From Euzebya tangerina (GTDB lineage Bacteria > Actinomycetota > Nitriliruptoria > Euzebyales > Euzebyaceae): a DNA stretch of 64,000 nt. The notes under the pieces were generated by a model. The model did no database searches, was not told where the DNA came from, and saw only the letters and a program-made list of their open reading frames with translations. The stretch is taken from positions 1,550,001 through 1,614,000 of the forward strand of contig NZ_PPDK01000001.1 in NCBI RefSeq assembly GCF_003074135.1. Direction: 5' to 3'. Made by a program: the position numbers and the translations under genes. Positions 1 to 64,000 of this stretch are shown in pieces (the stretch's first letter is position 1; each line of letters starts with the position of its first letter).

Positions 1-416
1 GCAGGCCCGAGCTGGCGACGGACCCCCGCTACGTCGACTTCACGGCCCGGGCCGAACATCGAGAGTCGCTGCTCGACATCCTGATCCAGACCTTCCAGAC
101 CAAGCCGACGGCGGAGTGGTTGGCGATCCTCGGTGATGCCGGAGTGCCGTCAGGCCCGGTCAACGACGTGGCCACCGCCTTGCAGGATCCGCAGATCGAG
201 GCTCGCGGCTCGATCGTCACCGTCGACCATCCGCGGCGCGGCGAGCTACGACTGCCGGGGACCGCCGTCCGCGTCGGTGACCAGGGACCGGGACGGGCGG
301 CGGCGCCCGAGCGGGACGCCGACGCCGCGGTGCTGATGGCAGAGCTGGGCTACGACGAGGCGCGGGTGCGAACACTCCGCGATGCAGGCGCCTTCGGGTC
401 GGTGGCCGACGGATGA
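1..416 (+). CDS. CoA transferase family III (CaiB/BaiF), C-terminal part
   Basis: The reading frame is open from base 3 and the start lies upstream of the window. The visible 137 codons match the end of a family III CoA transferase: a PELATDPRY-like segment, a helix around the LLDIL region, a GVPSGPVND loop and a C-terminal gating segment rich in DP and RGS. Family III enzymes move CoA between a carboxylic acid and an acyl-CoA donor through an aspartyl-CoA thioester; that Asp lies in the missing part. It is the first visible gene of a same-strand run of catabolic genes, so it may activate the substrate of the pathway. The family call is confident and the substrate is unknown. Confidence 0.88.
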   Translation, partial: RPELATDPRYVDFTARAEHRESLLDILIQTFQTKPTAEWLAILGDAGVPSGPVNDVATALQDPQIEARGSIVTVDHPRRGELRLPGTAVRVGDQGPGRAAAPERDADAAVLMAELGYDEARVRTLRDAGAFGSVADG

Positions 417-429
417 GTGCGAGGGCCCG

Positions 430-1815
430 GTGACCCTCGCCGCAGACCTGGCGGAGTGGGCTGAGAACGCAACGATCCCGGACCACGTCGAGGACGTTGT
501 CGCTCGGCACCTCGCCGATGCCCTGACCTGCGCCTGGGCCGGTCGCGGGACGCCGGTCGTGCAGTCGGCGCTGGCAGCGGTCGCGGGTGACGCAGGTCCC
601 TGCAGGCTGCCCGGTCTCGGCGTGTCGCTGGCTGCCCCCTCTGCCGCGCTCGTACTCGGTACCGCCATCCACGCCTTGGACTTCGACGACACCCACGCTG
701 CAGGCCTGGTCCACGCCTCAGCGCCAACCGTCGCCGCGGGGCTGGCCGTCGGGCAGGTACAGGGCTCCCGGCCGGTTGAGATCCTCGCCGCCATCGCGGT
801 CGGGATGGAGATCATCTGCCGACTCGGCACGGCGGTCCGCCACGGCTTCCACGCCCGCGGGTTCCACGCCACATCGGTGTGCGGCACCCCCGCGGCCGCC
901 GCGGTGGCAGCCCGCCTATCCGGCGCTGACAAGCAGGGGATCGCGGCTGCCATGACCCTGGCCACGTCGATGTCCTCGGGACTGCTCGAATTCCTGGCCG
1001 ATGGCTCATCGACCAAGCAGGTCCACCCGGGGTGGGCGGCACACGCCGGGGTCATGGCAGCTCGGCTTGCAGGACAGGGCATCGCCGGCCCCGCCGCCGC
1101 GCTGGAGGGGACGAACGGCCTCTTCGCCACCTTCACCGGGACGGCGGTTCCGCCCGAAGCTGTCACCGACGCTCTGGATGAGCGGTGGGAGGCGACCCGC
1201 ATCACGATCAAGCCCTACCCGGCCTGCCAACTGGTCCACGCCGCGCTGGACGCGGCCGTCGAGATCGGCCCGCAGGTGGACGAGCACGGCCTGGCCGACA
1301 TCACGTCCATCACGGTCGACCTGCCCAGAGCGGCCGCTGACGTTGTCGCCGAACCCGACGCGACCAAGCGCCGGCCACGAACGCCGTACGAGGCCAAGTT
1401 CTCCCTGGTCTGGTCGCTCGCGGCGATGCTGCACGACGGCGCGGTGACGGCCACGACGTTCGCCGCGGGGCGGCTGGCAGACCCGGCGCTGCTCGCACTG
1501 GTGGACCGGACCGACGTCCGGCTGGTCGAGTCGGACGGCCCGGCCGCCGCAGCACCCGGACGGGTCGCCATCACCTGGGTCGACGGTCACACCGCCGAGG
1601 GCCGCGTGGCGCACAGCAGCGGCGGCCCCGACGACCCCGATCTGGACCAGGTGGTCCAGCGCAAGATGGTGGCGGCCCTCGGCTCGGAGCGGGCGACGGC
1701 GCTGGCGACAGCCGTTGACGGTTTGCGCCGGAGCGGCAGCCCCGCAGCCCTCGAGGTGATGCTCGCCGCCCTCGAGGACACCACACCCCCGCAGCTGACA
1801 GGATCCACGACGTGA
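430..1815 (+). CDS. MmgE/PrpD family protein
   Basis: This 461-residue protein matches the MmgE/PrpD fold along its length, with an all-helical N-terminal half containing an ALDFDDTHAAG motif and an SMSSGLLEFLADGSS region, and a C-terminal half with KPYPACQLVHAALDA. The family includes 2-methylcitrate dehydratase, cis-aconitate decarboxylase and many uncharacterised enzymes found in CoA-transferase operons. I chose GTG at 430 because the family usually begins just before the LAADLAEWA helix; an in-frame ATG at 382 would overlap the previous gene by 35 bases. It is translationally coupled to the next gene by a GTGA overlap. The reaction is unknown; with the neighbouring CoA transferase a dicarboxylate or tricarboxylate substrate is plausible. 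Confidence 0.85.
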   Translation: MTLAADLAEWAENATIPDHVEDVVARHLADALTCAWAGRGTPVVQSALAAVAGDAGPCRLPGLGVSLAAPSAALVLGTAIHALDFDDTHAAGLVHASAPTVAAGLAVGQVQGSRPVEILAAIAVGMEIICRLGTAVRHGFHARGFHATSVCGTPAAAAVAARLSGADKQGIAAAMTLATSMSSGLLEFLADGSSTKQVHPGWAAHAGVMAARLAGQGIAGPAAALEGTNGLFATFTGTAVPPEAVTDALDERWEATRITIKPYPACQLVHAALDAAVEIGPQVDEHGLADITSITVDLPRAAADVVAEPDATKRRPRTPYEAKFSLVWSLAAMLHDGAVTATTFAAGRLADPALLALVDRTDVRLVESDGPAAAAPGRVAITWVDGHTAEGRVAHSSGGPDDPDLDQVVQRKMVAALGSERATALATAVDGLRRSGSPAALEVMLAALEDTTPPQLTGSTT

Positions 1816-3050
1816 CCTTCACCCCCATCACCCCGACGGACTTCCCCTGGTTCGACTACCAGCGCTACAGCTTCTCCCTCGGCCTGCGCACCGGTGGTGC
1901 CGAGGGGAAGGTGGTGCTGTCCGGCCACTCGGCGTCGGAGTACAGCCCCGACCGCGGGCGGATCGTGGTCGACGGTGACATGCGAGCGCAGGCGAACACG
2001 GCGTACGACAAGGTCGAGCGGATCCTGGAGGCCGCGGGGCTGACGCTGGAGGACTGTGTCAAGGTCACCGAGAACATCACCCGTGCCGGGATCGACGACG
2101 TCGCCATCGCCGCGGAGGTCCGGCGCGAGCGAGTGGGCTCGGCCGCGCCGGCCGTCAACACCATCTGCGTCGACGCGCTGCTCCGGCCCGACGCGCTCAT
2201 CGAGGTCGCCATCACGGCGGCCCCCGGCGGCGGCCGGGCCGTGGTCGCCGACTCCACCCGCCCGGGGCTGCTGGCCGACGCGCCGGCTCGCGCGGCCGAG
2301 GGCATCACCTATCTGCCATCGGTCCTGCCGGTGGACGACGACGGCAAGATCCTCGGTGAGGACCTCCTCACCCAGACCGAGGCCGTCTACGACCGGGCGG
2401 CCCGCATGCTGGAGGACGCCGGTCTGGCTTGGTCGAACGTCGGCTTCGTGGTCGACTTCACGACGCCGGACACCCTCCGGGACTACAAGAAGACCGGTCG
2501 GATCCGCCGCGACCACCTGGCCGCCCCCTACCCCGGATCGGCCGGGATCCTGATGTCGCGCCTGGCACACCCGGGCGCGCTGATCCAGCTGGACCTGATG
2601 GCATCGACGGCGCCGCTGGAGGCCATCAACCCCGGCTGGGAGCGCTACGAGAAGCTGACCTACTCGCCGGCGGTCAGGGCCGGCAACGTGCTGTTCATGT
2701 CCGGCCAGGCGGCGCTGGATCCCGAGACCGAACAGGCCGTCCACGCCGGCGACATCGCCGCCCAGGCCGAGTACACCTATGGCAACATCATCACCGTCCT
2801 CGAGGCTGCCGGGGCCGGGCCCGAGCACCTGGTAGAGACCGTCGAGTTCGTCACGCCCGCCGGGCTACCGCGCTACCGCGAGACCGCGGCCGTCCGCTCG
2901 CGGCTGCTGGCCGAGCCATATCCATCCTCGACAGGAATCATCTGCCAGGGTCTGCTACGACCCGAGTTCGAGCTCGAGGTCCTGCCACTCGCGATCCTCG
3001 ACGACGCTGCCGCCGCGGGTGGGGATCCGCATGCGGAGGGTACGTCGTGA
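1812..3050 (+). CDS. Protein with three tandem RidA (YjgF/UK114) domains
   Basis: The 412 residues divide into three consecutive RidA-like units at about 1-145, 150-275 and 285-405. Each has an edge strand, a helix with a T.AVYD or A.YTYGN pattern, a VVDFTT or VEFVTP strand and a terminal strand ending in an LIEVAI, LIQLDL or LEVLPL motif. Ordinary RidA proteins are about 130 residues and form homotrimers, so this may be a one-chain pseudo-trimer. By my alignment the catalytic arginine that precedes the second-last strand of active enamine deaminases is Val, Gly and Ser in the three units. The GTG start overlaps the stop of the MmgE gene. A role in a nitrogen-containing catabolic pathway is inferred from the isochorismatase, nitrilase and amidohydrolase nearby. 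Confidence 0.85.
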   Translation: MTFTPITPTDFPWFDYQRYSFSLGLRTGGAEGKVVLSGHSASEYSPDRGRIVVDGDMRAQANTAYDKVERILEAAGLTLEDCVKVTENITRAGIDDVAIAAEVRRERVGSAAPAVNTICVDALLRPDALIEVAITAAPGGGRAVVADSTRPGLLADAPARAAEGITYLPSVLPVDDDGKILGEDLLTQTEAVYDRAARMLEDAGLAWSNVGFVVDFTTPDTLRDYKKTGRIRRDHLAAPYPGSAGILMSRLAHPGALIQLDLMASTAPLEAINPGWERYEKLTYSPAVRAGNVLFMSGQAALDPETEQAVHAGDIAAQAEYTYGNIITVLEAAGAGPEHLVETVEFVTPAGLPRYRETAAVRSRLLAEPYPSSTGIICQGLLRPEFELEVLPLAILDDAAAAGGDPHAEGTS

Positions 3051-3547
3051 GCCTGCTCACCGATGAGCTCCGCGCCCGGATCGGCGAGCAGGCCACCTAC
3101 ACCGCGCCGGAGCCGCTGGGCCGTGCCGCCATCCGGTACTTCGCCGTGGCGATCGGCGACACCAATCCGGTGTACACCGACGCAGGCGCTGCGGCCGACG
3201 CCGGGTTCGCCGATGTCGTGGCCCCGCCGACCTTCGTCGTGGAGACCAACGCGTACGCCGACCGGCAGCCTGACGCGATGGGCTCGATCGGGCACCGCTG
3301 GGACATCGAGATCCCGGGGACCCGGGAGATCCGGGGCGGCCACACCTACGAGTTCGGTCGCCCTGCCCAGCCCGAGGACGTCCTGCACGTGACCTGGCGG
3401 CTGGACGACGCCGTGGAGAAGACCGGTCGGGACGGCCGCGCGATGCTGATCGTCACCTCCTCCCAGACCGTCGCCACGACCACGGGCGACCACCTGGCCA
3501 CCAACGTGGAGACCACCATCTACCAGGCCCTGGACGCACCTCGATGA
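3047..3547 (+). CDS. MaoC-like dehydratase, FAS1-type N-terminal hot-dog subunit
   Basis: The protein of 166 residues has a single hot-dog domain of the FAS1-like dehydratase type: a YTAPEPLGRAAIRYFAVA helix, a GDTNPVYTD segment, an APPTFVVE loop and an FGRPAQPEDVLHVTW strand. Subunits of this kind usually lack the catalytic Asp/His dyad and pair with a MaoC subunit as a heterodimer that hydrates enoyl-CoA. The next gene is that partner and the two overlap by ATGA. The GTG start overlaps the stop of the RidA gene. Comparable split hydratases act in actinobacterial steroid side-chain and itaconyl/mesaconyl-CoA routes; the substrate here is not known. Confidence 0.85.
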   Translation: MSLLTDELRARIGEQATYTAPEPLGRAAIRYFAVAIGDTNPVYTDAGAAADAGFADVVAPPTFVVETNAYADRQPDAMGSIGHRWDIEIPGTREIRGGHTYEFGRPAQPEDVLHVTWRLDDAVEKTGRDGRAMLIVTSSQTVATTTGDHLATNVETTIYQALDAPR

Positions 3548-3957
3548 GCGCCCCGAGCGTCGGGACCGAGCTGCCGCCCTTCACCCGTCACCTGGACAGC
3601 GTCACGCTGGTCGCCTATGCCGGCGCCACCTGGGACTGGTACGCCACCCACCACGACGCCGACGCCGCCGCAGAGGCCGGCCTGCCCAGCCCGATCGTCG
3701 ACGGGCAGCAGTTGGGCGCAATGCTCGCAGCGCAGGCGCTGGCCGGCCTCCCGCCCGGCAGCTGGCCGACCCGGATGGCGTTCCGCTTCAGCGCCATGGT
3801 GTTCGCCGGTGAGACCGCCACGGTCACGGGGACCGTCACCGCCGCCGGGGACGGTCTGGTCACCATCACCCAGCAGATCACCACCGACGCGGGGACCGTC
3901 GCCATCCGCGGAGCAGAGACGGTCGTCCGACTGCCTGCCGGCGAGGGAGCCGCATGA
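3544..3957 (+). CDS. MaoC-like dehydratase, catalytic-type subunit
   Basis: This 137-residue hot-dog protein begins with an LPPFTRHLDSVTLVAYAGATWDW-type region followed by HHDADAAAEAGLPSPIVDGQQLGAM. The order A..T.D.(Y)..H.D...A...G..S.I..G is that of MaoC hydratases, in which Asp and His of this segment form the catalytic dyad. It probably forms a heterodimer with the preceding subunit. Start and stop both overlap the neighbours (ATGA), so it sits in a translationally coupled operon with the thiolase-like gene downstream. Confidence 0.86.
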   Translation: MSAPSVGTELPPFTRHLDSVTLVAYAGATWDWYATHHDADAAAEAGLPSPIVDGQQLGAMLAAQALAGLPPGSWPTRMAFRFSAMVFAGETATVTGTVTAAGDGLVTITQQITTDAGTVAIRGAETVVRLPAGEGAA

Positions 3958-5105
3958 CCCTACGCGACGTCGCCATCGTCGGGGTCGCCGAGTCCGAGCT
4001 CGGCATCACCGGTGCCTCGATCGCCGAACTGCAGACCCAGGCGGTGACCCGGGCGCTGGCCGAAGCGGGCCTGACCCCGGCCGACGTCGACGGCTTCGCG
4101 ACCAACGGTGCCGCCCGGTTCTCCGTCACCGCGATGGCCGAGTACCTGGGCATCCAGCCGCGCTGGACCGATTCGACGTTCGCTGGCGGGGCCAGCTACG
4201 AGATCTTCGTCGGCCACGCCGCCACCGCCATCGCAACCGGCCAGGCCGAGGTCGTCGTGATCGCCTACGGGTCCAACCAGCGCTCGGCGTCGTCCCGGTC
4301 CCTGGGTGGTGTCGTCGAAGCCCACGTCCCGGACGCCCAGTTCGATGCGCCGTACGGTCCGCTGCAGCCGATCTCCGCCTACGCCCTCGCGGCTGATCGG
4401 CACATGTACACCCACGGCACCACTCGGGCCCAGCTGGCCGAGGTGGCCGTCGCGGCCCGCGAGTGGGCGCTGCTGAATCCGATCGCCTACCGGCACGACG
4501 AGGGTCCGCTGACCGTGGCTGATGTGCTGGAGAGCCGGCCGCTCTCCACGCCGCTGTCCGCGCTGGACTGCTGCTTGGTCACCGACGGCGGCGGTGCGGT
4601 GGTGCTCACCTCCCTTGACCGCGCCCGTGATCTGCCCACCACGCCGGTCCAGGTCCTGGGGTTCGCCGAGACCACCACCCACAACGCCATCTCGCAGGCC
4701 CCTGATCTGCTGCAGACCGGAGCCGCGGTGACCGGGCCGGCTGCGCTCGCAGCCGCCGGGGTCGACCTGGCCGACATCGACGTCGCGCAGCTGTACGACA
4801 GCTTCACGATCACCGTGCTGCTCACCTTGGAGTCCCTCGGCTTCTGCGGGCCGGGTGAGGCCGGTGCCTTCGTCGAGGACGGCCGCATCGCACCGGGCGG
4901 CGGCTTCCCGCTCAACACCTCCGGCGGTGGCCTCAGCTACTGCCACCCTGGCATGTTCGGGATCTTCCTGCTGATCGAGGCCGTCCGGCAGCTGCGGGGC
5001 GAGGCCGGCGCCCGCCAGGTCGGGGGTGCCGAGCTGGCGCTGTGCCACGGCACCGGTGGGATCCTCTCGACCCACGCCACCACGATCCTCGGGATCGACC
5101 GATGA
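3954..5105 (+). CDS. Thiolase-superfamily protein (SCP2-thiolase/Ltp2 type), acyl-CoA C-C lyase candidate
   Basis: At 383 residues the protein has thiolase fold marks: DVAIVGVAESELG at the N-terminus, QLYDSFTITVLLTLESLGFCG, an NTSGGGLSYCHPG loop and the terminal CHGTGGILS. At the position of the nucleophilic Cys of true thiolases the sequence reads TFAGGASYEIF, with no Cys, as in Ltp2-type proteins. Ltp2 works with a DUF35 partner as a retro-aldolase in steroid side-chain removal. A DUF35 gene follows directly at 5116 and MaoC hydratase subunits precede it, so a hydratase-aldolase module is the best inference. Condensation or thiolysis is unlikely without the Cys. Confidence 0.84.
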   Translation: MTLRDVAIVGVAESELGITGASIAELQTQAVTRALAEAGLTPADVDGFATNGAARFSVTAMAEYLGIQPRWTDSTFAGGASYEIFVGHAATAIATGQAEVVVIAYGSNQRSASSRSLGGVVEAHVPDAQFDAPYGPLQPISAYALAADRHMYTHGTTRAQLAEVAVAAREWALLNPIAYRHDEGPLTVADVLESRPLSTPLSALDCCLVTDGGGAVVLTSLDRARDLPTTPVQVLGFAETTTHNAISQAPDLLQTGAAVTGPAALAAAGVDLADIDVAQLYDSFTITVLLTLESLGFCGPGEAGAFVEDGRIAPGGGFPLNTSGGGLSYCHPGMFGIFLLIEAVRQLRGEAGARQVGGAELALCHGTGGILSTHATTILGIDR

Positions 5106-5115
5106 GTGCGCACCG

Positions 5116-5541
5116 ATGAGCGCCGGGCACCCCAACCCACTTGAGCCGCCGCTGGAGGACCGGATCACGACGGGGTGGTGGGACGCCACCCGGGATCGTC
5201 GCCTGGTCCTGCAGACCTGCGCGGCGTGCGGCACGGCCCAGCACTACCCCCGGGCGCTGTGCACGACCTGCGGGGCGACGGACCAACTCACCCTCGAGCC
5301 GGCGAGCGGCGAGGGTGTGGTCCACGCCTCGACCGTGGTCCACCGCGCCCCCCACCCGGACCTCGAGACCCCCTACGTGATCGCCCTGGTCGACCTGGCC
5401 GAGGGCCCACGCCTGATGACCCGGCTCGACGTCGACCCTGAAACCGGACCGTTCACCGGCCGGTCCGTCACCGTCGGCTGGTGGCCGCTGCCCGACGGCC
5501 GAGCCCTGCCGGTCTTCACCCCCACCCCGTCCCAACCCTGA
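5116..5541 (+). CDS. DUF35 OB-fold protein with rubredoxin-like zinc ribbon
   Basis: The 141-residue product has an N-terminal helix (TTGWWDATRD), a zinc ribbon CAACG...CTTCG and a C-terminal OB-fold strand set. DUF35 proteins associate with thiolase-like enzymes or enoyl-CoA hydratases and help bind the acyl-CoA. The gene lies 10 bases after the thiolase-like gene. I chose the ATG at 5116; another ATG at 5102 is in a different frame. It most likely forms a complex with the 3954-5105 product, as in the Ltp2-DUF35 aldolase. Confidence 0.88.
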   Translation: MSAGHPNPLEPPLEDRITTGWWDATRDRRLVLQTCAACGTAQHYPRALCTTCGATDQLTLEPASGEGVVHASTVVHRAPHPDLETPYVIALVDLAEGPRLMTRLDVDPETGPFTGRSVTVGWWPLPDGRALPVFTPTPSQP

Positions 5542-5551
5542 GGAACCGCAG

Positions 5552-6706
5552 ATGGACTTCACACTCTCCGACGAACAGGCCCAGTTCCGCGACGTCATGC
5601 GACGGTGGGTCGCCGAGCAGGTCCGCCCCGTCGCCTCCCGCTACGAGCGCGAGGGGATCTACCCCGACGAGCTCGTGGCCGCCATGGGTGAGATGGGTCT
5701 GTTCGGGATGCTCGTGCCCGAGCGGTTCGGCGGTCTGGAACTCGACGCGGTGTCCTACGGCATCGTCTTCGAGGAGATCTCCAAGGCCTGGATGGGATTG
5801 GCTGGGATCCTCGGCTCCCACTCACTGGCGACGAACCTGATCCTGAAGTACGGCACCGACGAGCAGCGGGAGCGCTACCTGCCGGACCTGGCCACCGGCG
5901 CGCGGCGCTCGGGGATCGGGCTGACCGAACCGGGAGCCGGATCCGACCTGCAGGGCATCTCCACCACCGCGACCCTCGACGGCGACCACTACGTGGTCAA
6001 CGGGACCAAGACCTGGATCACCAACGCCCGGCACGCCGACCCGCTCCCGGTGCTGGTCAAGACCGACCCGTCCGCCGACCCCTCCCACCGCGGCATGAGC
6101 GTCCTGCTCATCGACGGCGACACGCCGGGGTTCACGGTGTCGAAGGACATCGGCAAGCTGGGCTACAAGGGCCCGGAGTCCTGCGAGGTGGTGCTCGAGG
6201 ACGCCCGCGTGCCCGTCGGGAACCTGCTGGGCGGCACCGAGGGGACCGGACTCAAGCAGGCCCTGTCCGCGCTCGAGATCGGGCGGGTCAACATCGCCGC
6301 CCGAGCGATCGGGATCGCCACCGCGTCGCTGGAGCAGTCCCTGGACTACGCCAAGCAGCGCGAGGCCTTCGGGCAGCCGATCAGTGAGTTCCAGGCCATC
6401 AAGCTCAAGCTCGCGGACATGGCCACCAAGATCGAGGCCGGCCGGCTGCTCATGTGGTGGGCCGCCGACCGCTTCGACAGCGGCGAGCGAACCGACCGCG
6501 AGTCGGGCATGGCCAAGCTGTTCTGCTCCGAGGTCGCCATCGAGTGCTCGCTCGAGGCCATGCGGATCCACGGCGGCTACGGCTACTCCACCGAATTCGA
6601 GATCGAGCGGCTCTACCGCGACGCCCCGCTGATGGCCATCGGCGAGGGAACCAACGACATCCTGCGCCTGGTCATCGCCCGCTCGTTGCTGCGCGACGGC
6701 CTCTGA
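5552..6706 (+). CDS. Acyl-CoA dehydrogenase
   Basis: This is a full-length 384-residue flavoprotein. It shows the N-terminal helical domain (FTLSDEQAQFRDVMRRWV), the FAD/substrate motif GIGLTEPGAGSD, WITNARHAD, and the C-terminal helical domain with AKQREAFGQPI and IHGGYGYSTEFEIERLYRDA. The catalytic base is expected at the Glu of GEGTNDI, as in medium- and short-chain enzymes. A GAGG element precedes the ATG, 10 bases after the DUF35 gene. It probably makes the enoyl-CoA that the MaoC pair hydrates. Chain length or branching of the substrate cannot be read from the sequence. Confidence 0.92.
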   Translation: MDFTLSDEQAQFRDVMRRWVAEQVRPVASRYEREGIYPDELVAAMGEMGLFGMLVPERFGGLELDAVSYGIVFEEISKAWMGLAGILGSHSLATNLILKYGTDEQRERYLPDLATGARRSGIGLTEPGAGSDLQGISTTATLDGDHYVVNGTKTWITNARHADPLPVLVKTDPSADPSHRGMSVLLIDGDTPGFTVSKDIGKLGYKGPESCEVVLEDARVPVGNLLGGTEGTGLKQALSALEIGRVNIAARAIGIATASLEQSLDYAKQREAFGQPISEFQAIKLKLADMATKIEAGRLLMWWAADRFDSGERTDRESGMAKLFCSEVAIECSLEAMRIHGGYGYSTEFEIERLYRDAPLMAIGEGTNDILRLVIARSLLRDGL

Positions 6707-6746
6707 CCCCACCACATCCGACCGACCCAACAGCGAGGAGACCGAC

Positions 6747-7361
6747 ATGCCACTGCCCGACACCGACCTGACCGAAGACACCGTCCTGCTGGTGATCGAC
6801 ATGCAGAACGGGTTCTGCCACCCCGACGGCTCCTTCGGGACCCTCGACATGGACGTCTCGATGACCGGCGGCGCCATAGCGGGCTGCAAGACCCTGGTCG
6901 CCGCCGCCAGGGAGGCGGGGGTGCCCGTGGTGTGGACCCGCTACGTCTACCGGCCGGACTACGCCGACGGTGGGGTGCTGGTCGCCGACCTGCTGCCGGC
7001 CATCAAGGACATCCGCTCGCTGGAGGACGGCACCTGGGACGCCGAGATCGTCGACGACCTGCCCCCTGCCGAGGGTGAGGAGATCATCGACAAGAACCGC
7101 TACTCCGCCTTCTACGGCACCCGGCTGGAGCCGTACCTGACCTCGCAGGGCATCCGCAACATCGTCCTGTGCGGCGTCACGACCAACATGTGCGTCGAGA
7201 CCTCGGCCCGGGACGCCGCCCAACGGGACTACCGGACGGTCGTGGTGTCCGACGCCACCGGCGAGTTGGAGCAGGCCCGCCACGAGCATGCGCTGACCGC
7301 CATCGGCTTCGGCTTCGGCTGGGTGGCCTCGACCGACGACGTCGTCGGTGCCTGGAGCTGA
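6747..7361 (+). CDS. Isochorismatase-family cysteine amidohydrolase
   Basis: The 204-residue product carries the full catalytic triad of the cysteine-hydrolase branch: Asp in VIDMQNGFC near residue 18, Lys in DKNRYSAF and Cys in GVTTNMCVET. This branch includes nicotinamidase, N-carbamoylsarcosine amidase, maleamate amidase, RutB and biuret hydrolase; true isochorismatases lack the Cys. A strong GAGGAG site precedes the ATG. With the RidA, nitrilase and amidohydrolase genes nearby it supports release of ammonia or carbamate from a nitrogenous substrate, but the exact amide is unknown. Confidence 0.88.
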   Translation: MPLPDTDLTEDTVLLVIDMQNGFCHPDGSFGTLDMDVSMTGGAIAGCKTLVAAAREAGVPVVWTRYVYRPDYADGGVLVADLLPAIKDIRSLEDGTWDAEIVDDLPPAEGEEIIDKNRYSAFYGTRLEPYLTSQGIRNIVLCGVTTNMCVETSARDAAQRDYRTVVVSDATGELEQARHEHALTAIGFGFGWVASTDDVVGAWS

Positions 7362-8271
7362 GCCGGCGGCGTCACGCCTGGGCCACGCCCGCAGCCTGCT
7401 GTACGTGCCTGGCGACCGGCCGGACCTGCTGGGCAAGGCCGAGACCGCCGGCGCCGACGTCATCGTGGCCGACCTCGAGGACGGCGTCGCCCCCGACCGC
7501 AAGGACGATGCCCGCGCCGCGGTGGCCGCTTGGCTGCGTGAGCCCTCCGCGACGGGCCCGACGGACGGGCCCGCCGACCCTGAGCGCACCCACCACCCGC
7601 ACCGAGTCGTCCGCATCGACGGCAGCGCACCGGCCCCGGATCTGGAGTCGATGACCGGTCACCTGCCCGACGCCCTTCTGGTCTCGAAGGCCTCCGTGGA
7701 TCGTGTACGGACCGTCGCCGCCTGGCTGGCCGAGCGCGCCACGAGGCTCCCTCCGCTGATCGGACTGATCGAGTCCGCCATCGGCGTGCAGGAGGCGCCG
7801 GCTCTCGCCGCCTGCGGCCACCTGGTCCAACTCGCGATGGGCGAGGCGGATCTGGCCGCCGACCTGCACCTGCAGCCCTCCCCAGACGGCCGCGAACTGC
7901 TGCCCCACCGCGCCGCCGTGGTCGTGGCTTCAGCAGCCGGTGGACTGCCGCCACCCGCGGGACCGGTGTCGACGGACTTCACCGACCTCGACACGCTCCG
8001 GGCCGACACGCTCGCGCTGCGACGGCAGGGGTTCCGTTCCCGGCAGGCCATCCACCCCGCACAGGTCGCCGTCATCAACGAGGTGTTCACCCCCACGGCG
8101 GCAGAGGTGGCACGGGCCGCGGATGTGGTGGCCCGCTTCGAGCAGGCCGAGGCCCGCGGCTCGGGCGTCTGCGTGGACGCCGACGGCCGGCTGATCGATG
8201 TAGCCGTGGTTCGGACGGCCCGTGAGGTCCTGGCGCGCGTGGCCTACTCGACGGGATCGATGACCTCGTAG
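7348..8271 (+). CDS. HpcH/HpaI (CitE-like) acyl-CoA lyase
   Basis: The protein has 307 residues and the CitE-like TIM-barrel marks: SLLYVPGDRPDLLGKA, DVIVADLEDGVAP, LIGLIESAIGVQEAPAL with the Mg-binding Glu, and GEADLAADL with the second acidic ligand. Stand-alone CitE-like enzymes cleave malyl-, methylmalyl- or citramalyl-CoA to acetyl-CoA or propionyl-CoA plus glyoxylate or pyruvate. The GTG start overlaps the isochorismatase gene by 14 bases. It could perform the final cleavage after the dehydrogenase and hydratase, as in itaconate degradation. The gene converges with, and overlaps by 28 bases, the GntR gene. Confidence 0.88.
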   Translation: MPGAEPAASRLGHARSLLYVPGDRPDLLGKAETAGADVIVADLEDGVAPDRKDDARAAVAAWLREPSATGPTDGPADPERTHHPHRVVRIDGSAPAPDLESMTGHLPDALLVSKASVDRVRTVAAWLAERATRLPPLIGLIESAIGVQEAPALAACGHLVQLAMGEADLAADLHLQPSPDGRELLPHRAAVVVASAAGGLPPPAGPVSTDFTDLDTLRADTLALRRQGFRSRQAIHPAQVAVINEVFTPTAAEVARAADVVARFEQAEARGSGVCVDADGRLIDVAVVRTAREVLARVAYSTGSMTS

Positions 8272-8930
8272 GTGATGCGCAGCCGGTCCAGGTGCGCGGC
8301 CATCTCGGCAGCTGCAGCATCCGCGTCGCCGGCCGCGATGGCATCGGCGATCCGCCCATGGTCGTGATGGACGTCACGCCAGAACGCCGCGCCGGCCTTG
8401 TCTCGCAGGAATCGGGTGCGCAGTGGCTGATGGACCGACCGGCTCATGATGGACAGCAGGGGGTTCTTCGACGCCCCCACGACCCGGTCGTGGAAGGCCA
8501 GACGCACATCGAGGGCGGAGGACACCTCCACCTCCTCCTCGACGCAGATCCGCAGCTGCGTGACATCGTCCTCGGTGCGCCGCTCCGCTGCCAGACGCGC
8601 AGCAGGCACCTCGACCATGGACCGGGCCTCGAGCAGATCCTGCACGCTGAGGACCTCGGCGGCCGACAGCAGGCCCACGGACGTCTCCAGTCGGTCGGCG
8701 ACGTGGGCGGGCGCCGGTGCCACGATGAAGCTGCCGCCGTTGACGCCCCGCTTGGTCTCGATCAGGCCCTCGGACCCAAGCGCCTTCAGCGCCTCCCGCG
8801 CCGTCAGCCGCGACACGCCGAAGAGGTCGCCGAGCTCCCCCTCGTTCGGGAGCTTCGCGCCCAGTGACAGGTCGCCCGACACAATTCGGTCGCGCAACTC
8901 GCTGGCGACCTTGTCTGAGGCCGACGCCAT
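8244..8930 (-). CDS. GntR-family (FadR/FCD) transcriptional regulator
   Basis: The 228-residue protein has an N-terminal winged HTH (ELRDRIVSGDLSLGAKLPNE..., then VSRLTAREALKALGSEGLIE) and a C-terminal FCD effector domain with the metal-binding pattern LEARSMVEVPAARLAA, FHDRVVGASKNPL and a late H.RI..AI. The ATG at 8930 is preceded by a GAAAGGGG site; upstream in-frame codons lack support. It is divergent from the amidohydrolase at 9076, and a near-palindromic site lies in the shared promoter, so autoregulation and control of the flanking catabolic genes is expected. The ligand is probably a pathway acid. Confidence 0.92.
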   Translation of the reverse strand: MASASDKVASELRDRIVSGDLSLGAKLPNEGELGDLFGVSRLTAREALKALGSEGLIETKRGVNGGSFIVAPAPAHVADRLETSVGLLSAAEVLSVQDLLEARSMVEVPAARLAAERRTEDDVTQLRICVEEEVEVSSALDVRLAFHDRVVGASKNPLLSIMSRSVHQPLRTRFLRDKAGAAFWRDVHHDHGRIADAIAAGDADAAAAEMAAHLDRLRITYEVIDPVE

Positions 8931-9022
8931 CCGGTCACCCCTTTCGCGCTCCGTGTGAGATGGCTGGCCGAACCACCTCGGTGACCGAGCGTACCCGCCC
9001 GTGAGAACGACCTTCCGTCGCG

Positions 9023-9036
9023 TAAACATCTGATGT
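9023..9036 (+). promoter_or_regulatory. Candidate GntR operator in the divergent promoter
   Basis: The sequence TAAACATCTGATGT contains the 11-base near-perfect palindrome ACATC-T-GATGT. It lies between the divergent GntR and amidohydrolase genes, about 40 bases before the latter. A copy matching at 11 of 13 positions lies before the nitrilase gene at 11554. FCD-type GntR regulators usually bind short odd-centred palindromes of this kind. Confidence 0.5.
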
Positions 9037-9075
9037 ATTGTCCGAGGTCCGAACCGGACCCAGAGGAGAGCAGCC

Positions 9076-10122
9076 GTGAGCGACCGTTTCGTCATCGACG
9101 GGGTGTGCCACCCCTACAACTTCGCGCCGGAGAACCAGGTCGGCCGCTTTGGTCGGATCTTCACCGACGTGATGCACAGCTACTACCCGCTGGTCAACGA
9201 CCCCGCCACGGCCTTCGACCGGCAGGCGTGGGAGCGGGAGTGGCAGACCGAGGAGTTCATGGACACCATGCTCCTCGAGTCCGACACCGACATCTGCGCC
9301 GTCCACACCCTGCCGATCTACGACGCCTACCGGGATGGGCTGACTGCCACCGATAAGGGCATCCAGCTCAAGCGCGACTACCCGGACCGGGTGCTGCTGT
9401 ACGTCGGGATCGACATGTTCGCCGAGCCGGAGGAGATCGAGGCCGAGGCGCAGATGGCGGTCGAGAACGGCGCCGACGGTCTCAAGTTCTACCCCTCCCG
9501 CTACATGGAGGGGCGGACGGAGACGTGGCCGGTGGACCGCATGTTCCCTGCGTTGCAGATCGCGCAGGACGCCGGCGTCACCAACATCGGCTGGCACAAG
9601 GTGCTGCCGATCGGGCCGGTCTCGACCGAGGGCATGGGGGTCGACGACGTCTCGACCGCGGCCAACGTCTTCCCCGACCTCAACTTCCAGGTCATCCACG
9701 CGGGCTTCATGTTCATCGACGAGACCACGTTCCTCATCGCCAACCACCCCAACGTCTACGTCACGATGGAGGCCTCGATGCTGCTGGCGATCCTCAACCC
9801 GCCGAAGCTGCAGGAGATCCTCGGCAACTTCATCGGCTTCGGTGGGCCCCACAAGGTCATCTACGCCTCCGCCGCCGTGAACCCGCACCCGCAGGCGGTG
9901 ATCGAGGCGATGGAGAACTTCCAGATGCCGGAGGGCAGCCCACTGCAGCTCACCGAGGAGATCCGCGACATGATCATGGGCGGGACCCTCGCCCGGCTGC
10001 ACGGGATCGACGTCGAGGAGCGGGCGGCGGCGCTGGCCAGCGACCGGTTCTCGACCTACAAGGCCGAGCACGGCCTGCGTGAGCGATGGACGGCTGTCAA
10101 CGGCGAGCCGGCGAACGCGTGA
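9076..10122 (+). CDS. Amidohydrolase family 2 (ACMSD-like TIM barrel)
   Basis: This 348-residue protein resembles amidohydrolase_2 proteins: FVIDGVCHPYNF with a first-strand His, a GADGLKFYPSR barrel segment, GWHKVLPIGP, FQVIHAGFMF with the fourth-strand His and a terminal GGTLARLHGI helix. Members are decarboxylases or C-N/C-C hydrolases that use one metal. The first strand reads VCHPYN instead of the usual H-x-H, so the metal site may be modified. GTG at 9076 follows a GAGGAG site. It is divergent from the GntR gene and coupled (GTGA) to the MIP18-like gene. Confidence 0.8.
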   Translation: MSDRFVIDGVCHPYNFAPENQVGRFGRIFTDVMHSYYPLVNDPATAFDRQAWEREWQTEEFMDTMLLESDTDICAVHTLPIYDAYRDGLTATDKGIQLKRDYPDRVLLYVGIDMFAEPEEIEAEAQMAVENGADGLKFYPSRYMEGRTETWPVDRMFPALQIAQDAGVTNIGWHKVLPIGPVSTEGMGVDDVSTAANVFPDLNFQVIHAGFMFIDETTFLIANHPNVYVTMEASMLLAILNPPKLQEILGNFIGFGGPHKVIYASAAVNPHPQAVIEAMENFQMPEGSPLQLTEEIRDMIMGGTLARLHGIDVEERAAALASDRFSTYKAEHGLRERWTAVNGEPANA

Positions 10123-10529
10123 CCGCGGCTCCGACGCCCGGACCTGACCCCGACCTCGCGGCCGGGGTCGCCGCGGCCCTCGCCGAGATCGACGACCCCT
10201 GCCTGGCGGCGGCGGGCCTTCCGGGCAGCATCACCGAGCTCGGGCTGGTCCAAGGGATCACCGCGGACAGCGAGGGCGTCGTCGAGGTCCGGGTTGCGCT
10301 CACCGAGATCGGGTGCGCCTTCACCCACCACCTGATCGATGCGATCACCACGGCGACCGAGCGCACAGCTGGTGTCACCAGCGCCAGTGTCCAGACGGTG
10401 TGGACGTGGGTGCCAGAGCAGATGGACCCGACCCTGCGCGACCGGCTTGCCGCGAACTCGACCGGGCTGGCGGAGCAGTTGGGAACCGCGCCGGGGCGCG
10501 TGACGCGCCTGCCGATCGTGACCGCCTGA
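10119..10529 (+). CDS. MIP18/PaaD-like (DUF59) Fe-S assembly protein
   Basis: The 136-residue product has the DUF59 pattern: an ALAEIDDPCLAAAG start, SITELGLVQGI, EVRVALTEIGCAFTHHLIDAI with a central Cys, and VTSASVQTVW. PaaD- and SufT-like members help load iron-sulfur or iron centres on partner enzymes. The GTG start overlaps the stop of the amidohydrolase, which suggests joint function, perhaps in maturing a metal centre of this pathway. The target is not visible in the window. Confidence 0.78.
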   Translation: MTAAPTPGPDPDLAAGVAAALAEIDDPCLAAAGLPGSITELGLVQGITADSEGVVEVRVALTEIGCAFTHHLIDAITTATERTAGVTSASVQTVWTWVPEQMDPTLRDRLAANSTGLAEQLGTAPGRVTRLPIVTA

Positions 10530-10542
10530 CCGCGCGCGGGGG

Positions 10543-11544
10543 TCAGTCGGCGGCGCCCGCTGTTTCGTCGCCCTCGCGGGGCTCACCGGAAGCGAATCCG
10601 CTGCCGCCGAAGGCGACCGCGCTCTTCGGCCGGTCGTCGATGTCCAGGCGCAGCACCTCGGCACGCCCGTAGTGGCCGGCGGAGTCGACGAACACCTTGA
10701 CGCCGCCGAGCTCGTCGAGGTCGAGGTCAGCGACCAGGATCGTCTCCTCGGACCCGATGTGCGGTCCGGCCAAGTACGGCGTCATCGGGTGGATGATCGC
10801 CGACCAGCCGCCACCGACACCGACGAACTCCTGCTCTCCGAGTGCCTCGGCCATCACGTCCAGCATCTGCTGGGTGACCGGGTTGCTGGCCACGACCACG
10901 AAGGTCTGGCCGGTGATGGCATGGCTTCGGCTCATGGCTTCGACCTGCGGGTCGAAGACCTCGTTGAAGCCGGCCAGGGTCGACAGCCCCGGCCATGAGC
11001 CGGCGTGGATCTGCTCGCCTTGGACCACGAGGGCCTGCCGGGCCAGGTTCATCGTGTGCTCCCAGCACGCCAGCGCGCCGACGCGGCCCGCCGCGGTGTC
11101 CACCACCCGGAGGGTCGAGCCGTCGCCCTGCCCCCAGACGGTGCGCTCGGCGAACGTCGGTTGGAGCTTGCGGTGCACCGAGCGGATCTGGCCGTCGGCG
11201 TCGATCGTCGCCTGGCTGTTGTAGAGCGTTCCGCCGTTCCGCTCGCTGAACCCCATGACGACCGTCATCCCGTGCGTCTTCGCCGCCTCCGCGACCGCGG
11301 CGAGTTCAGGGCCGTCGGCCATGACCGATGCGGCGGCGTAGCGCTGGTGCAGCCTGGCCTGGACGATGGGCGGATAGCAGTTGATCCAGTAGGGGAATCC
11401 GGGCAGGAACACCTCCGGGAACACCGCGAACGTGGCCCCCTGCTCGGCTGCGTCGGCGATCAACGAGCGGGCCTTGTCGGTCGAGGCGGCGGTGTCGAGG
11501 AGGATCGGAGCGGCGTGCACGGCCGCGGCGCGAACGGTGGTCAT
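10543..11544 (-). CDS. Nitrilase / carbon-nitrogen hydrolase
   Basis: The 333-residue enzyme has the Glu-Lys-Cys triad of the nitrilase superfamily: Glu in FPEVFLPGFPYW, Lys in HRKLQPTF and Cys in GALACWEHTMNLAR. The CWEH context and the length are those of true nitrilases (branch 1), which turn a nitrile directly to the acid and ammonia. It converges with the MIP18 gene with a 13-base gap. A motif like that in the GntR divergon lies just upstream, so it may belong to the same regulon. Aliphatic or aromatic nitrile preference cannot be told. Confidence 0.9.
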   Translation of the reverse strand: MTTVRAAAVHAAPILLDTAASTDKARSLIADAAEQGATFAVFPEVFLPGFPYWINCYPPIVQARLHQRYAAASVMADGPELAAVAEAAKTHGMTVVMGFSERNGGTLYNSQATIDADGQIRSVHRKLQPTFAERTVWGQGDGSTLRVVDTAAGRVGALACWEHTMNLARQALVVQGEQIHAGSWPGLSTLAGFNEVFDPQVEAMSRSHAITGQTFVVVASNPVTQQMLDVMAEALGEQEFVGVGGGWSAIIHPMTPYLAGPHIGSEETILVADLDLDELGGVKVFVDSAGHYGRAEVLRLDIDDRPKSAVAFGGSGFASGEPREGDETAGAAD

Positions 11545-11553
11545 ACCGCACCC

Positions 11554-11566
11554 TAAACATCAGAGG
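11554..11566 (+). promoter_or_regulatory. Second copy of the candidate GntR operator, before the nitrilase
   Basis: TAAACATCAGAGG matches the site at 9023 (TAAACATCTGATG) at 11 of 13 positions and lies only 9 bases before the nitrilase start codon. On the nitrilase strand it overlaps the expected -10/start region. This links the nitrilase to the GntR regulator of the island; binding is inferred only from the motif. Confidence 0.45.
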
Positions 11567-11596
11567 ATTGACCGTCAAGCTGCTCGTGATCCTCCG

Positions 11597-11612
11597 GTCA
11601 ACCTGGGTTGAC
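11597..11612 (+). promoter_or_regulatory. Operator palindrome 1 (GTCAAC-N4-GTTGAC)
   Basis: GTCAACCTGGGTTGAC is a perfect inverted repeat with a 4-base spacer, 31 bases before the HTH gene. An identical-arm copy follows at 11624, and an odd-centred TTGAC/GTCAA element lies at 11568-11578. The two palindromes start 27 bases apart. Confidence 0.7.
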
Positions 11613-11623
11613 GAGTGTGATCT

Positions 11624-11639
11624 GTCAACGTATGTTGAC
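11624..11639 (+). promoter_or_regulatory. Operator palindrome 2 (GTCAAC-N4-GTTGAC)
   Basis: GTCAACGTATGTTGAC is the second perfect copy, ending 3 bases before the ATG of the HTH gene at 11643. No Shine-Dalgarno sequence fits in that space, so the transcript may be leaderless and the site would then overlap the promoter core. Autoregulation by the HTH protein is the simplest reading. Confidence 0.7.
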
Positions 11640-11642
11640 GAT

Positions 11643-11873
11643 ATGACTGCCCCCCCTGTCGTCACCGCCGCCGGTGCGGCGTCGAGCCGCGACCCGGACA
11701 CCGGCCTTCGAGCCGTGGCAGCGCTCCGTCGCCTCACCGACGACCTGGAGGCGCTGCAGGTCGACAACGCCCGGGAGCAGGGCTGGACCTGGCGGCAGAT
11801 CGCAGAAGCCCTCGGCGTCTCCAAGCAGGCCGTCCACAAGAAGCACGGCCGCCCCCGCCTACGGAGAGGATGA
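11643..11873 (+). CDS. Small helix-turn-helix regulator paired with a Clp-N protein
   Basis: The 76-residue protein consists of a short Ala-rich lead, a helix (GLRAVAALRRLTDDLEAL) and a C-terminal HTH with WTWRQIAEALGVSKQAVHKK. There is no separate effector domain. I took the ATG at 11643 because two operator-like palindromes occupy the in-frame sequence before it. It lies 3 bases before a Clp N-domain gene; in actinobacteria such pairs recur, which suggests that the Clp-N protein is its regulatory target or partner. Likely autoregulated through the two upstream palindromes. Confidence 0.85.
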   Translation: MTAPPVVTAAGAASSRDPDTGLRAVAALRRLTDDLEALQVDNAREQGWTWRQIAEALGVSKQAVHKKHGRPRLRRG

Positions 11874-11876
11874 TCC

Positions 11877-12395
11877 ATGTTCGAGCGATTCACCGAGGAT
11901 GCGCGCGAAGTCGTCGTCGAGGCCCAGCGGATCGGCCGCGAGCGGGGCGAGCGAGCAATCGACGAAGAGCACCTGCTCCTCGCCCTGCTGGTGATCGGCC
12001 AACCGCTCGGCGGGGCGCTGTTGACGACCGGCGGCCTGACTGCCGCGGCAGTGCGGGAACGGATGGACCGGTCGGACGAACAACTCCTGGCCACGCTCGG
12101 CGTCGATGTCGAGGTGGTGCGAGCGCGGATGGTCAGGACCTTCGGTGAGGCGGCCGTCCGCCGTCTGGGCCGTCACCGACGAGGCGGCCACATTCCGTTC
12201 ACGAGTGCCGCGAAGACGCTCCTCGAACGCTCGCTGCGGGAGGCGCTGGCCCGGAAGGACCGGCACATCGGCCCCGAGCACATCGTCCTGGCCATGTTCC
12301 GCCGCGGCGGCCGTGTAGCCGCAGACCTGCGGGAAGCCGGGATCACTCGCAGCCAGGTGGAGGTCGAGGTTGACCGGGTGCGGCGGGCGGCCTGA
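11877..12395 (+). CDS. Double Clp N-domain protein without ATPase module
   Basis: The 172-residue protein has two Clp-N repeats: FERFTEDAREVVVEAQRIGRERG / IDEEHLLLALL near residues 2-75, and FTSAAKTLLERSLREALARKD / IGPEHIVLAMF near residues 95-170. In ClpA/ClpC these repeats bind adaptors or substrates; here no AAA+ ATPase follows. It could act as an anti-adaptor, a substrate receptor or a stress sensor. A GGAGAGG site precedes the ATG. The tight spacing with the HTH gene indicates one transcript. Confidence 0.88.
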   Translation: MFERFTEDAREVVVEAQRIGRERGERAIDEEHLLLALLVIGQPLGGALLTTGGLTAAAVRERMDRSDEQLLATLGVDVEVVRARMVRTFGEAAVRRLGRHRRGGHIPFTSAAKTLLERSLREALARKDRHIGPEHIVLAMFRRGGRVAADLREAGITRSQVEVEVDRVRRAA

Positions 12396-12541
12396 GGACC
12401 GGTGCCCCGCCGGTGGTCGCAACAGCGAGGACCGAACAGGCGCCGTGGTGACGTCGATGCCCGCGGTGTCGAACAGCGCCGCGCGTAGGATCTTCGCATG
12501 GTCGGCATCGTGTGCCTGCAGGGCGGTCGGGAGCGCCACGG

Positions 12542-13264
12542 ATGAATGCGGCCGGATCGCTGCACGACGACGAGCCACACGCGGAGTCGACCGCCGCGCG
12601 CCTGAACTGGCTGCGAGCGGGTGTGCTGGGCGCGAACGACGGGATCGTGTCCATCTCCGGCCTGGTCGTCGGCGTCGCCGCCGCAACAACCTCCACCGGC
12701 GCCATCGCCACCGCGGGCGTGGCCGGCGTCGTGGCGGGAGCGGTCTCGATGGCCCTGGGCGAGTACGTCTCCGTGAGCACCCAGCGGGACTCCGAGAACG
12801 CCCTGATCGCGAAGGAGGAGGCCGAACTCGAGGAGATGCCGGAGGAGGAGCTCGAGGAGTTGGTCGCGCTGCTGGAGGTCAAGGGGCTGTCAGCCCCCAC
12901 GGCTCGGGCAGCCGCGACGGAGATGACCCAGCACGATGCGCTGGCGGCACACCTTGACGTCGAGCTGGGACTCACGCCCGAGGACATGGCCAACCCCTGG
13001 GCGGCAGCCGTCGCCTCGGCAATCGCGTTCGTGCTCGGATCCCTCCTGCCGATGGCTGCGATCCTGATCCCACCCGCTGGATCGCGAATCCCGATCGCGT
13101 TCGTCGGGGTGCTGGTGGCGCTCACCCTCACCGGTGCGCTCAGTGCGCGGCTCGGCGCCTCACCCCTTCGTCCCGCGGTCGTCCGGTTGGTGGTCGGCGG
13201 AGCGCTCGCGATGGGCTTCACCTACGGCATCGGCGCCCTGCTGGGCGTCTCGGTCGCGGGCTAG
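12542..13264 (+). CDS. VIT1/CCC1-family divalent metal transporter
   Basis: The 240-residue membrane protein has the VIT1/CCC1 pattern: LNWLRAGVLGANDGIVSISGL in the first membrane segment, a GEYVSVSTQRDSE segment after the second, a cytosolic acidic stretch (EEEAELEEMPEEELEEL region) that binds metal in plant VIT1, then three more membrane segments ending in a glycine-rich helix. Family members move iron or manganese. I chose ATG 12542 with GGGAG upstream; an earlier in-frame ATG at 12512 is possible. It appears to be a single-gene unit between the Clp-N and kinase genes. Confidence 0.9.
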   Translation: MNAAGSLHDDEPHAESTAARLNWLRAGVLGANDGIVSISGLVVGVAAATTSTGAIATAGVAGVVAGAVSMALGEYVSVSTQRDSENALIAKEEAELEEMPEEELEELVALLEVKGLSAPTARAAATEMTQHDALAAHLDVELGLTPEDMANPWAAAVASAIAFVLGSLLPMAAILIPPAGSRIPIAFVGVLVALTLTGALSARLGASPLRPAVVRLVVGGALAMGFTYGIGALLGVSVAG

Positions 13265-13370
13265 CGACGCGCCACCGACTGGCTGGCGCCTCCTCGCTCC
13301 GCCCGCCAAGGCGACGACCGACCAGTACCGCACGGCTGACGAACCGCGCGGATCAGGCTAAGACGGTGGG

Positions 13371-15161
13371 ATGACCCTCGTCGCGGGCCGATATGAGCTG
13401 GGTGAACGCCTGGGCACTGGCGGCACCGGTGAGGTGTGGCGGGCCGTCGACACCACCCTCGAGCGACCCGTAGCCGTCAAGCGGATCCGCCTCGACCGAG
13501 TCGGCCACTCCGGCGACACGCTGTCCACCGAGGAGCGGGTCATGCGAGAGGCCCGCGTCACCGCCCGCATGGCCGACCCCGGTGCGGTCAGCATCTTCGA
13601 CGTCGTCACCGAGGACGCCGATCTCTACCTGGTCATGGAGCTGGTCGACGCCCCGGACCTGGCGCGGCTGGTTGCCCGCGACGGCCCGCTCCGGCCGGCC
13701 GCCGCCGCGAGGCTCGGTCTGCAGCTGCTGGCCACCCTCCGTGCCGCCCACGACCTCGGCATCGTCCACCGCGACGTCAAGCCCAGCAACGTGCTGGTGC
13801 AGCCCGACGGGACGCCGCGCCTGACGGACTTCGGGACCGCCATGCTGGTCGACGACGACCGGCTGACCATGACTGGCATGGTGATCGGTTCGCCGGCCTA
13901 CATGTCCCCGGAGCAGGCCACCGGCGATCCGGTCGACCACCGCAGCGACCTCTGGTCGTTGGCCGCCACGCTCTACCACGCCGTCGAGGGAACGGCCCCG
14001 TTCGGCGGAGGCACTCCGGTTGCCACCATCAACCAGGTGACCAACGAACCACCCCGGCAGCCACAGCGGGCCGGCCCCCTCGCCGACGTCCTCCTCGGCG
14101 TCCTCGTTCGCGACCCGGCGGCTCGACCGGGCCACGACCAACTCGCCGGCTCGCTGACGGCCGTCGCCGATGGACGGGCTCCTCGCAGGGTGACAGCGCG
14201 GCGGGCGACATCGACGTCGAACAGACCACCTTCTGCGCCTCGGACTGACGCCGCTCCAGCGCGGGCCACCCAGTCAGCGGAGCCGCCGACGTCACGCCGA
14301 TCGGCGTCGATCGCCACCGTGGTCGGCCTGACGGTCGGCGCCCTGCTGGTCGTTGCCGGAACCGGGTTCCTGGTGGCTCAGCGACTGTCCTCGGCAGAGG
14401 GCACGGCCGCGGCCGAAGCGAGCGCCGCCGCAGCCGTCCCTCCAGCGCTGATCAGCCCGACCGAGACCGCCCAACCCTCGACGGCACCACTCCTGCCGAG
14501 TGACCAGCCGACGTCGCCCGCGACCAGCGAGCCGACACCGGAGCCATCGCCAACCCCCGCGCCCGCCCCGAGCCCGACTCCGACGGCCGCCGAGGTCGAC
14601 CCACCCTCGCCCGCCCCGACACCCACCGACGCGGAGCCGATCGCCATCGATGACGACGGCGAGACGGAGTTCGGCCAGGGAGACGTGCCGGACGACTGGG
14701 AGCGCTACCGCCCTGATGACGCGCCCTACCGGGTTGAGCACCCGGCGGGCTGGACCATCGATCGGCGCAGCGACACGATCACCGACATCGCCGACCCGGA
14801 CAGCCCTGCCTACCTGCGCCTGGACTGGACCGACGATCCCCAACCGGACGCACTGGCCAACTGGGAGGCGTTCGAGCAGGACTTCGGCCCCTCCAAGCCC
14901 AACTACCGGCGCCTGCGGCTGGAAGCCACCACGTTCGACGGCCAGAACGCCGCGATCTGGGAGTACACCTACGACACCGACGCCGGGACGGTGCACGCCT
15001 ACAACCTCAACGTCAGCGGTGAGGAGTTCGGCTATGCGCTGAACTTCCAGACCAGCGCAGACCTGTGGGACTCCCAGGTCGAGCTCTTCGACGCGTTCGC
15101 GACGTCCTACGAGATCGTCGGTCTGGACGACGAGGACGACGACCAGGACGACGAGGAGTAG
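13371..15161 (+). CDS. Membrane Ser/Thr protein kinase (PknB-like) with extracellular domain
   Basis: The 596-residue protein starts with a Hanks-type kinase domain (about residues 1-265): glycine loop LGTGGTGEVW, Lys37 in VAVKRI, catalytic HRDVKPSN with Asp135 and DFG at 153-155. A single membrane helix lies near residues 305-330, followed by a Pro/Thr/Ser-rich spacer (about 350-420) and an acidic extracellular domain (about 425-590) with several Trp and Tyr residues and a D/E-rich tail. There are no PASTA repeats, so the sensor domain is of another, unrecognised type. The target is unknown. Confidence 0.92.
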   Translation: MTLVAGRYELGERLGTGGTGEVWRAVDTTLERPVAVKRIRLDRVGHSGDTLSTEERVMREARVTARMADPGAVSIFDVVTEDADLYLVMELVDAPDLARLVARDGPLRPAAAARLGLQLLATLRAAHDLGIVHRDVKPSNVLVQPDGTPRLTDFGTAMLVDDDRLTMTGMVIGSPAYMSPEQATGDPVDHRSDLWSLAATLYHAVEGTAPFGGGTPVATINQVTNEPPRQPQRAGPLADVLLGVLVRDPAARPGHDQLAGSLTAVADGRAPRRVTARRATSTSNRPPSAPRTDAAPARATQSAEPPTSRRSASIATVVGLTVGALLVVAGTGFLVAQRLSSAEGTAAAEASAAAAVPPALISPTETAQPSTAPLLPSDQPTSPATSEPTPEPSPTPAPAPSPTPTAAEVDPPSPAPTPTDAEPIAIDDDGETEFGQGDVPDDWERYRPDDAPYRVEHPAGWTIDRRSDTITDIADPDSPAYLRLDWTDDPQPDALANWEAFEQDFGPSKPNYRRLRLEATTFDGQNAAIWEYTYDTDAGTVHAYNLNVSGEEFGYALNFQTSADLWDSQVELFDAFATSYEIVGLDDEDDDQDDEE

Positions 15162-15227
15162 GCAGACTCGGCCACCCGGACAGACGAGACGGCGATACGA
15201 TGGACAGTCCCCGTGAAAGGCCGAGCC

Positions 15228-15641
15228 GTGCGCAAGACCTACCTGGTGGTCCTGGGAAGTGTCATCGTCGTCGCCGGGCTTGCCATGCTGCTGCTGCCGG
15301 GGCCCGGCCTGCTCGTGATCGCGCTCGGTCTGACCACGCTGGCCTCGGCAGGTGTGCTGTGGGCGGCGCGGTTGCTGGTCCGGACCAGGGACCGGCTGCC
15401 AGACGCCGAGGACGGGTCCGGCAAGCCCGGCCTGGGCAAGACCATGCTGATCAGCATCGACCGACGGATGGGTCGCATCTCCGCGGTCCGGGAGGTCCGC
15501 AGGCAGGACCGGCTGGCCCGCGAGGCCGCGTGGCGGGAGCAGCTCGTGACGACCGACCTCGACACCCTGCCCGGCAGCCAGTCGGTGGACGACATCAAGG
15601 CGCGCGGGTCTGCAGACACCGCACACCGTCGGCTGGTCTAG
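15228..15641 (+). CDS. PGPGW-type small membrane protein
   Basis: The 137-residue product has a hydrophobic hairpin with the signature LLLPGPGLLVIALGL, typical of TMEM_PGPGW proteins, then a charged cytosolic tail. GTG at 15228 is preceded by AAAGG at good spacing; an in-frame GTG at 15213 is an alternative. It lies 66 bases after the kinase gene on the same strand and may be co-transcribed, but no functional link is known. Confidence 0.8.
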   Translation: MRKTYLVVLGSVIVVAGLAMLLLPGPGLLVIALGLTTLASAGVLWAARLLVRTRDRLPDAEDGSGKPGLGKTMLISIDRRMGRISAVREVRRQDRLAREAAWREQLVTTDLDTLPGSQSVDDIKARGSADTAHRRLV

Positions 15642-15690
15642 GCGGGCCGTCCCCGCGGTAGCGCGGCCGAGGACGGTCGGGCACCGCAGC

Positions 15691-16494
15691 TCATGATCGG
15701 TATCCCTGGGCTCCGACCATGCCGCGATGGAACACCCGGTCGCCGACGACGTCGCTGTGGTCCCCGCGGTGCAGCACCCGCGCGTTGTCCCACATGACCA
15801 CATCACCAGGCATCCAACGATGCCGGAGAACCGTGTGGTCCTGTGTTGCGTGCGTCAGCAGACGGTCGACCAGACCCCGTCCGGCATCGGCCGACAGCCC
15901 ACTCACCGACGCACAACGATCCCGGGTCGAGAGGTACAGCGCCGGCCGACCGGTTCGGGGGTGTGGCCGCACGATGGGGTGGACCGCCTGGCGTTCCTGC
16001 TCCTCGCCCGGGTCGACACCGGTGACGACGTGGGTGATCGTCCGGCCGACCACTGCGGCGCTCAGCTCCTGATCCAGCGTGTCGAGTGCGACCGCCTGGT
16101 CGCTGAAGAGGGTCTCGCCGCCCTGCTCTGGCACTCGGATCGCACGGAGCGCGGTGTAGGACGGTGGACTCGAGACGTAGCTGGTGTCGGTGTGCCAGCG
16201 ACTGACCGGTGGACGCTCACGGCCCACGTTGCTGATCACGTTGAGGGAGGGTTCGTGGGGGACCGGCGCCTCGCCGGCGGTGAAGATCAGCGGACCGAAG
16301 CGACGGAGGAGTGTTGCAAAGCCCTGATCGTCGAGGTCGGGGTCGTGCATCACCAGAACGCCGTGATCGGCGAGGAGGTCGCGAAGCTGGTCGATCTCCT
16401 CCTCAGCGAGCTGGCTGAGCGACTGGGGGATCCCGTCGTCCCGCGCCACCGCGATCCGGACGCCGAACGGGTCCATGGGGGTCAGGTGCAGCAT
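15691..16494 (-). CDS. mysH: TauD/TfdA Fe(II)/2-oxoglutarate dioxygenase, MysH-like
   Basis: The 267-residue enzyme has the 2-His-1-carboxylate triad His101-x-Asp103 (WHTDTS) and His242 (ARVLHRGD), with a following Arg for 2-oxoglutarate. Alone it would be a generic TauD/TfdA member, but it is the last gene of an operon with MysA-, B-, C- and D-like genes. In some cyanobacteria a dioxygenase of this family, MysH, converts disubstituted mycosporine-like amino acids to palythines. That function is inferred from position. It begins 10 bases after the mysD-like stop. Confidence 0.78.
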   Translation of the reverse strand: MLHLTPMDPFGVRIAVARDDGIPQSLSQLAEEEIDQLRDLLADHGVLVMHDPDLDDQGFATLLRRFGPLIFTAGEAPVPHEPSLNVISNVGRERPPVSRWHTDTSYVSSPPSYTALRAIRVPEQGGETLFSDQAVALDTLDQELSAAVVGRTITHVVTGVDPGEEQERQAVHPIVRPHPRTGRPALYLSTRDRCASVSGLSADAGRGLVDRLLTHATQDHTVLRHRWMPGDVVMWDNARVLHRGDHSDVVGDRVFHRGMVGAQGYRS

Positions 16495-16504
16495 GGCGTC
16501 TCCT

Positions 16505-17545
16505 CTAGGTCGTCCGGTGCGTACGGATAGCGGCGGTCACACACTCGGCGAACAGTGCCGGTAGTGGGATGTCAGCCGCGGCAGCCATGGTCGTGATGAC
16601 GCTCTGCTCGGCGAAGGAGCAGTAGGGGCCGGCCTCCAGGAACCACGGCTGCCCGGCCGGGTCGATGCGGAAGTCGACGAGGCCGTACTGGCGGCAGCCC
16701 AGCGCCTGATGACAGGTTCGAGCCGCGGCCTGAACGGCCGGGACGATGGGATCGTCGTCGGCCACGATCCAGGCGTGCGCAGCGTCCTTGGCCACGAGGT
16801 GCAGCTGGTCGTCCTCATCTCTTCGCAGCTTGTCGCTGGCATCCCGGATGGGTTTGTTGACCGGGTCGACGCGATACTCCTCCAGCGGCAGGGCGACGAT
16901 CTCGCCCTCGAGTTCGAGGGTCCCACACCGCACCTCACGTCCCAGGGGGATGTACTGCTCGACCAGGGCCCTCGGTGCGACTGACCACGCGCCGTCCAGC
17001 GCCGGCCCGAGCTCCGCCTTCGCCCGGACCAGCGTCACACCGACGGAGTTGTCGGCATCAACCGGCTTGACCACCACAGGAGGCGACAGGCTGGGAGTCT
17101 GCGCCGGTTCGACGACCTCCGCGTCCGGCACGGCGACACCAGCCGCCGCAACCACCGCACGAGCCAGCGCCTTGTCAGCAGCCAGGGCCATCACGTGGGG
17201 AGGATTGCCGACGTAGGGCAGGTCGAGCAGATCGAGCAAGGCCCGGACGTGGGTCATGCCAGGCAGGTCGAACAGCTGGGGGATCACCACGTCTGGCGCC
17301 ATCTCGACCAGCCGCGCCACCGCCCGGTCCACCGACACCGACTCGGCGGCGGCCAGCGCCGTCTGGTCCAGGCTGGCGGGAAAGCGCCACGTCCCATCCG
17401 GGGCGAGGTCGACGAAGGAGAAGGTCCAGCGCGACGGGTCGGCACACGCGGCGGCGCAGTCACGGGCGTACAGATGCGACAGGTCCGCCATCTCCTGCGT
17501 GGTCGTGGCCCCGCTCAGGTGCAGCACATGGACGGGCGGGGGCAT
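16505..17545 (-). CDS. mysD: D-Ala-D-Ala ligase-like ATP-grasp enzyme, MysD-like
   Basis: The 346-residue protein has the ATP-grasp order of D-Ala-D-Ala ligases: VIPQLFDLPG, LDLPYVGNPP, PPVVVKPVDADNSVGVTLV (ATP lysine), ALVEQYIPLGREVRCG and a C-terminal Mg site VDFRID...FLEAG. In MAA clusters MysD joins a second amino acid to mycosporine-glycine to make an imine such as shinorine. Its ATG follows directly on the TAG of the mysC-like gene. The residue after LEA is Gly where peptidoglycan ligases have Asn, in line with a non-peptidoglycan role. The preferred amino acid is unknown. Confidence 0.83.
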   Translation of the reverse strand: MPPPVHVLHLSGATTTQEMADLSHLYARDCAAACADPSRWTFSFVDLAPDGTWRFPASLDQTALAAAESVSVDRAVARLVEMAPDVVIPQLFDLPGMTHVRALLDLLDLPYVGNPPHVMALAADKALARAVVAAAGVAVPDAEVVEPAQTPSLSPPVVVKPVDADNSVGVTLVRAKAELGPALDGAWSVAPRALVEQYIPLGREVRCGTLELEGEIVALPLEEYRVDPVNKPIRDASDKLRRDEDDQLHLVAKDAAHAWIVADDDPIVPAVQAAARTCHQALGCRQYGLVDFRIDPAGQPWFLEAGPYCSFAEQSVITTMAAAADIPLPALFAECVTAAIRTHRTT

Positions 17546-18931
17546 CTAGTCCCCACCGACCTCGACCAGCTTGCCGATGTTGAAGTCGATGCGGACCCAC
17601 TCGCGGCCGTGTCGCAGCGCATCCACGAGCAGCGCGGGGACCTGCAGGTGCGGCAGCAGGAGGAAGGGGAGGGGATCATCACCCCGCAGGACCGCGTCCC
17701 GACCTCGCCGGAGGATCCCAAGGCGCTCCGGGATGCGTGACGGCCGGGTGAGCATTCGCCACAGCTCGTGGTGCAGCCAGTACGTCGGTCGGCTCGACGC
17801 GTGCGGCACCAGCAGGCCGCTACCAGGGTCGAGGTAGGCCGCGGCGAGCGCGGGAAGGTCGTCGAACATCGTGATGGCCGAGTGCGTGCGCGGGTTGCAC
17901 TCGATTGCCACCGTCCGGCCCGTCTCGGTTCGGATGAAGTCGAAGGACACCTGCCCGGTCAGGTCGAGGTCACTGACGAACTGCTCCACCCAGGCCTGGA
18001 TGTCCGGCTCGTCGACCATCTCGTAGTTGACCTGGAAGGGGGAGGAGGCGCAGCAGGCCCAGACGCGGATGGTGCCGTCGCGAACGGTTGCGTGGGCGCA
18101 GAACTCCTGGCCCTCCACGAACTCCTGCAGGATCCATGGGCGGTCGGGGCCGATCGGCAACGAGGCCACGTGGGCGGCGGTCTCGGCCTGCGTCGGACGG
18201 GGCAGCCGGGTCAGGTCCAGGCGGTGCACGGGGTCGTAGGGAATGGACTTCAGGATCCAGGTCCGGCCGTCGTCGGGGAAGTCGAAGTCGAGCACCTGGG
18301 CCGGGTCGGTGATCAGGTGGGTCTCCGGCACGTCGAGGCCGAGAGCCGCCGCACGCGTGGCGAAGCGGTACTTGTCGTCCAGGTCGTCGATCACGTCCAC
18401 ATCGACGTGGAAGACCTCGCAGTGATCGGGGAGGAGCTTGCTGGACTCGGCGTCGTACCTGCTGGAGACGGGGGAGCAGACCGGGACGTACACGTCGACC
18501 TGCTCGCGTCTGACGATCCTCGCCAGCGCATCGGCGTAGTCGGGGTGGGATGGCGCCGGCACCACGTGGAAGGCGTCGACAGCGCGGCTGTAGCGATGCG
18601 CGCCCAGCCGATAGCGCGCGGTCTCGACCATGACCACCCGGTGACCGGCGGCGTGGAAGGCCCGGGCGAGGTGGAGCGACTTGGTCATCTTGCCGCCGCT
18701 CACCATGATGGTCAGCGGCCGATTCGTGCTCGCCGAGGTTGTCGGTGGGACGGGCCGGACGCGATCTCGACGTAGCTCTGCGCGTGCGGCCGCGGCAGCT
18801 GTCAGCGCCAGGTCGAGTGGAAGGGCAGCGGTCAGCAACCCGAGCGTTCCGACCGTTCGACCGACGCTCCGAAGGCCCGACCATGGTGTCTGCTGGTCGC
18901 TGCGAGGCGGTCCCGCAACCGTCTCAGTCAT
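17546..18931 (-). CDS. mysC: ATP-grasp ligase, MysC-like (4-deoxygadusol to mycosporine-glycine)
   Basis: The 461-residue protein has features recalled from MysC: an N-terminal hydrophobic segment (about residues 25-50), IMVSGGKMTKSLHLARAFH, RAVDAFHVVPAPSHP, WILKSIPYDPVHR (ATP lysine), ILQEFVEGQEFC, and the Mg/ATP site VAIECNPRTHSAI. MysC activates 4-deoxygadusol and couples it to glycine. The start overlaps the OMT gene by 8 bases. The IECNPRTHSA segment and its position between the OMT and the MysD gene make this the most diagnostic member of the cluster. Confidence 0.88.
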   Translation of the reverse strand: MTETVAGPPRSDQQTPWSGLRSVGRTVGTLGLLTAALPLDLALTAAAAARAELRRDRVRPVPPTTSASTNRPLTIMVSGGKMTKSLHLARAFHAAGHRVVMVETARYRLGAHRYSRAVDAFHVVPAPSHPDYADALARIVRREQVDVYVPVCSPVSSRYDAESSKLLPDHCEVFHVDVDVIDDLDDKYRFATRAAALGLDVPETHLITDPAQVLDFDFPDDGRTWILKSIPYDPVHRLDLTRLPRPTQAETAAHVASLPIGPDRPWILQEFVEGQEFCAHATVRDGTIRVWACCASSPFQVNYEMVDEPDIQAWVEQFVSDLDLTGQVSFDFIRTETGRTVAIECNPRTHSAITMFDDLPALAAAYLDPGSGLLVPHASSRPTYWLHHELWRMLTRPSRIPERLGILRRGRDAVLRGDDPLPFLLLPHLQVPALLVDALRHGREWVRIDFNIGKLVEVGGD

Positions 18932-19775
18932 CGCCGAGCACCCGCATCAGCGTCACACCGTCCCGGAGCGGGATGAGGACCTGCTCCACCCGTTGCTCGG
19001 CGAGGACCGCCTCGTTGAAGGTCGCGATGGCCGCGCCAGAGCCGCTGGGTGAGCCGGTGGCGTACGGCTGGCCCTGCAGCAGCGTGTTGTCGGCCAGGAT
19101 CAGCCCGCCCGGGCGGACCAGGCGGTCATCGAGCAGCCGCGTCAAGTAGCCCTGGTAGCCGCCCTTGTCGGCGTCGAGGAACGCCACGTCGAAGACCTGC
19201 TGCTCGGCGGTCAGCGCCGCCAGGGTCTCAGTAGCGGGCCCGACGCGGATCTCGACCTTGTGACCGTGCGGCGACCGCTCGAGCCGGTCCCGCGCGAAGT
19301 CGGCCACGCGTGGATCGACCTCGCAGCCGATGACGCGGCCGTCGTCGGGCAGCCCCTCTGCCATGGCCAGCGAGGAGTAGCCGCTGAAGAGCCCGATGTC
19401 GAGGACGGACCGGGCCGCCGCGACCCCGACCAGCATGCGCAGCAACTGGCCCTCCACATGGCCCGACAGCATCTCGCGCTCGACGCCCGGCGTGGCTCCG
19501 TCCGCGTCGACAGCGCTCCAGTCGTGCCGATTGGTGTCGGCCTCCAACTGCTCGAGCGCTGCGGACGCCGGCGTCGTGCACCGGGCGACGTAGGGCTCGA
19601 GACCCGCGACGCGAGCCGTCGCGCCGCGCAGATCATCGAGGATGTCCTGGTCCACGTCGCCGTGAGCGACGAGGCGATCCTCGACGGCCTCGAGCAGCGC
19701 GGCGGCGATGCCGATGGGCGTGACCGGACGCAGGCGTGGCGCGCCAGGCCCGGCGGCCTCAGGCGACGCGCTCAC
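18924..19775 (-). CDS. mysB: SAM-dependent O-methyltransferase, MysB-like
   Basis: The 283-residue class I methyltransferase has VLDIGLFSGYSSLAMAEGLP (SAM motif I), GCEVDPRVADFAR (motif II), FDVAFLDADKGGYQGYL and GGLILADNTLLQG (metal/catalytic region), as in cation-dependent OMTs of the MysB type. In MAA biosynthesis MysB methylates demethyl-4-deoxygadusol to 4-deoxygadusol. The GTG/ATG-coupled ends overlap both neighbours, so it is a fixed part of the operon. Confidence 0.86.
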   Translation of the reverse strand: MSASPEAAGPGAPRLRPVTPIGIAAALLEAVEDRLVAHGDVDQDILDDLRGATARVAGLEPYVARCTTPASAALEQLEADTNRHDWSAVDADGATPGVEREMLSGHVEGQLLRMLVGVAAARSVLDIGLFSGYSSLAMAEGLPDDGRVIGCEVDPRVADFARDRLERSPHGHKVEIRVGPATETLAALTAEQQVFDVAFLDADKGGYQGYLTRLLDDRLVRPGGLILADNTLLQGQPYATGSPSGSGAAIATFNEAVLAEQRVEQVLIPLRDGVTLMRVLGDD

Positions 19776-20446
19776 GATGCGGCAGCGGTCCCCGAGACGG
19801 CCGCGACCAGGGCGGCGGGATCAAGCGCCGCCTCGACCTGGTCAGCCCGGCCGAAGTCGTGGCGGGCGGTGTTGGCATTCGGCAGGGCCACACAACGGAT
19901 GCCGGCATCCGCGGCTGCGTCGACGCCGCCGACGTTGTCCTCCACCGCGATGCACTCCTCTGCGGTCAGCTCGAGTTGCTGCAGCGCCGTCAGGTACACC
20001 TCCGGTGCCGGCTTGCCCTCGTCGACGTCCTCGCGGGTCAGGACCAGATCCAACTCGTCCTGGCTGATGCCGGCAGCTCGCAGGATCGCCGCGACGTTGA
20101 GCGGCGACGTCGTGGTCGCCATACCGACGGCCACATCACTCGCCTGTGCAGCCCGGATCGTCTCCAGCACACCGGGCCGGGCACTCGGCGAGGTCTCGGC
20201 CAGCAGTTGCTGGAAGCGCGAGGACTTCGTGGCGTGCACGGCGTCGGCGTCGACCTCGACGCCGCGATCGGCGCCGTATGCGGCAATGCGCTGGGCGCCA
20301 CCGTTGCTCTGGAGCAGGTCGCGGTACAGCTCCTGATCCCAGTGCCAGTTCAGGCCGTGGTGCTGGAAGGCGTCGTTGAACGCCTGACGTTGCAACTCTG
20401 AGGTGTCGACGACGGAGCTGATCGATCCGAAGAGGATGGCGGGCAT
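19772..20446 (-). CDS. HAD-fold protein lacking the catalytic Asp (beta-phosphoglucomutase-like)
   Basis: The 224-residue protein has the fold of CbbY/beta-phosphoglucomutase HAD proteins: helical cap, motif II MATTTS, motif III Lys in GKPAPEVYL and motif IV AVEDNVGG. Motif I, normally FDxDGVL.DT, reads LFGSISSVVDTS, so both Asp residues that form the phospho-enzyme are replaced (Gly7 and Ile9). It should not act as an ordinary phosphatase or mutase. It sits inside the MAA operon between the cyclase and OMT genes with a 4-base overlap to the latter. A binding, chaperone or regulatory role with the cyclase is possible. Confidence 0.82.
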   Translation of the reverse strand: MPAILFGSISSVVDTSELQRQAFNDAFQHHGLNWHWDQELYRDLLQSNGGAQRIAAYGADRGVEVDADAVHATKSSRFQQLLAETSPSARPGVLETIRAAQASDVAVGMATTTSPLNVAAILRAAGISQDELDLVLTREDVDEGKPAPEVYLTALQQLELTAEECIAVEDNVGGVDAAADAGIRCVALPNANTARHDFGRADQVEAALDPAALVAAVSGTAAAS

Positions 20447-20485
20447 GTGATGGGCCTTTCTGGTGTGGTCCGGGAACGTGGTGGA

Positions 20486-22213
20486 TCAGCGGCTGGTGGC
20501 GGTGCCGATGGTGGTGTGGCCGACGGTGGCCGGATCCTCCAGTCCGACGTCGCTGCAGAGCGGTTCGATGCCGCGACCCGCCCGCGGATAGCTGGCCGCC
20601 AGGCCGCGGAGGTGGTCAACCGTGGCCTCGAGTTCGGTCCGCTCGAGCGTGTCGATGTAGCCGCATCTGCCCACATCGCCGGTCGGCACCGGGGCCACGA
20701 GGCGGCCGCCGCGCTTCTGCGTGATCCGCTCCTGTGCGAGCCACAGCAGGTCACGGTCCTCGAGGATGTCGTGCCACAGGCTCAGACCGAACCCGCTCTG
20801 CAGGCGCAGGATGCGGTGCAGGACCGACTCGGGAATCATGCCGGCACGATTCGCGGCCGTGGCGCCCAGCGCCATCCCGATCGACACCGCGTGGCCGTGC
20901 AGCAGGCCAGCGTCGATCTCGAAGCCTGGCGACCAGGTGTGCCCATAGGCGTGCGGGCGAGCCTGGTGAGTCTCGTAGAGGTTGTCGTACTCCGCCTGGA
21001 CGTAGCTCCGCAGCGCACCGGCGAGGATCTGCCGGGAGTTCGCCGCCAGCACGGGATCGTCACCCGGCAGTGTCCCGAAGCGTGAGGTCACCAGTTGCGG
21101 GCCGACGGCCTCGAGTTGGCTGAAGAGGTCGGCGTCCTCGACCACGGCCATCTTGATGATCTCCGCCACGCCGTGACGGAGCCAGCCCTCGCGCAGCGTG
21201 GCGAAGAACGTCCGGTCGGTGATGGTCAGGATCGGCGGGTGGTAGGCGCCGACCAGGTTCTTGTACCCGAACCCATCACAGCAGGTCCGTGGCGACGGTC
21301 CCGCGTCGATGCCGGCAACCAGTGAGGTGGCGAGCATCACGTACGGCGTGTTGCGGTGGTACAGCGCACAGGCGAGACCGGCGACATCGGTCAGGACACC
21401 CCCACCGACCACGAGCACCGGCTCGCGGCGTGACACGCCCAACTCCTTGAAGTGGCCCAGCAATCGCTCGACGGTGCCGAGGCCCTTGTCGACCTCCATC
21501 GCCCGCACCACCAGCTGATCGACGGTGATGTCGTGTGCCGCGAAGTAGCCCTCCAGTGAACCGTCGAGGTGCCCCGCGACGTTGCTGTCGACCACGGCGA
21601 CGACCCGGCCGGCAGGTGCCCACACATCGCGGAGCAGTCGATTGTCGGGGTCCAGCACGTCCTCGACGATGCGCAGAGAGGTGAACGTCTGCTGGGTCAT
21701 CGCCGCCTCGATGATGGTGTCGTCCGAGCTGGACAGGACGTGGCCGTCGCTGCGCCGATACGGCGAGGTCGGGTACACCGCGTGCGGGTCGGACTGCACC
21801 AGTTGATCCGCGAGATCTGCCCAGGCGCTGCCGCGCGGCCCGGTGCGAAGCAGGTCCAGCAGTCGTGCAGACCCCTCCGCGCGAGTGCGCAGACCCTCGG
21901 CAAGACGCCACCAGTCCGCGGCTACGCCGGCATCCACCGCCGCCGCAACCTCCGCTATCAGCCCCGCCACCGAGACGACCGAGTCGTTGAGCGAGGTGCG
22001 CAGCTGCCGCACGGCCGGGAGTGCGGTCAACGCGCCCTGGCTCTGCAGATCACGGCCGACCTTCTCGTCGTAGACATCCAGACCCAACACGCCGTGCAGC
22101 AAGACCTCCAAGGCCGGGTCGGTGACCACGGCGGCGAGGTCACTGGTCCCGCTGCGAAGGGCAGCCAGATCGGCGTTCTCGACGTACTCGCTGATCAGCG
22201 CGGACACGGTCAT
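20486..22213 (-). CDS. mysA: Sedoheptulose 7-phosphate cyclase (DHQ synthase-like), MysA-like, with N-terminal extension
   Basis: Residues 170-575 are a dehydroquinate-synthase-like cyclase: VVAVVDSNVAGHL, EPVLVVGGGVLTDVAG (NAD loop), YKNLVGAYHPP, RHGVAEIIKMAVVED (Zn Glu), AYGHTWSPGFE and LLHGHAVSIGM (Zn His residues). GHTWSP is typical of sugar-phosphate cyclases rather than true AroB. In MAA clusters it makes 2-demethyl-4-deoxygadusol. The first 165 or so residues are an extra, helical, unrecognised domain. I chose ATG 22213; an earlier ATG at 22288 lacks a ribosome site. Gap of 39 bases to the HAD gene; first gene of the operon. 2-epi-5-epi-valiolone synthase is the alternative. Confidence 0.82.
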   Translation of the reverse strand: MTVSALISEYVENADLAALRSGTSDLAAVVTDPALEVLLHGVLGLDVYDEKVGRDLQSQGALTALPAVRQLRTSLNDSVVSVAGLIAEVAAAVDAGVAADWWRLAEGLRTRAEGSARLLDLLRTGPRGSAWADLADQLVQSDPHAVYPTSPYRRSDGHVLSSSDDTIIEAAMTQQTFTSLRIVEDVLDPDNRLLRDVWAPAGRVVAVVDSNVAGHLDGSLEGYFAAHDITVDQLVVRAMEVDKGLGTVERLLGHFKELGVSRREPVLVVGGGVLTDVAGLACALYHRNTPYVMLATSLVAGIDAGPSPRTCCDGFGYKNLVGAYHPPILTITDRTFFATLREGWLRHGVAEIIKMAVVEDADLFSQLEAVGPQLVTSRFGTLPGDDPVLAANSRQILAGALRSYVQAEYDNLYETHQARPHAYGHTWSPGFEIDAGLLHGHAVSIGMALGATAANRAGMIPESVLHRILRLQSGFGLSLWHDILEDRDLLWLAQERITQKRGGRLVAPVPTGDVGRCGYIDTLERTELEATVDHLRGLAASYPRAGRGIEPLCSDVGLEDPATVGHTTIGTATSR

Positions 22214-22292
22214 GGCGGCGTGGGCTCTCCCGGAGACGTTGTGTGGGACCTGGAACCGGTGTCGGTCGGCGGTCGCTGCACAACTCATTCCG

Positions 22293-22306
22293 CAGACCGA
22301 GGTCTG
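22293..22306 (-). promoter_or_regulatory. Candidate operator upstream of the MAA operon
   Basis: CAGACCGAGGTCTG is a perfect palindrome with 6-base arms and a 2-base centre. It lies 80 bases before the mysA-like start, in the 256-base space shared with the divergent small lipoprotein gene. No regulator gene lies next to the operon. Nothing else in this space is recognisable beyond the SD of the lipoprotein gene. Confidence 0.35.
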
Positions 22307-22469
22307 AAGAACCCACGGAGTCTGCGCTCAGGGTTGCGATGCGAAGAGGTTTAAGGGCCCGTCCGACCCGGTCACCGAGGGATCGTGGCCTGATGGCTCC
22401 TCGCGAGGACGTGTCAGCCCCCGACCGGCTGGGGATGGCCTCGAAGAACCCTCGAATCAAGGAGTCACC

Positions 22470-22622
22470 ATGTTGTCCTCCCGTCTCGCCTCCGCTCTTC
22501 TCGTCGTCCTGATCGCCCTCGGCCTTGCCGCCTGCGACGACACCGTGGACGGCATCCAGGACGACGCCGAGACCATCGAGAGCGAGGTCGAGGAGGGCAT
22601 CGAGGACGCCACGGACGAGTAG
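22470..22622 (+). CDS. Small entericidin-like lipoprotein
   Basis: This 50-residue protein starts with a lipoprotein signal (basic Arg5, hydrophobic core, LGLAAC lipobox with Cys22) and ends in an acidic, amphipathic tail rich in Asp and Glu. Size and layout match entericidin-like antitoxic lipoproteins. An AAGGAG site lies 6 bases before the ATG. It lies divergent from the MAA operon and converges with the amidase gene, whose stop is 2 bases away. Confidence 0.75.
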   Translation: MLSSRLASALLVVLIALGLAACDDTVDGIQDDAETIESEVEEGIEDATDE

Positions 22623-22624
22623 CG

Positions 22625-24172
22625 CTAGACGGCGCTCCCCGTCGTCTCCCCGACGGCTGAAGGAAAGCCCCCGACCGTCCGCTCGTAGGCGTCCGCCACG
22701 CGCAGCACCGTGGCGTCGTCGAACCGGCGGCCGACCAGCATCATCCCGGCCGGGAGGCCATCGACCAGTGCGGTCGGGACCGAGCAGGCCGGGTGGCCGG
22801 TGACGTCCATCGGGCAGGTGTTGGCGATCATCTCGAGGGCCCGCGCGATGACCTCCTCCCGTGGGGCGTCGTCGGCCGGCAGCTTGCTGGCCGTGATCGG
22901 CAGCGTCGGCATCACCAGCACGTCGACCTCCTCGAGCACGCTGTCGTACGCCGCTCGCAGCGTCGGGACCAGGTTTCGGGCCATGCCGTAGTAGGAGCCG
23001 TGCCCCTCGTCGAGGGCGTGTCGACCGGCCAGCAGCACCAGCTTGACCGTCTCGGAGAACTGGCTTGGATCCTGGCGCCACTGGCTGCCGTAGTAGTCCA
23101 TGCACTCCGGGTCGTACAGGCCGTCCCAGTTCAGCCCGTATCCGTTCGTGTCGACCATCTGCGCCGTCGCCCCCTCCGTGGCGATCACGTCCCAGATGGC
23201 CGTGGCGTGCCGGTGCCAGGGGATCGACACCTCCTCGACGGTCATCCCCGCACGGCGCAGTGCCTCGATCGCGTCCCGCACAGCCTGGTCGACACCGGGA
23301 TCGGAGTTGTCATGACCGAAGCCCTCGGTGACCACCCCGAGCCGCATGCCGGTCACGTCCTGGCCGAGCGCCGCCAGGTAATCCTGCGGCTGGAGCCCGA
23401 CAGGCTGGCGCGGGTCGTCGCCGTCCGCCCCGGCGATGACGCCGAGCATCAGTGCAGCGTCGGCGACGGTGGCGGTGATCGGGCCGACGTGGTCGATGGT
23501 CTGCTCGATCGGAAACGCGCCGGTGTAGGGCACCAGCCCGTGCGTGGGCTTATGACCGACCGTCCCGCAGAAGGCCGACGGGATGCGCACCGAGCCGCCC
23601 TGGTCGCCACCGGTGGCCATGTCGACCACCCCGCCGGCCACCAGCGCGGCACTCCCGGAGGAGCTGCCACCAGCGGAGCGGCGCTCGTCCCACGGGTTGC
23701 GGACCGCGCCGGTCCGGGACGTGTGCGAGCCGCCCGAGAAGCACAGGTCCTCGCACACCGCCTTCCCGGCGATGGTCGCCCCGGCCTCGATCAGCCGGGA
23801 GACGATGGTGGCGTCCCGTCGTGGGGTGAAGCCCTCGAGGGTGGCCGAGCCGTTCATCATCGGCATGCCGGCCACGGCCGTGTTGTCCTTGATGGCCACA
23901 CGCCGACCGGCCAAGGGCCCGTCCTCGCCGGAGGAGATCTCACAGGTCACGTACCAGGCGTTGTAGGGGTTGTCGGCGTCGTCGGGCCGGTACCAGTCGC
24001 GTTCGATCGTGGGAGAGGCCGACTCCTCATACAGCCGCTCGACGGTGTCCCACGAGGCCAACAACCCCTCGACCAGCGGCTTGAAGCTGTCCAGGTCGGC
24101 GCGACTGAGATCCAGTCCGTAGTGGTCACGAGCTGCCTGCAGGGCGGTCAGGTCAGGTGGCGTGAGGGACAT
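22625..24172 (-). CDS. Amidase (amidase signature family)
   Basis: The 515-residue enzyme has the amidase-signature triad: Lys in RRVAIKDNTAV, the cis-Ser in RSAGGSSSGSAALVAGG, and the nucleophile Ser in GGDQGGSVRIPS. An N-terminal helical segment (residues 1-90) precedes it, as in Rhodococcus-type nitrile-pathway amidases. The reaction is hydrolysis of a carboxamide to acid and ammonia. I set the start at ATG 24172, which follows a GAGGAG site. No nitrile hydratase lies beside it; the nitrilase at 10543 works by a different route. Confidence 0.9.
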   Translation of the reverse strand: MSLTPPDLTALQAARDHYGLDLSRADLDSFKPLVEGLLASWDTVERLYEESASPTIERDWYRPDDADNPYNAWYVTCEISSGEDGPLAGRRVAIKDNTAVAGMPMMNGSATLEGFTPRRDATIVSRLIEAGATIAGKAVCEDLCFSGGSHTSRTGAVRNPWDERRSAGGSSSGSAALVAGGVVDMATGGDQGGSVRIPSAFCGTVGHKPTHGLVPYTGAFPIEQTIDHVGPITATVADAALMLGVIAGADGDDPRQPVGLQPQDYLAALGQDVTGMRLGVVTEGFGHDNSDPGVDQAVRDAIEALRRAGMTVEEVSIPWHRHATAIWDVIATEGATAQMVDTNGYGLNWDGLYDPECMDYYGSQWRQDPSQFSETVKLVLLAGRHALDEGHGSYYGMARNLVPTLRAAYDSVLEEVDVLVMPTLPITASKLPADDAPREEVIARALEMIANTCPMDVTGHPACSVPTALVDGLPAGMMLVGRRFDDATVLRVADAYERTVGGFPSAVGETTGSAV

Positions 24173-24262
24173 CACGAACTCCTCGGGCAGGGTTTCCGGC
24201 GTCCCCTGACCCAAGTACAGCCGGGCCGGCGTGTCAATCACGAATCCTCCCAGGACAATGTG

Positions 24263-25537
24263 ATGGCTATGGACTCCCTTTGGACGCAGTTGGCCCTCGT
24301 CGCGGTGCTGGTCACGCTGAACGCACTGTTCGCTGGATCCGAGCTTGCGCTGGTCTCGCTCCGCGACTCCCAGCTCAACCGCCTGGAGCAAGAGGGTGGA
24401 ACGGGTGCCCTGCTGGCCCGGCTGGCTCGTGACCCCAACCGCTTCTTCGCCACGATCCAGATCGGCATCACGTTGGCGGGGTTCCTCGCCTCTGCCACCG
24501 CCGCCGTGTCACTGGCCGAGCCGCTCGTCGAGCCGCTCTCGACGGTACTGGGCACTGCCGCCCGCCCCGCCTCGATCGTGCTCATCACGCTGCTGTTGAC
24601 CTACGTGACGCTCGTGTTCGGCGAGTTGGCGCCCAAGCGCGTCGCGATGCAGACCGCGGAGCGCTGGGGTCTGCTGGCGGCCCGTCCGCTCAACCTGCTC
24701 GGCACGCTGGCGCGCCCGGCCGTGTGGTTCCTCGGCGTCTCGACCGACTTGGTCGTCCGGCTGGCCGGGAAGGATCCGGACGCCACGGGCGATGAGATCT
24801 CGGAGGACGAGCTGCGCGACATGGTGGCCACGCAGCCCGAGCTGGACGAGAACGAGCGCCTGATCATCGATGGGGCGTTCGAGTTCGCCGACCGCCGACT
24901 GCGCCAGATCATCACGCCGCGCACCCGGATGGTCGTGCTGGACGAGACCACCGCTGCGAAGGAGGCACGACAGGTCCTGGCCGACACCGGTCACACCCGG
25001 GCCCCCGTGATCCGAGGCGACGTCGATCACGTCACCGGCACCGTCCACCTGCGTGACCTGGTCGGCAAGACCGGACCGGTCGGCGAGGTTGCGCTCCCCG
25101 TCCTCCCGCTGCCGGAGACCCTGGGTTGCCTGGACGCCCTCCGGCGCATGCAGGCCGAGCGGCAGCAGATGGCGCTCGTGGTGGACGAACACGGCGGGAT
25201 CGAGGGTCTGGTCACCATCGAGGATCTCGTCGAGGAGCTCGTCGGAGAGATCTGGGACGAAGCGGACCCCGATGTCCGGAGCGTCGAGCGCCGGGCCGAC
25301 GGCTCCTTCGTCGTGGTCGGCACCTACCCGATCCACGATCTCGACGATCTCGGCATCGACCTTCCGGAGGGCGACTACACCACCATCGGTGGTCTGGTCA
25401 TGGCCGAGCTCGGCCGGGTCCCCGAGGTCGGTGACCAGGTGGAGCGCGATGGCTGGCAGGTGCAGGTCCTCGAGTCCACCACCCGAACCGTGGAGCGCGT
25501 GCACATCAGCCCGATGGAGCCCATCCAGCCAGAGTGA
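24263..25537 (+). CDS. CNNM/CorC-family membrane protein (DUF21, CBS pair, CorC_HlyC)
   Basis: The 424-residue protein has an N-terminal DUF21 membrane domain (about residues 1-185; NALFAGSELALVSL, LVFGELAPKRVAM), two CBS domains (ITPRTRMVVLDE near 215 and LVVDEHGGIEGLVTIEDLVEELVGEI near 310-335) and a C-terminal CorC_HlyC domain that ends in EVGDQVERDGWQVQVLES. Family members export Mg2+ or Co2+, or take part in Na+/Mg2+ exchange. ATG 24263 has AGGA upstream. It diverges from the amidase gene with a 90-base gap. Confidence 0.92.
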   Translation: MAMDSLWTQLALVAVLVTLNALFAGSELALVSLRDSQLNRLEQEGGTGALLARLARDPNRFFATIQIGITLAGFLASATAAVSLAEPLVEPLSTVLGTAARPASIVLITLLLTYVTLVFGELAPKRVAMQTAERWGLLAARPLNLLGTLARPAVWFLGVSTDLVVRLAGKDPDATGDEISEDELRDMVATQPELDENERLIIDGAFEFADRRLRQIITPRTRMVVLDETTAAKEARQVLADTGHTRAPVIRGDVDHVTGTVHLRDLVGKTGPVGEVALPVLPLPETLGCLDALRRMQAERQQMALVVDEHGGIEGLVTIEDLVEELVGEIWDEADPDVRSVERRADGSFVVVGTYPIHDLDDLGIDLPEGDYTTIGGLVMAELGRVPEVGDQVERDGWQVQVLESTTRTVERVHISPMEPIQPE

Positions 25538-25572
25538 CATCCGGGTTACGCGCTGCCATGCTTGTGGCTCCA

Positions 25573-25595
25573 GCAGCCGGGTAAGGCCGGGCTGC
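25573..25595 (+). other. Leader hairpin before the CWB2 exoprotein gene
   Basis: GCAGCC at 25573-25578 pairs with GGCTGC at 25590-25595, with two more G-C pairs inside and a short loop, 32 bases before the chosen start. No U-run follows, so a terminator for the upstream gene is not supported. It does not match a riboswitch consensus that I can recall. Confidence 0.35.
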
Positions 25596-25627
25596 ACCCG
25601 CAGTCCATGCGCCCTCGGGAGGGGTCC

Positions 25628-27739
25628 TTGACCACGTCACGCCGAACACGTCCGCTCGCAGTCATCGCGCTGCTCACCGTGTTGGCCACCGCCGCCGCCA
25701 TCCTGGGTCTGGCTCAGCCGGCCCAGGCCGAGATCGTCAGGCTGGCGGGGGCGGGCCGCGCCGAGACCGCCGCGTTCGCGTCCGGCGAGACGTTCGGGCC
25801 CGGTCTGCCGATCGTGGTCGTGGCCTCTGCCGTCGACTTCCCGGATGCGCTCGCCGGCGCGAGTGTGGCCGGCAGGTTCGGCCCCGTTCTGCTGACGGGC
25901 GTCGACTCCGTGCCCGACGCCACCGCGTCAGAGCTCGGCCGCCTGGCGCCGGAGCGCGTGGTGTTGCTGGGCGGCACAGCGGCCATCAGCACCGAGGTCG
26001 AGCAGGAGCTCGCGCTGATCTCGCCGACTTCGACGGTGGAACGGATGGGCGGTGCCACCCGCATCGCGACCGCGGAGCAGATCGCGGAGCAGACCTTCCC
26101 CGATGGCACCGAGACCGTGATCATCACCTCGGGGGCGGACTTCCCCGATGCTGTCGTCGCCGGCCCGCTCGCGGCCGGGACACCCGCGCCGATCCTGCTC
26201 AGCAACCCGGACGGGCTGCTCGACAGCACGCTGGCGACGATCGCGCGACTGGAGGCTACGGACGCCATCGTCGTCGGCGGGCCGGCGGTGTTGGACCTGG
26301 CGGTGGAGGAGCAGCTCGTGGCCGCCGGTCTCGATGTCGTGCGCGTGTTCGGCGAGAACCGCTTCGAGACCGCCGCGGCGTTGACCTCGGTTGTCCCGCA
26401 GGCCGAGTCCGTCCTGCTCGCGACCGGGGAGGCCTTCCCCGACGCGTTGTCGGGGGGACCCATCGGGGCCGCGCGGGGTGCGCCACTGCTGCTCACGGGG
26501 TCCCAGACACTGGCCGAGCCGGCCCGGTGTGAGATCGCCCGACTGCGGCCGGATCGCGTGCTCATCCTCGGCGGGCCGAGCGCCGTCTCGGAGGAGGTGG
26601 CCGAGCAAGCTGAGCAGGCACGGACCAGCGAACCCTGCGCCGAGCCGACCGAGCCGACCGAGCCGACTGGTCCGACTGAGGGGCCGACCGAGGAACCCAC
26701 CACCGACCCGACAGTCGAGCCCACCGTCGAGCCGACCGACGAACCGACCGACGAACCAACCGAGGAGCCCACGGCAGAGCCCACCGAGGAACCGACCCCT
26801 GATCCCACCGTCCCCCCGCTGGAGGAGCCGGTCAGCCTGTCGATCACGACGGGACCGATCGCCGATGTCGTCACCGCGACCTCGGGCCAGGTGGCGTACG
26901 CCTCCAACGCCGGGCGGAACCAGGTCGAAGTCGTCGACCTGGCAACCCGCGAGATCACGGACAGCGTGCCGACCGGCTCACTGCCGGCAGGCATGGACCT
27001 GACGGTTGATGGCGCGGAGCTGTGGGTCGCCAATGCCGGCGGCAGCAACTTCACGGTGATCGACACCGCGACGCTCAACCGGCGCACCGTCCAGGTCGAC
27101 GTGGCCGATGGCACCCGCCCGCTCTCGATCGTGATCGTCGACGCGACCACGGCCCTGTTCACCACGACCTTCGACGGCAGCGGATTTGGGGGTCGGATGT
27201 ACGAGTTGGATCTGACGACCGGTGCGGTCGTCATTCGGACGGACTACGGGGTCCGGGGTGAGACCACGCAGGCGACAGTGCTGGCCCGGTCAGCCGACCG
27301 AAGCACGGTTGGCGTCGTCGAGGGCGGCAGCTCGGGTGGCCGGGTCAGCGTGTACACCACGGCTCAGGATGCCTTCACGGCTGATGCGCAGACTCGTGGA
27401 TTCAGGGACACCATCGCCGTCAGCTCGGACGGGAGCCGGATCCTGGTGGGCGGCAGGACCGCTGAGACGCTGGTGCTCGACAACTCGGCGGGACTGCTCG
27501 GGACGATCACCGGCGCCGGTGGGGAGGACGTCACCGTCGACCCGACTGACCCGAGCCGTGGCTACCGCGTGAGCGACGGCGGCGTCATCGTCCTCGACCT
27601 GGACCGCTACCTGGTCGAGGGGGATGCCATCCCGGTCGAGGACGGCGTCGTCCTGGCGATGACGCCCGACGCCGGCATCATCGTCGTGGGCGGCGCCGAG
27701 TCGGTGGATCTGCTGCCGCCGGCACCGGAGCGCGGGTAG
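25628..27739 (+). CDS. Secreted protein: three CWB2 repeats, PT-rich linker, beta-propeller
   Basis: The 703-residue product has a signal peptide (about residues 1-34, ending QPAQA) and three cell-wall-binding type 2 repeats (about 35-335), each with a PDALSG/PDALAG- or PDAVVAG-like motif and a VVLLGGTAA / AIVVGGPAV / VLILGGPSA strand. A linker of about 60 residues made of Pro-Thr-Glu/Asp steps follows, then a YVTN-type beta-propeller (about 405-700; VAYASNAGRNQVEVVDL, LWVANAGGSNFTVIDT). It is likely wall-anchored and exposes the propeller. I chose TTG 25628 because GGGAGGGG lies just before it; ATG 25607 has no such site. Confidence 0.88.
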   Translation: MTTSRRTRPLAVIALLTVLATAAAILGLAQPAQAEIVRLAGAGRAETAAFASGETFGPGLPIVVVASAVDFPDALAGASVAGRFGPVLLTGVDSVPDATASELGRLAPERVVLLGGTAAISTEVEQELALISPTSTVERMGGATRIATAEQIAEQTFPDGTETVIITSGADFPDAVVAGPLAAGTPAPILLSNPDGLLDSTLATIARLEATDAIVVGGPAVLDLAVEEQLVAAGLDVVRVFGENRFETAAALTSVVPQAESVLLATGEAFPDALSGGPIGAARGAPLLLTGSQTLAEPARCEIARLRPDRVLILGGPSAVSEEVAEQAEQARTSEPCAEPTEPTEPTGPTEGPTEEPTTDPTVEPTVEPTDEPTDEPTEEPTAEPTEEPTPDPTVPPLEEPVSLSITTGPIADVVTATSGQVAYASNAGRNQVEVVDLATREITDSVPTGSLPAGMDLTVDGAELWVANAGGSNFTVIDTATLNRRTVQVDVADGTRPLSIVIVDATTALFTTTFDGSGFGGRMYELDLTTGAVVIRTDYGVRGETTQATVLARSADRSTVGVVEGGSSGGRVSVYTTAQDAFTADAQTRGFRDTIAVSSDGSRILVGGRTAETLVLDNSAGLLGTITGAGGEDVTVDPTDPSRGYRVSDGGVIVLDLDRYLVEGDAIPVEDGVVLAMTPDAGIIVVGGAESVDLLPPAPERG

Positions 27740-27783
27740 GCCCGTCAGCTGGCGGACGACCGGTCAGTCGGAGGCCAGCCACG

Positions 27784-28758
27784 CTATTCGGAGGACAGCA
27801 GGGTGCGGGCCGACCGGAAGAACACGGCGGCTGCCTCGACCTGATCCTCGGCGGCCAGGAGCTGGTGGAGGGTCAACGCGGCACCGCCGAACGGGGTCGA
27901 CCAGAAGGGTCCCTCCTGGGTGGTCCAGGGCGCGACGTAGAGGTAGGGCTCCCCGACGGCGTCGTCGCCCGGCGAGGCGCCGAAGCTCGCCCGCGTCCCG
28001 GCATCGGCATCGCCCAGCTCGATGGCCGGGTCGAAGTGCTCCGGCCACAGCTGGACCCGGGTGTCGGAGGGGCGGCCCGCAGCGTCCCGCAGGAGCTCGA
28101 GGACCAGGGTGCCGAACCCGAACCAGCTGTCCAGGAAGCCCACAGCCTCGGCGTCGACCGTGAGGGGCTCATCCAGCGCCGGGATGGACGGCATGTCGTG
28201 GAAGTCGATCCCCTCCGGCGCACCTGGCTCGACGTCGACGAACCGGCCGGCTGCAGCCAACGTCGAGATCGGCTCGGACTGCACCGTGTCGCCGACCTGG
28301 ACGACCAGGTCGGTGCCCTCAACCCGGACCTGCCGATCGTCGGCGAAGAACGGGGTGCCGAACCCGCCCTTGGTCCAGCGCAGCCCGATCTTGCCGGTGT
28401 GCTGGTGCCGCACGGTGGCGATCACCGTGAACGCCAGTGCCGTCAGCGCTGACCGGGTGGCCTCCAACGTGGTCGGCGCCGGTCCGACGCGGGCCACGCC
28501 ACCGAGCCAGTGCGTGCTGGCCCACTCGCCCAGTTCCGGCCGCGCGACGACCACTTCGTCCCAGGTCGACCCCGCTGCCGAGGTGGGGCCGACACTGCCG
28601 ACGCGCCCGTCGTCGTCGGTGGGGACGGTGGGGTCGTCGGCGAACCACGGGCCGACGTCGACGGCTGGCGCTGAGGGTTCCAGGACCAGTCCCAGGCGTC
28701 CGTCGCCCAACCGTCGGGTTGCCTCGGCCTGCGGGTTGCGTGCAACGGGGTCGGTCAT
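27784..28758 (-). CDS. Conserved protein of unknown function
   Basis: I do not recognise this 324-residue protein with certainty. It has no signal peptide or membrane segment. The second half has a WPEHFDPAIELG segment followed by FGASPGDDAVGEPYLYVAPW, a pattern I associate with uncharacterised actinobacterial proteins. The first half contains RLGDGRLGLVLEP and a GLRWTKGGFGTPFF strand. ATG 28758 follows GAGGAG. It converges with the CWB2 gene and stands alone; no operon partner is visible. Confidence 0.7.
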   Translation of the reverse strand: MTDPVARNPQAEATRRLGDGRLGLVLEPSAPAVDVGPWFADDPTVPTDDDGRVGSVGPTSAAGSTWDEVVVARPELGEWASTHWLGGVARVGPAPTTLEATRSALTALAFTVIATVRHQHTGKIGLRWTKGGFGTPFFADDRQVRVEGTDLVVQVGDTVQSEPISTLAAAGRFVDVEPGAPEGIDFHDMPSIPALDEPLTVDAEAVGFLDSWFGFGTLVLELLRDAAGRPSDTRVQLWPEHFDPAIELGDADAGTRASFGASPGDDAVGEPYLYVAPWTTQEGPFWSTPFGGAALTLHQLLAAEDQVEAAAVFFRSARTLLSSE

Positions 28759-28891
28759 CACATCTCCTCTGTCCGGCTGGCCGCCGAATTCGACACGATC
28801 GTGCAGAAACCCCCGATGGCGTGGGTTGGGCCCCGATCGTGCACCATCCGGGCGTCGCGGCCAGGGCGGCTCGGCGTGGTGGCGGTAGCGA

Positions 28892-30889
28892 TCACAGCAG
28901 CTCGACGTCGGTCACGATGTGGACCAGCGCCGGCCCGTCGAGCGCCACGGCCTCGCGCAGCGCCGGCTCCAACTCCGCCGCGGTCGTGACCCGCCACGCC
29001 CGCACGCCGCAGCTCTCGGCCATCGACACCCAGTCGGGGTTGACCAGGGACGTCTGCCACACCGGCCACTCACCAGCCCGCTGCTCCTTGCTGATCTTGC
29101 CCAACTCCTGATTGTCTAGCAGGACGTGGCAGATCGGCATGCCGTACTTGCCGATCGTGGTGAGCTCCATCGCGTACTGACCCAGGCCACCATCGCCCGA
29201 TACGGAGATCACCTTGCGGGTGTCGCCGACCGCCGCGTAGGCGCCCATCGCACCGGGGAGCGCGAACCCGATCGAGCCGAGGTACCCCGACATCAGGACG
29301 TCCTGACTGCCGGAGGTCTCCAGGTACCGCCCGAATGAGTAGGTGTTGTTCCCCACGTCGACACTGAAGACCGCGTCGGCCGGGGCCGTCCGCCCAAGCG
29401 CCTCGAAGACCGCCGCCGAGTTCACGCCCTCGCCCTGGTCATCCCGCCGACGGCTGGCCTTCTCCTCCCGCCAGATCGCCCAGCGCTCCGCGACCTCAGC
29501 ACGATGATCCACACAGCGGATGTCGTCGGGCAGGCGGTCGCGGATGACCGATGCCGTGGTCCCGACGTGGCCGAGCAGCGGCAGGTCAACCGGGTGATAG
29601 CGGCCGAGGCCCTGCTGGTCCAGGTCGACCTGGATCGTCGGCTTGTAGTCGGCGATCCCGGTGTGGTTCGAGAAGGAGGCGCCGAACACCACGAGGAGGT
29701 CCGACTCGTTCATGAACCAGCTGGCGATCGGGGTCCCCGATCGTCCGAGGACGCCGCACCCGAGCTCGTGATCGTCCGCCACCAGGCCCTTGGCCTTGAA
29801 GGTCGTCAGCACCGGTGCGCCGATGGTCTCAGCCAGGCCCATCACCTCGGTCATCTGCCCGCGAGCTCCGGCACCGACGATGATGACCGGACGTTCGGTG
29901 CCGGCGATCATCTGCACCGCCCGGTCCACCTCGGCCAGCGGTGGGTGGACCTGCGGCGCGCCGACCCGGCCCTCGGGGCCGCGGGGCTCGGCGTCGGGTG
30001 CGGGGTGGGTCTGGACCTCGTCGGGGAAGGAGAGGTGGACGACGTCCCGCTCGACGATGGCCGTCTTGGCAGCTTTGGCGGCGAGCTCCGCGACGTCGGA
30101 CCCGGCCACGATCTTGGCCTGATAGCGCGCGACGTCGCTGAAGGCCGTCGTCAGGTCCAGGTCCTGGAAGGCACCCTGCCCGGCAACCGAGGAGGGAACG
30201 AGACCGGAGAGCGCCACCACCGGCGCGCGGTCGACCTTGGCGTCGTACAAGCCGGTCAGCAGGTTGGTCGACCCCGGACCAGCAATCCCGAAGCACCCGG
30301 CGATGCCGCCCGTCAGCTTGCCGTAGGCACTGGCCGCGAAGGCCGCGGCCCCCTCATGGCGGATGCCGATGAAGGTCAGGTCACCTCGCTCTTCGGCGAC
30401 CCGCATGGCGTCGGCCAGGCCGAGGTTGGAGTGCCCCACCATCCCGAAGACGTGGGTCATGCCCCACGCGATCAGGGTCTCGATCGCGATGTCGGCCACG
30501 GTGCGCTCCCGCTCGGCCGGGAGAGGCAGCGCCGCGTACACGCCGTCATCGCGCACCTCCACCCGGAAGGCTGCCGGGGCGTCGCCGAACGCGCTGGGTG
30601 GAACGCCGTTGCAGGGGGAGTAGTCGTACCCGTGCCAGGGGCACCGCAGCCAGCCCTTCTCGATCGAGCCCTCGCCGAGTGGACCGCCCTGGTGCGGACA
30701 GTGGTTGTCGAGGACCCCGAACCCGTCGTCGCTTCTGGTGACCGCGTACGTACGGTCCTCGATGGCGACGGTGGTCACGCGGCCGACCGGCAGCTCGTCG
30801 GTTCCGATGATGCGGTGCCACTCGAAGGGGCCGTCCGGCAGGTCCGGCGCCTCGGTCGACGGTGTCTCGGCGGCCGCATCAGACGTCAT
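28892..30889 (-). CDS. Rieske [2Fe-2S] domain fused to a ThDP-dependent enzyme (pyruvate oxidase/acetolactate synthase type)
   Basis: Residues 20-120 form a Rieske domain with Cys64-x-His66 (CPHQGG) and Cys83-x2-His86 (CPWHGYDY). From about residue 128 a complete ThDP enzyme follows: N-terminal Pyr domain with the catalytic Glu in GIRHEGAAAFAA, a central Rossmann-like domain (PVIIVGAGARGQM), and a C-terminal PP domain with the ThDP/Mg motif SGDGGLGQYAMEL...LLDN. The total of 665 residues equals a 110-residue Rieske plus a normal 550-residue enzyme. The Rieske may pass electrons from the ThDP intermediate. ATG 30889 is preceded by AGGG. Neighbours give no substrate. Confidence 0.88.
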   Translation of the reverse strand: MTSDAAAETPSTEAPDLPDGPFEWHRIIGTDELPVGRVTTVAIEDRTYAVTRSDDGFGVLDNHCPHQGGPLGEGSIEKGWLRCPWHGYDYSPCNGVPPSAFGDAPAAFRVEVRDDGVYAALPLPAERERTVADIAIETLIAWGMTHVFGMVGHSNLGLADAMRVAEERGDLTFIGIRHEGAAAFAASAYGKLTGGIAGCFGIAGPGSTNLLTGLYDAKVDRAPVVALSGLVPSSVAGQGAFQDLDLTTAFSDVARYQAKIVAGSDVAELAAKAAKTAIVERDVVHLSFPDEVQTHPAPDAEPRGPEGRVGAPQVHPPLAEVDRAVQMIAGTERPVIIVGAGARGQMTEVMGLAETIGAPVLTTFKAKGLVADDHELGCGVLGRSGTPIASWFMNESDLLVVFGASFSNHTGIADYKPTIQVDLDQQGLGRYHPVDLPLLGHVGTTASVIRDRLPDDIRCVDHRAEVAERWAIWREEKASRRRDDQGEGVNSAAVFEALGRTAPADAVFSVDVGNNTYSFGRYLETSGSQDVLMSGYLGSIGFALPGAMGAYAAVGDTRKVISVSGDGGLGQYAMELTTIGKYGMPICHVLLDNQELGKISKEQRAGEWPVWQTSLVNPDWVSMAESCGVRAWRVTTAAELEPALREAVALDGPALVHIVTDVELL

Positions 30890-30979
30890 GAGCGCCCTAT
30901 CACACCCTCGATCATCCGATCTGTCCACCGGCAGGTGGTCGCTGATCTCGTCCTGGGCGACACTGGCCAGGTGACTGCC

Positions 30980-31492
30980 ATGGGCGACAGGAGCGTTGAT
31001 CGCCTCGCGCTCCTGGTCGTGACGGTGACGTGCCTGGCCTCCTGCGGAGGTTCACCTGACGCCGAAGGGGCCGGGTCCGGCGGCGCCGCTCTTCCGACGG
31101 CTCAGGACGAGGCCGGCGATGTGATCCAGGTGACCGGCACCCCGCCACTGTTCGAGGGCGGCGAGACGCCGCTCACCCCGCCGCTGTCCGTGCTACAGCT
31201 CGCCTCCGACCAGATCGTCCGGGCCGACGAGAGCTGGACGGTCGCTCCGGCAGTGGACCGCGACCTGGTGATCGAGCAGCCGGCTGGCAGCCTGCCACGG
31301 CCGTCCGAACCGATCTGGTACCTGCTCTGCCTGACGCAGGGCGAGGGGCGCTTCTGCGAGCCTGCGCTGGTCGACGCGCACGTGGCCGGCGTGCACCTGG
31401 CCGGCGACGGCGGAACGGTGGTCATCTGCGATGACCGGTCCGTCATCGAGGTGGCGATCCTGGAGCAGCAGCCCCAGCCGGTGTGCACCTGA
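30980..31492 (+). CDS. Putative lipoprotein of unknown function
   Basis: The 170-residue product has a lipoprotein signal with lipobox LASC (Cys22) followed by a Gly/Ser/Ala-rich spacer. The mature part has two more Cys pairs (LCLTQGEGRFCEP and VICDD...PVCT) that could form disulfides. AGGTG precedes the ATG at 30980; codons upstream in the same frame are shadow sequence. It diverges from the Rieske-ThDP gene and converges with the large exoprotein gene. No family was recognised. Confidence 0.7.
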   Translation: MGDRSVDRLALLVVTVTCLASCGGSPDAEGAGSGGAALPTAQDEAGDVIQVTGTPPLFEGGETPLTPPLSVLQLASDQIVRADESWTVAPAVDRDLVIEQPAGSLPRPSEPIWYLLCLTQGEGRFCEPALVDAHVAGVHLAGDGGTVVICDDRSVIEVAILEQQPQPVCT

Positions 31493-31507
31493 GCGCCGGG
31501 CGACCGC

Positions 31508-34500
31508 TCACCGCTCCGCGATCGCGTCGAGGGTGGCACGCAGTTCGGCCGCGACGTCAGCGGTCACCGCCCGCTCGCCACCGATGATCCGCACCTGGGT
31601 GACGCCGAGCTCCTGAAGTGCGCGGATGGTGTCGGCCGGCAGGACGTCCGGCTCGGTCAGCAGCACCGGCGTCCCGGTCAGCGCGGCCACGGGCGCGATC
31701 GCCAGCCCGTCGGGGAATGCGCGGCCGGTGGCGACGAATGCCGAGACCGAACGGCCGAACGGCTCCATGGCCACGGCCGCGGTGGCGAACCGGTTCTCAC
31801 CGGCACGTCGAACCACACTGTCCACGCCGGGCTCGTCCGCAAGTGCTGCGGCGACATCCTCGCTGATCGCTGCCGTTCCCCCGAGCAGCTCGACCGTGAC
31901 GGTCCGGCCATCGAGATACGCCGTCAGCTCGGCGGGAATGGAGTCGGAGTTGGTCAACAGGATCGGACTGCCACGCCACCCGGCGACCGCGCCTCCCGTC
32001 AGCGCGTCGGGGAAGTCCGCTCCGGTCGCCAGGTAGATCCGGTCGGCGGACGGCAGAAAGCGATCAGCCAGGGCTGCCGCAGTGGCGAAGCGGTTGGACC
32101 CGAAGACCCGGTCGACGAACGCGTCGGGCGCCGCCTCCCTGATCTCCTCGATCACCGGGTCCTCGATCACGGCGGCTCCGCCGATCACCGTGACCCGCCG
32201 CGGCTGCAGTCGCTCCAACTCCGCGGCCGTGGCCGACGGCAGGGCGGTACGCCCGGCCAGGAGGATCGGGGCGCCGACCGCGGCGGCCGCAGGGCCGGCG
32301 GTGAGCGCATCGGGGAAGTTCTCCCCGGACGCCACGAACACGTGCTGGGCCCCGGCCGGCCACTGCAGCCGCGAGATCGACGCCGCGGTCTGGTACCGGT
32401 CGTTGCCAGCCGTGCGCTGCAGGACCACCGACTGCTCCGGCACCGGGGCGGTCTGAACCGTGATGGAGGCCCGATCAAGTAGCTGACGGACCTCCTGGTC
32501 GTCCCGTCCCGCCACCCCGTACAGGCTGATGACGTGTTCTCCTGGTGACAGGTCGGCTGCAGCGACGCCGTCGGACTGCAGGATCCGTCCGTCGACGTCG
32601 GACGCCCACTCCACCCGATGGGTCGGGGCGTTGCTGGTCGACTCGGCGCTCAGTGGGATGATCTCGCCGTAGGTGTAGGTGCTCGAGTCGACCGGGTCCA
32701 CGATGGTCCCGGCCACCCACGGTTGGTCGGATGAGACGTAGTCGAGTGTGATCAGGTCCGCGTCAGTCCGGATGCCGTCGGAGGCGACGACGCGGACGCG
32801 AACGACGGCGTCGGTCCAGGTGAACGACGACAGGTCCAGATCGAGCTGGTTCGCGGTGATGCCCGCCGCCACAGGGATCCAGACGTCCTCCGGGCGCACG
32901 AGCACGTCGTAGGACAGCGCGTCACCGTCGTCGTCCGTCGCCTCCCAGGTCAGGTTCAACGGGCCGGTGACCTGACCGCTGACATCCGTGGTGATCTCGA
33001 TCTGCGGTCGTGACGGCGACACGGCGACCTCCGAGACCACAGCGCTGTCGGCCAGGTTCACGACCTGGATCGTGTGTGCCGCGCCCTCGCGGAGACTCGT
33101 CGGAAGCCCGACGGCGATGGGGTCCTGGCTGACCGACTCGGGATCGCTGGCCGGGCCGAGTGTGCCGTCGTCGAAGAGCAGCGGAACACCGGGTTCGCCG
33201 CGCAGGTCGACGTCGAGTTGGGCGATCGGCTCGGGCTCACCGTCACGGATGATGTCGATCCGGTGGGTCGGGTCGCTCGGGGCGGCGACGGCGGTCGGGC
33301 GCGGCCGGAGGTCAGCCACCTCGAGCGCGTCGCCGTCGCGCCCAGGCGTGATGGCGATGCTGTCGCCGAAGTCGACCCGCAGTTCGACGTCCTCGCCGAC
33401 GATCCGGTTCCACTGGGCGCCACCCAGCCACTGGGTCGGCGCGAAGGCCCGATCCGGCGCGCCGCAGTACCCCATGAGGTTCGGCATCGTGCTGCGGGGC
33501 ATGACCCCTCTGATGGCCGTGCCGGGGCTGCTGCCGGTGTGTCCCCAGAAGCCCGCGCCGTCCCCATCTGGCCCCAGGGCCGCGACGTCTCGGCCGTCGA
33601 TCGTCACCGTGTCGGGCCACTGGTCTGCGGCAACGGCGCCACAGGGGTCGGCGAAGCGCTCCCCGTCCTCGGCGGTGGCGGCGTGCGGCAGGCCCAGCGA
33701 GTGACCGATCTCGTGCAGGTGGACCAGTCGGGTCTGGAACGCCGCTCCGGCCGAGGTGGCCGCGTCGAATCCGTTGGCGCGCCCGCCGATCCCCGGGATG
33801 TCGAACAGGCCATAGACGACCGTCGACTCCGGATCCTCGGTGACCCGCCACTGCTGCTCGATCGTCAGCGCGAGGATGTCGCCGAGCAGGTCCCGGTGGG
33901 CGTCGACCTGGCCATCGCGGCGGGCCTGCACGAACTGATCGAACTCGTCCTCATCGTCCGCGGGGTCGTCAACCAGACCCATCGCGACGGCATCGACGGC
34001 CGCCGTCCGGGCGGCGTCGCGTGCGTCCAGGTACTCGGTGGCGTCGTAGCTGCGGGCGGACTCGACGTAGGACCACCTCCGCAGGTCGAACGGCAGTCCG
34101 CGCCGCGCCCACGCAGCCAGGACTGCGGCTGCCGCCGATGCCTCGCGGGGGTCGGCCTCGAAGACCACCTCCTCGCCGGCGTCGGTCTGCCGCACCACAT
34201 CGGTGCCGATGAACACGATCTCGCGCTCGAAGCGCTGCGGTGTCAGCGTCACCTCGCAGTCGGCATCGATGTCCAGGCAGCTGACCTGCCCGGAGGCGGG
34301 AACGAAGCGAACGGTCACCTGACGGCCGTCCCGCAGGTCGGTGGCCAGCACGTGGAACTCGAGCGCCGCCGCTCGCAGCTCCGCAAGGGATGCATCGGGG
34401 CCGAGGTTGCTCGCGCTGCCGCCCGCTGGACCGTACTCCCGGATGAGGGTGCCGTCGGCCTCGCGCAACTCCAAGCGTCCCGTCCACTCGCTGATGCCCG

Positions 34501-35341
34501 CGCCGGCGTGCCCGGTCACCCGGACCATGGCCCGCTTCCCCGCGACCAACGCGGCGTCATTGGCCAGGTTCTGCACGCCCTGATTGACCTCGATTCCCTC
34601 CACATCGATCGAGGGCGTGAAGCAACCGTCAGCCACCGAGGAGGGGATGACACCCCGGTTGGTGGTCGCCGTGAACCCACCGCCGCCGAAGACGAGTGGC
34701 CCGTACTCGGCGGCCAGCTCCTCGACGGAGTGCCGACTGTCCTCCGCCGCGACCACCGAGAAGCGATCGGCGCCGGCGTCGACCAGGAAGTCCACCGACG
34801 GGACGGTCTCTCCCTCGACGTTCTCGATCCCGTCCGTCAGCAGGCACACCGTCGTCTCGGTCGCGGCGCCGCCGTGGGAGACCGCTTCGGCCGCGCCACG
34901 CAGGCCGGCCGTCACGGGGGTCGACCCCTCCGTCTGGGCATGCCCGCGGACGACGGCACCGATCTCGGCCGCGTCATCCTCCGTGTCCAGCAGTCGGTTC
35001 GAGACGATCTCCTGGACCAGCGGCACCTCCGATCCCACGGCGCCCGGCCCGGTGAAGACCACGACGGAGACGGCAGAGACGCCCAGGGGCAGGTGGTCGC
35101 GGCGACGCAGGGTGACGTCGACACCGCGGGTGATCGCCCGCCACTCCACCGGCGTGACGGACCGGGACGCATCGAGGACGAACACGACCTCTCGCTCCGG
35201 CGCTGCCTCCTGGCTCGGCTGTGCGCGACCGGGGCGGGCTGGGGTCAGCAGGCTCGTGAGCAAGCCGGCGAGCAGGACCCAGACGACCGCGGGGCGGTGG
35301 GACGTCCGGCGTGGTCTCCCCCTGGTGTTGGCAGCCGTCAT
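31508..35341 (-). CDS. Large secreted VWA / metzincin-type protease / CWB2 protein
   Basis: The 1277-residue protein has a signal peptide (about residues 1-40), a von Willebrand A domain (about 48-215; VVFVLDASRSV MIDAS strand, TTVCLLTDGIENV), a long middle region with HEIGHSLGLPH near residue 543, the HExxHxxGxxH zinc site of metzincins, Ig/cadherin-like repeats (about 805-905; ATDDDGDALSYDV), and three C-terminal CWB2 repeats (about 985-1270; PDALTAGPAA, PDALTGGAVA, PDGLAIAPVA). It is probably a cell-wall-bound adhesive metalloprotease. It contains few Cys residues. It is transcribed alone; its stop is 15 bases from the converging lipoprotein gene. Confidence 0.88.
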   Translation of the reverse strand: MTAANTRGRPRRTSHRPAVVWVLLAGLLTSLLTPARPGRAQPSQEAAPEREVVFVLDASRSVTPVEWRAITRGVDVTLRRRDHLPLGVSAVSVVVFTGPGAVGSEVPLVQEIVSNRLLDTEDDAAEIGAVVRGHAQTEGSTPVTAGLRGAAEAVSHGGAATETTVCLLTDGIENVEGETVPSVDFLVDAGADRFSVVAAEDSRHSVEELAAEYGPLVFGGGGFTATTNRGVIPSSVADGCFTPSIDVEGIEVNQGVQNLANDAALVAGKRAMVRVTGHAGAGISEWTGRLELREADGTLIREYGPAGGSASNLGPDASLAELRAAALEFHVLATDLRDGRQVTVRFVPASGQVSCLDIDADCEVTLTPQRFEREIVFIGTDVVRQTDAGEEVVFEADPREASAAAAVLAAWARRGLPFDLRRWSYVESARSYDATEYLDARDAARTAAVDAVAMGLVDDPADDEDEFDQFVQARRDGQVDAHRDLLGDILALTIEQQWRVTEDPESTVVYGLFDIPGIGGRANGFDAATSAGAAFQTRLVHLHEIGHSLGLPHAATAEDGERFADPCGAVAADQWPDTVTIDGRDVAALGPDGDGAGFWGHTGSSPGTAIRGVMPRSTMPNLMGYCGAPDRAFAPTQWLGGAQWNRIVGEDVELRVDFGDSIAITPGRDGDALEVADLRPRPTAVAAPSDPTHRIDIIRDGEPEPIAQLDVDLRGEPGVPLLFDDGTLGPASDPESVSQDPIAVGLPTSLREGAAHTIQVVNLADSAVVSEVAVSPSRPQIEITTDVSGQVTGPLNLTWEATDDDGDALSYDVLVRPEDVWIPVAAGITANQLDLDLSSFTWTDAVVRVRVVASDGIRTDADLITLDYVSSDQPWVAGTIVDPVDSSTYTYGEIIPLSAESTSNAPTHRVEWASDVDGRILQSDGVAAADLSPGEHVISLYGVAGRDDQEVRQLLDRASITVQTAPVPEQSVVLQRTAGNDRYQTAASISRLQWPAGAQHVFVASGENFPDALTAGPAAAAVGAPILLAGRTALPSATAAELERLQPRRVTVIGGAAVIEDPVIEEIREAAPDAFVDRVFGSNRFATAAALADRFLPSADRIYLATGADFPDALTGGAVAGWRGSPILLTNSDSIPAELTAYLDGRTVTVELLGGTAAISEDVAAALADEPGVDSVVRRAGENRFATAAVAMEPFGRSVSAFVATGRAFPDGLAIAPVAALTGTPVLLTEPDVLPADTIRALQELGVTQVRIIGGERAVTADVAAELRATLDAIAER

Positions 35342-35426
35342 GGACCCTCCCCGGTCACTCGGCGGGCCGCGACTCTAACCGCACCCGAGGCCCGCGGGCC
35401 AGCTCAGGTCGTGTCCGCAGGTCGGG

Positions 35427-37325
35427 TCAGGTGGTGGCCAGCAGGGTCTGGCCCAGCCGTACCTTCCCCAACTCGGGGATGTACTCGCCCTCATCCCACA
35501 CCACGGTCCCGCCGAGCACCGTCTGGGTGACGATTCCCTCCGGCCGGTTGACCATCTGCTCGTGGTCGAAGGCCTCGCGGTACTCCGTGGTGATCGTGGA
35601 CTCCGGATCCCAGTCGTGCAGCGCCAGCGGGTCGATGATGACGACGTCGCCTCGTGCGCCGACGCGCAAGCTGCCGGCGTCGATCCGCCAGAACGCCGCG
35701 GGCTCGCTGGTCAGCCGGGCGATGTGTCGCGACAGCTGCGTGCTGCCGTAGCGGGCGGCGATCTGCAGTCCTCGGAGGTTCGCGTCGTAGAACGCCATGT
35801 TGGTCAGGTGGGCGCCCGAGTCATTGAAGCCCGGCAGGTTGTGCTCGAAGAACAGGGCGTCCTCCAGCTTGGCCTGGTCCGCGTTGGCGGTGATGGCGTA
35901 CCACCGCAGGTCGGTGTCGTAGGCGGCGAAGAGGTGCAGGACCAGACCGGCGTCGTGGATGCCCTCCGGCATCGCCTCAGCCATCGTCTCCAAGGCCTCG
36001 CGTTCGGCAGCCGAGCCGGGGTCCAGCACTCCGGCCTGATGAGCCTGCCCCCGGCGGAGCACCTCAGCGAAGGTCAGTCCGTCCCACTCGGGACAGGGGA
36101 CGTCGCCGTCGAGCACCAGCTGGTCCAGATCGCGGGGGACGGCGTGTTCCTCGTAGCGGAGCCGGCGTCGCAGGCCAGCCAGCCCACGACCGTCCTTGCC
36201 GGTCATCCACTCACGCGTGAACTGGGCCCGCCAGTCCGGGTCGGCCAGGATCGCCCGGCGGCCGGCCCTGTCCTCGAGGTCGGGCTCGTTCAGCCGTCGC
36301 AGGCTCGGGATCTCCTCGAACAGCGGCGTCAGCGGGCCGTCGGCCCAGACCTTGAACTGCGCAGCGAGCGCCTGCATGCGGAAGCGCCCGTCGACCAGCC
36401 GGGAGTTCAGGATCCGTGACAGGACCTTCGAGAGCGGCAGGACCGTCCGGTCGGTGTGGACGTCCATCGAGGTGAGGAAGGTGGTGCGGAGCGGAGCGCC
36501 GAACCATCGGCCGGAGGTGAAGAAGAGGGTCTTCGCGATCCCCACGGGGCTGTCCTTCGGCGGGGTGCCCTGCCACACGCGGTCGTGCGCGCGCACCACG
36601 TGGGTGAGGACCCGAAGCTCCTCCCGGGTGGTCCACTGGGTCGGGATCTTCGTGGCCCGGTGCGGGTCGTTGGCCAGGAAGTGGAACGGCAGCGCGTCGG
36701 TCGTGAACCCCGGATACCCCTCCTCCAGCGCCCGGTTCAACAGCTGGGCCATCCGCACGATGTCGTCGTCGGACGGGTCGCGGGACACTGAACCCTGTAG
36801 ACCCATGACCTCTGCACGCAGCATCGAGTGCGGGATCTGCGGGACCACGTTGGCGCCCAACGGCTGGGCGTCCAGGTGGGTGAGGTACGCCGCCGTGCCG
36901 GACCAGTCGATCGCGTCGACCACGCGCTGCAGCACGTGCTTCGGCATGTTCTCGACGCGGGCGAAGCAGTCGACGATCGGGTTCTCGACGTAGCTGCCGT
37001 TGTCGCGGACCTGCGAGCCGAACGTGGTGCCGAGCGAGCAGTTGGCCGTGATGACGGTGGTCGTGCCGTGCCGGGCAGCCTCCGGAAGCCCGGGGGCCAG
37101 TTCGAGTTCGAGGTCGTAGTGCGTGTGGATGTCCAGCAGACCGGGCATCACCCAGCGGCCGGAGGCGTCGACGACTCGTGCGGCGGCGGCGGGGTCAAGG
37201 CCAGGCCCAACCGCGGCGACCCGGCCACCGCTGAGGGCCACGTCCACCAGTTGGGGTGGGCCGCCGTGCCCGTCGAAGACGAGCCCACCGGTGACCAGCA
37301 GATCCCACGAGCCAGCAGAGGTCAT
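35427..37325 (-). CDS. N-acyl-D-amino-acid deacylase-like amidohydrolase
   Basis: The 632-residue protein has the amidohydrolase_3/D-aminoacylase layout: N-terminal beta-sandwich strand WDLLVTGGLVFDG, metal strand LLDIHTHYDLELE, HGTTTVITANCSLG, the late NDSGAHLTNMAFYD segment with the metal Asp, and the C-terminal DAGSLRVGARGDVVIIDP that closes the sandwich. It probably hydrolyses N-acyl amino acids or a cyclic amide. I set ATG at 37325 as it begins exactly at the conserved first strand; upstream in-frame sequence is shadow. It stands alone, divergent from the CBS gene. Confidence 0.85.
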   Translation of the reverse strand: MTSAGSWDLLVTGGLVFDGHGGPPQLVDVALSGGRVAAVGPGLDPAAAARVVDASGRWVMPGLLDIHTHYDLELELAPGLPEAARHGTTTVITANCSLGTTFGSQVRDNGSYVENPIVDCFARVENMPKHVLQRVVDAIDWSGTAAYLTHLDAQPLGANVVPQIPHSMLRAEVMGLQGSVSRDPSDDDIVRMAQLLNRALEEGYPGFTTDALPFHFLANDPHRATKIPTQWTTREELRVLTHVVRAHDRVWQGTPPKDSPVGIAKTLFFTSGRWFGAPLRTTFLTSMDVHTDRTVLPLSKVLSRILNSRLVDGRFRMQALAAQFKVWADGPLTPLFEEIPSLRRLNEPDLEDRAGRRAILADPDWRAQFTREWMTGKDGRGLAGLRRRLRYEEHAVPRDLDQLVLDGDVPCPEWDGLTFAEVLRRGQAHQAGVLDPGSAAEREALETMAEAMPEGIHDAGLVLHLFAAYDTDLRWYAITANADQAKLEDALFFEHNLPGFNDSGAHLTNMAFYDANLRGLQIAARYGSTQLSRHIARLTSEPAAFWRIDAGSLRVGARGDVVIIDPLALHDWDPESTITTEYREAFDHEQMVNRPEGIVTQTVLGGTVVWDEGEYIPELGKVRLGQTLLATT

Positions 37326-37477
37326 GTGCCGAGTATCCCATCCGTCGGGCGAACGTCCAGCCCGCCCGATCGTCCCGCCCGCGGGAGGACCATCGGCCTG
37401 GTGGTCGTGGGTCGACATCGGCCACCGTGGAGGCACAGACCTCGGCAGCCTGACCTGCCCCTCACCGGAGGAGACCC

Positions 37478-37936
37478 GTGAACGTCCGCGACTGGATGAA
37501 CAGCGACCCAATCACCATCTCGCCCGAGGCAACCGTGGCCGAGGCCCGGGCCGTGATGCGGGCTCAGGGGATCCGGCACCTGCCCGTGGTCAGCGCGGGC
37601 CATCTGATCGGCATCATCAGCGATCGCGACGTCAGCATCGACGACGCCACGCTCAACCGCGTTCGGTCTCTCGAACGGCTGGGGGAGGTGACCGGAGAGA
37701 GCCGGCCGGTCGAGGCGGTCATGAGCACCTCCGTGCACACCGTCCCGGTGTCGGCGACCATGGCCGAGGCAGCCCGGATGATGCTCTCCCGCCGCGTGAG
37801 CGCCCTGCCGCTCGTCGAGGACGACGGCCGCCTGATCGGCATCGTCACCACGACCGACTGCCTGCTCGTGTCACTCACCGCGACCGACGACCTGGTCGGC
37901 GGCTTGGCGCAGGGTGCGGGGGAGGTCGACGCGTGA
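37478..37936 (+). CDS. Two-CBS-domain protein
   Basis: The 152-residue product consists of a CBS pair: VRDWMNSDPITISPEATVAEA... IRHLPVVSAGHLIGIISDRDV and VMSTSVHTVPVSATMAEAARMMLSRRVSALPLVEDDGRLIGIVTTTDCL. Such stand-alone pairs bind adenine nucleotides and act as energy sensors or modulators. GTG at 37478 has a GGAGGAG site. It overlaps the next PPOX-like gene by GTGA. Confidence 0.9.
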   Translation: MNVRDWMNSDPITISPEATVAEARAVMRAQGIRHLPVVSAGHLIGIISDRDVSIDDATLNRVRSLERLGEVTGESRPVEAVMSTSVHTVPVSATMAEAARMMLSRRVSALPLVEDDGRLIGIVTTTDCLLVSLTATDDLVGGLAQGAGEVDA

Positions 37937-38325
37937 GCAGACTCGCGGAGCTCGGCGACGGCGAGTGCATCCAGTTGCTGCGGGCCCACCCGCGGCACGT
38001 CGGGCGCGTCGGGTTCTACAGCCAGGACGGCCTGACGATCCTGCCGGTTAACTATCGGGTGTTCGGGGGCGAGGTCGTCTTCCACACCGACCCCGGGTCC
38101 CTGCTCTTCTCCGCCGTCATGCAGGACCGAGTGGCGTTCGAGGTCGACGATGTGACCCCGTCCTGGCGGGAGGGCTGGAGTGTGCTGGTCCGGGGCACGG
38201 CACGTGAGGTCACCGACGCGGAGTCCATCGAGGCCATCGAACGGCTGGTGCGCTCCTGGGCCGGCCGTGACAGCCGCACGATCGCGATCACGCCGGATCA
38301 GATCACTGGACGTCGGATCGTCTGA
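37933..38325 (+). CDS. PPOX-class FMN-binding protein
   Basis: The 130-residue protein has the split-barrel FMN fold of the pyridoxamine-5-phosphate-oxidase-like family: LRAHPRHVGRVGFYSQDGLTILPVNYRVF, VVFHTDPGSLLFSAV, VAFEVDDVTPSWREGWSVLVRGTAREVTD. Many actinobacterial members are F420- or FMN-dependent reductases or FMN-binding stress proteins, often next to CBS proteins in dormancy-type regulons. It is coupled to the CBS gene by overlap and converges on the truncated aminotransferase with a 3-base gap. Confidence 0.87.
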   Translation: MSRLAELGDGECIQLLRAHPRHVGRVGFYSQDGLTILPVNYRVFGGEVVFHTDPGSLLFSAVMQDRVAFEVDDVTPSWREGWSVLVRGTAREVTDAESIEAIERLVRSWAGRDSRTIAITPDQITGRRIV

Positions 38326-38328
38326 GGG

Positions 38329-39045
38329 CTACCGCTCCAGCGTGACCGACCAGCCGTCGTCAGCGCCGGCCCAGACCATCCCGGTCGCCCGCGGCCCGCG
38401 GACGAACTTCCGGCCCGTGAAGGAGAGGATGTCACAGCCGAGCTCCTCGAGCCGCACCGGCAGCTGGCCGACCGACTGACAGGCATCCAGCTGGTAGAGG
38501 ACCTCGCTGCCGGCCAGGAGTTCGCCCACGGCGACGGCGGGGTTCACCAGCCCGCCCTGTGTCGGCACGTGGGTCACCGAGACCAATCGGGTTCGCTCGT
38601 CCAGCAGGTCAGCCATGGCCCCGACGTCTACCTGCCCGTGGTCGTCGTCCGGGACCACGACGATCTCGATCCCCTGGATCTCGTGGGCTCTGAGCAGTCC
38701 CGCCATGTTGCTGGGGTACTCCGCTTGTGTGGTCAGAACCCGGTCGCCCGGCTGGAACCGCAAGGCCGAGAAGGCGGCGTTCCAAGCCCGGGTCGCCGAC
38801 TCGACGAAGGCCCAGTTCCTGGTGTCGCCGCCGATGAGGTGTGCAGCCTCGACGTAGACCTGTGCCAGCTCCGCCTCACGGGCATCGACCGCCTCGTAGC
38901 CACCGATCCGGGCCTCGAGATCCAGGTAGCCGGTCACCGCGTCGAGGACCTGTTGGGTCGGCAGGCTGGCCCCGGCGTTGTTCAGGTGCGTGACCTCGCT
39001 GCAACCGGGCGTCCGGCTGCGCTCCGCTGCGACATCGATCGGCAT
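38329..39045 (-). CDS. Truncated class V aminotransferase / cysteine-desulfurase-like protein
   Basis: The 238 residues cover only the N-terminal lid and the PLP domain: THLNNAGASLP, FVESATRAWNAAF, VSVTHVPTQGG, YQLDACQSVGQLPV with the PLP Asp, and the PLP lysine in LSFTGRKFVRGPRATG. The gene stops about 25 codons after the lysine, against about 370-400 residues in the family, so the C-terminal small domain is missing. Its stop falls 3 bases from the converging PPOX gene, so no remaining C-terminal part is hidden behind a frameshift. It lies 10 bases after a DUF1015 gene and a SerA-like gene. Activity is doubtful. Confidence 0.8.
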   Translation of the reverse strand: MPIDVAAERSRTPGCSEVTHLNNAGASLPTQQVLDAVTGYLDLEARIGGYEAVDAREAELAQVYVEAAHLIGGDTRNWAFVESATRAWNAAFSALRFQPGDRVLTTQAEYPSNMAGLLRAHEIQGIEIVVVPDDDHGQVDVGAMADLLDERTRLVSVTHVPTQGGLVNPAVAVGELLAGSEVLYQLDACQSVGQLPVRLEELGCDILSFTGRKFVRGPRATGMVWAGADDGWSVTLER

Positions 39046-39055
39046 TGCGGCTGGC

Positions 39056-40195
39056 TCAGGTCGGCGCCAGGAAGACCCCGGAGTGGGGCTTCGGACGCAC
39101 GTAGGTCGACTTGAGCGGCAGCGTCCGGCCAGCCTCCGCCGCGGCGATGATGTCGTCGAACGTCGCCGGTGCCAACGCGATCACCACGGTGCCCGGATGG
39201 GCGTCGGCCAGCATCCGCGGCGAGCCCAGTCCCGGGACGTACTGCAGCCGTGGATCGCTCTGCTCGAATCCGAGCGGGTCGAGCACCTGGGCGTGCAGTC
39301 GCGCGGCGTCCATCGACTCCGGCACCTCCGCCACGACGGGCGCCGGCAGCTGTCCCGACCACCAGTCGCGACCCAGACCGACCCAGACCGACCCGGGCGC
39401 TGGTCCCACCGATCCATCCAGATCCTCCACCGATGCCACCTCCTCGAGTCCCCCCAACACCTGGTCCACATCCGCCCCTCGCACCAGACGATGAAATGGC
39501 GCGACGTCGACGTCGCGGGTGGAGGTCAGCGCGGTCAGGACCAAGCGGTCCCGGTCACCCGGAACGGTTCGGGCGGCCTCCACGCGATGGTGGCCGTCCG
39601 ACACGTACGCCCGCGTGATCCCTGCGAATGCCGCGGTCGCTGCCGCGGTGTCCTCGATGCCCCAGACCGTCTGGGCGTTCCCGTCCGCAGTCACGAAGTC
39701 GAGCAGCGGCGCGGACTGTGTCGCCCGTGTCAGAACCTCGTCGACCGCTGCCGAGGGCGGATGGGCGACCGCGACCGGACTGGAGACGTAGCCGACCGTG
39801 GCCCGGTAGTGCGAGAGGTAGGCCACCCGCGCCGGGCGGGTCTTCTCGTGGGGGAGGATGACGGAGTCGTACTCCTCGACCGGAACGGTCGCGACGACGG
39901 AGACCTGCGTCAACCCGCCGCTGCGCATCCGGTAGGCGTACATCTCGGCCGGGCCCGGCTCGAACACACCGGCATCCACCAGTCGCGCCAGCCCCTCGCC
40001 CGAGTGGACGGCCGCGGCACGAATCGTGGCTGCCTCGAGGTCGACCGGCTCCTGCAGCGCATGCAGGTAGGACCAGGGGTTACGAGCGCGGATCCGATCC
40101 CGGTCGTCGGTGCTCAGGGAGTCGAGGGCCGGGATCACCACCTGCTCGGCCAGTGCCGGCTGGACCAGACGTGCTGCGGTCGGCTGGATGTGCAT
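39056..40195 (-). CDS. DUF1015 family protein (serine-biosynthesis-associated)
   Basis: The 379-residue protein matches DUF1015: RDRIRARNPWSYLHA near the N-terminus, AYRMRSGGLTQVSVVA, ILPHEKTRPARVAY, YVSDGHHRVEAA (DGHHR signature) and the C-terminal PLKSTYVRPKPHSGVF. The function is not established. In many genomes it neighbours SerA and a class V aminotransferase, as here, and a role in serine-phosphate metabolism has been suggested from that context. The start is 4 bases from the SerA stop. Confidence 0.85.
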   Translation of the reverse strand: MHIQPTAARLVQPALAEQVVIPALDSLSTDDRDRIRARNPWSYLHALQEPVDLEAATIRAAAVHSGEGLARLVDAGVFEPGPAEMYAYRMRSGGLTQVSVVATVPVEEYDSVILPHEKTRPARVAYLSHYRATVGYVSSPVAVAHPPSAAVDEVLTRATQSAPLLDFVTADGNAQTVWGIEDTAAATAAFAGITRAYVSDGHHRVEAARTVPGDRDRLVLTALTSTRDVDVAPFHRLVRGADVDQVLGGLEEVASVEDLDGSVGPAPGSVWVGLGRDWWSGQLPAPVVAEVPESMDAARLHAQVLDPLGFEQSDPRLQYVPGLGSPRMLADAHPGTVVIALAPATFDDIIAAAEAGRTLPLKSTYVRPKPHSGVFLAPT

Positions 40196-40198
40196 ACG

Positions 40199-41404
40199 TC
40201 ACTCGACGGACGGAACGGCCGACAACACGTGGTCGACGTGCCGGATGGCGTCGAGGGTCTCCGGCCGGACCGTCCTGGAGAGGCGCAGCGTGGCGACGGC
40301 GGCGCTCGCCCCCGCGAAGATGCGGTTGTCCATCTGCGCCACGTTGATGCCGTCCTCCCGCAACTGGTCCAGCACCCCCGAGAGCACGCCGACCTCGTTG
40401 CGATGCCGGACCACCAGCACGCAGTCGCCGATCGCTGCGGTCGCGAGGTTCACCGCGTTCCGGGGTTGGCCGTCCTCGAAGTCCGCGATCACCTCCAACA
40501 CGCCGTCGGCGGTCGAGTGCTGGGCCTGTGTGGTCGACGCACCGATGTGATGGGTGCCGATGACGTTCGGGTGCTGGGCGAGTCGACTGGCGAACGCACC
40601 GGTCTTGGCTGCCGGCTCATCCTGGAACACATCCAGGCCGGCTCGCATGCCGCGGTCCTCCAGCGCTGCCAGCAGGGCCCCCTCGTCCACGACGTCTCCG
40701 CGGCTCGTGTTGATGATCCACGCGCTGTCGGGCAGTTGGGAGATGAACGCGGCGTCGACGAGTGCTCGGGTCTCCTCCGTCGAGGGGACGTGCAGGGTGA
40801 CGACATCGCACTCGCCGAGCATCGCCGGCAGATCGTCGAACAGCTCGATGTCGGCCGTCGCGAGCGCCTCGCGGCGCGCAGCCGACCACGACGGCCTGGC
40901 GAGGCCCAGGACCCGCATGTCGAACGCGACGCAGCGAGCCGCAACAGCGCGACCGATCGCGCCGAGGCCGACGATGCCGATGGTCCGCCCGGCGATCCCG
41001 GTGGCGGTGGAGTACCGAGCCTTGTCCCAGTGGCCGTCTCGGAGGTCGGCGGTGGCCTCGGGGATGTGCCGATCGAGCCCCAGGAGCAGGCCCAAGGTCA
41101 GCTCGGCCACCGCGACGGCGTTCCGACCGGGCACGTTGCAGACGTAGACGGCTTGCTCGGCTGCGGACTGCACATCGATGGTGTTGGTGCCCGCGCCAGC
41201 TCGAACGATCAGTCGCAGTCGCTTGGCGCTCGTGATCGCCGTGGCATCCACCACCGTGCTGCGGACGACGAGGACGTCCGCATCGTCGAGCGCCTCAGCC
41301 AGGTCCTCGCCGGTGAGCCCAGGTCGGTACCGCACGGTGTGGCCACGATCGCCCAGGTGATCCCGGTGGGGTTCGGGGAAGGTGTCGGCGATGAGGATGT
41401 CCAT
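40199..41404 (-). CDS. serA: D-3-phosphoglycerate dehydrogenase (SerA-like, ACT domain)
   Basis: The 401-residue protein has the D-2-hydroxyacid dehydrogenase order: LRLIVRAGAGTNTID, NAVAVAELTLGLLL, NAD motif IGIVGLGAIGRAVA, INTSRGDVVDE with the Arg, Glu in the DVFQDEP loop and a catalytic His in VIGTHHIGAST. A C-terminal ACT domain (about 325-400; VVRHRNEVGVLSGVLDQL) follows, which senses serine in this family. The ATG at 41404 is the first Met before the LIADTF strand. First gene of the operon with DUF1015 and the truncated aminotransferase. Confidence 0.85.
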   Translation of the reverse strand: MDILIADTFPEPHRDHLGDRGHTVRYRPGLTGEDLAEALDDADVLVVRSTVVDATAITSAKRLRLIVRAGAGTNTIDVQSAAEQAVYVCNVPGRNAVAVAELTLGLLLGLDRHIPEATADLRDGHWDKARYSTATGIAGRTIGIVGLGAIGRAVAARCVAFDMRVLGLARPSWSAARREALATADIELFDDLPAMLGECDVVTLHVPSTEETRALVDAAFISQLPDSAWIINTSRGDVVDEGALLAALEDRGMRAGLDVFQDEPAAKTGAFASRLAQHPNVIGTHHIGASTTQAQHSTADGVLEVIADFEDGQPRNAVNLATAAIGDCVLVVRHRNEVGVLSGVLDQLREDGINVAQMDNRIFAGASAAVATLRLSRTVRPETLDAIRHVDHVLSAVPSVE

Positions 41405-41530
41405 CCCCGCAAGGTAACCCCGTCTGCGGCTGCTCCGTCGACCGTTCTGGCCAGGCGGGTTGAGTACGCTCGCGGTCGTTGGCCTGAACACCAGCACCAT
41501 TCGCCTGCACATCCTCTGGAGGGCTGTGGC

Positions 41531-43060
41531 ATGTACCCGGGGACCTTTGCGACCACGACGCCGGACCGCCCGGCGGTGATCATGACCGACACCGGCCGGA
41601 CGGTGACCTACGGAGAGCTGGAGGAGCGGTCAACGCGGCTGGCCAACCACCTTCGTGACCAGGGTCTTGGTGTTGGCAGCGTCGTCGCGATCCTGGCCAG
41701 CAATGCGCCTGAGTATCTGGAGGCCTACTGGGCCTGCCTTCGCTCGGGGATGTACGCCGGCGGGGTGAACCACAACCTCTCGCCGGATGAGATCGCCTAC
41801 ATCCTGGACAACTCCGACGCAGCGGCCTTGATCATCTCCGCAGATCTGGCCGATCTGGCCGTTGCGGCCCTCGAGCGCGTGGAGGGCGTGGACCTGCGCG
41901 TGGTCTTCGGCGGGACGGCGGCCGGTTTCGACGACTACGAGTCCGCGCTGGCTGCCGCCTCACCCCTTGCCCCCGACGATCAACCACGTGGCGCGGACAT
42001 GCTGTACTCCTCCGGCACGACGGGTCGCCCGAAGGGCGTCAAGCCCGAGCTGCTCGGCCTGCAGGTCGATGAGCCGGGCGTGCCGCTGATCGACGCCTTC
42101 GCGCCGGTCTTCGGATTCGACCCCGCCACCATCTATCTGTCGCCGGCGCCGCTGTACCACGCTGCCCCCCTCCGGTTCTGCGGCCTGGTGATCGCCACCG
42201 GCGGGACCGTCCTGGTCATGCCGAGGTTCGACGCCCGGGCGTCCCTCGAGGCGATCGAGCGCTACAGGGCCACGCACTCGCAGTGGGTGCCGACCATGTT
42301 CGTCCGCATGTTGAAGCTGCCAGAGGAGACCCGGACTGCCTACGACCTCTCATCCATGCGGTGCACCATCCACGCGGCAGCACCCTGCCCGGTCGAGGTC
42401 AAGAAGGCGATGCACGAGTGGTGGGACGGCGAGATCTGGGAGTACTACGGTGCAACCGAGGGGAACGGCCTGACCGTCGTGGCCATGGAGGACTGGTTGG
42501 CGCACGAGGGCACCGTGGGCAAGGCCGTCCTCGGGACCATCCGGATCTGTGATGCGCTGGGCAACGAGTTGCCACCCGGTGAGATCGGCACCGTCTACGT
42601 GGAGCGGGATCGCGTCACGTTCACCTATCACAAGGACCCTGAGAAGACCCGCGCCGGGCAACATCCGGAGCACGAGACCTGGTCGGCTGTCGGGGACATC
42701 GGGTACTTGGACGAGGAGGGGTACCTCTACCTCACCGATCGTCAAGCCTTCACCATCATCTCGGGTGGGGTGAACATCTATCCGCAGGAGATCGAGGACT
42801 GCCTGACGCTGCATCCCAAGGTGAGCGACGTCGCGGTGATCGGGGTTCCTGACGAGGAGATGGGCCAGCGGGTGTTGGCCGTGGTGCAGGCCGCGCCGGG
42901 ACATGACCCGGGGGAGGGTTTGGTCGAGGAGTTGGCGACCTTCGTGCGCAGTCGTCTGGCCGGGTTCAAGCAGCCGCGGGAGTGGGCCTTCACCGACGAC
43001 ATGCCCCGCTCGGCGACGGGCAAGCTGGTCAAGCGACGACTGCAGGACCAGTTCGACTGA
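41531..43060 (+). CDS. Acyl-CoA synthetase (AMP-forming, FadD-like)
   Basis: The 509-residue enzyme has the ANL-superfamily motifs: P-loop MLYSSGTTGRPKGV, YGATEGNGLT (A5), SAVGDIGYLDEEGYLYLTDR (A7/A8) and the terminal catalytic Lys in PRSATGKLVKRRL. It activates a carboxylic acid through an acyl-adenylate to the CoA thioester. A GGAGGG site precedes ATG 41531; the long in-frame extension upstream is antisense to SerA and not coding. It diverges from the SerA operon. Substrate unknown. Confidence 0.92.
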   Translation: MYPGTFATTTPDRPAVIMTDTGRTVTYGELEERSTRLANHLRDQGLGVGSVVAILASNAPEYLEAYWACLRSGMYAGGVNHNLSPDEIAYILDNSDAAALIISADLADLAVAALERVEGVDLRVVFGGTAAGFDDYESALAAASPLAPDDQPRGADMLYSSGTTGRPKGVKPELLGLQVDEPGVPLIDAFAPVFGFDPATIYLSPAPLYHAAPLRFCGLVIATGGTVLVMPRFDARASLEAIERYRATHSQWVPTMFVRMLKLPEETRTAYDLSSMRCTIHAAAPCPVEVKKAMHEWWDGEIWEYYGATEGNGLTVVAMEDWLAHEGTVGKAVLGTIRICDALGNELPPGEIGTVYVERDRVTFTYHKDPEKTRAGQHPEHETWSAVGDIGYLDEEGYLYLTDRQAFTIISGGVNIYPQEIEDCLTLHPKVSDVAVIGVPDEEMGQRVLAVVQAAPGHDPGEGLVEELATFVRSRLAGFKQPREWAFTDDMPRSATGKLVKRRLQDQFD

Positions 43061-43082
43061 GCGGTCGAGGGCAGGAGTGGCT

Positions 43083-44738
43083 CTAGGAGCCCAGGACCGA
43101 GCCGACCAGCTCCTCCGCTGCTGCCTGGACCTGGGCCAGGTGGTCGGGGCCGCGGAAGGACTCCGCGTAGATCTTGTACTTGTCCTCCGTCCCTGACGGT
43201 CGCGCCGCGAACCAGGCCGACTCGGTGGTGACCTTCAAGCCGCCGATCGACTCGCCGTTGCCCGGCGCGGTCGTCATCGTCTCAGTGATCGGCTCGCCGG
43301 CGATCTCATCGGCCTGGACGTCCTCGGGGGAGAGGGACGCCAGCTTGGCCTTCTGCTCCCGGTTGGCGGTGGAGTCGGTGCGCTCGTAGGCGGGCTCGCC
43401 GTGCTCGGCGACCAGGTCGGCGTAGTGCTCGGAGGGCGTCTTGTCCGTGCGAGCGAGGATCTCCGAGGCCAGCAGGCACAGCAGCGGCCCGTCCTTGTCG
43501 GTCGTCCAGACGGTGCCGTCGTGGCGGAGGAAGGACCCGCCGGCTGACTCCTCCCCACCGAAGCCGAACGACCCGTCCAGCAGGCCCGGGACGAACCACT
43601 TGAAGCCGACCGGCACCTCGACCAGCTCGGCACCGATCGAGGTCGCCACCCGGTCGATCATCGAAGAGGACACCAGCGTCTTGCCGATCGCCGCGCTCGC
43701 GGGCCAGTCGGGCCGGGCCCCGCCGAAGAGGTACTGGATCGCCACCGCCAAGTAGTGATTGGGGTTCATCAGGCCACCGTCGGGTGTGACGATCCCGTGC
43801 CGGTCGGCGTCCGCGTCGTTGCCGGTGGCGATCTGGAAGGCGTCCTTCTGCTGGACCAGGGACGCCATCGCGTCGGGGGAGGAGCAGTCCATGCGGATCT
43901 TCCCGTCACTGTCGAGGGTCATGAACCGCCACGTCGGGTCGACCAGTGGGTTGACCACCGTCAGGTCGAGGTCCAGCCGCTCGGCGATTGCTCCCCAGTA
44001 CGCCACGGCAGCTCCGCCCAGCGGATCGGCCGCGATGCGGATGCCGGCTGCGCGGATGGCGTCGAGGTCGAGCACCGCGGAGAGGTCACCGACGTAGGCC
44101 CCCATGAAGTCGAAGGCCGTGGCGTGTGCCCTGGCGGCGGCGAAGGGGACCCGGGTGACCTCCGCGAGCCCGTCGGCGATCAGCTCGTTCGCCCGCTCGG
44201 CGATCCAGGAGGTCGCGTCCCCACCTGCCGGTCCACCGTGCGGCGGGTTGTACTTGAACCCGCCGTCCCGTGGCGGGTTGTGCGACGGAGTCACTACGAT
44301 GCCGTCGGCCAGGCCCGGGCCGCTGGTGCGCACACCGTCACCCTGCCGGTTGGCCTGCAGGATTGCGTGGGACACCGCCGGGGTGGGGGTGAAGCCGTCG
44401 GCATCGTCGACCATCACGGTCACGTCGTTCGCCGCGAGCACCTCGAGCGCGGTGGCCCAGGCCGGCTCGGACAACGCGTGGGTGTCACGCCCGATGAACA
44501 GCGGACCACTGGTCCCCCGCGCGGCGCGGTACTCACAGATCGCCTGCGTCGTCGCGGCGATGTGGTCCTCGTTGAAGGAGACATCCAGCGACGACCCGCG
44601 ATGCCCGCTGGTGCCGAACGCGACGCGGTGAGCCACCTCAGCGGGATCGGGCCGCAGCGTGTAGTACGCCGTCACCACATGGGCGACGTCGATGAGGTCA
44701 GCGGGTTCCGCCGGCAGTCCGGCGCGTGGGTGGGCCAT
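43083..44738 (-). CDS. pgm: Alpha-D-glucose phosphate-specific phosphoglucomutase
   Basis: The 551-residue protein matches E. coli Pgm in length and motifs: [12 protein letters not shown], phosphoserine loop [21 protein letters not shown], Mg loop [12 protein letters not shown], sugar loop [13 protein letters not shown] and the C-terminal phosphate loop [17 protein letters not shown]. It interconverts glucose 1- and 6-phosphate. It converges with the acyl-CoA synthetase and is divergent from the luciferase-like gene. Confidence 0.95.
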
Positions 44739-44808
44739 GCCGGCATCCTCGCACCACCGCGTCCCGCTCGTCGGCGAAGGGCAGGAATACCCCCCTCACG
44801 ATCGTGGT

Positions 44809-44814
44809 TAGAAT
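44809..44814 (+). promoter_or_regulatory. Candidate -10 element for a leaderless transcript
   Basis: TAGAAT lies 7 bases before the ATG of the luciferase-like gene at 44822, and no Shine-Dalgarno sequence fits in between. That spacing is what a leaderless actinobacterial mRNA needs. No clear -35 was seen. Confidence 0.45.
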
Positions 44815-44821
44815 TCCAACT

Positions 44822-45886
44822 ATGACATCATCATCGGTATTCGAACTCGGCATCGGCACGTTCGGAGACGTCACGACCGGGCCGGACGGTGCGCTCAAGC
44901 ACCCCGCGCAGGTCATCCGCGACGTCGTCGAGGAGGGCGTCCTCGCGGACCGCGTCGGCCTCGACTTCATGGGTGTGGGTGAGCACCACCGGGACGACTT
45001 CGCCGTCTCGGCGCCCGAGGTGGTCCTGGCCGCCATCGCTGCGCGCACCGAGCAGATCCGCCTCGGCTCCGCCGTCACCGTGCTGAGCTCCGACGATCCC
45101 GTGCGGGTCTTCCAGCGCTTCTCGACGCTGGACGCCATCTCCGGTGGTCGGGCCGAGGTGATCCTGGGACGTGGGTCCTTCACCGAGTCCTTCCCGCTGT
45201 TCGGCTACGAACTGGAGCAGTACAACGTCCTGTTCGAGGAGAAGCTGGACCTCTTCCGCCGACTCCTGGATGAGGGTCCGGTCAGCTGGTCGGGGACCAC
45301 CCGAGCAGCACTGGAGAACCAGACGGTCTGGCCGCCGACCGAGACGGGCGACCTGACCACGTGGGTCGGCGTCGGGGGCTCACCCGAATCGGTGATCCGC
45401 GCCGCCAAGCACGGTCTGCCGTTGATGCTGGCCATCATCGGAGGTGCTCCGGTCCGGTTCGCACCGTTCGTGGAGCTCTACCACCGGGCACTCGAGTCCC
45501 TCGGCCTCGACCTGCTCCCGGTCGGAGCGCACATGCCCGGCCACGTCGCCGAGACCGACGAGCAGGCGCTGGAGGAGCTGTGGCCCGGCTTCCGCGCGAT
45601 GCACGCGCGGATCGGCCGCGAACGCGGCTGGCCACCCATGGCTCGGGCGGACTTCGAGGCGCAGGCAGGACCGGACGGTGCGCTGGTGGTCGGCTCACCT
45701 GCCACGGTGGCCGAGAAGCTGATCCGAGTGGCCACCGACCTCGACCTCTCCCGCATCGACGTGAAGGTCTCCGCCGGATCCATGCCACACGAGCGCGTCA
45801 TGAGCAGCATCGAGCTGCTCGGTCGTGAGGTCGCTCCCGTGGTCAAGTTCGAACTGGCTGAACGCCGGACGGCCGTTCCCGCCTAG
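44822..45886 (+). CDS. Luciferase-like (LLM class) flavin-dependent oxidoreductase
   Basis: The 354-residue protein has the LLM barrel: FELGIGTFGDV, DFMGVGEHHRDDFAVSAPEVVLAAIAART, IRLGSAVTVLSSDDPVRVFQRFSTLDAISGGRAEVILGRGSF and WVGVGGSPESVIRAAKHGLP. The family uses FMN or F420 to oxidise or reduce diverse substrates. The ATG at 44822 appears leaderless. The stop codon falls inside the first unit of a 19-base tandem repeat. No operon partner was seen. Confidence 0.9.
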   Translation: MTSSSVFELGIGTFGDVTTGPDGALKHPAQVIRDVVEEGVLADRVGLDFMGVGEHHRDDFAVSAPEVVLAAIAARTEQIRLGSAVTVLSSDDPVRVFQRFSTLDAISGGRAEVILGRGSFTESFPLFGYELEQYNVLFEEKLDLFRRLLDEGPVSWSGTTRAALENQTVWPPTETGDLTTWVGVGGSPESVIRAAKHGLPLMLAIIGGAPVRFAPFVELYHRALESLGLDLLPVGAHMPGHVAETDEQALEELWPGFRAMHARIGRERGWPPMARADFEAQAGPDGALVVGSPATVAEKLIRVATDLDLSRIDVKVSAGSMPHERVMSSIELLGREVAPVVKFELAERRTAVPA

Positions 45887-45946
45887 CAGGGCCGTTCCCG
45901 CCTAGCCGGGCCGTCCCCTCCCAGCCAAGCAGTTCCCGCCCGGCAG
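45871..45946 (+). repeat. Four imperfect 19-bp tandem repeats over the 3-prime end of the LLM gene
   Basis: Units at 45871, 45890, 45909 and 45928 share GGCCGTTCCCGCCTAGC-like sequence. Units 1 and 2 differ at about one or two positions; units 3 and 4 differ from the first two at about four. Unit 1 encodes the last residues (AVPA) and stop codon, so the array starts within the gene and runs into the gap. Confidence 0.75.
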
Positions 45947-45986
45947 ACGAGCGGCCGCGGGCAACACCCGTGGAAGAGTGGCGGGT

Positions 45987-47036
45987 ATGACACCCGCCGA
46001 GGCCCTGGCCGACCAGCTACTCGCCGCTCATGTCGAGCACGTGGTCGGGGCGCTCCTGGCCGACGACTCGACGAGTGACCTGGCTGACGGGCTCCTGGCG
46101 GTGGCTGCGGGGGTCCCGCTGCAGGACCTCCTGTCGGCCGAGCGGGTGACCACGGTTGTCCTGCTGCTGCTCGAGCGGGTCCCACCCAGCACCACGGCCA
46201 GCACGTTGGTGGCCACCTGGGCGACCGCCGTCCACGAGGGGCCTGACAGCCCGGTGACCGCAGCAGACCTGATGACCCGGGATCAGACCGCCGCGCTCGT
46301 TGCTGAGTTCCAGCGCGCGGTGCCAGCCCTCCGGCGCGCCGTCGAGCAGATGGCCGACTCACCGGTCATGGGCCAGTTGGCCAGCGGGTTCCTGGCCCGC
46401 GTGGTGACCGATGTCGTCGCGGCCAACCGGTCCGTGGCCGAGCGGATCCCGGGTATGGGTGGGATCCTCTCACTGGGAGACCGAGCCGCCTCCGCCGTGA
46501 TGGGTGCCGCAGAGGTGCCGATGCAGCTGGTCGGGGATACCGCGGGCAAGGGCGCTGCCGTGGCCGTCCGACGCCTGGCCGCCATCGTGGCCGACACACT
46601 CGAGGACCCGGCATTTCACCTAGCCGCCCTCGAGGTGTGGGACCGAGCGTCCACGCGTCGACTGGGCCCGGCTGGGGCCACCGAGGACGGTGCTCCTGAC
46701 GTCGACGACGTACGGCGTGTCGCCGGCCTGCTGCAGGACCTCACGATCACCGCGTCCACCTCGCCACCGGTCCAGGACATGGCGGCGGCGTTCGTCGCGT
46801 CGTTCTACGACGTCTACGGCGAGTACCCCGTCACGACCCTGCTGGAGGAGATGGGGTTGACCACCGACGAGATCACTGCAGCCGTACGGCTTCTCGTTCG
46901 CCGATTCGCCCGTGCTGCCAACGAGCACGGGCTCCTGGAATCCCTCGTCAACGACCAGTTGGAGCCGTTCTACCGGTCGTCGAGCACCATCGCGCTGATC
47001 GACGAAGCCGTCAGGTCGAACGGCGATCGGGTCTGA
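45987..47036 (+). CDS. Protein of unknown function, helical
   Basis: I do not recognise this 349-residue protein. It is Ala- and Val-rich and appears all-helical, with no signal peptide. A glycine-containing segment near residues 150-195 (IPGMGGILSLGDRAASAVMGAAEVP) could form an amphipathic or membrane-associated helix. The C-terminal part has DVYGEYPVTTLLEEMGL. ATG 45987 with GGAAG upstream is preferred to GTG 45978. A strong hairpin follows the stop. It stands alone. Confidence 0.7.
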   Translation: MTPAEALADQLLAAHVEHVVGALLADDSTSDLADGLLAVAAGVPLQDLLSAERVTTVVLLLLERVPPSTTASTLVATWATAVHEGPDSPVTAADLMTRDQTAALVAEFQRAVPALRRAVEQMADSPVMGQLASGFLARVVTDVVAANRSVAERIPGMGGILSLGDRAASAVMGAAEVPMQLVGDTAGKGAAVAVRRLAAIVADTLEDPAFHLAALEVWDRASTRRLGPAGATEDGAPDVDDVRRVAGLLQDLTITASTSPPVQDMAAAFVASFYDVYGEYPVTTLLEEMGLTTDEITAAVRLLVRRFARAANEHGLLESLVNDQLEPFYRSSSTIALIDEAVRSNGDRV

Positions 47037-47054
47037 CGGCGAAGCCGCACGGAT

Positions 47055-47092
47055 CGGGGCGATGTGGGTGGATCTCGTTCCACATCGCCCCG
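47055..47092 (+). terminator. Long hairpin after the 45987 gene
   Basis: CGGGGCGATGTGG at 47055-47067 pairs perfectly with CCACATCGCCCCG at 47080-47092, a 13-bp stem with a 12-base loop, 18 bases after the stop codon. There is no T-run, as often in actinobacteria. It may be a terminator, or a binding site or RNA structure of the 260-base gap. Confidence 0.5.
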
Positions 47093-47263
47093 GCCCCTCC
47101 GCGGGCTGGGGCAGGGTTCGCGCAGCTCTCCGTCCGGGCCACCGCGAGTGTGCCCAGGCGTACGCAGGATAACCAAGGACACATGACGAACGTGCGAAGG
47201 CACATGTAGTAGCAAATGACTAGTGCGTCACTTGCCGATGCCGCGCGCGGCACGTTTGATAGC

Positions 47264-47277
47264 TTACCAAACGGTCA
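47264..47277 (+). promoter_or_regulatory. Candidate TetR operator, copy 1
   Basis: TTACCAAACGGTCA lies 19 bases before the SDR start codon. It matches the perfect palindrome at 59552 and the site at 56749 at 11 of 14 positions each. The rest of the 260-base gap holds the hairpin at 47055 and AT-richer promoter-like sequence, with no gene that I can support. Confidence 0.5.
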
Positions 47278-47296
47278 GAAGGTCGAAAGGCGCAGC

Positions 47297-48097
47297 ATGT
47301 TCGTAGAAGGCCCGTACAGCCCCGTCGCTGATCGAGCGATCGTCACGGGAGGGAGTTCCGGGATCGGTCGGGACATCGCCCTGATGTTGGCCGACGCGGG
47401 GGTGAGGACCTACATCCTCGGCCGTCGGCTGGAGCGACTGGAGGAGGCGGCCGCTGCGGGCCCCGCCGGAGCGCTGATCCCACTGGTCGCTGACATCCGA
47501 GACCCGGATGCCGTTGATGCTGCGTTCACCGCCGCAGAGGCCGATGGGGGGCTTGTTCCGCTGCTCGTCAACGCCGCCAGTGGCGCATTCCTGGCCGCCG
47601 CAGAGGACATCACGCCGAACGGCTTCGGCGCCGTGGTGGGGTCGAGCCTGAACGGACCCTTCAACGTGCTGCGTCGGTGGGGGCGGCCGCTCCTCGCAGC
47701 TGAAACGCCGGGGGCGGCCTTGATGATCTCCAGCGCGTTGGCTGAACGGGAGGTGCCAGGCGCGGCACACTCGAGTGCGGCCAAGGCCGGCCTCGAGGCG
47801 CTGATCCGGTCGTTGGCCGTGGAGTGGGGCAGTCGGGGTCTGCGCATCAACTCCCTGGCACCGGGCGCCTTCTCCACCGAGGGTGCCGATGCGGGCATGT
47901 GGAGCGATGACAACGTCCGGACGGCAACCCTGGCCAACATCCCAATGGGGCGGTTTGGCACAGCCGAGGAGCTGCGCGGAGCGGCGGCGTTCCTGATCAG
48001 CCGGGCTGCCTCCTACGTCACCGGCGCAACGCTGGTGGTTGACGGTGGCTGGCACCTCTCCAACCACCCGTTCGGGGATGTGTTCCCCTCCCGCTGA
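47297..48097 (+). CDS. SDR oxidoreductase, 2,4-dienoyl-CoA reductase type
   Basis: The 266-residue Rossmann protein has ADRAIVTGGSSGIGRDIALML, LVNAASGAFLAAAEDITPNGF, and AHSSAAKAGLEALIRSLAVEWG...LRINSLAPGAFSTEG. The YxxxK Tyr of classical SDRs is Ser here while the Lys is kept. NAASGxF and H.S.AKAG...LAVEWG are the pattern of 2,4-dienoyl-CoA reductases, which use a different Tyr. It would remove double bonds during unsaturated fatty acid oxidation. AAAGG precedes ATG 47297. A candidate TetR site links it to the fatty-acid locus at 57-64 kb. Confidence 0.85.
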   Translation: MFVEGPYSPVADRAIVTGGSSGIGRDIALMLADAGVRTYILGRRLERLEEAAAAGPAGALIPLVADIRDPDAVDAAFTAAEADGGLVPLLVNAASGAFLAAAEDITPNGFGAVVGSSLNGPFNVLRRWGRPLLAAETPGAALMISSALAEREVPGAAHSSAAKAGLEALIRSLAVEWGSRGLRINSLAPGAFSTEGADAGMWSDDNVRTATLANIPMGRFGTAEELRGAAAFLISRAASYVTGATLVVDGGWHLSNHPFGDVFPSR

Positions 48098-48119
48098 GTG
48101 ACGTCCGGCGAGTCACCCG

Positions 48120-48755
48120 TCAGCCGAAGAGGCTGCCCACCAACCCGCTCGCGGTGTCACCGACGGTGCCGGGCAGGCTGGAAGGCGAGGGGAGTTCCGG
48201 TGGGCTCACCGCTGCGCCGTCCTCGGTCGAGGCGGACGCGCTGGCTTCGACACCATCGTCCACCACGCCCACGCTGGCGCCCTGGGGCGGGCTGACCGGC
48301 TGTCCGGAGGCGCGCTTGATGGCCCGCCGGATCCGGTAGTAGGTCCCGCACCGACAGACGTTCTCGCGCATGGCCTCGTCGATGTCGGCATCCGTGGGCT
48401 GCGGGATGCGCTCCAGCAGCTTGACGGCGGTCATGATCTGGCCGGCCTGGCAGTAGCCGCACTGGGCCACGTCCTCGTCCACCCAGGCCTGCTGCACAGG
48501 GTGGAGGACGTCATCGACCGCGAGCCCCTCGATCGTGGTCAGGTCGCTGCCGGCCGCCTCCTCCATGGGAACGATGCAGGGGCGCACGGCCTGGTCGTCC
48601 TGGAAGATCGTGCAGGCGCCGCACACGCCGACACCGCAGCCGTACTTGGGGCCGGTGATGCCCAGGCGGTCGCGCAACAGGTACAGCAGTTCGTCGTCGT
48701 TCTCGGCGTCGATCGTGACGGATGCGCCGTTGACGTTGAAGGTGATCTCTGGCAT
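48120..48755 (-). CDS. Molybdenum hydroxylase small subunit, [2Fe-2S] (IorA-like)
   Basis: Residues 1-155 carry two [2Fe-2S] sites of the xanthine-oxidase family: plant-type CGVGVCGACTIF...C and the helical CGYCQAGQIM...CRCGTYYRIRRAI. A further 55 residues, rich in Ser, Pro, Ala and Asp and ending in GLVGSLFG, are an unusual extension. It pairs with the large subunit whose stop is 2 bases upstream of its ATG. This two-subunit form without a FAD subunit is the isoquinoline 1-oxidoreductase type, which passes electrons to cytochromes or other acceptors. Confidence 0.88.
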   Translation of the reverse strand: MPEITFNVNGASVTIDAENDDELLYLLRDRLGITGPKYGCGVGVCGACTIFQDDQAVRPCIVPMEEAAGSDLTTIEGLAVDDVLHPVQQAWVDEDVAQCGYCQAGQIMTAVKLLERIPQPTDADIDEAMRENVCRCGTYYRIRRAIKRASGQPVSPPQGASVGVVDDGVEASASASTEDGAAVSPPELPSPSSLPGTVGDTASGLVGSLFG

Positions 48756-48757
48756 CT

Positions 48758-51049
48758 CTAGCCCTCCGGGTACTCGTTGATGGGGAACCGGCGGGGGACG
48801 CGGCCGGTCGCGCGGGCGTAGGCGTTCGCCACCGCTGCCGCAGATGCGGTGATGCCGAGCTCTCCCGCCCCGCCCGGAAGCTCTTCGGTGGGTGGCATCA
48901 CGTGGACCGACATCTCCGGTGGGGTGTGGTCCATCCGGGGCACCTCGAAGTCCCCGTAGCTGGACTCGCGGATGGCGCCGTCGTCCAGGTGGATCGCGGT
49001 GCGGATGATGTAGGAGATCGCGTCGACCAGGGCACCCTGCATCTGCGACTCGAGCCCGAGCGGGTTGATGGCCCGGCCGACGTCGACGGCACACGTGGCT
49101 CGGGTGACCCGGGGCTCAGCACCGCGGGTGTCGAGCTCCACCAGGTAGGCGGCCCTGCTCTTGTACTCCTTGTGCAGGCCGATGCCCTGGGCCACGCCGC
49201 TGGGCAGGCTGCGCCCCCACCCCCCCTCGGTCAGGACGGTCTGCAGCACGGCCCTGGACCGGTCGTCGTCCAGCCGGTCCAGCCGGAACTGCGCCTCGTC
49301 ATGACCGAGGGCACGGGCGAGTTCGTCGATCACGATCTCGTTGGCCACCGCGGCCGTCCCGCTGTAGATGCCCCGCCAGGAGGCGGTCGGGACCGCGGTG
49401 GTGACCGCGTTCAGCGGCGTCTCGTTGAGGAGCAGCGTGGTGACGCCGACCTCGTACTGCATCAGCTGCGTCGTGTGCCACACGGTCTGGTTGAAGCCGA
49501 AGGGCACCAGCTCACCGCCGATCGAGGTGATCGCATCCCCGAACCCGTGCTCGAGGTCCAGTTGGGCGGTCGCCGCACGGTGATCGAACGTCAACGGCTC
49601 GCCGCCGCCCAGGAGGCCTCGGGTGTAGGTGGCCTTCACGTCGTGGACGCTGAGCGGCCGACAGCGGCCGTGGGAGGTGTCGTCCTGACGGGTGAACAGC
49701 AGCTTGATCGGACGGCCGAGCGCTCGCGAGATCCGGGCGGCCTCAACGGCCGCATCGAAGAAGAGGCGACGGCCGAACGAGCCGCCGGTCTTGATCACGT
49801 TGACCTCGACGTCCGTCGGCAGCATGCCGAGATCCCGGGCGATCTTGGCCTGGGCGGACAGCGGCGTCTTGGCTCCGGTCCAGATCCGCGCCGTCCCACC
49901 CGAGACGTCGGCGATGGCGGTCATGGTCTCCATGGGGGCGTGGGCGAAGTAGGGGAAGATGAACTCGCCGCCGACGCTGTCGGTGAGCAGCGGGATGTCA
50001 GGGAGCGTGGGCAGGTTGGCCGCGCGGAGCTGGTCGATGACGTCGTCGTCGGACACGCCCGTGCTGGGCCCGTCCTGCCAGGTGATCTGCAGCGCATCGC
50101 GGGCGCGGAACGCCTCACCGGTGGATCGCGCGACGACGGCGACGCCGGATGAGGATCCCTCGACGTCGAGGTCGACCTGCATGATCGCCTCGACGCCGGG
50201 CAGGTCTCGGGCGGCCGAGTCGTCGTAGGAGGCCACCCGTCCGAGCAGGGTGGGTGGTCGGGCGACGACGCACGGGAGCGCCCCTGCGACCGGCTCGAGA
50301 TCCATCGCGTAGTCGACCTTGCCCGTGACGATGTCGTGTGCGTCGACCCGACGCGTGGGCTGTCCGATGACCCGGTACTGCTCGGCGGACTTGGGCTCGG
50401 CCAGGATCGACAGCGGCATCGGGCCCTCCGTGCCGGCGTCCAGGTCGGCGTAGGGGGCAGACCGTCCGTCAGGTGCTGACGCCACCGCGTCCTGCGTGGT
50501 CACGTCGGTCGGAGCGATGCCGAAGCGGGCGGCGGCCGCTTGCACGACCTGTTGCCGAAAGGTCGCGGCGACACGCCGAAGGGGATCCCACAGCGATGTG
50601 GTGGAGTGGGAGCCACCCGTGATCTGACCCGTAGCGCGACGGAACTCCGCCGACGAGAGCGACGCGTCGATCTGATCGAGCCGGACATCGATCTCCTCCG
50701 CCAGGATCATCATGGCGGTGGTCAGGATCCCCTGACCGACCTCCATGCGGGGCAACTCGAAGACGATCCGGTTCTCGGGGGTCACCTGGATCAGATAGTC
50801 GTAGTAGAACGGCGTGCCCGAGATGATGAGCAGATCGGTGAGGTCGAGCTCATCGGCCAACTCCGGGATGGCGACCAGAGCCTGCGCGGTGCTCGGCGCC
50901 AGGGCATCCACGCCGAAGCGCACGGCGACACCGAGCGCGGCTCCCTTCAGCGCGTAGCCGACGAAGGATCGTCGATCCAGTGAGGCGAGCGGTTCTCGCA
51001 CGTCCTCCCGGCTCGGTGGTGATGGAACGGGGACGGCGTGGCTCGACAA
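48758..51049 (-). CDS. Molybdopterin-binding large subunit (IorB-like) with Tat signal
   Basis: The 763-residue protein starts with a twin-arginine signal (LDRRSFVGYALKGAALGVAV, residues about 24-45). It then shows the IorB layout: VFELPRMEVGQGILTTAMMILAEE, a YVIGQPTRRVDAHDIVTGK-like linker, KTGGSFGRRLFFDAAVEAA and the catalytic Glu in GGAGELGITASAAAVANA. It hydroxylates an aldehyde or N-heterocycle with Moco (MCD) and exports folded with its small subunit. I chose TTG 51049, which has GGAGGG five bases upstream; TTG 51061 is possible. No XdhC-like maturation gene lies nearby. Confidence 0.87.
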   Translation of the reverse strand: MSSHAVPVPSPPSREDVREPLASLDRRSFVGYALKGAALGVAVRFGVDALAPSTAQALVAIPELADELDLTDLLIISGTPFYYDYLIQVTPENRIVFELPRMEVGQGILTTAMMILAEEIDVRLDQIDASLSSAEFRRATGQITGGSHSTTSLWDPLRRVAATFRQQVVQAAAARFGIAPTDVTTQDAVASAPDGRSAPYADLDAGTEGPMPLSILAEPKSAEQYRVIGQPTRRVDAHDIVTGKVDYAMDLEPVAGALPCVVARPPTLLGRVASYDDSAARDLPGVEAIMQVDLDVEGSSSGVAVVARSTGEAFRARDALQITWQDGPSTGVSDDDVIDQLRAANLPTLPDIPLLTDSVGGEFIFPYFAHAPMETMTAIADVSGGTARIWTGAKTPLSAQAKIARDLGMLPTDVEVNVIKTGGSFGRRLFFDAAVEAARISRALGRPIKLLFTRQDDTSHGRCRPLSVHDVKATYTRGLLGGGEPLTFDHRAATAQLDLEHGFGDAITSIGGELVPFGFNQTVWHTTQLMQYEVGVTTLLLNETPLNAVTTAVPTASWRGIYSGTAAVANEIVIDELARALGHDEAQFRLDRLDDDRSRAVLQTVLTEGGWGRSLPSGVAQGIGLHKEYKSRAAYLVELDTRGAEPRVTRATCAVDVGRAINPLGLESQMQGALVDAISYIIRTAIHLDDGAIRESSYGDFEVPRMDHTPPEMSVHVMPPTEELPGGAGELGITASAAAVANAYARATGRVPRRFPINEYPEG

Positions 51050-51287
51050 GGGGCCCTCCAAGGCTCGACTACCAGCAGGGACCAGGTCCCGGCGCCCCGG
51101 CTACGAGGCGTTCAGCGCTACGTAGAGTGCTCCGGGGTGTACGCACCATAACCAGACCGCGGAGGGACCATGCACCGACCGCATGGACGTCCGGGAATGA
51201 ATTGGCCAAAATCCGCCGAAGAGTCGGCTCCGAACGTGCGGAGGACGGGGCGCCGCGAGGATCAGGACCTCACGGCAGGTGGGGATG

Positions 51288-52124
51288 TCACCGGCGGCGT
51301 TCCATCAGGACGGTGTCGCGCCAGACGCCGTCCAGCTTGCCGATCCGCTCGCGCATGCCGACGATCCTGAAGCCGGACGACCGGTGCAGTCGGATGGATG
51401 CTCGATTCTCCGGGAAGATCTGCGCCTGAAGGGTCCACAGGCCCGCCTCGTCGGCGGCGTTGACCAGGCGGTCGATGAGGGCCACGCCGACACGGCGGCC
51501 ACGGAACTGCTCGTCGACGTAGATCTGCGTCTCGGCCACACCCGCGTAGCACGCCCGGTCCGAGACCGGGGTGAGGGCGGCCCACCCGGCGATGGTGCCC
51601 TCGACCTCGGCGACCCACCGGTGGTCGCGGTGCCACTTGGCAGCGAGTGCGTCGGGCGTCGGCGCCTCCGTCGTGAAAGTGGCATTGCGGGTGGCGATGC
51701 CCTGGACGTAGATGTCTGCGACTGCTTGGAGGTCGGCGTCGGTCATGGCTCGGACGGCCACATCCTCCTGTACGTCCTCGGGGCAGCACGGCAGGGTGTC
51801 CAGCGTGCCCATGACGGCATCGGCGGCGTGGGGGAGCCCGGTGCAGCAGGCCTCGTTGACCCGGACCTGGGTCGACGTTCCGACCTTGCGCAGCTCCACG
51901 AAGCCGGCGTCGGCGAGCAGCTTGATGTGATGCGACGCGGTCGGCTGCGCGATGCCGACGCGCTCTGCGATGGTGCCGATGGGCAACTCCTCGGTGGAGC
52001 TGGCCACGGCGTGGAGCACGCGGACTCGTGTCGGGTCGCTGAGCGTGGCGAACCAGGCGGCGTAGGTGCTCGCGGCATCCTCCGAGAGCCCGCTGGTGGC
52101 CACGGTGGGGAGGGTTGCAGTCAT
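51288..52124 (-). CDS. ArsR-family HTH fused to GNAT acetyltransferase (ArsR-ArsN type)
   Basis: Residues 20-100 form an ArsR/SmtB winged helix (LSDPTRVRVLHAV, IAQPTASHHIKLLADAGFV), followed by CC pairs at EACCTGL and LPCCPED that may bind As(III). Residues 120-275 form a GNAT domain like phosphinothricin acetyltransferase (AVADIYVQGIATRNATFTTEAP, FRGRRVGVALI, LHRSSGFRIVGMRERIGKL). ArsN1 enzymes of this type acetylate arsinothricin, an organoarsenical antibiotic. It is divergent from a flavoprotein/MFS pair, with three repeated operator-like sites between. The fusion links sensing with detoxification. The substrate is inferred. Confidence 0.87.
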   Translation of the reverse strand: MTATLPTVATSGLSEDAASTYAAWFATLSDPTRVRVLHAVASSTEELPIGTIAERVGIAQPTASHHIKLLADAGFVELRKVGTSTQVRVNEACCTGLPHAADAVMGTLDTLPCCPEDVQEDVAVRAMTDADLQAVADIYVQGIATRNATFTTEAPTPDALAAKWHRDHRWVAEVEGTIAGWAALTPVSDRACYAGVAETQIYVDEQFRGRRVGVALIDRLVNAADEAGLWTLQAQIFPENRASIRLHRSSGFRIVGMRERIGKLDGVWRDTVLMERRR

Positions 52125-52127
52125 TAG

Positions 52128-52204
52128 ATCGACGATTGTAGATGAAGTTGTTGCGGTTGTTCATCGACGCACGTAGATGGACTATCCATCGACACTCGTC
52201 TATG
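52128..52204 (+). promoter_or_regulatory. Three direct operator-like repeats in the ars divergent promoter
   Basis: The 17-base motif ATCGAC-N4-GTAGATG occurs at 52128-52144 and 52163-52179, and as ATCGAC-N4-GTCTATG at 52188-52204. Each copy is an imperfect inverted repeat. They fill the space between the ArsR-GNAT start (52124) and the flavoprotein start (52222), so the ArsR domain probably binds here and controls both directions. Confidence 0.65.
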
Positions 52205-52221
52205 AAAGGCCGGTCTCTCTC

Positions 52222-53538
52222 ATGTCCCGCATCTCGAGCGAACACCCCGTCGTCGTCATCGGAGGTGGACCGATCGGTCTGGCCGCCGGGGCCCACCTGC
52301 GCGGACGAGGCCTGCCGTTCCTGGTCCTGGAGGCCGGTGCGTCCGCCGCCGCAGGCGTGCGGTCGTGGGGCCATGTGCGGCTGTTCTCCCAGTGGAACGA
52401 ACTGGTCGACGATGCCGCCGCGAAGCTCTTGGCTCCGACCGGCTGGTCGGCCCCCGCGGGAGAGGTCTACCCCACCGGCTCGGAGTGGGCGGAGGCATAC
52501 CTGCAGCCACTTGCCGACGGCCTGGGTGACGCCCTCAAGACCAGCTACCGCGTCGTCGCCGTCAGCCGGCAGGGCGCTGACGTGATGAAGGACACCCGGC
52601 GATCAGAGCGTCCGTTCGTCCTGGTCGTCGACACCCCATCGGGTCAGTTCCGGCAGCTGGCGGGTGCGGTGATCGACGCCAGCGGCACGATCCTGACGCC
52701 CAGTCCGCTGGGGGCTGACGGACTGCCCGCGATAGGTGAGCACGACCACGCCGAGCGGGTCACCTCCGGGGTGCCCGACACCGGCAGCGCGGAGATCCGG
52801 TCGCGGCACACCGGTGCCCACACGCTCGTCGTCGGCGCGGGGCACACAGCGATGAACGCACTGCTGAACCTCGCCGCCCTGCGCCAGGGGGACCCGTCGA
52901 CCCGCATCGGCTGGGTGATCCGTGGCGGCAGCGCCGACGCCAACTACGGCGGTGGGAGCGCCGACCAACTGCCGGCCCGAGGCGCGTTGGGACTGCGCGT
53001 GCAGGCCCTGGTCGAGGACGGTGTCATCGAGGTCCACACGGGCTTTGAGACCGCGGAGGTCACCGACGGGCCAGACGGGCGCATGACCATCACGGCTACA
53101 GGTGGCCGCACCATCCCGGACGTCGACCACATCGTGAGGGCAACCGGGTACCGGCCTGACCTGTCGCTCACCGCGGAGTTGCGCCTCGACCTGGACCCGG
53201 GTGTGCAGGCCCCCCGCGCGCTCGCCCCGCTCATCGACCCCAACGTCCACTCGTGTGGCACGGTTCCACCACACGGCGAGGCCGAGCTGGCCCATCCCGA
53301 GCCAGGCTTCTACACCGTCGGGATGAAGAGCTACGGCCGCGCGCCGACCTTCCTCGCGGTCACGGGCTTCGAGCAGGTCCGGTCCGTGGTGGCGTGGCTC
53401 GACGGCGACGACGAGGCGGCACGAGAGGTGCGGCTGGTCCTGCCCGAGACGGGTGTGTGCGGCGGCAGCGGCCTGAACGAGGAGCTGACCGACGGGCTCC
53501 CGCTCGTCGAGCAGACGGCGGGTGGCGGCTGCTGCTGA
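52222..53538 (+). CDS. FAD/NAD(P)-binding flavoprotein (ArsO-like)
   Basis: The 438-residue protein has an N-terminal FAD motif VVVIGGGPIGLAAGAHL, GAHTLVVGAGHTAMNALLNLA as a second dinucleotide site, and VDHIVRATGYRPDLS near the C-terminus. The tail has a Cys-Gly motif (GVCGGSG) and ends in GGGCC. Flavin-dependent monooxygenase-like proteins (ArsO) occur in ars operons, though their reaction is not settled. A role in arsenical or thiol-arsenic redox is inferred from the ArsR-GNAT gene and the MFS gene that overlaps its stop by one base (TGATG). Confidence 0.83.
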   Translation: MSRISSEHPVVVIGGGPIGLAAGAHLRGRGLPFLVLEAGASAAAGVRSWGHVRLFSQWNELVDDAAAKLLAPTGWSAPAGEVYPTGSEWAEAYLQPLADGLGDALKTSYRVVAVSRQGADVMKDTRRSERPFVLVVDTPSGQFRQLAGAVIDASGTILTPSPLGADGLPAIGEHDHAERVTSGVPDTGSAEIRSRHTGAHTLVVGAGHTAMNALLNLAALRQGDPSTRIGWVIRGGSADANYGGGSADQLPARGALGLRVQALVEDGVIEVHTGFETAEVTDGPDGRMTITATGGRTIPDVDHIVRATGYRPDLSLTAELRLDLDPGVQAPRALAPLIDPNVHSCGTVPPHGEAELAHPEPGFYTVGMKSYGRAPTFLAVTGFEQVRSVVAWLDGDDEAAREVRLVLPETGVCGGSGLNEELTDGLPLVEQTAGGGCC

Positions 53539-54743
53539 TGCGCGTGTCCCCACTCCACCGCACCGTCGGTGGGCTGGGACTGGCCACGATCGTCAGCTAC
53601 GGGGGCTGGTACTACAGCTTCGGCGTGTTGGTCCGTCCCATCGCCGACGACACCGGGTGGACGGTGGCCGAGCTCGGGGCCGCCTACGCCATCGGTCACC
53701 TGCTGGTCGGTGGTGGTTCGGCGCTGGGCGGTCGCCTGCTGGACCGCCGTGGGGGCCGGACCACGTTCGGCTTCGGTGCGGTCCTCGGTGGCGGGATGTT
53801 GGGCGCCGCGGCCGTGGCGCCGACGGTGCTGATGTTCGGGATCTGCTTCGCCGTGGCCGCGGCGGTCGTCGGCGCGACGAGCTCCTACCACATCACCATG
53901 GCGGCGGCTCGTCGTCTGCGACCTGACCGGCCGGCCAAGGCCATCGGCCCGCTCACCATCTACGGGGCGCTGGCCTCGCCGATCTTCCTGCCGCTGACGG
54001 CGGTTCTTGTGGAGGCGTTCGGCTGGCGGGTGGCGCTCGGTGCACTCGCGCTGACCACGGCCTCCGGTCTGGGGATCGCCGCCGTGCTCGCGCCGGACGG
54101 TCGAGCAGCCGACGCCTCTCCGGAAGCCGCTCCGGTCCGGCTATCGACGGCCATCCGCCGGGCTTGGGCCGATCCGGACGCCCGGCTGCTCACGCTGATG
54201 TTCCTGGGCTACGGGTTCGGATCCGGGCTGATCCTGACCTACCAGGTGCCGATCATGGTGGACTTCGGCCTGCCCCTGGCGACCGCCTCGCTGGTGGCCG
54301 GCGGGCGGGGCTTCATGCAGCTGACGGGACGTGTGGGCCTTGACCGCATCGTCACCCGCTTCGGGGTCCGGAGGCCCCTGGCTGTGGCGGCGGGGCTGGC
54401 CACGCTGTCCTGCGCGCTCCTCGTGGGCAGCGGCACCCTCGTCGTCGCCGTGGCGTTCGCCGCCATCGCAGGTGCCAGCATGGGCTCGAACTCACCTCTT
54501 GCCGGCATCCACGCCTCCGGCATCCTGCCCGAGCGGGACCTGGCAGCGCTCATGGGTGCCGTCCACGCCGCGGGTGCGGCGGCGTCGGCAGCCGGGCCGC
54601 TGATCGGCGGTGTGGTCCGGACCGCCACCGGCTCCTACGTCATCGCAATCGCACTGGCAGCCGCGGGCTTCGCCCTGGCCGGCGTCGCGGTGCTCCGGAC
54701 GACGGCCTCAGCGGGTGTCGGTCGGGACCTGACGATCCCCTAG
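53538..54743 (+). CDS. MFS transporter, probable arsenical exporter
   Basis: The 401-residue protein has 12 predicted membrane segments and MFS signatures GRLLDRRGGRTTF (loop 2-3) and GRVGLDRIVTRFGVRRPL (loop 8-9). It is coupled to the flavoprotein gene by a one-base overlap and belongs to the unit controlled by the ArsR-like sites. MFS pumps such as ArsK or ArsJ export trivalent or organic arsenicals; the specific substrate is not visible in the sequence. Confidence 0.85.
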   Translation: MRVSPLHRTVGGLGLATIVSYGGWYYSFGVLVRPIADDTGWTVAELGAAYAIGHLLVGGGSALGGRLLDRRGGRTTFGFGAVLGGGMLGAAAVAPTVLMFGICFAVAAAVVGATSSYHITMAAARRLRPDRPAKAIGPLTIYGALASPIFLPLTAVLVEAFGWRVALGALALTTASGLGIAAVLAPDGRAADASPEAAPVRLSTAIRRAWADPDARLLTLMFLGYGFGSGLILTYQVPIMVDFGLPLATASLVAGGRGFMQLTGRVGLDRIVTRFGVRRPLAVAAGLATLSCALLVGSGTLVVAVAFAAIAGASMGSNSPLAGIHASGILPERDLAALMGAVHAAGAAASAAGPLIGGVVRTATGSYVIAIALAAAGFALAGVAVLRTTASAGVGRDLTIP

Positions 54744-54753
54744 GTGCATCGAC

Positions 54754-56013
54754 CTAGGAGCGGGCCAGGCGCCGGAGGTCGACGGTGGGGTCGGCGGCTT
54801 GCTCGGCGGTCAGGGATGCTCTCGCTCCGATCGCGGCCTGCGCCCCCTTGATGATCCGGCCGACCGCCCGTCCACGGGAGATCCCGGCGGCGGCCACGAT
54901 CCGACCGTCTGCCAGACCGATCGACACGAGTGCGTCCTCCAGCCTGGCGGGATCGCCGCGGTCGACCCACGTGTCCACGTGGTCTGGCCAGCCGGTCGCC
55001 TGGACGGTGAGGTCGTACTGGTCCGACCAGGACCAGGGGACCTGCTCGTACGGGCTTGCGTTGCCGGCCAGGGCGGCGGCAGCGTGCTGCCCCATGGCCA
55101 TGGCGTCGGTGTAGGACTCGGTCCGCACCGATGAGCCGTCCGCCGCCCGGACCCGGGCGACATCCCCGATGGCCAGGATGTCCGGGTGGGAGGTCCGGAG
55201 CTGGTCGTCCACCAACACGCCGTCGTTCACCGCCAGCCCCGCAGCCTCGGCCAGCGCGGACCGGGGACGGGCCCCGGTGGCGATCAGGACGTGCTCGCAG
55301 GCCACCAGCGTCGTCTCGGCCCCCGCGTGGTCCCGGCCGGTCACCCGCAGCCGCCCATGGTGCGCCTCGATGGTCTTCGGCTGCACCGCGAGACGGACGT
55401 CGACACCGGCAGCCCGGTGCTCCTCGAGCAGGGGGGCGACCACGGCAGGTGGCAGCACCCGGGCCATGGGTCTCGGCGTTGCCTCCAGGACGGTCACGCG
55501 GCAGCCGCGCTCAGTCGCGACCGCTGCGACCTCGAGGCCGATCACGCCCCCGCCGACGATCGCCAGATCGGTGCTGCCCTCGCCGAATCGGCGACGAAGC
55601 GCCACAGCATCCGCGGCGCGGCGGAGCACGGAGACCCCCGGCAGCGCCGCCCCCTCGATGGGTGGGACCCACGGCTCCGCCCCGGTTGCCAGGACGAGTG
55701 TCCCGAAGCCCACCGGCGATCCGTTCGCCAACTCCACGACGTGACGGTCAGGGTCGATTCGGTCCACGCGAGTCCCGGTTCGCGTGACCGGCCCGACCGC
55801 GTCGGCGAACAGCGGCGGCGGTGTCGCCGACGGGTCGGCCAGCATCCCCTTGGACACCACCGTCCGGTCGTACGGCGGCAGGTCCTCCTCGGTCAGGAGC
55901 ACGACCGAGCGGGCGAAGCCACCTGTGACCAGGCGCATGACCATCGTGGCGGCGGCGGGTCCACCACCGACGACCACGACGTCGTGGTGGTCGGCGTCAC
56001 GTGCGCCGCTCAA
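54754..56013 (-). CDS. Ferredoxin reductase-type FAD oxidoreductase (BphA4/HcaD-like)
   Basis: The 419-residue protein has VVVVGGGPAAATMVMRL (FAD), LPPYDRTVVSKGML, TLVLATGAEPWVPP, LAIVGGGVIGLEVAAVATERGC (NAD), ILAIGDVAR, and a C-terminal reductase domain with PWSWSDQYDLTVQATGW. This family passes electrons from NAD(P)H to a Rieske or [2Fe-2S] ferredoxin; a Rieske ferredoxin gene lies at 56787. The TTG start at 56013 overlaps the stop of the SDR gene (TTGA), so the two are coupled. Confidence 0.87.
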   Translation of the reverse strand: MSGARDADHHDVVVVGGGPAAATMVMRLVTGGFARSVVLLTEEDLPPYDRTVVSKGMLADPSATPPPLFADAVGPVTRTGTRVDRIDPDRHVVELANGSPVGFGTLVLATGAEPWVPPIEGAALPGVSVLRRAADAVALRRRFGEGSTDLAIVGGGVIGLEVAAVATERGCRVTVLEATPRPMARVLPPAVVAPLLEEHRAAGVDVRLAVQPKTIEAHHGRLRVTGRDHAGAETTLVACEHVLIATGARPRSALAEAAGLAVNDGVLVDDQLRTSHPDILAIGDVARVRAADGSSVRTESYTDAMAMGQHAAAALAGNASPYEQVPWSWSDQYDLTVQATGWPDHVDTWVDRGDPARLEDALVSIGLADGRIVAAAGISRGRAVGRIIKGAQAAIGARASLTAEQAADPTVDLRRLARS

Positions 56014-56729
56014 CTGGTGGCCGCCCCGTCCACGGCGATCGTGGCTCCCGAGACGTAGGAGGCCGCGTCGGAGAGCAGGAAGACGATCACCTCCGCGATC
56101 TCGCCCGGCTCGGCCCACCGGCCGAGCGGGATCGTCCGCGTCACGCGCTCGGCCGCTGCTTCGTCCACCTCGCCGACCATCGGCGTTCGGGTGCCGCCGG
56201 GGCACACGGCGTTGATCCGCACACCGGCGGGCCCGTACTCGCGGGCGGTCGATCGCGTGTAGGACAGCACCGCCGCCTTCGACGCCGCGTAGGGCGCCAA
56301 CCCTGGGCGGCCACCGAACGCCGCGTTGGAGGCGACGTTGACGATGCTGCCCTGGCCGGCCTGCACCATGTGCGGCAGGACCGACTGCATCGTCGTCACG
56401 ACTGCATGGGTGTTGACCGCGGTGGTGAGGTCGATGGCCTCGGGCGGCTGATCAACCAGCTTCGGTCCGGCCGAGCCCAACGTGCCAGCGCAGTTGACCA
56501 GGCCGTCGATGCGGTCGAACACCGCCATCGCGCCCGTCAACGTCCGCGCGACCGCCTCTCGATCGGTCACGTCGACCACGGCGGAGCGATGCGGTTTGGG
56601 TGCCTCGCTGTCGGCCCGGTCCCACGAGATCGTGGTCGCACCCCGTTGACGGAGCAGCTCCACCGTGGCCTGCCCGATGCCGGAGGCACCACCGGTCACC
56701 AGCACCACACGATCGCTCCACTCGCTCAC
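56010..56729 (-). CDS. SDR oxidoreductase (FabG/cis-diol dehydrogenase-like)
   Basis: The 239-residue classical SDR has VVLVTGGASGIGQATVELL, a VNCAGTLG loop, a catalytic YAASKAA motif, and VRINAVCPGGTRTPM, ending in ASYVSGATIAVDGAATS. It probably oxidises an alcohol or dihydrodiol with NAD. It is coupled to the ferredoxin reductase gene and divergent from the ferredoxin gene, in a set that resembles a ring-hydroxylating dioxygenase system without its terminal oxygenase. Confidence 0.88.
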   Translation of the reverse strand: MSEWSDRVVLVTGGASGIGQATVELLRQRGATTISWDRADSEAPKPHRSAVVDVTDREAVARTLTGAMAVFDRIDGLVNCAGTLGSAGPKLVDQPPEAIDLTTAVNTHAVVTTMQSVLPHMVQAGQGSIVNVASNAAFGGRPGLAPYAASKAAVLSYTRSTAREYGPAGVRINAVCPGGTRTPMVGEVDEAAAERVTRTIPLGRWAEPGEIAEVIVFLLSDAASYVSGATIAVDGAATS

Positions 56730-56748
56730 CGGGCACCTCCGCTGTACG

Positions 56749-56762
56749 TTACTGAACAGTCA
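56749..56762 (+). promoter_or_regulatory. Candidate TetR operator, copy 2
   Basis: TTACTGAACAGTCA lies in the 57-base divergent promoter between the SDR and ferredoxin genes. It matches the site at 47264 at 11 of 14 positions, and also contains the perfect palindrome ACTGA-ACAG-TCAGT (56751-56764). The TetR gene is second in the rightward unit, so autoregulation is expected. Confidence 0.5.
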
Positions 56763-56786
56763 GTCAGTGACCGGACAGGAGTCGGG

Positions 56787-57119
56787 ATGGAGCGCACAAG
56801 CGACACACACCACCGCGTCGAAGGCGGTGCCGGCATGGCGCCGGGCGACGTCAGACTGCTCGAGGTCGGCGTCCACCGCATCTGCCTGGCTCGCACCGAG
56901 GCCGGTGAGGTCTTTGCCGTCGACGACACCTGCACCCACGAGGACGAGCCGCTCTCCGAGGGATGGGTCGAGGGTGACTGCATCGAGTGCCCGGCCCACA
57001 ACTCGACCTTCGACCTGCGCACCGGAGAGGCGCTGATGCTCCCCGCGGTCGATCCGGTGCGGACGTACCCGGTCACGGTCGACGGTGACGACCTGGTCGT
57101 CGAGCTGCCGGGGGCGTGA
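56787..57119 (+). CDS. Rieske-type ferredoxin (non-heme oxygenase component)
   Basis: The 110-residue protein is a single Rieske domain with Cys49-Thr-His51 and Cys68-Pro-Ala-His71. It has the length of BphF-like ferredoxins that feed ring-hydroxylating oxygenases. AGGAG precedes ATG 56787. Its reductase is encoded divergently at 54754; no oxygenase alpha or beta subunit is found in the window. It overlaps the TetR gene by 4 bases. Confidence 0.9.
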   Translation: MERTSDTHHRVEGGAGMAPGDVRLLEVGVHRICLARTEAGEVFAVDDTCTHEDEPLSEGWVEGDCIECPAHNSTFDLRTGEALMLPAVDPVRTYPVTVDGDDLVVELPGA

Positions 57120-57718
57120 CCGTGTCCGACGAGGGTGGGGGTCGCTCGCAACGCAGCGAGCGGGAGCGGCAGATCATCGAGGTGGCGACGTCGCTGTTCC
57201 GGCGGAAGGGCTACCACGTCACCTCCCTCGAGGATCTCGCCGAGGCGATCGGGTTCACGAAACCGGCGATCTACTACTACTTCAACAGCAAGGAGGACAT
57301 CCTCTTCACCATCGTCGACGGGATCGTCGAGCAGGCCCTCGAGCGGACCACCGCCATCGCCGAGGGGGACGGTACGGCCGGCGAGCGCCTGCACCAGCTG
57401 CTGGTCGCGAACACCGGCGTGCTGCTCGAGAACCTGGATGCCAACACCGTCTTCTACAACGAGCGCGGGCTGCTCACCCCTCAGCGCGAGGCGGCGATCC
57501 GGGCACGCGAGCGGGAGTACACCGGCGTCGTCCGGGCGCTGTACGTCCAGGGGGTCGAGGACGGGGAGTTCATCGACATGGACCCGGCGGTGGCGACCGC
57601 GACCCTGCTCGGGGCCTCGATCTGGAGCTACCGCTGGTTCGATCCGGACGGTTCGCTCTCCATCGACGAGATCGCCGTCCAGATCGCCGACCTGCTGCTG
57701 GGTGGGCTGCGCCGCTAG
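57116..57718 (+). CDS. TetR-family transcriptional regulator
   Basis: The 200-residue protein has an N-terminal HTH (IIEVATSLFRRKGYHVTS, IGFTKPAIYYYFNSKEDIL) and a helical ligand-binding domain of the type that often controls acyl-CoA metabolism in actinobacteria. The start may be GTG 57116, overlapping the ferredoxin stop, or GTG 57122. Candidate operators lie before its own unit (56749), between the carboxylase and dehydrogenase (59552) and before the SDR at 47297. An acyl-CoA ligand is likely. Confidence 0.9.
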   Translation: MTVSDEGGGRSQRSERERQIIEVATSLFRRKGYHVTSLEDLAEAIGFTKPAIYYYFNSKEDILFTIVDGIVEQALERTTAIAEGDGTAGERLHQLLVANTGVLLENLDANTVFYNERGLLTPQREAAIRAREREYTGVVRALYVQGVEDGEFIDMDPAVATATLLGASIWSYRWFDPDGSLSIDEIAVQIADLLLGGLRR

Positions 57719-57726
57719 AGAGCCCA

Positions 57727-59529
57727 TCATCCGTCGGTGATCGTGGCCAGGACGGCGCCGCGCTCGACCACGTCGCCCACGGCCAGGCCTACGCCCTGGA
57801 CCGTGCCGTCCCGGTGGGCGGCTACGTGGGTCTCCATCTTCATCGCCTCGAGGACCACGACCAGCTGGCCGGCCGTCACCGCCTCGCCGGGCTCGGCGGC
57901 GTAGGCAACGATCGTGCCCTGCATGGGTGCGCGCACCTCGGGGCCGTCGGTGGCCGCCCGGTCGGCCTCGCGTGCGGTCGTCTCGCCGGTCCGCGCGGCC
58001 CCGGCGACCGCGGCCGGGCTGTCGGCCGTGCCGTACACGCTCACCCAGCGCGGCTGGCCGCCGATCGTCAACCGCACGTCACGCTTGGTTCGGACTGCGG
58101 TTGCGTGTTCCGTCCCGTGGCCGCCGCCCGGCGTCGACGTGGTGGCGCCGTCACCGCCGGGGTGCTGGTGCTCCGGCAGCTCACTCAGGTCCCACTCCCG
58201 CTCGACGGAGGCGGTGCAGTGCGTTGCCTCGGCGAACTGGGGGTGCGTCATGGCCAGTTCGTGGAACGGCGCCGTGGTCGGGACGCCACCCACCACCAGC
58301 TCGTCCAGGGCGCGCGCCATGCGGAGTCGGGCCAGATCGCGGTCGGCCCCCCAGACGATCAGCTTGCCGATCAGCGAGTCGTAGGCCGGCGGGATCTGAT
58401 AGCCGGCCTCGACGCCGGTGTCGAACCGGACCCAGGGGCCGGTGGGGATCCTCAGCTCGGTGATGGTCCCGGGCGAGGGCATGAAGCCGGCGGCCGGCTC
58501 CTCGGCGTTCAGTCGGACCTCGATGGCGTGCCCGGACGTGGTGATGTCGTCCTGGGTGACGGTCATGCCGTCGCCGGCCGCGATGCGGAGCTGTTGGTGG
58601 ACCAGGTCGACGCCGGTCACCAGCTCGGTCACCGGGTGCTCGACCTGCAGCCGGGTGTTCATCTCGAGGAAGTAGAAGGTCTGGCCGTCCTCGTCCAGCA
58701 GGAACTCACAGGTCCCGGCGTTCGTGTATCCCATCTCGCGGGCCACCCGGATGGCGGCTTGACCCATGGCCTCGCGGACCTCCGAGGCGATGCCAGGGGC
58801 TGGGGCCTCCTCCACCAGCTTCTGATGGCGACGCTGCAGTGAGCAGTCACGGTCGCCGAGGTAAATGGTGGTCCCGTCGGCGTCCGCCAGCACCTGGATC
58901 TCGACGTGGCGGGGGCGGGCGAGGTACCGCTCCAGGTAGCACTCCCCGCGCCCGAAGGCGCCGACGGCCTCGCGCTGCGCGGCACCGATCGCCTCCTCCA
59001 TCGCCTCGGGCTTCTGCACCACCTTCAACCCGCGGCCGCCACCGCCGAAGGCGGCCTTCACCGCGACGGGGTAGCCGTGCTGCTCGCTGAAGGCCAGCGC
59101 CTCGTCGGTGCTTCCGACCGGGGAGCGGGTGCCAGGCACGACGGGGACACCGGCAGCGTCTGCGACGGCTCGCGCGGACAGCTTGTCGCCCATCTGCTGG
59201 ATGGCACTCGGTGGCGGACCGACGAAGACCAGTCCGGCGTCGACGACCGCACGAGCGAAGTCGGCGTTCTCGGAGAGGAAGCCGTAGCCGGGGTGGATGG
59301 CTTCCGCTCCGGCCTCGCGCGCGGCGCCGATGATGCGCTCGGGGTGCAGGTAGCTCGCGGCGGGCGGCGTCGGGCCGATGAGGTAGGCGGCGTCGGCTGC
59401 TCGGACGTGGGGGGCGTCGGCGTCGGCCTCGGCGTACACGGCCACCGCGGTCACCCCGAGCTCCTTGCAGGCGCGGATGACGCGGATCGCGATCTCGCCG
59501 CGGTTGGCCACGAGCACCGAGGAGAACAT
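57727..59529 (-). CDS. Acyl-CoA carboxylase alpha subunit (biotin carboxylase + biotin carrier)
   Basis: The 600-residue protein has a complete biotin carboxylase (FSSVLVANRGEIAIRVIRACKELG, AIHPGYGFLSENADFA, KAAFGGGGRGLKVV, EMNTRLQVEHPVTE), a middle domain, and a C-terminal biotinyl domain with the Lys in LEAMKMETHV near residue 570. It carboxylates biotin for the beta subunit at 63112. The ATG at 59529 begins exactly at the conserved N-terminus; the upstream in-frame extension overlaps the operator. Divergent from the dehydrogenase operon. Substrate could be methylcrotonyl-, geranyl- or propionyl-CoA. Confidence 0.93.
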   Translation of the reverse strand: MFSSVLVANRGEIAIRVIRACKELGVTAVAVYAEADADAPHVRAADAAYLIGPTPPAASYLHPERIIGAAREAGAEAIHPGYGFLSENADFARAVVDAGLVFVGPPPSAIQQMGDKLSARAVADAAGVPVVPGTRSPVGSTDEALAFSEQHGYPVAVKAAFGGGGRGLKVVQKPEAMEEAIGAAQREAVGAFGRGECYLERYLARPRHVEIQVLADADGTTIYLGDRDCSLQRRHQKLVEEAPAPGIASEVREAMGQAAIRVAREMGYTNAGTCEFLLDEDGQTFYFLEMNTRLQVEHPVTELVTGVDLVHQQLRIAAGDGMTVTQDDITTSGHAIEVRLNAEEPAAGFMPSPGTITELRIPTGPWVRFDTGVEAGYQIPPAYDSLIGKLIVWGADRDLARLRMARALDELVVGGVPTTAPFHELAMTHPQFAEATHCTASVEREWDLSELPEHQHPGGDGATTSTPGGGHGTEHATAVRTKRDVRLTIGGQPRWVSVYGTADSPAAVAGAARTGETTAREADRAATDGPEVRAPMQGTIVAYAAEPGEAVTAGQLVVVLEAMKMETHVAAHRDGTVQGVGLAVGDVVERGAVLATITDG

Positions 59530-59551
59530 TGCGGCCACGCTATCAGTTGAC

Positions 59552-59565
59552 TTACCATTCGGTAA
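59552..59565 (+). promoter_or_regulatory. Candidate TetR operator, copy 3 (perfect palindrome)
   Basis: TTACC-ATTC-GGTAA is a perfect palindrome with a 4-base spacer, between the divergent carboxylase (start 59529) and acyl-CoA dehydrogenase (start 59639). Its arms match the sites at 47264 and, less well, at 56749. Confidence 0.65.
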
Positions 59566-59638
59566 ACAGTGAATCCGCCGGGTTTCGACCGATTCCGGGT
59601 GCTGCCAGCCGCCACGACCGAGAGCGCGAGAGGAGCCC

Positions 59639-60787
59639 ATGAGCCGCGACGTCTACACCGAGGACCACGAGCTGTATCGCGATAGCGTCCGCCGGTTCGT
59701 CGAGCGGGAGGTGGTGCCGCACTGGGAGCGCTGGGAGGAGCAGGGGCGGGTCGACCGGACGCTGTTCACCGCTGCGGGGGAGGCGGGGATCCTCGGCATC
59801 GCGGCCCCCGAGGACCTGGGCGGCGGAGGGGTCAGCGACTTCCGGTACAACGCCATCCTGTCGGAGTGCCTGGCCGAGGCCGATGTGCTCTCCGCGGGAC
59901 TTGGCCTGTCGCTGCAGGCCGACATCGCGCTGCCGTACTTCCTGCACCACTGCACGCCCGAGCAGGCCAAGCAGTGGATCCCGGGGATCATCTCGGGGGA
60001 GACGATCCTGGCCCTGGCGATGACCGAGCCGGGCGCCGGCTCGGACGTGGCCGGCATCGCCACGACCGCCCGCCGCGACGGCTCGGAGTACGTGGTCAAC
60101 GGCGGCAAGACCTTCATCACCAACGCGCTGAATGCCGATCTGGTGGTGACGGCGGTGAAGACCGATCCCGAGGCGGGGCGGAAGGGCATCAGCCTGCTGG
60201 TCATCCCGTCGGACCTCCCGGGGTTCTCGCGCGGTGAGAAGTTGGCGAAGGTGGGCCAGCACGCGGCGGACACCGCCGAGCTGTTCTTCGACGACGTCCG
60301 CGTGCCCGTCGAGAACCTGCTGGGGGAGGAGGGCCGGGGCTTCTACGCGATGATGGCCCACCTGGCGGAGGAGCGGATGAGCGTCGCCGTCCAGGCCATC
60401 GCCCAGGCGCGGCGGGCCTTCGAGCACACCCTGGCGTACGCGAAGGAGCGGCAGGCGTTCGGCTCGCCGATCGGGTCGTTCCAGCACAACCGCTTCGTGC
60501 TGGCCGAGATGAAGACCGAGATCGACGTGACCCAGGCCTACGTGGACCAGCTGCTCAGCCGGGTGGCGGTGGGGGAGTTGGACGCCACCGATGCCGCGCA
60601 GGCCAAGTGGTGGGCGACGGAGGTGTGTCAGAAGATCGTCGACCGCGGTGTGCAGATGCACGGCGGCTACGGCTACATGACGGAGTATCCGATCGCGCGC
60701 GCGTGGGTCGACAGTCGGATCCAGACCATCTACGCGGGGACGACGGAGATCATGAAAGAGCTGATCGGACGGTCGATGGGGTTATGA
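59639..60787 (+). CDS. Acyl-CoA dehydrogenase, long-chain (LCAD-like)
   Basis: The 382-residue enzyme has LALAMTEPGAGSDVAGIATTARRDG, FITNALNADLVV, AKERQAFGSPIGSFQH and MHGGYGYMTEYPIARAWVDSRIQTIYAGTTEIMKELI. The usual catalytic Glu position in the last motif is Ala (YAGT), but the helix before AKERQAFG reads AFEHTLAY, where LCAD and isovaleryl-CoA dehydrogenases keep their Glu. So it should be active by the LCAD/IVD arrangement. GAGGAG precedes ATG 59639. It leads an operon with the hydroxyacyl-CoA dehydrogenase, hydratase and carboxyltransferase. Confidence 0.92.
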   Translation: MSRDVYTEDHELYRDSVRRFVEREVVPHWERWEEQGRVDRTLFTAAGEAGILGIAAPEDLGGGGVSDFRYNAILSECLAEADVLSAGLGLSLQADIALPYFLHHCTPEQAKQWIPGIISGETILALAMTEPGAGSDVAGIATTARRDGSEYVVNGGKTFITNALNADLVVTAVKTDPEAGRKGISLLVIPSDLPGFSRGEKLAKVGQHAADTAELFFDDVRVPVENLLGEEGRGFYAMMAHLAEERMSVAVQAIAQARRAFEHTLAYAKERQAFGSPIGSFQHNRFVLAEMKTEIDVTQAYVDQLLSRVAVGELDATDAAQAKWWATEVCQKIVDRGVQMHGGYGYMTEYPIARAWVDSRIQTIYAGTTEIMKELIGRSMGL

Positions 60788-62301
60788 GTGGCGGGGGTAT
60801 GAGTGACGGCCCCGTGCGTTCGGAATCTGCGGCGGCTCATCTCGAGCAGGCCAAGCAGGCGCTGGCCGGCCTGGCTGACGGGGTTGGGGAGCCGGTCCGG
60901 CAGTTGGGGGTGATCGGCGGCGGTCAGATGGGGGCCGGGATCGCGGCGACGGCGGTGTCGCTGGGCTTGGCGACGACGGTTCGGGACGTCTCGGAGGAGT
61001 CGCTGTCTCGCGCTCGGGCGTACCGGGACAAGGTCCTGGCCCGCACAGCGGGGGAGGGCGCGTCGCGCGGCTCCTCGCCTGGTGGGGAACCTGGCCGCTC
61101 CGGTGGGGAATCTAACCCTGGTGGGGAACCTGACCTCACCGGTGGGGAATCTGACTCTGGTGGGGAACCTGGCCTCTCCGATGGGGAATCTAACCGTGGT
61201 GGGGAACCTGACCTTGCCGCGCTCTCCGGTGAGGAATCTGACTCTGGTGGGGAACCTGACCTTGCCGCGCTCTGGACCGCGACGCCCGGATGGGACCACT
61301 TCGACCGGGCCGACGCCGTCATCGAGGCCGTCTTCGAGCTGCCAGAGCTCAAGGACACCGTCCTCGAAGACGTCGGAGGGATCGTGGGCGAGCAGGCCCT
61401 GGTGGCCTCCAACACCTCCGCCATCCCCATCCGGACGCTGGCCACCTCGGTCCCTGATCCCAGCCGCTTCATCGGGATGCACTTCTTCTCGCCCGTCGAC
61501 CGGATGCCGCTGGTCGAGCTGATACCGCACGACGGCACCGCCGCGGAGACCGTCACCCGGGCCGCCGCCCTGGGACGACAGCTGGGGAAGGTCGGCGTCG
61601 TCGTCGGGGACGCACCGGGGTTCTTCACCTCCCGCGTCTACGCACGCTGGCTGGTCGAGGGCGTCCGACTGCTGCTGGACCGCGCAACCGTCGAGGAGAT
61701 CGACGGGGCGGCCAAGACCGTCGGCTTCCCCGTCGGCCCCCTGCGCGCCCACGACGAGGCGACCCTGAACCTGGTGCTTCAGGCCAGCATCACCCAGGTC
61801 GCCGAGCCGGTCATGGCCGACCGCCTCGACATCGCAGCCGCGCGCGAGGCACTGCAGGCCCTGGTCGATGCCGGCGTCCAGGGTCGACGACAGGGCAGTG
61901 GGTTCTACCGCTACACCGACGGCCGCCGCGACGGGTCGAACCCCGCGGTGGCCGCCACCCTCGGCGTCACGCCCTCCGAGCTGCCGGAGGCGGTGATCGG
62001 CGAGCGGCTGCTGCTGGCCTTCGCCTCGGAGTGCTACCTCTGCTGGGATGACGGGACCCTCTGCCATCCCGACGACGGCGACGTCGCGGCCGTGCTCGGC
62101 ATCGGCTTCCCCGGCGGACTCGGTGGGCCCTTCCACTTCGCCGACCAGACGGGCCACGCCGAGATGGTCCGGCGCTGCGAGGCGTTGGGTGAGGTGCGCT
62201 TCCCGCCCGGCCAGACCATGCGGCACCTGGCCGAGGCCGGCGGCACCTTCCACGCGCAAACCCGCCGCCCGGCTCCGTTCGCCCCGCTCCCGGAGAACTG
62301 A
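60784..62301 (+). CDS. 3-hydroxyacyl-CoA dehydrogenase with internal repeat insertion
   Basis: The 505-residue protein has the NAD motif LGVIGGGQMGAGIAATAVSLG, AVIEAVFELPELKDTVL, VASNTSAIPI, FIGMHFFSPVDRMPLVELI, VVVGDAPGFFTSRV and two C-terminal 3HCDH domains (about 315-405 and 420-500). Residues about 100-163 are an expanded repeat of GGEP/GGES units, inside the Rossmann domain where homologues have a short helix. This is the dehydrogenase half of a FadB-type enzyme; the hydratase is a separate gene at 62305. ATG 60784 overlaps the dehydrogenase stop (ATGA); ATG 60799 is an alternative. Confidence 0.9.
   Translation: MSGGGMSDGPVRSESAAAHLEQAKQALAGLADGVGEPVRQLGVIGGGQMGAGIAATAVSLGLATTVRDVSEESLSRARAYRDKVLARTAGEGASRGSSPGGEPGRSGGESNPGGEPDLTGGESDSGGEPGLSDGESNRGGEPDLAALSGEESDSGGEPDLAALWTATPGWDHFDRADAVIEAVFELPELKDTVLEDVGGIVGEQALVASNTSAIPIRTLATSVPDPSRFIGMHFFSPVDRMPLVELIPHDGTAAETVTRAAALGRQLGKVGVVVGDAPGFFTSRVYARWLVEGVRLLLDRATVEEIDGAAKTVGFPVGPLRAHDEATLNLVLQASITQVAEPVMADRLDIAAAREALQALVDAGVQGRRQGSGFYRYTDGRRDGSNPAVAATLGVTPSELPEAVIGERLLLAFASECYLCWDDGTLCHPDDGDVAAVLGIGFPGGLGGPFHFADQTGHAEMVRRCEALGEVRFPPGQTMRHLAEAGGTFHAQTRRPAPFAPLPEN
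61081..61272 (+). repeat. In-frame minisatellite in the 3-hydroxyacyl-CoA dehydrogenase gene
   Basis: Units of 21 and 18 bases alternate, both starting GGTGGGGAA (or one-base variants), and form a 39-base (13-codon) composite repeated at 61081, 61120, 61159 and, in a 48-base form, 61198, with a partial fifth from 61246. All lengths are multiples of three. The protein repeat is GGEPxxxGGESxx. The last two long units share TTGCCGCGCTCT. Confidence 0.92.
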
Positions 62302-62304
62302 TCC

Positions 62305-63078
62305 ATGAACGACTCCTACGGCATGTTGACCGTGGCCGTCGACGACGGCATCTGCTTCGTCACGCTCGACCGGCCGACCAAGCTCAACACCATGACGTTT
62401 GCGTTCTGGACCGATCTGCAGGACCTGCTCGCGGACGCGACTGCCGACGACGACGTCCGGGTCCTGGTCGTGCACGGCGCGGGCGACAACTTCTCCGCCG
62501 GCGGGGACATCGAGGGGTTCGGCGGCCTCGATGACATCCCGGCCCGGCGGGAGTACCAGGAGCTGGCCTTCGCTGCCTTCCGGGCCTTCGAGACCTTCCC
62601 CAAGCCCACGATCGCGGCGGTGCACGGCTACGCACTGGGCGGCGGCTGCGAGCTGACGATGGTCACCGACCTGGTGATCTGCGATACCACTGCCCAGTTC
62701 GGGACACCGGAGGCGAGCGTCGGCTTGATGCCCGGTCTCGGTGTCGTCCGCGGTCGGGCCAACAGCAACCTGCACTGGCTGAAGCTGATGATCTTCACCG
62801 GTCAGCGGCTGGGGGCGGAGGAGGCGAAGGCGGCCGGACTGGTCACGACGGTTGTGCCGGAGGGAACCCACCTGGAGGAGGCCAGACGCCTCGCGGGGCT
62901 CATCGCAGCAAAGCCGGCGACCGCTCTCCGGGTGGCCAAGGGCATCCTCAACCGGGGGTCTGCCGAGGGGTACGAGTACTCCGTCGAGGCGACCGCCCTG
63001 TTGCACTCCACCAACGACCAGGCCGAGGGGGTTGCGGCGTTCGTCGAGCGGCGCGCTCCCGACTTCAAGGACCGCTGA
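62305..63078 (+). CDS. Enoyl-CoA hydratase/isomerase
   Basis: The 257-residue crotonase-fold protein has the oxyanion segments NFSAGGDIEGFG and HGYALGGGCELTMVTDL, the catalytic Glu in GGGCELT and a second Glu in FGTPEASVGLMPG. It probably hydrates the enoyl-CoA from the LCAD-like enzyme and passes it to the dehydrogenase just upstream (gap of 3 bases). A branched or carboxylated substrate is also possible given the carboxylase genes. The last codons (FKDR) are echoed just after the stop. Confidence 0.92.
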   Translation: MNDSYGMLTVAVDDGICFVTLDRPTKLNTMTFAFWTDLQDLLADATADDDVRVLVVHGAGDNFSAGGDIEGFGGLDDIPARREYQELAFAAFRAFETFPKPTIAAVHGYALGGGCELTMVTDLVICDTTAQFGTPEASVGLMPGLGVVRGRANSNLHWLKLMIFTGQRLGAEEAKAAGLVTTVVPEGTHLEEARRLAGLIAAKPATALRVAKGILNRGSAEGYEYSVEATALLHSTNDQAEGVAAFVERRAPDFKDR

Positions 63079-63111
63079 GCCCTATGACTGCCCCGTTCGA
63101 GGACCGCTGAC
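63063..63111 (+). repeat. Short duplication of the hydratase gene end
   Basis: TTCAAGGACCGCTGA at 63063-63077 is repeated as TTCGAGGACCGCTGA near 63096-63110. The copy closes a possible 8-codon reading frame starting at ATG 63084 (MTAPFEDR), and its GAGGA serves as the ribosome site of the next gene. This looks like a small tandem duplication rather than a gene. Confidence 0.5.
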
Positions 63112-64000
63112 ATGACCGATCAGGCCGGGCCGACGGAGACCGCGGCAACCCTCCCCACCATGAAGGACCGACTGGCCGAGCTCGAACGCCGCCGGCAGAT
63201 CGCCCTCGGGATGGGCGGGGAGGACCGGATCGCGCGGCACCACGCCTCGGGACGGCTGACGGCCCGGGAGCGGATCACCGCACTGCTGGACGACGACTCC
63301 TTCTACGAGATCGGGATGTTGGCCGAGCCGGAGCGTCGCCTGGACCGACCCGTCCCCGGCGACGGATGCATCACCGGGTTCGGCCGGTTGGACGGTCGGA
63401 AGGTCTGCCTGATCGCGATCGACGCCACGACCCTGGCGGGAACGACGGCGCCGATCAGCATGCGCAAGCAGGGCCGGATCGCCGAGTTCGCCGCCACGAA
63501 GGGGCTGCCGCTGATCCTGCTGATGGACGCCGACGGTGGCCGGATCCCCGACGTGATGGGGTGGCGGTTCAGCGGTCTGCCGTTCGACTTCTCGACGTTC
63601 CTGCAGACGCCGGAGGGGTACCCGCCGATCCCCCGGATCGCGGCGATGCTCGGTCCGGGCTACGGGGACTCGGCGCTGCACGCGGGGACGGCCCACATCG
63701 TGATCATGACCGAGTCGTCCTCGATCGCCCTGGTCGGCCCGACGGTGGTGGCCTCGGCCATCGGGGAGGTGGTCAGCGACGAGGAGTTGGGCGGCCCGGC
63801 CCATGCGCAGGAGTTGGGCACGGCTCACCTGGCGCTGCCCGATGAGCAGGAGGTCTTCGACGCGATCGCCGCCTACCTCTCCTACTTCCCCTCGAACGCC
63901 TCCCGGCCCGCACCGCTCGCGCCGGCAGTCGAGCCCCGTCGGCCCGCCGAGTCGCTGCTCGAGGTCGTGCCGACCAACCCCAAGCAGGCCTACGACATGG
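63112..64000 (+). CDS. Acyl-CoA carboxylase beta subunit (carboxyltransferase), 5-prime part
   Basis: The window holds the first 296 codons. They show the carboxyltransferase N-domain: MKDRLAELERRRQIALGMGGEDRIARHHASGRLTARERI, DDDSFYEIGMLA, a GFGRLDGRKVCLIAIDATT strand, and ALVGPTVVASAIGE...EELGGPAHAQELGTAHLAL, where acyl-CoA binds. It pairs with the biotin carboxylase/carrier at 57727. The sequence departs from ordinary PccB/MccB in the VMGWRFSGLPFDFSTFL region, so the substrate is uncertain. It continues past the window. Confidence 0.88.
   Translation, partial: MTDQAGPTETAATLPTMKDRLAELERRRQIALGMGGEDRIARHHASGRLTARERITALLDDDSFYEIGMLAEPERRLDRPVPGDGCITGFGRLDGRKVCLIAIDATTLAGTTAPISMRKQGRIAEFAATKGLPLILLMDADGGRIPDVMGWRFSGLPFDFSTFLQTPEGYPPIPRIAAMLGPGYGDSALHAGTAHIVIMTESSSIALVGPTVVASAIGEVVSDEELGGPAHAQELGTAHLALPDEQEVFDAIAAYLSYFPSNASRPAPLAPAVEPRRPAESLLEVVPTNPKQAYDM

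Follow-up and report, generated by a model that had tools for sequence, protein, structure and literature searches.

We have found that six genes on the minus strand of the window (i.e. the whole stretch of 64,000 nucleotides from Euzebya tangerina that was analysed), at positions 15691-22213, are best explained, taken as a whole and with a probability of about 0.78, as an operon for UV-absorbing sunscreens, namely palythine-type mycosporine-like amino acids (MAAs), in which the HAD protein would be non-catalytic and the cyclase would have been replaced by an N-terminally extended form or have diverged fast into one. The operon is confirmed to be largely of known kind, with one rare, divergent component, the cyclase, and one re-interpreted component, the HAD protein; what is new here is that the cyclase is divergent and carries an extension at its N-terminus, and that the HAD protein has lost the motif-I aspartates in every MAA-cluster copy examined.

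The identity and order of the genes, their co-occurrence and the state of their residues can be read directly from the compared sequences. Six minus-strand open reading frames are located exactly where the initial annotation had placed an operon: a sugar phosphate cyclase at the mysA position (20486-22213; DHQ_synthase, PF01761, 6e-20), a HAD protein (19772-20446; HAD profile, 1.5e-20), a MysB-type O-methyltransferase with a GTG start (18924-19775; Methyltransf_3, PF01596, 5e-48), the ATP-grasp mycosporine-glycine synthase MysC (17546-18931), the D-Ala-D-Ala-ligase-like second amino acid ligase MysD (16505-17545; Dala_Dala_lig_C, PF07478, 1.9e-17) and a TauD/TfdA Fe(II)/2OG dioxygenase (15691-16494; TauD, PF02668, 2.8e-51), the profiles being those of Pfam and NCBIfam. 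The MysC reading frame carries the expected IECNPRTHSA site and scores 423.5 bits against the NCBIfam profile PRK06849, where the cut-off is 406. From the cyclase to the dioxygenase the intergenic gaps are only 39, -4, -8, 0 and 10 bp, and the genes therefore form a single tight operon; scans for a promoter and a terminator at both operon ends have found none. A DHQS-like cyclase, an O-methyltransferase, a MysC ATP-grasp enzyme and a MysD are adjacent to one another, as in an MAA cluster. MysB is about 50-57% identical to the mysB products of other clusters, and MysC is 51-66% identical to the MysC of the 80 scanned clusters.

All six genes recur in unchanged order, with 57-65% identity, in a second genome of the same class and of another family (G036:C210, locus L035, hereafter G036). 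When named genomes were scanned with MysC, 192 relatives were found; the 80 loci that were read, from Cyanobacteriota, many Actinomycetota and one Melainabacteria MAG, share the same core. The cluster is thus far beyond chance, since its order repeats in G036 and its core recurs in dozens of genomes. In a tree of concatenated MysB, MysC, MysD and dioxygenase sequences (the BCDH tree), the window and G036 are placed together among the actinobacterial MAA clusters and their branches are of ordinary length, which upholds the earlier assignment of the operon to MAA biosynthesis; the pathway is supported by homology, synteny and active-site residues.

The unusual part of the operon is the cyclase, which, as judged from its sequence, is a rare form of the enzyme, enlarged and strongly divergent. 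Its translation most likely begins with the ATG at 22213, which has GGGAG just upstream, resulting in 575 residues; an alternative in-frame start at 22288 would give 600 residues, and the residue numbers used here follow this 600-codon frame, 25 being subtracted for the 575-residue form, unless otherwise indicated. Few genes of the ordinary clusters in the sample are as well conserved as MysA: the median pairwise identity of ordinary MysAs is 68.7%, and comparisons of cyanobacterial with actinobacterial MysAs give 68.8%. The cyclases of the window and G036 have an identity of 68.9% to one another and of 37% and 36% to the remaining MysAs, and the other five genes have no drop in identity comparable to that of the cyclase. 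The closest solved structure by sequence is the DDGS Ava_3858 (PDB ID: 5tpr, 238 bits), followed by the EEVS ValA (PDB ID: 4p53, 185 bits), and 5tpr is also the best fold match of the predicted model.

When AroB, EboD, EEVS-type and DDGS sequences are included in one tree, the cyclases of the window and G036 branch as sister to all DDGS (support 100/98) and outside the DDGS clade (100/99); their stem has a length of 2.45 substitutions per column. A position of the cyclase with true AroB, the check that the initial annotation had proposed, is ruled out by its grouping with DDGS. According to the AU test, placing the cyclase with its actinobacterial neighbours of the BCDH tree is not rejected (p=0.2), and so a firm claim of non-orthologous replacement was dropped; the predicted protein may have arisen through replacement by a paralogue, or through rapid divergence into the N-extended form along the stem that both copies share. 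A canonical DDGS was not found elsewhere in the genome, the sole further cyclase match being a 30% AroB-type sequence. Relatives of the cyclase are rare within the class (2/66 genomes), and none occurs in any further genome of the genus to which the window belongs, and therefore transfer or loss is likely in the history of the cluster in this class.

Among 160 near-invariant DDGS columns, 87 are kept in the cyclase and 73 are changed. The metal ligands E376, H450 and H464/H466 are kept, and so are the DDGS-type residues C307, E433, A447, W452 and H466, the last four of which are residues that separate DDGS from EEVS. At the fingerprint sites, which we take to be E254, A268 and T347 in DDGS (Ava numbering) as against L267, D281 and H360, in agreement with the columns of our alignment, two of the three residues are DDGS-like (E433 and A447), and the third is Lys525 (20714-20716, minus strand), where DDGS have Thr and EEVS have His. 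The existence of fingerprint sites that divide such cyclases has been reported (eLife 2015, PMC4426668). The substrate/NAD loop (21257-21301, minus strand) is rewritten to GPSPRTCCDGFGYKN from the DDGS pattern SVAIKVAVNHxxxKN; it is identical in the window and G036 cyclases except for a Y/F difference, and in both of them the DDGS-invariant Lys is replaced by R334 and the invariant Asn by D338. The formation of desmethyl-4-deoxygadusol (DDG) by this cyclase is hence not assured, because the 73 altered columns include these two loop residues and the third fingerprint site.

The N-terminal extension (21689-22213, minus strand) comprises about 170 residues, is predicted to be all-helical and has no usable match in Pfam, NCBIfam or PHROG. 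It is 34-37% identical between the window and G036, and it was found in these two genomes only; a weak match in one of 394 genomes searched, G087 (E 5e-4), is located within an EF-G-like gene and is due to chance. In the AF2 model of the cyclase the extension is helical, with a pLDDT that stays below 50 over almost the whole of residues 1-153; confidence is also low at the altered loop (residues 311-323, 575-residue numbering). An origin of the extension as an EboA fused to an EboD-like cyclase was rejected, with an hhalign probability of 0.4% and with the cyclase not grouping with EboD.

The most serious competitor of the palythine-type reading concerns this enzyme: a new subfamily of sedoheptulose 7-phosphate cyclases, with an orphan helical domain and a re-engineered loop, may have replaced MysA and may act on another substrate or form another product, leading to a non-canonical MAA or a gadusol-like, non-DDG core. 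We consider this unlikely, but worth keeping in mind: the rewritten loop and the Thr to Lys change are shared by both members, the branch is deep and outside all DDGS, the N-terminal domain is an orphan and, by analogy, an uncharacterised “DDGS?” clade has been marked as possibly having a different activity (PMC5133447). Against it stand the two DDGS-type fingerprint residues, the DDGS-type HGH segment and the ordinary MysB, MysC and MysD downstream, from which it follows that the acceptor is probably still 4-deoxygadusol. If it were true, the product could be a sunscreen with a new chromophore or a newly decorated core.

Returning to the palythine-type reading, each reaction of the pathway is predicted as follows: the cyclase would convert sedoheptulose 7-phosphate to DDG, the O-methyltransferase would convert DDG to 4-deoxygadusol, MysC would join glycine to give mycosporine-glycine, and MysD would preferentially join serine to give shinorine; the TauD dioxygenase would then hydroxylate the α carbon of the glycine, the C-N bond would break, and the primary amine, palythine-serine, would be left. 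The serine preference is suggested by the omega-loop of MysD, where L250 and A258 correspond in the alignment to the L-A pattern that prefers serine and leads to shinorine, a rule that derives from cyanobacterial enzymes (PMC11983340).

The dioxygenase had been called MysH-type, which is the wrong family: MysH has been assigned to the phytanoyl-CoA dioxygenases (PMC10510106, PMC11378024), while the window enzyme belongs to TauD/TfdA and has no match to the PhyH family up to E 0.1. Its H-x-D...H triad and distal Arg (H101, D103, H242 and R253) are present in 47/47 aligned copies. A TauD-type MAA dioxygenase of Nostoc sp. UHCC 0926 has been named MysI, and both MysH and MysI have been proposed to hydroxylate the glycine substituent, leading to palythine (PMC10510106). 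The reaction of the window enzyme, the predicted palythine-forming step, is attributed by analogy with related clusters. Given the TauD-type dioxygenase and the serine pattern of MysD, the likeliest product would be palythine-serine, formed via shinorine. Expression of an operon from Rhodococcus fascians that contains HAD and TauD has given shinorine, palythine and palythine-serine, according to a 2018 meeting abstract as cited by PMC11888242.

The HAD protein is closest in sequence to CbbY (PDB ID: 4uat/4uar, 137 bits), and its model (pLDDT 95.6) is CbbY-like in fold as well, with a Foldseek TM of 0.87. In all MAA-cluster HADs examined, motif I reads F/L-GS(I/L/M)(S/G)(T/S), which in the window is GSISS instead of DxDGT (20414-20428, minus strand), so that both the nucleophile and the acid/base Asp are lost; motifs II (TTTS), III (KP) and IV (ED) are largely kept. 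The FDVDGT-like motif is kept in CbbY and in the lower-scoring HADs of the phylum sample. The degenerate motif I also occurs in a protein encoded on a Roseobacter plasmid, with no MAA gene annotated nearby, and the pseudo-HAD family is therefore wider than the MAA clusters. The MAA-cluster HAD can be regarded as a pseudo-phosphatase that is no longer an Asp-phosphatase, because both motif-I aspartates are gone. The initial annotation, whose descriptions agree with the profile matches, had missed the divergence and N-terminal extension of the cyclase and the absence of the catalytic aspartates from the HAD protein.

The distribution of the HAD gene follows that of its companions. HAD occurs in 42/42 and TauD in 40/42 of the actinobacterial-type loci whose flanks are intact (the truncated Melainabacteria locus being counted among the actinobacterial-type loci); one cluster has HAD and no detectable TauD (L069), and another has a TauD fragment only (L093). 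Two cyanobacterial loci with intact flanks have both genes and 16 have neither; HAD is present in the sampled cyanobacteria whenever TauD is, with one exception, a truncated locus (L084). Of 397 evenly sampled actinobacterial genomes, exactly six have an MAA-type HAD, defined by a score above 200 bits, and these are the very six in which a DDGS or a window-type cyclase occurs; the next-best HAD in this sample scores 108 bits. The loss of the motif-I aspartates and these co-occurrence data lead to the best reading of the protein, i.e. a putative partner that is itself non-catalytic and that, in the simplest case, would serve the TauD step: with its phosphate-binding T/K and acidic-metal motifs kept, it could bind TauD, or a phosphorylated or acidic intermediate.

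That the HAD protein is instead an active phosphatase with a non-canonical nucleophile, e.g. Ser8 or Ser10, seems improbable to us; Ser8 is invariant in an alignment of 30 sequences, motifs II-IV are largely intact and the association with MAA clusters is near-complete, but both aspartates are absent from every MAA-cluster copy, and a separate phosphatase is not needed by DDGS. The idea of a decaying cluster, whose cyclase on its very long stem would be a relaxed, non-functional relic, can be set aside almost entirely, since the window and G036 cyclases are as close to one another as normal MysAs are, have identical catalytic motifs and no stops, and all six genes are intact in two genomes from different families.

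As few MAA genes in the sample are otherwise as well conserved as MysA, an ordinary operon whose cyclase is enlarged and 37% identical to the others constitutes a natural experiment on the residues responsible for DDG formation, and the window cyclase is a compact test object for the divide between EEVS and DDGS. A HAD protein without its nucleophile shifts the question raised by PMC11888242, from the substrate that is hydrolysed to the partner that is bound by a pseudo-enzyme.

An actinobacterial cluster with a MysH had been thought not well described; the combination seen here is known in kind, because HAD and TauD are conserved alongside the MAA genes of actinobacteria, as reported in PMC11888242. 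The HAD+TauD clusters of Rhodococcus fascians and Pseudonocardia alni (PMC11888242) have the same five ordinary genes, with about 45-66% identity; the usual order there is HAD-A-B-(TauD)-C-D-(TauD), whereas the window has A-HAD-B-C-D-TauD, and the window cyclase differs in being divergent and N-terminally extended. The mysABCD cluster of Anabaena variabilis, of the Ava_3858 type, has in common with the window the core of cyclase, O-methyltransferase, ATP-grasp enzyme and ligase, and its cyclase structure, 5tpr, is the best match of the window cyclase; the latter, however, is only about 37% identical to it, and most of the scanned cyanobacterial clusters are without HAD and TauD. MysH of Nostoc linckia NIES-25 resembles the window dioxygenase in the predicted hydroxylation of the glycine side chain towards palythines, but belongs to the PhyH family; MysI of Nostoc sp. 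UHCC 0926 is a TauD/TfdA enzyme like the window gene product, to which it is likened by family only, and is located in a mysF-mysI-mysE cluster. Lastly, the xylulose-1,5-bisphosphate phosphatase CbbY is similar to the window HAD protein in fold and sequence, but its motif-I aspartates are absent from the latter.

Near the predicted MAA operon, at 25562-27739 (+) and at 31508-35341 (-), lie the genes of two large proteins, each of which carries three cell-wall binding repeats of the CWB2 type. The gene at 28892-30928 (-) encodes an unusual fusion, in which a Rieske [2Fe-2S] domain is located N-terminal to a complete TPP enzyme in one polypeptide; the TPP part is pyruvate oxidase/acetolactate synthase-like, scoring below every cut-off among the NCBIfam matches listed. 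The adjoining gene (27784-28761, (-)) encodes a 325-aa protein, for which our searches of Pfam and NCBIfam have returned no match. A further fusion, at 51288-52124 (-), joins an ArsR-type HTH with an ArsN1-like GNAT acetyltransferase (150 bits, under the cut-off of 170), and is perhaps a self-regulated resistance gene of the arsinothricin type.

On the Roseobacter litoralis plasmid pROLI81 (locus L130), the motif I of a HAD protein (2989-3660) is FGSIGT, degenerate as in the pseudo-HADs of the MAA clusters; since no MAA genes are annotated at this locus, where the HAD gene adjoins TrkA/TrkH genes, the pseudo-HAD family also occurs outside MAA clusters.

Among other MAA clusters, a mysABC(D) cluster is borne by a mobilizable plasmid, plasmid1 of Nostoc sp. 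HK-01 (locus L124). In the Actinomycetospora loci L062 and L073, the TauD gene is located between mysB and mysC; its product, which scores about 100 bits against the TauD of the window and has diverged from it far more than the TauDs of the sister clusters have, possibly has a different specificity.

Follow-up and report, generated by a model that had tools for sequence, protein, structure and literature searches.

A Rieske domain fused to a thiamine diphosphate enzyme of Euzebya tangerina as a probable built-in electron outlet

Thiamine diphosphate (ThDP) enzymes of the pyruvate oxidase (POX) fold are known to pass electrons to oxygen or membrane quinones; in PoxB, the electrons reach the membrane quinone through a C-terminal peptide. 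A gene of Euzebya tangerina that joins a Rieske [2Fe-2S] domain to an enzyme of this kind raises the question of what the cluster does there. A preliminary description of the locus had taken both parts of the protein to be intact and had suggested that the cluster could be an electron outlet, or else have a structural or redox-sensing role. The gene lies in the window analyzed here, the whole 64,000 nt stretch from position 1,550,001 to 1,614,000 of the forward strand of NZ_PPDK01000001.1 (GCF_003074135.1), to which coordinates given without a locus name refer.

An uninterrupted fusion gene and its relatives

The fusion is encoded by a single open reading frame with the following features.

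28892..30889 (-): Rieske-ThDP fusion, 665 aa, uninterrupted, with ATG at 30889 and TGA at 28892
30605..30823 (-): Rieske [2Fe-2S] domain, residues 23-95 (Pfam PF00355, 8.1e-14)
30692..30700 (-): Cys64-Pro-His66, predicted first pair of cluster ligands, invariant in both alignments (12 and 67 rows)
30632..30643 (-): Cys83-Pro-Trp-His86, predicted second pair of cluster ligands, likewise invariant in both alignments (12 and 67 rows)
30155..30502 (-): TPP_enzyme_N (pyrimidine) domain, residues 130-245 (Pfam, 5.4e-30)
29552..29929 (-): TPP_enzyme_M (central, dinucleotide-site) domain, residues 321-446 (Pfam, 5.6e-31)
28916..29359 (-): TPP_enzyme_C (diphosphate-binding) domain, residues 511-658, with the GDG...N motif (D566, N593) (Pfam, 1.6e-32)

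All four Pfam scores of the window protein lie above the gathering cut-offs, and the one 665-residue frame with its Rieske and three TPP_enzyme domains bears out the view that both parts are intact. GC3 is 0.89 and 0.91 in the two parts, similar to that of neighboring genes. An alternative in-frame GTG at 30928 would make the protein 13 residues longer. Scans for promoters and terminators found nothing.

A scan of genome contigs recovered at least 560 relatives, of which the best 80 are all full-length Rieske-TPP fusions matched over most of the query. Chosen as the top matches, these 80 loci do not make up a random sample. By record title they include Actinomycetota, Acidobacteriota, Cyanobacteria (among them the isolates Xenococcus sp. 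PCC 7305 and Leptothoe kymatousa), Bacteroidota and Planctomycetota, as well as Gammaproteobacteria, Myxococcota, Nitrospirales, Dadabacteria and Poribacteria. Genome samples from the organism's own phylum contributed 11 more full-length fusions, 54-72% identical. Five records are plasmid-borne, one from Mycobacteroides abscessus subsp. bolletii and the others from four haloarchaea; they are 55-59% identical, and each is annotated only as 'thiamine pyrophosphate-binding protein'. Because of an in-frame stop, locus L081 was left out of the motif counts; the remaining 79 loci and the window gave 80 proteins, all with C-X-H...C-X2-H ligands. The ligand loop ranges from 12 to 40 residues and has the usual 15-20 residues in 71 of the 80. 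The ligands C64/H66 and C83/H86 had thus been numbered correctly. In viral contigs no relative was found, as none of 19 pattern matches was confirmed.

That a sequencing or assembly error fused two genes, as the preliminary description had considered, is excluded for all practical purposes by full-length homologues elsewhere. The identical architecture recurs in unrelated contigs, in isolates (Xenococcus sp. PCC 7305, Leptothoe kymatousa and Nocardioides marmorisolisilvae) and in annotated plasmids, which refutes such a reading, and no point in its support was found. Among open-licence papers, no description of a Rieske- or rubredoxin-ThDP enzyme fusion was found. PMC12746152 describes a Rieske dioxygenase and a ThDP decarboxylase as separate proteins, an arrangement different from the present fusion.

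Fold and active site of the ThDP part

The nearest solved sequences to the ThDP part are E. coli PoxB and the pyruvate oxidase of Lactiplantibacillus plantarum (LpPOX). An AlphaFold2 model based on 67 aligned homologues (mean pLDDT 90.5, pTM 0.87) has LpPOX (1pox) as its top Foldseek match (3.3e-43), and a second structural aligner gave Z scores of 42.4 for HKA synthase, 42.3 for PoxB and 41.1 for Corynebacterium glutamicum PQO. As these three lie within about one Z unit, the fold does not settle the reaction. The protein misses all listed NCBIfam cut-offs, both for the pyruvate oxidase equivalogs (PRK08611, 369.8 of 742 bits; PRK09124, 305.6 of 792; spxB, 299.6 of 637.85) and for acetohydroxyacid synthase (TIGR00118, 271.6 of 538.35), and its best-scoring model is a pyruvate oxidase. 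It has no Pfam family of PFOR/OFOR, and only TPP_enzyme domains (Pfam) follow the Rieske domain in place of the ring-hydroxylating catalytic domain of a Rieske non-haem oxygenase.

Active-site columns were read across 126 aligned ThDP regions.

30431..30433 (-): His153, signature of the Rieske clade, in 88/88 Rieske and 2/2 CDGSH-Rieske rows
30353..30355 (-): Glu179, equivalent of the presumed ThDP-activating Glu (PoxB E50, LpPOX E59), Glu in all aligned rows
30164..30169 (-): Phe241-Gln242, pocket pair common to PoxB and LpPOX by alignment columns
29096..29098 (-): Lys598, signature of the Rieske clade at the position of PoxB F465 and LpPOX F479, in 87/87 and 2/2 rows
29084..29086 (-): Glu602, equivalent of LpPOX E483, in 87/87 and 2/2 Rieske rows

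Several features expected of a pyruvate oxidase like PoxB are present, namely the three TPP_enzyme domains, the ThDP Glu and the GDG...N motif (E179, D566, N593). Gln242 is common to the pyruvate oxidases and Phe241 to many of them, while Glu602 also occurs in 5/5 rubredoxin rows, 27/29 unfused rows, PoxB and LpPOX. Two other features are lacking. Lys598 replaces the Phe that presumably sits between ThDP and FAD, and the chain end aligns to PoxB residue 531 of 571, so that the C-terminal membrane-binding peptide is missing. Lys598 is found in all 87 Rieske rows with a letter there (1 gap) and both CDGSH-Rieske rows, with M, N, L, Q, F or A elsewhere. His153 is found in none of the 5 rubredoxin or 29 unfused rows and is absent from PoxB and LpPOX. 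Ile540 is similarly specific to the Rieske clade (87/87 rows with a letter and 2/2), nearly all other rows having Met.

Because Lys598, His153 and Ile540 are specific to the Rieske clade, the enzyme may catalyze chemistry other than pyruvate oxidation, and we leave its substrate unnamed. Pyruvate had been considered as the substrate from an adjacent malic enzyme; this was dropped, since the malic enzyme adjoins only 3 of the 80 best-matching loci (of at least 560), all Roseivirga, and the clade-specific residues urge caution. The preliminary assignment to a full pyruvate-oxidase/acetolactate-synthase type thus holds for the fold and goes no further, given the missed NCBIfam cut-offs and a Lys598 and His153 unlike PoxB and LpPOX.

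Exchanged carriers and recurrent neighbors

The nearest own-phylum ThDP matches without a Rieske domain (L018-L020, L026 and L027) include five with an N-terminal rubredoxin, read from Cys-X2-Cys...Cys-X2-Cys; Pfam Rubredoxin scored 6.9e-10 in L180 and 2e-5 in L183. Two further loci encode longer fusions.

L185:7000-9765 (-): CDGSH-Fer4_19-CDGSH-Rieske-TPP in a single ORF of about 900 aa (Pfam)
L186:7538-10180 (-): CDGSH-Fer4_19-CDGSH-Rieske-TPP in a single ORF of about 900 aa (Pfam)

In a careful phylogeny of 55 ThDP regions, for which the Rieske rows were sampled and LpPOX and two long own-genome rows left out, all 27 Fe-S-fused rows split from all 28 unfused rows at 100/100 support. A quicker tree made earlier from 73 rows gave the same split with support of 95. 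Apart from PoxB (and, in the 73-row tree, LpPOX), the unfused rows belong to a single phylum, so a wider sample could alter the details. The rubredoxin rows did not group as one clade, and a single clade was not rejected (p-AU 0.28). In family f9 (L180:1550-5161 and L182), a transketolase-like gene, and not a Glu_synthase fusion, comes after the one for rubredoxin-ThDP.

The carriers recur on a second enzyme family. At least 30 of the 80 best-matching fusion loci (of at least 560) have, within 6 kb, a protein homologous to a Rieske-Glu_synthase (FMN) fusion, in most cases encoded immediately upstream in the same orientation. For 22 of the 30 neighbors the Rieske motif was read in the sequence itself, and the rest were cut by contig ends or unclassed, save one with a different carrier.

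L073:672-2288 (+): CDGSH-CDGSH-Glu_synthase fusion beside a Rieske-ThDP gene (Pfam domains)

On two haloarchaeal plasmids, too, a Rieske-Glu_synthase is encoded near the Rieske-ThDP fusion. In two own-phylum genomes (L183 and L184), a rubredoxin-Glu_synthase gene comes directly after the rubredoxin-ThDP gene, and CDGSH-Fer4_19 is encoded alongside (by Pfam for L183). The neighboring Glu_synthase proteins vary over the same three carriers, Rieske, rubredoxin and CDGSH. Among about 392 own-phylum genomes, 10 encode the Rieske-ThDP fusion, 7 the Rieske-Glu_synthase and 5 both (Fisher p 7e-8, from hand lists over samples of 396, 396 and 392 genomes and with relatedness ignored). In a Glu_synthase tree, made by a quick search with long branches and with 6 of 62 rows left out (three contig-end fragments and three distant), the rubredoxin and Rieske versions are adjacent. 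The branch uniting all Fe-S-fused rows, which includes L198, labeled unfused, has an SH-aLRT of 94 and is not starred.

No Glu_synthase fusion lies within 6 kb in 50 of the 80 best-matching loci (of at least 560). As many contigs are short and hold less than 6 kb on both sides, the neighbor counts are lower bounds. Rubredoxin-like N-termini occur on the Glu_synthase proteins of four f39 genomes (L190-L193, from G228, G099, G110 and G088) that are not among the ThDP matches at the threshold used, so the pair is not obligatory. Other neighbors in the same 80 are a Na+/H+ antiporter (7 loci) and an FMN reductase-like protein (6 loci). A ferric-reductase-TM-Rieske protein lies within a few kb of the fusion in L088, L097, L110, L117 and L125, and full-length homologues were found in 10 of 36 genomes searched.

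L110:2358-3386 (+): Ferric_reduct TM domain with a C-terminal Rieske domain (Pfam), the membrane part weakly like MsrQ
L088:6544-7608 (-): Ferric_reduct TM domain with a C-terminal Rieske domain (Pfam)

The ferR profile was discarded as a neighbor marker, having matched every Rieske domain (80/80 loci).

Genome searches found neither a Rieske-Glu_synthase nor a ferric-reductase-Rieske protein in the E. tangerina genome. The fusion gene is accompanied by the following gene.

27784..28761 (-): DUF5996-like downstream neighbor, 325 aa, with a WP-X-HFD motif, co-directional, gap of 130 bp

It is single copy in its own genome, and by an iterative profile 25 of the 80 best-matching fusion loci (of at least 560) have a homologue no more than 6 kb away. 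Its tie to DUF5996 runs via that profile and the homologue in L108, which is a Pfam DUF5996 protein (1.9e-38). The window protein itself falls below the threshold for PF19459, with no family at E 0.1, and Pfam found no DUF5996 in its genome. A model of the protein (pLDDT 77.3) matched no PDB entry at E < 0.001 and so gives no function, and no paper naming DUF5996 was found among open-licence papers. Large cell-wall-binding-repeat-like surface proteins, named by eye, flank the fusion and its neighbor at 25562-27739 (+) and 31508-35341 (-). Some 26 kb from the fusion, the region 54754-57718 may hold a separate Rieske ferredoxin and reductase pair: a reductase-like ORF (54754-56205, -) and an SDR (56010-56729, -), both named by eye, a small Rieske-type stretch with a Rieske match inside a longer frame (about 56874-57101, +) and a TetR-like regulator, also named by eye (57116-57718, +).

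A proposed electron outlet and its alternatives

Rieske and rubredoxin domains have unrelated folds and share one-electron transfer. Given their occurrence in the same place on one ThDP lineage, and a flavoenzyme with the same carriers, electron transfer is the best explanation. We consider it fairly likely that the fusion is a soluble POX-fold oxidative 2-oxo-acid decarboxylase, or a related ThDP oxidoreductase, in which the Rieske [2Fe-2S] domain is a built-in one-electron outlet. ThDP, activated by Glu179, would attack the 2-oxo acid and CO2 would be released, as the conserved residues suggest. The enamine/carbanion would then be oxidized, probably via a flavin in the central domain, and single electrons would pass to the Rieske cluster at C64/H66/C83/H86 and from there to a partner outside the protein. 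This partner is likely the neighboring Fe-S-fused FMN glutamate-synthase-type protein in many lineages and perhaps, in others, the membrane protein resembling a Rieske-ferric-reductase. The Rieske domain would thereby replace the membrane/quinone outlet of PoxB.

The same domains could instead belong to a non-oxidative carboligase or decarboxylase of the acetolactate synthase kind, with the Rieske or rubredoxin as a redox or oxygen sensor gating activity. AHAS-type models also match, both centers are redox-active and the clade-specific residues leave the chemistry open. However, the top NCBIfam model is a pyruvate oxidase, and a sensor does not explain why the Glu_synthase neighbor, an oxidoreductase, has the same exchanged carriers; we regard this reading as unlikely. 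Electrons could also flow inward, the Rieske domain feeding the ThDP site for reduction of a 2-oxo acid or acyl group, as Rieske ferredoxins are normally electron donors, the neighboring Glu_synthase domain is of a reductase type and the window has the small Rieske-type frame and reductase-like ORF at 54.7-57.1 kb. Against this, the closest relatives, PoxB, LpPOX and PQO, are oxidative and most loci are without a reductase domain or conserved reductase neighbor, which makes inward flow improbable. A fusion by itself does not demonstrate electron transfer, and the Fe-S domain might be mainly a docking or structural module. That role, also raised in the preliminary description, becomes very improbable when two unrelated folds fill the same place, CDGSH is added, metal ligands are kept throughout and the common trait is one-electron chemistry.

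Given the above, the exchanged N-terminal carrier is probably the enzyme's electron outlet. This part of the preliminary description is clearly favored by the carrier exchange in one ThDP clade, the same three carriers on the neighboring Glu_synthase protein and a likeness to one-electron ferredoxins. Together with the absence of a PoxB-type C-terminal peptide, the first two lead us to prefer an outlet, with some confidence, over sensing, inward flow and docking. A bolder and much more tentative possibility is that the ThDP enzyme and the Fe-S-fused FMN glutamate-synthase-type enzyme form a previously undescribed electron-coupled pair, in which 2-oxo-acid oxidation, via interchangeable Rieske, rubredoxin and CDGSH modules, would directly power a reaction of the reductive amination type, with no need for NAD(P)H or free ferredoxin; both partners would have had their connector exchanged. 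If an outlet is correct, POX-fold enzymes in bacteria and archaea would have a further route for electron disposal, a one-electron carrier that is built in and exchangeable. Because one enzyme core occurs naturally with rubredoxin, Rieske and CDGSH, a series that the neighboring flavoenzyme mirrors in part, carrier exchange is directly testable.

Electron transfer from ThDP to Fe-S as such is already known from the 2-oxo acid:ferredoxin oxidoreductases, in which electrons leave hydroxyalkyl-ThDP through Fe-S. The fusion family is like PFOR/OFOR in this ThDP and Fe-S logic but differs in its domain families, having a POX fold with Rieske, rubredoxin or CDGSH whereas PFOR/OFOR have [4Fe-4S] clusters. 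With PoxB (3eya/3ey9) and C. glutamicum PQO (9ev3-9ev6) it shares the three-domain ThDP fold over residues 128-665 and the Glu/Phe/Gln/Glu active-site set, and an oxidative outlet is expected; however, identity is 27-28%, and the fusion has an N-terminal Rieske domain, His153 and Lys598 for PoxB F465 and is without the membrane-binding tail of PoxB. Equivalents of LpPOX E59, F121, Q122 and E483 are kept, but F479 is a Lys, an Fe-S domain is added and O2 is not implied as the acceptor. The nearest solved sequences to residues 1-130, CarAc (1vck, 2.4e-9) and T4moC (1vm9), have the same ligand motif but are separate one-electron Rieske ferredoxins that feed oxygenases, whereas here the Rieske domain is fused to a ThDP enzyme. 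The FMN glutamate synthase domain (GltB) fusions have the same N-terminal carriers as the ThDP fusions but on another enzyme family.
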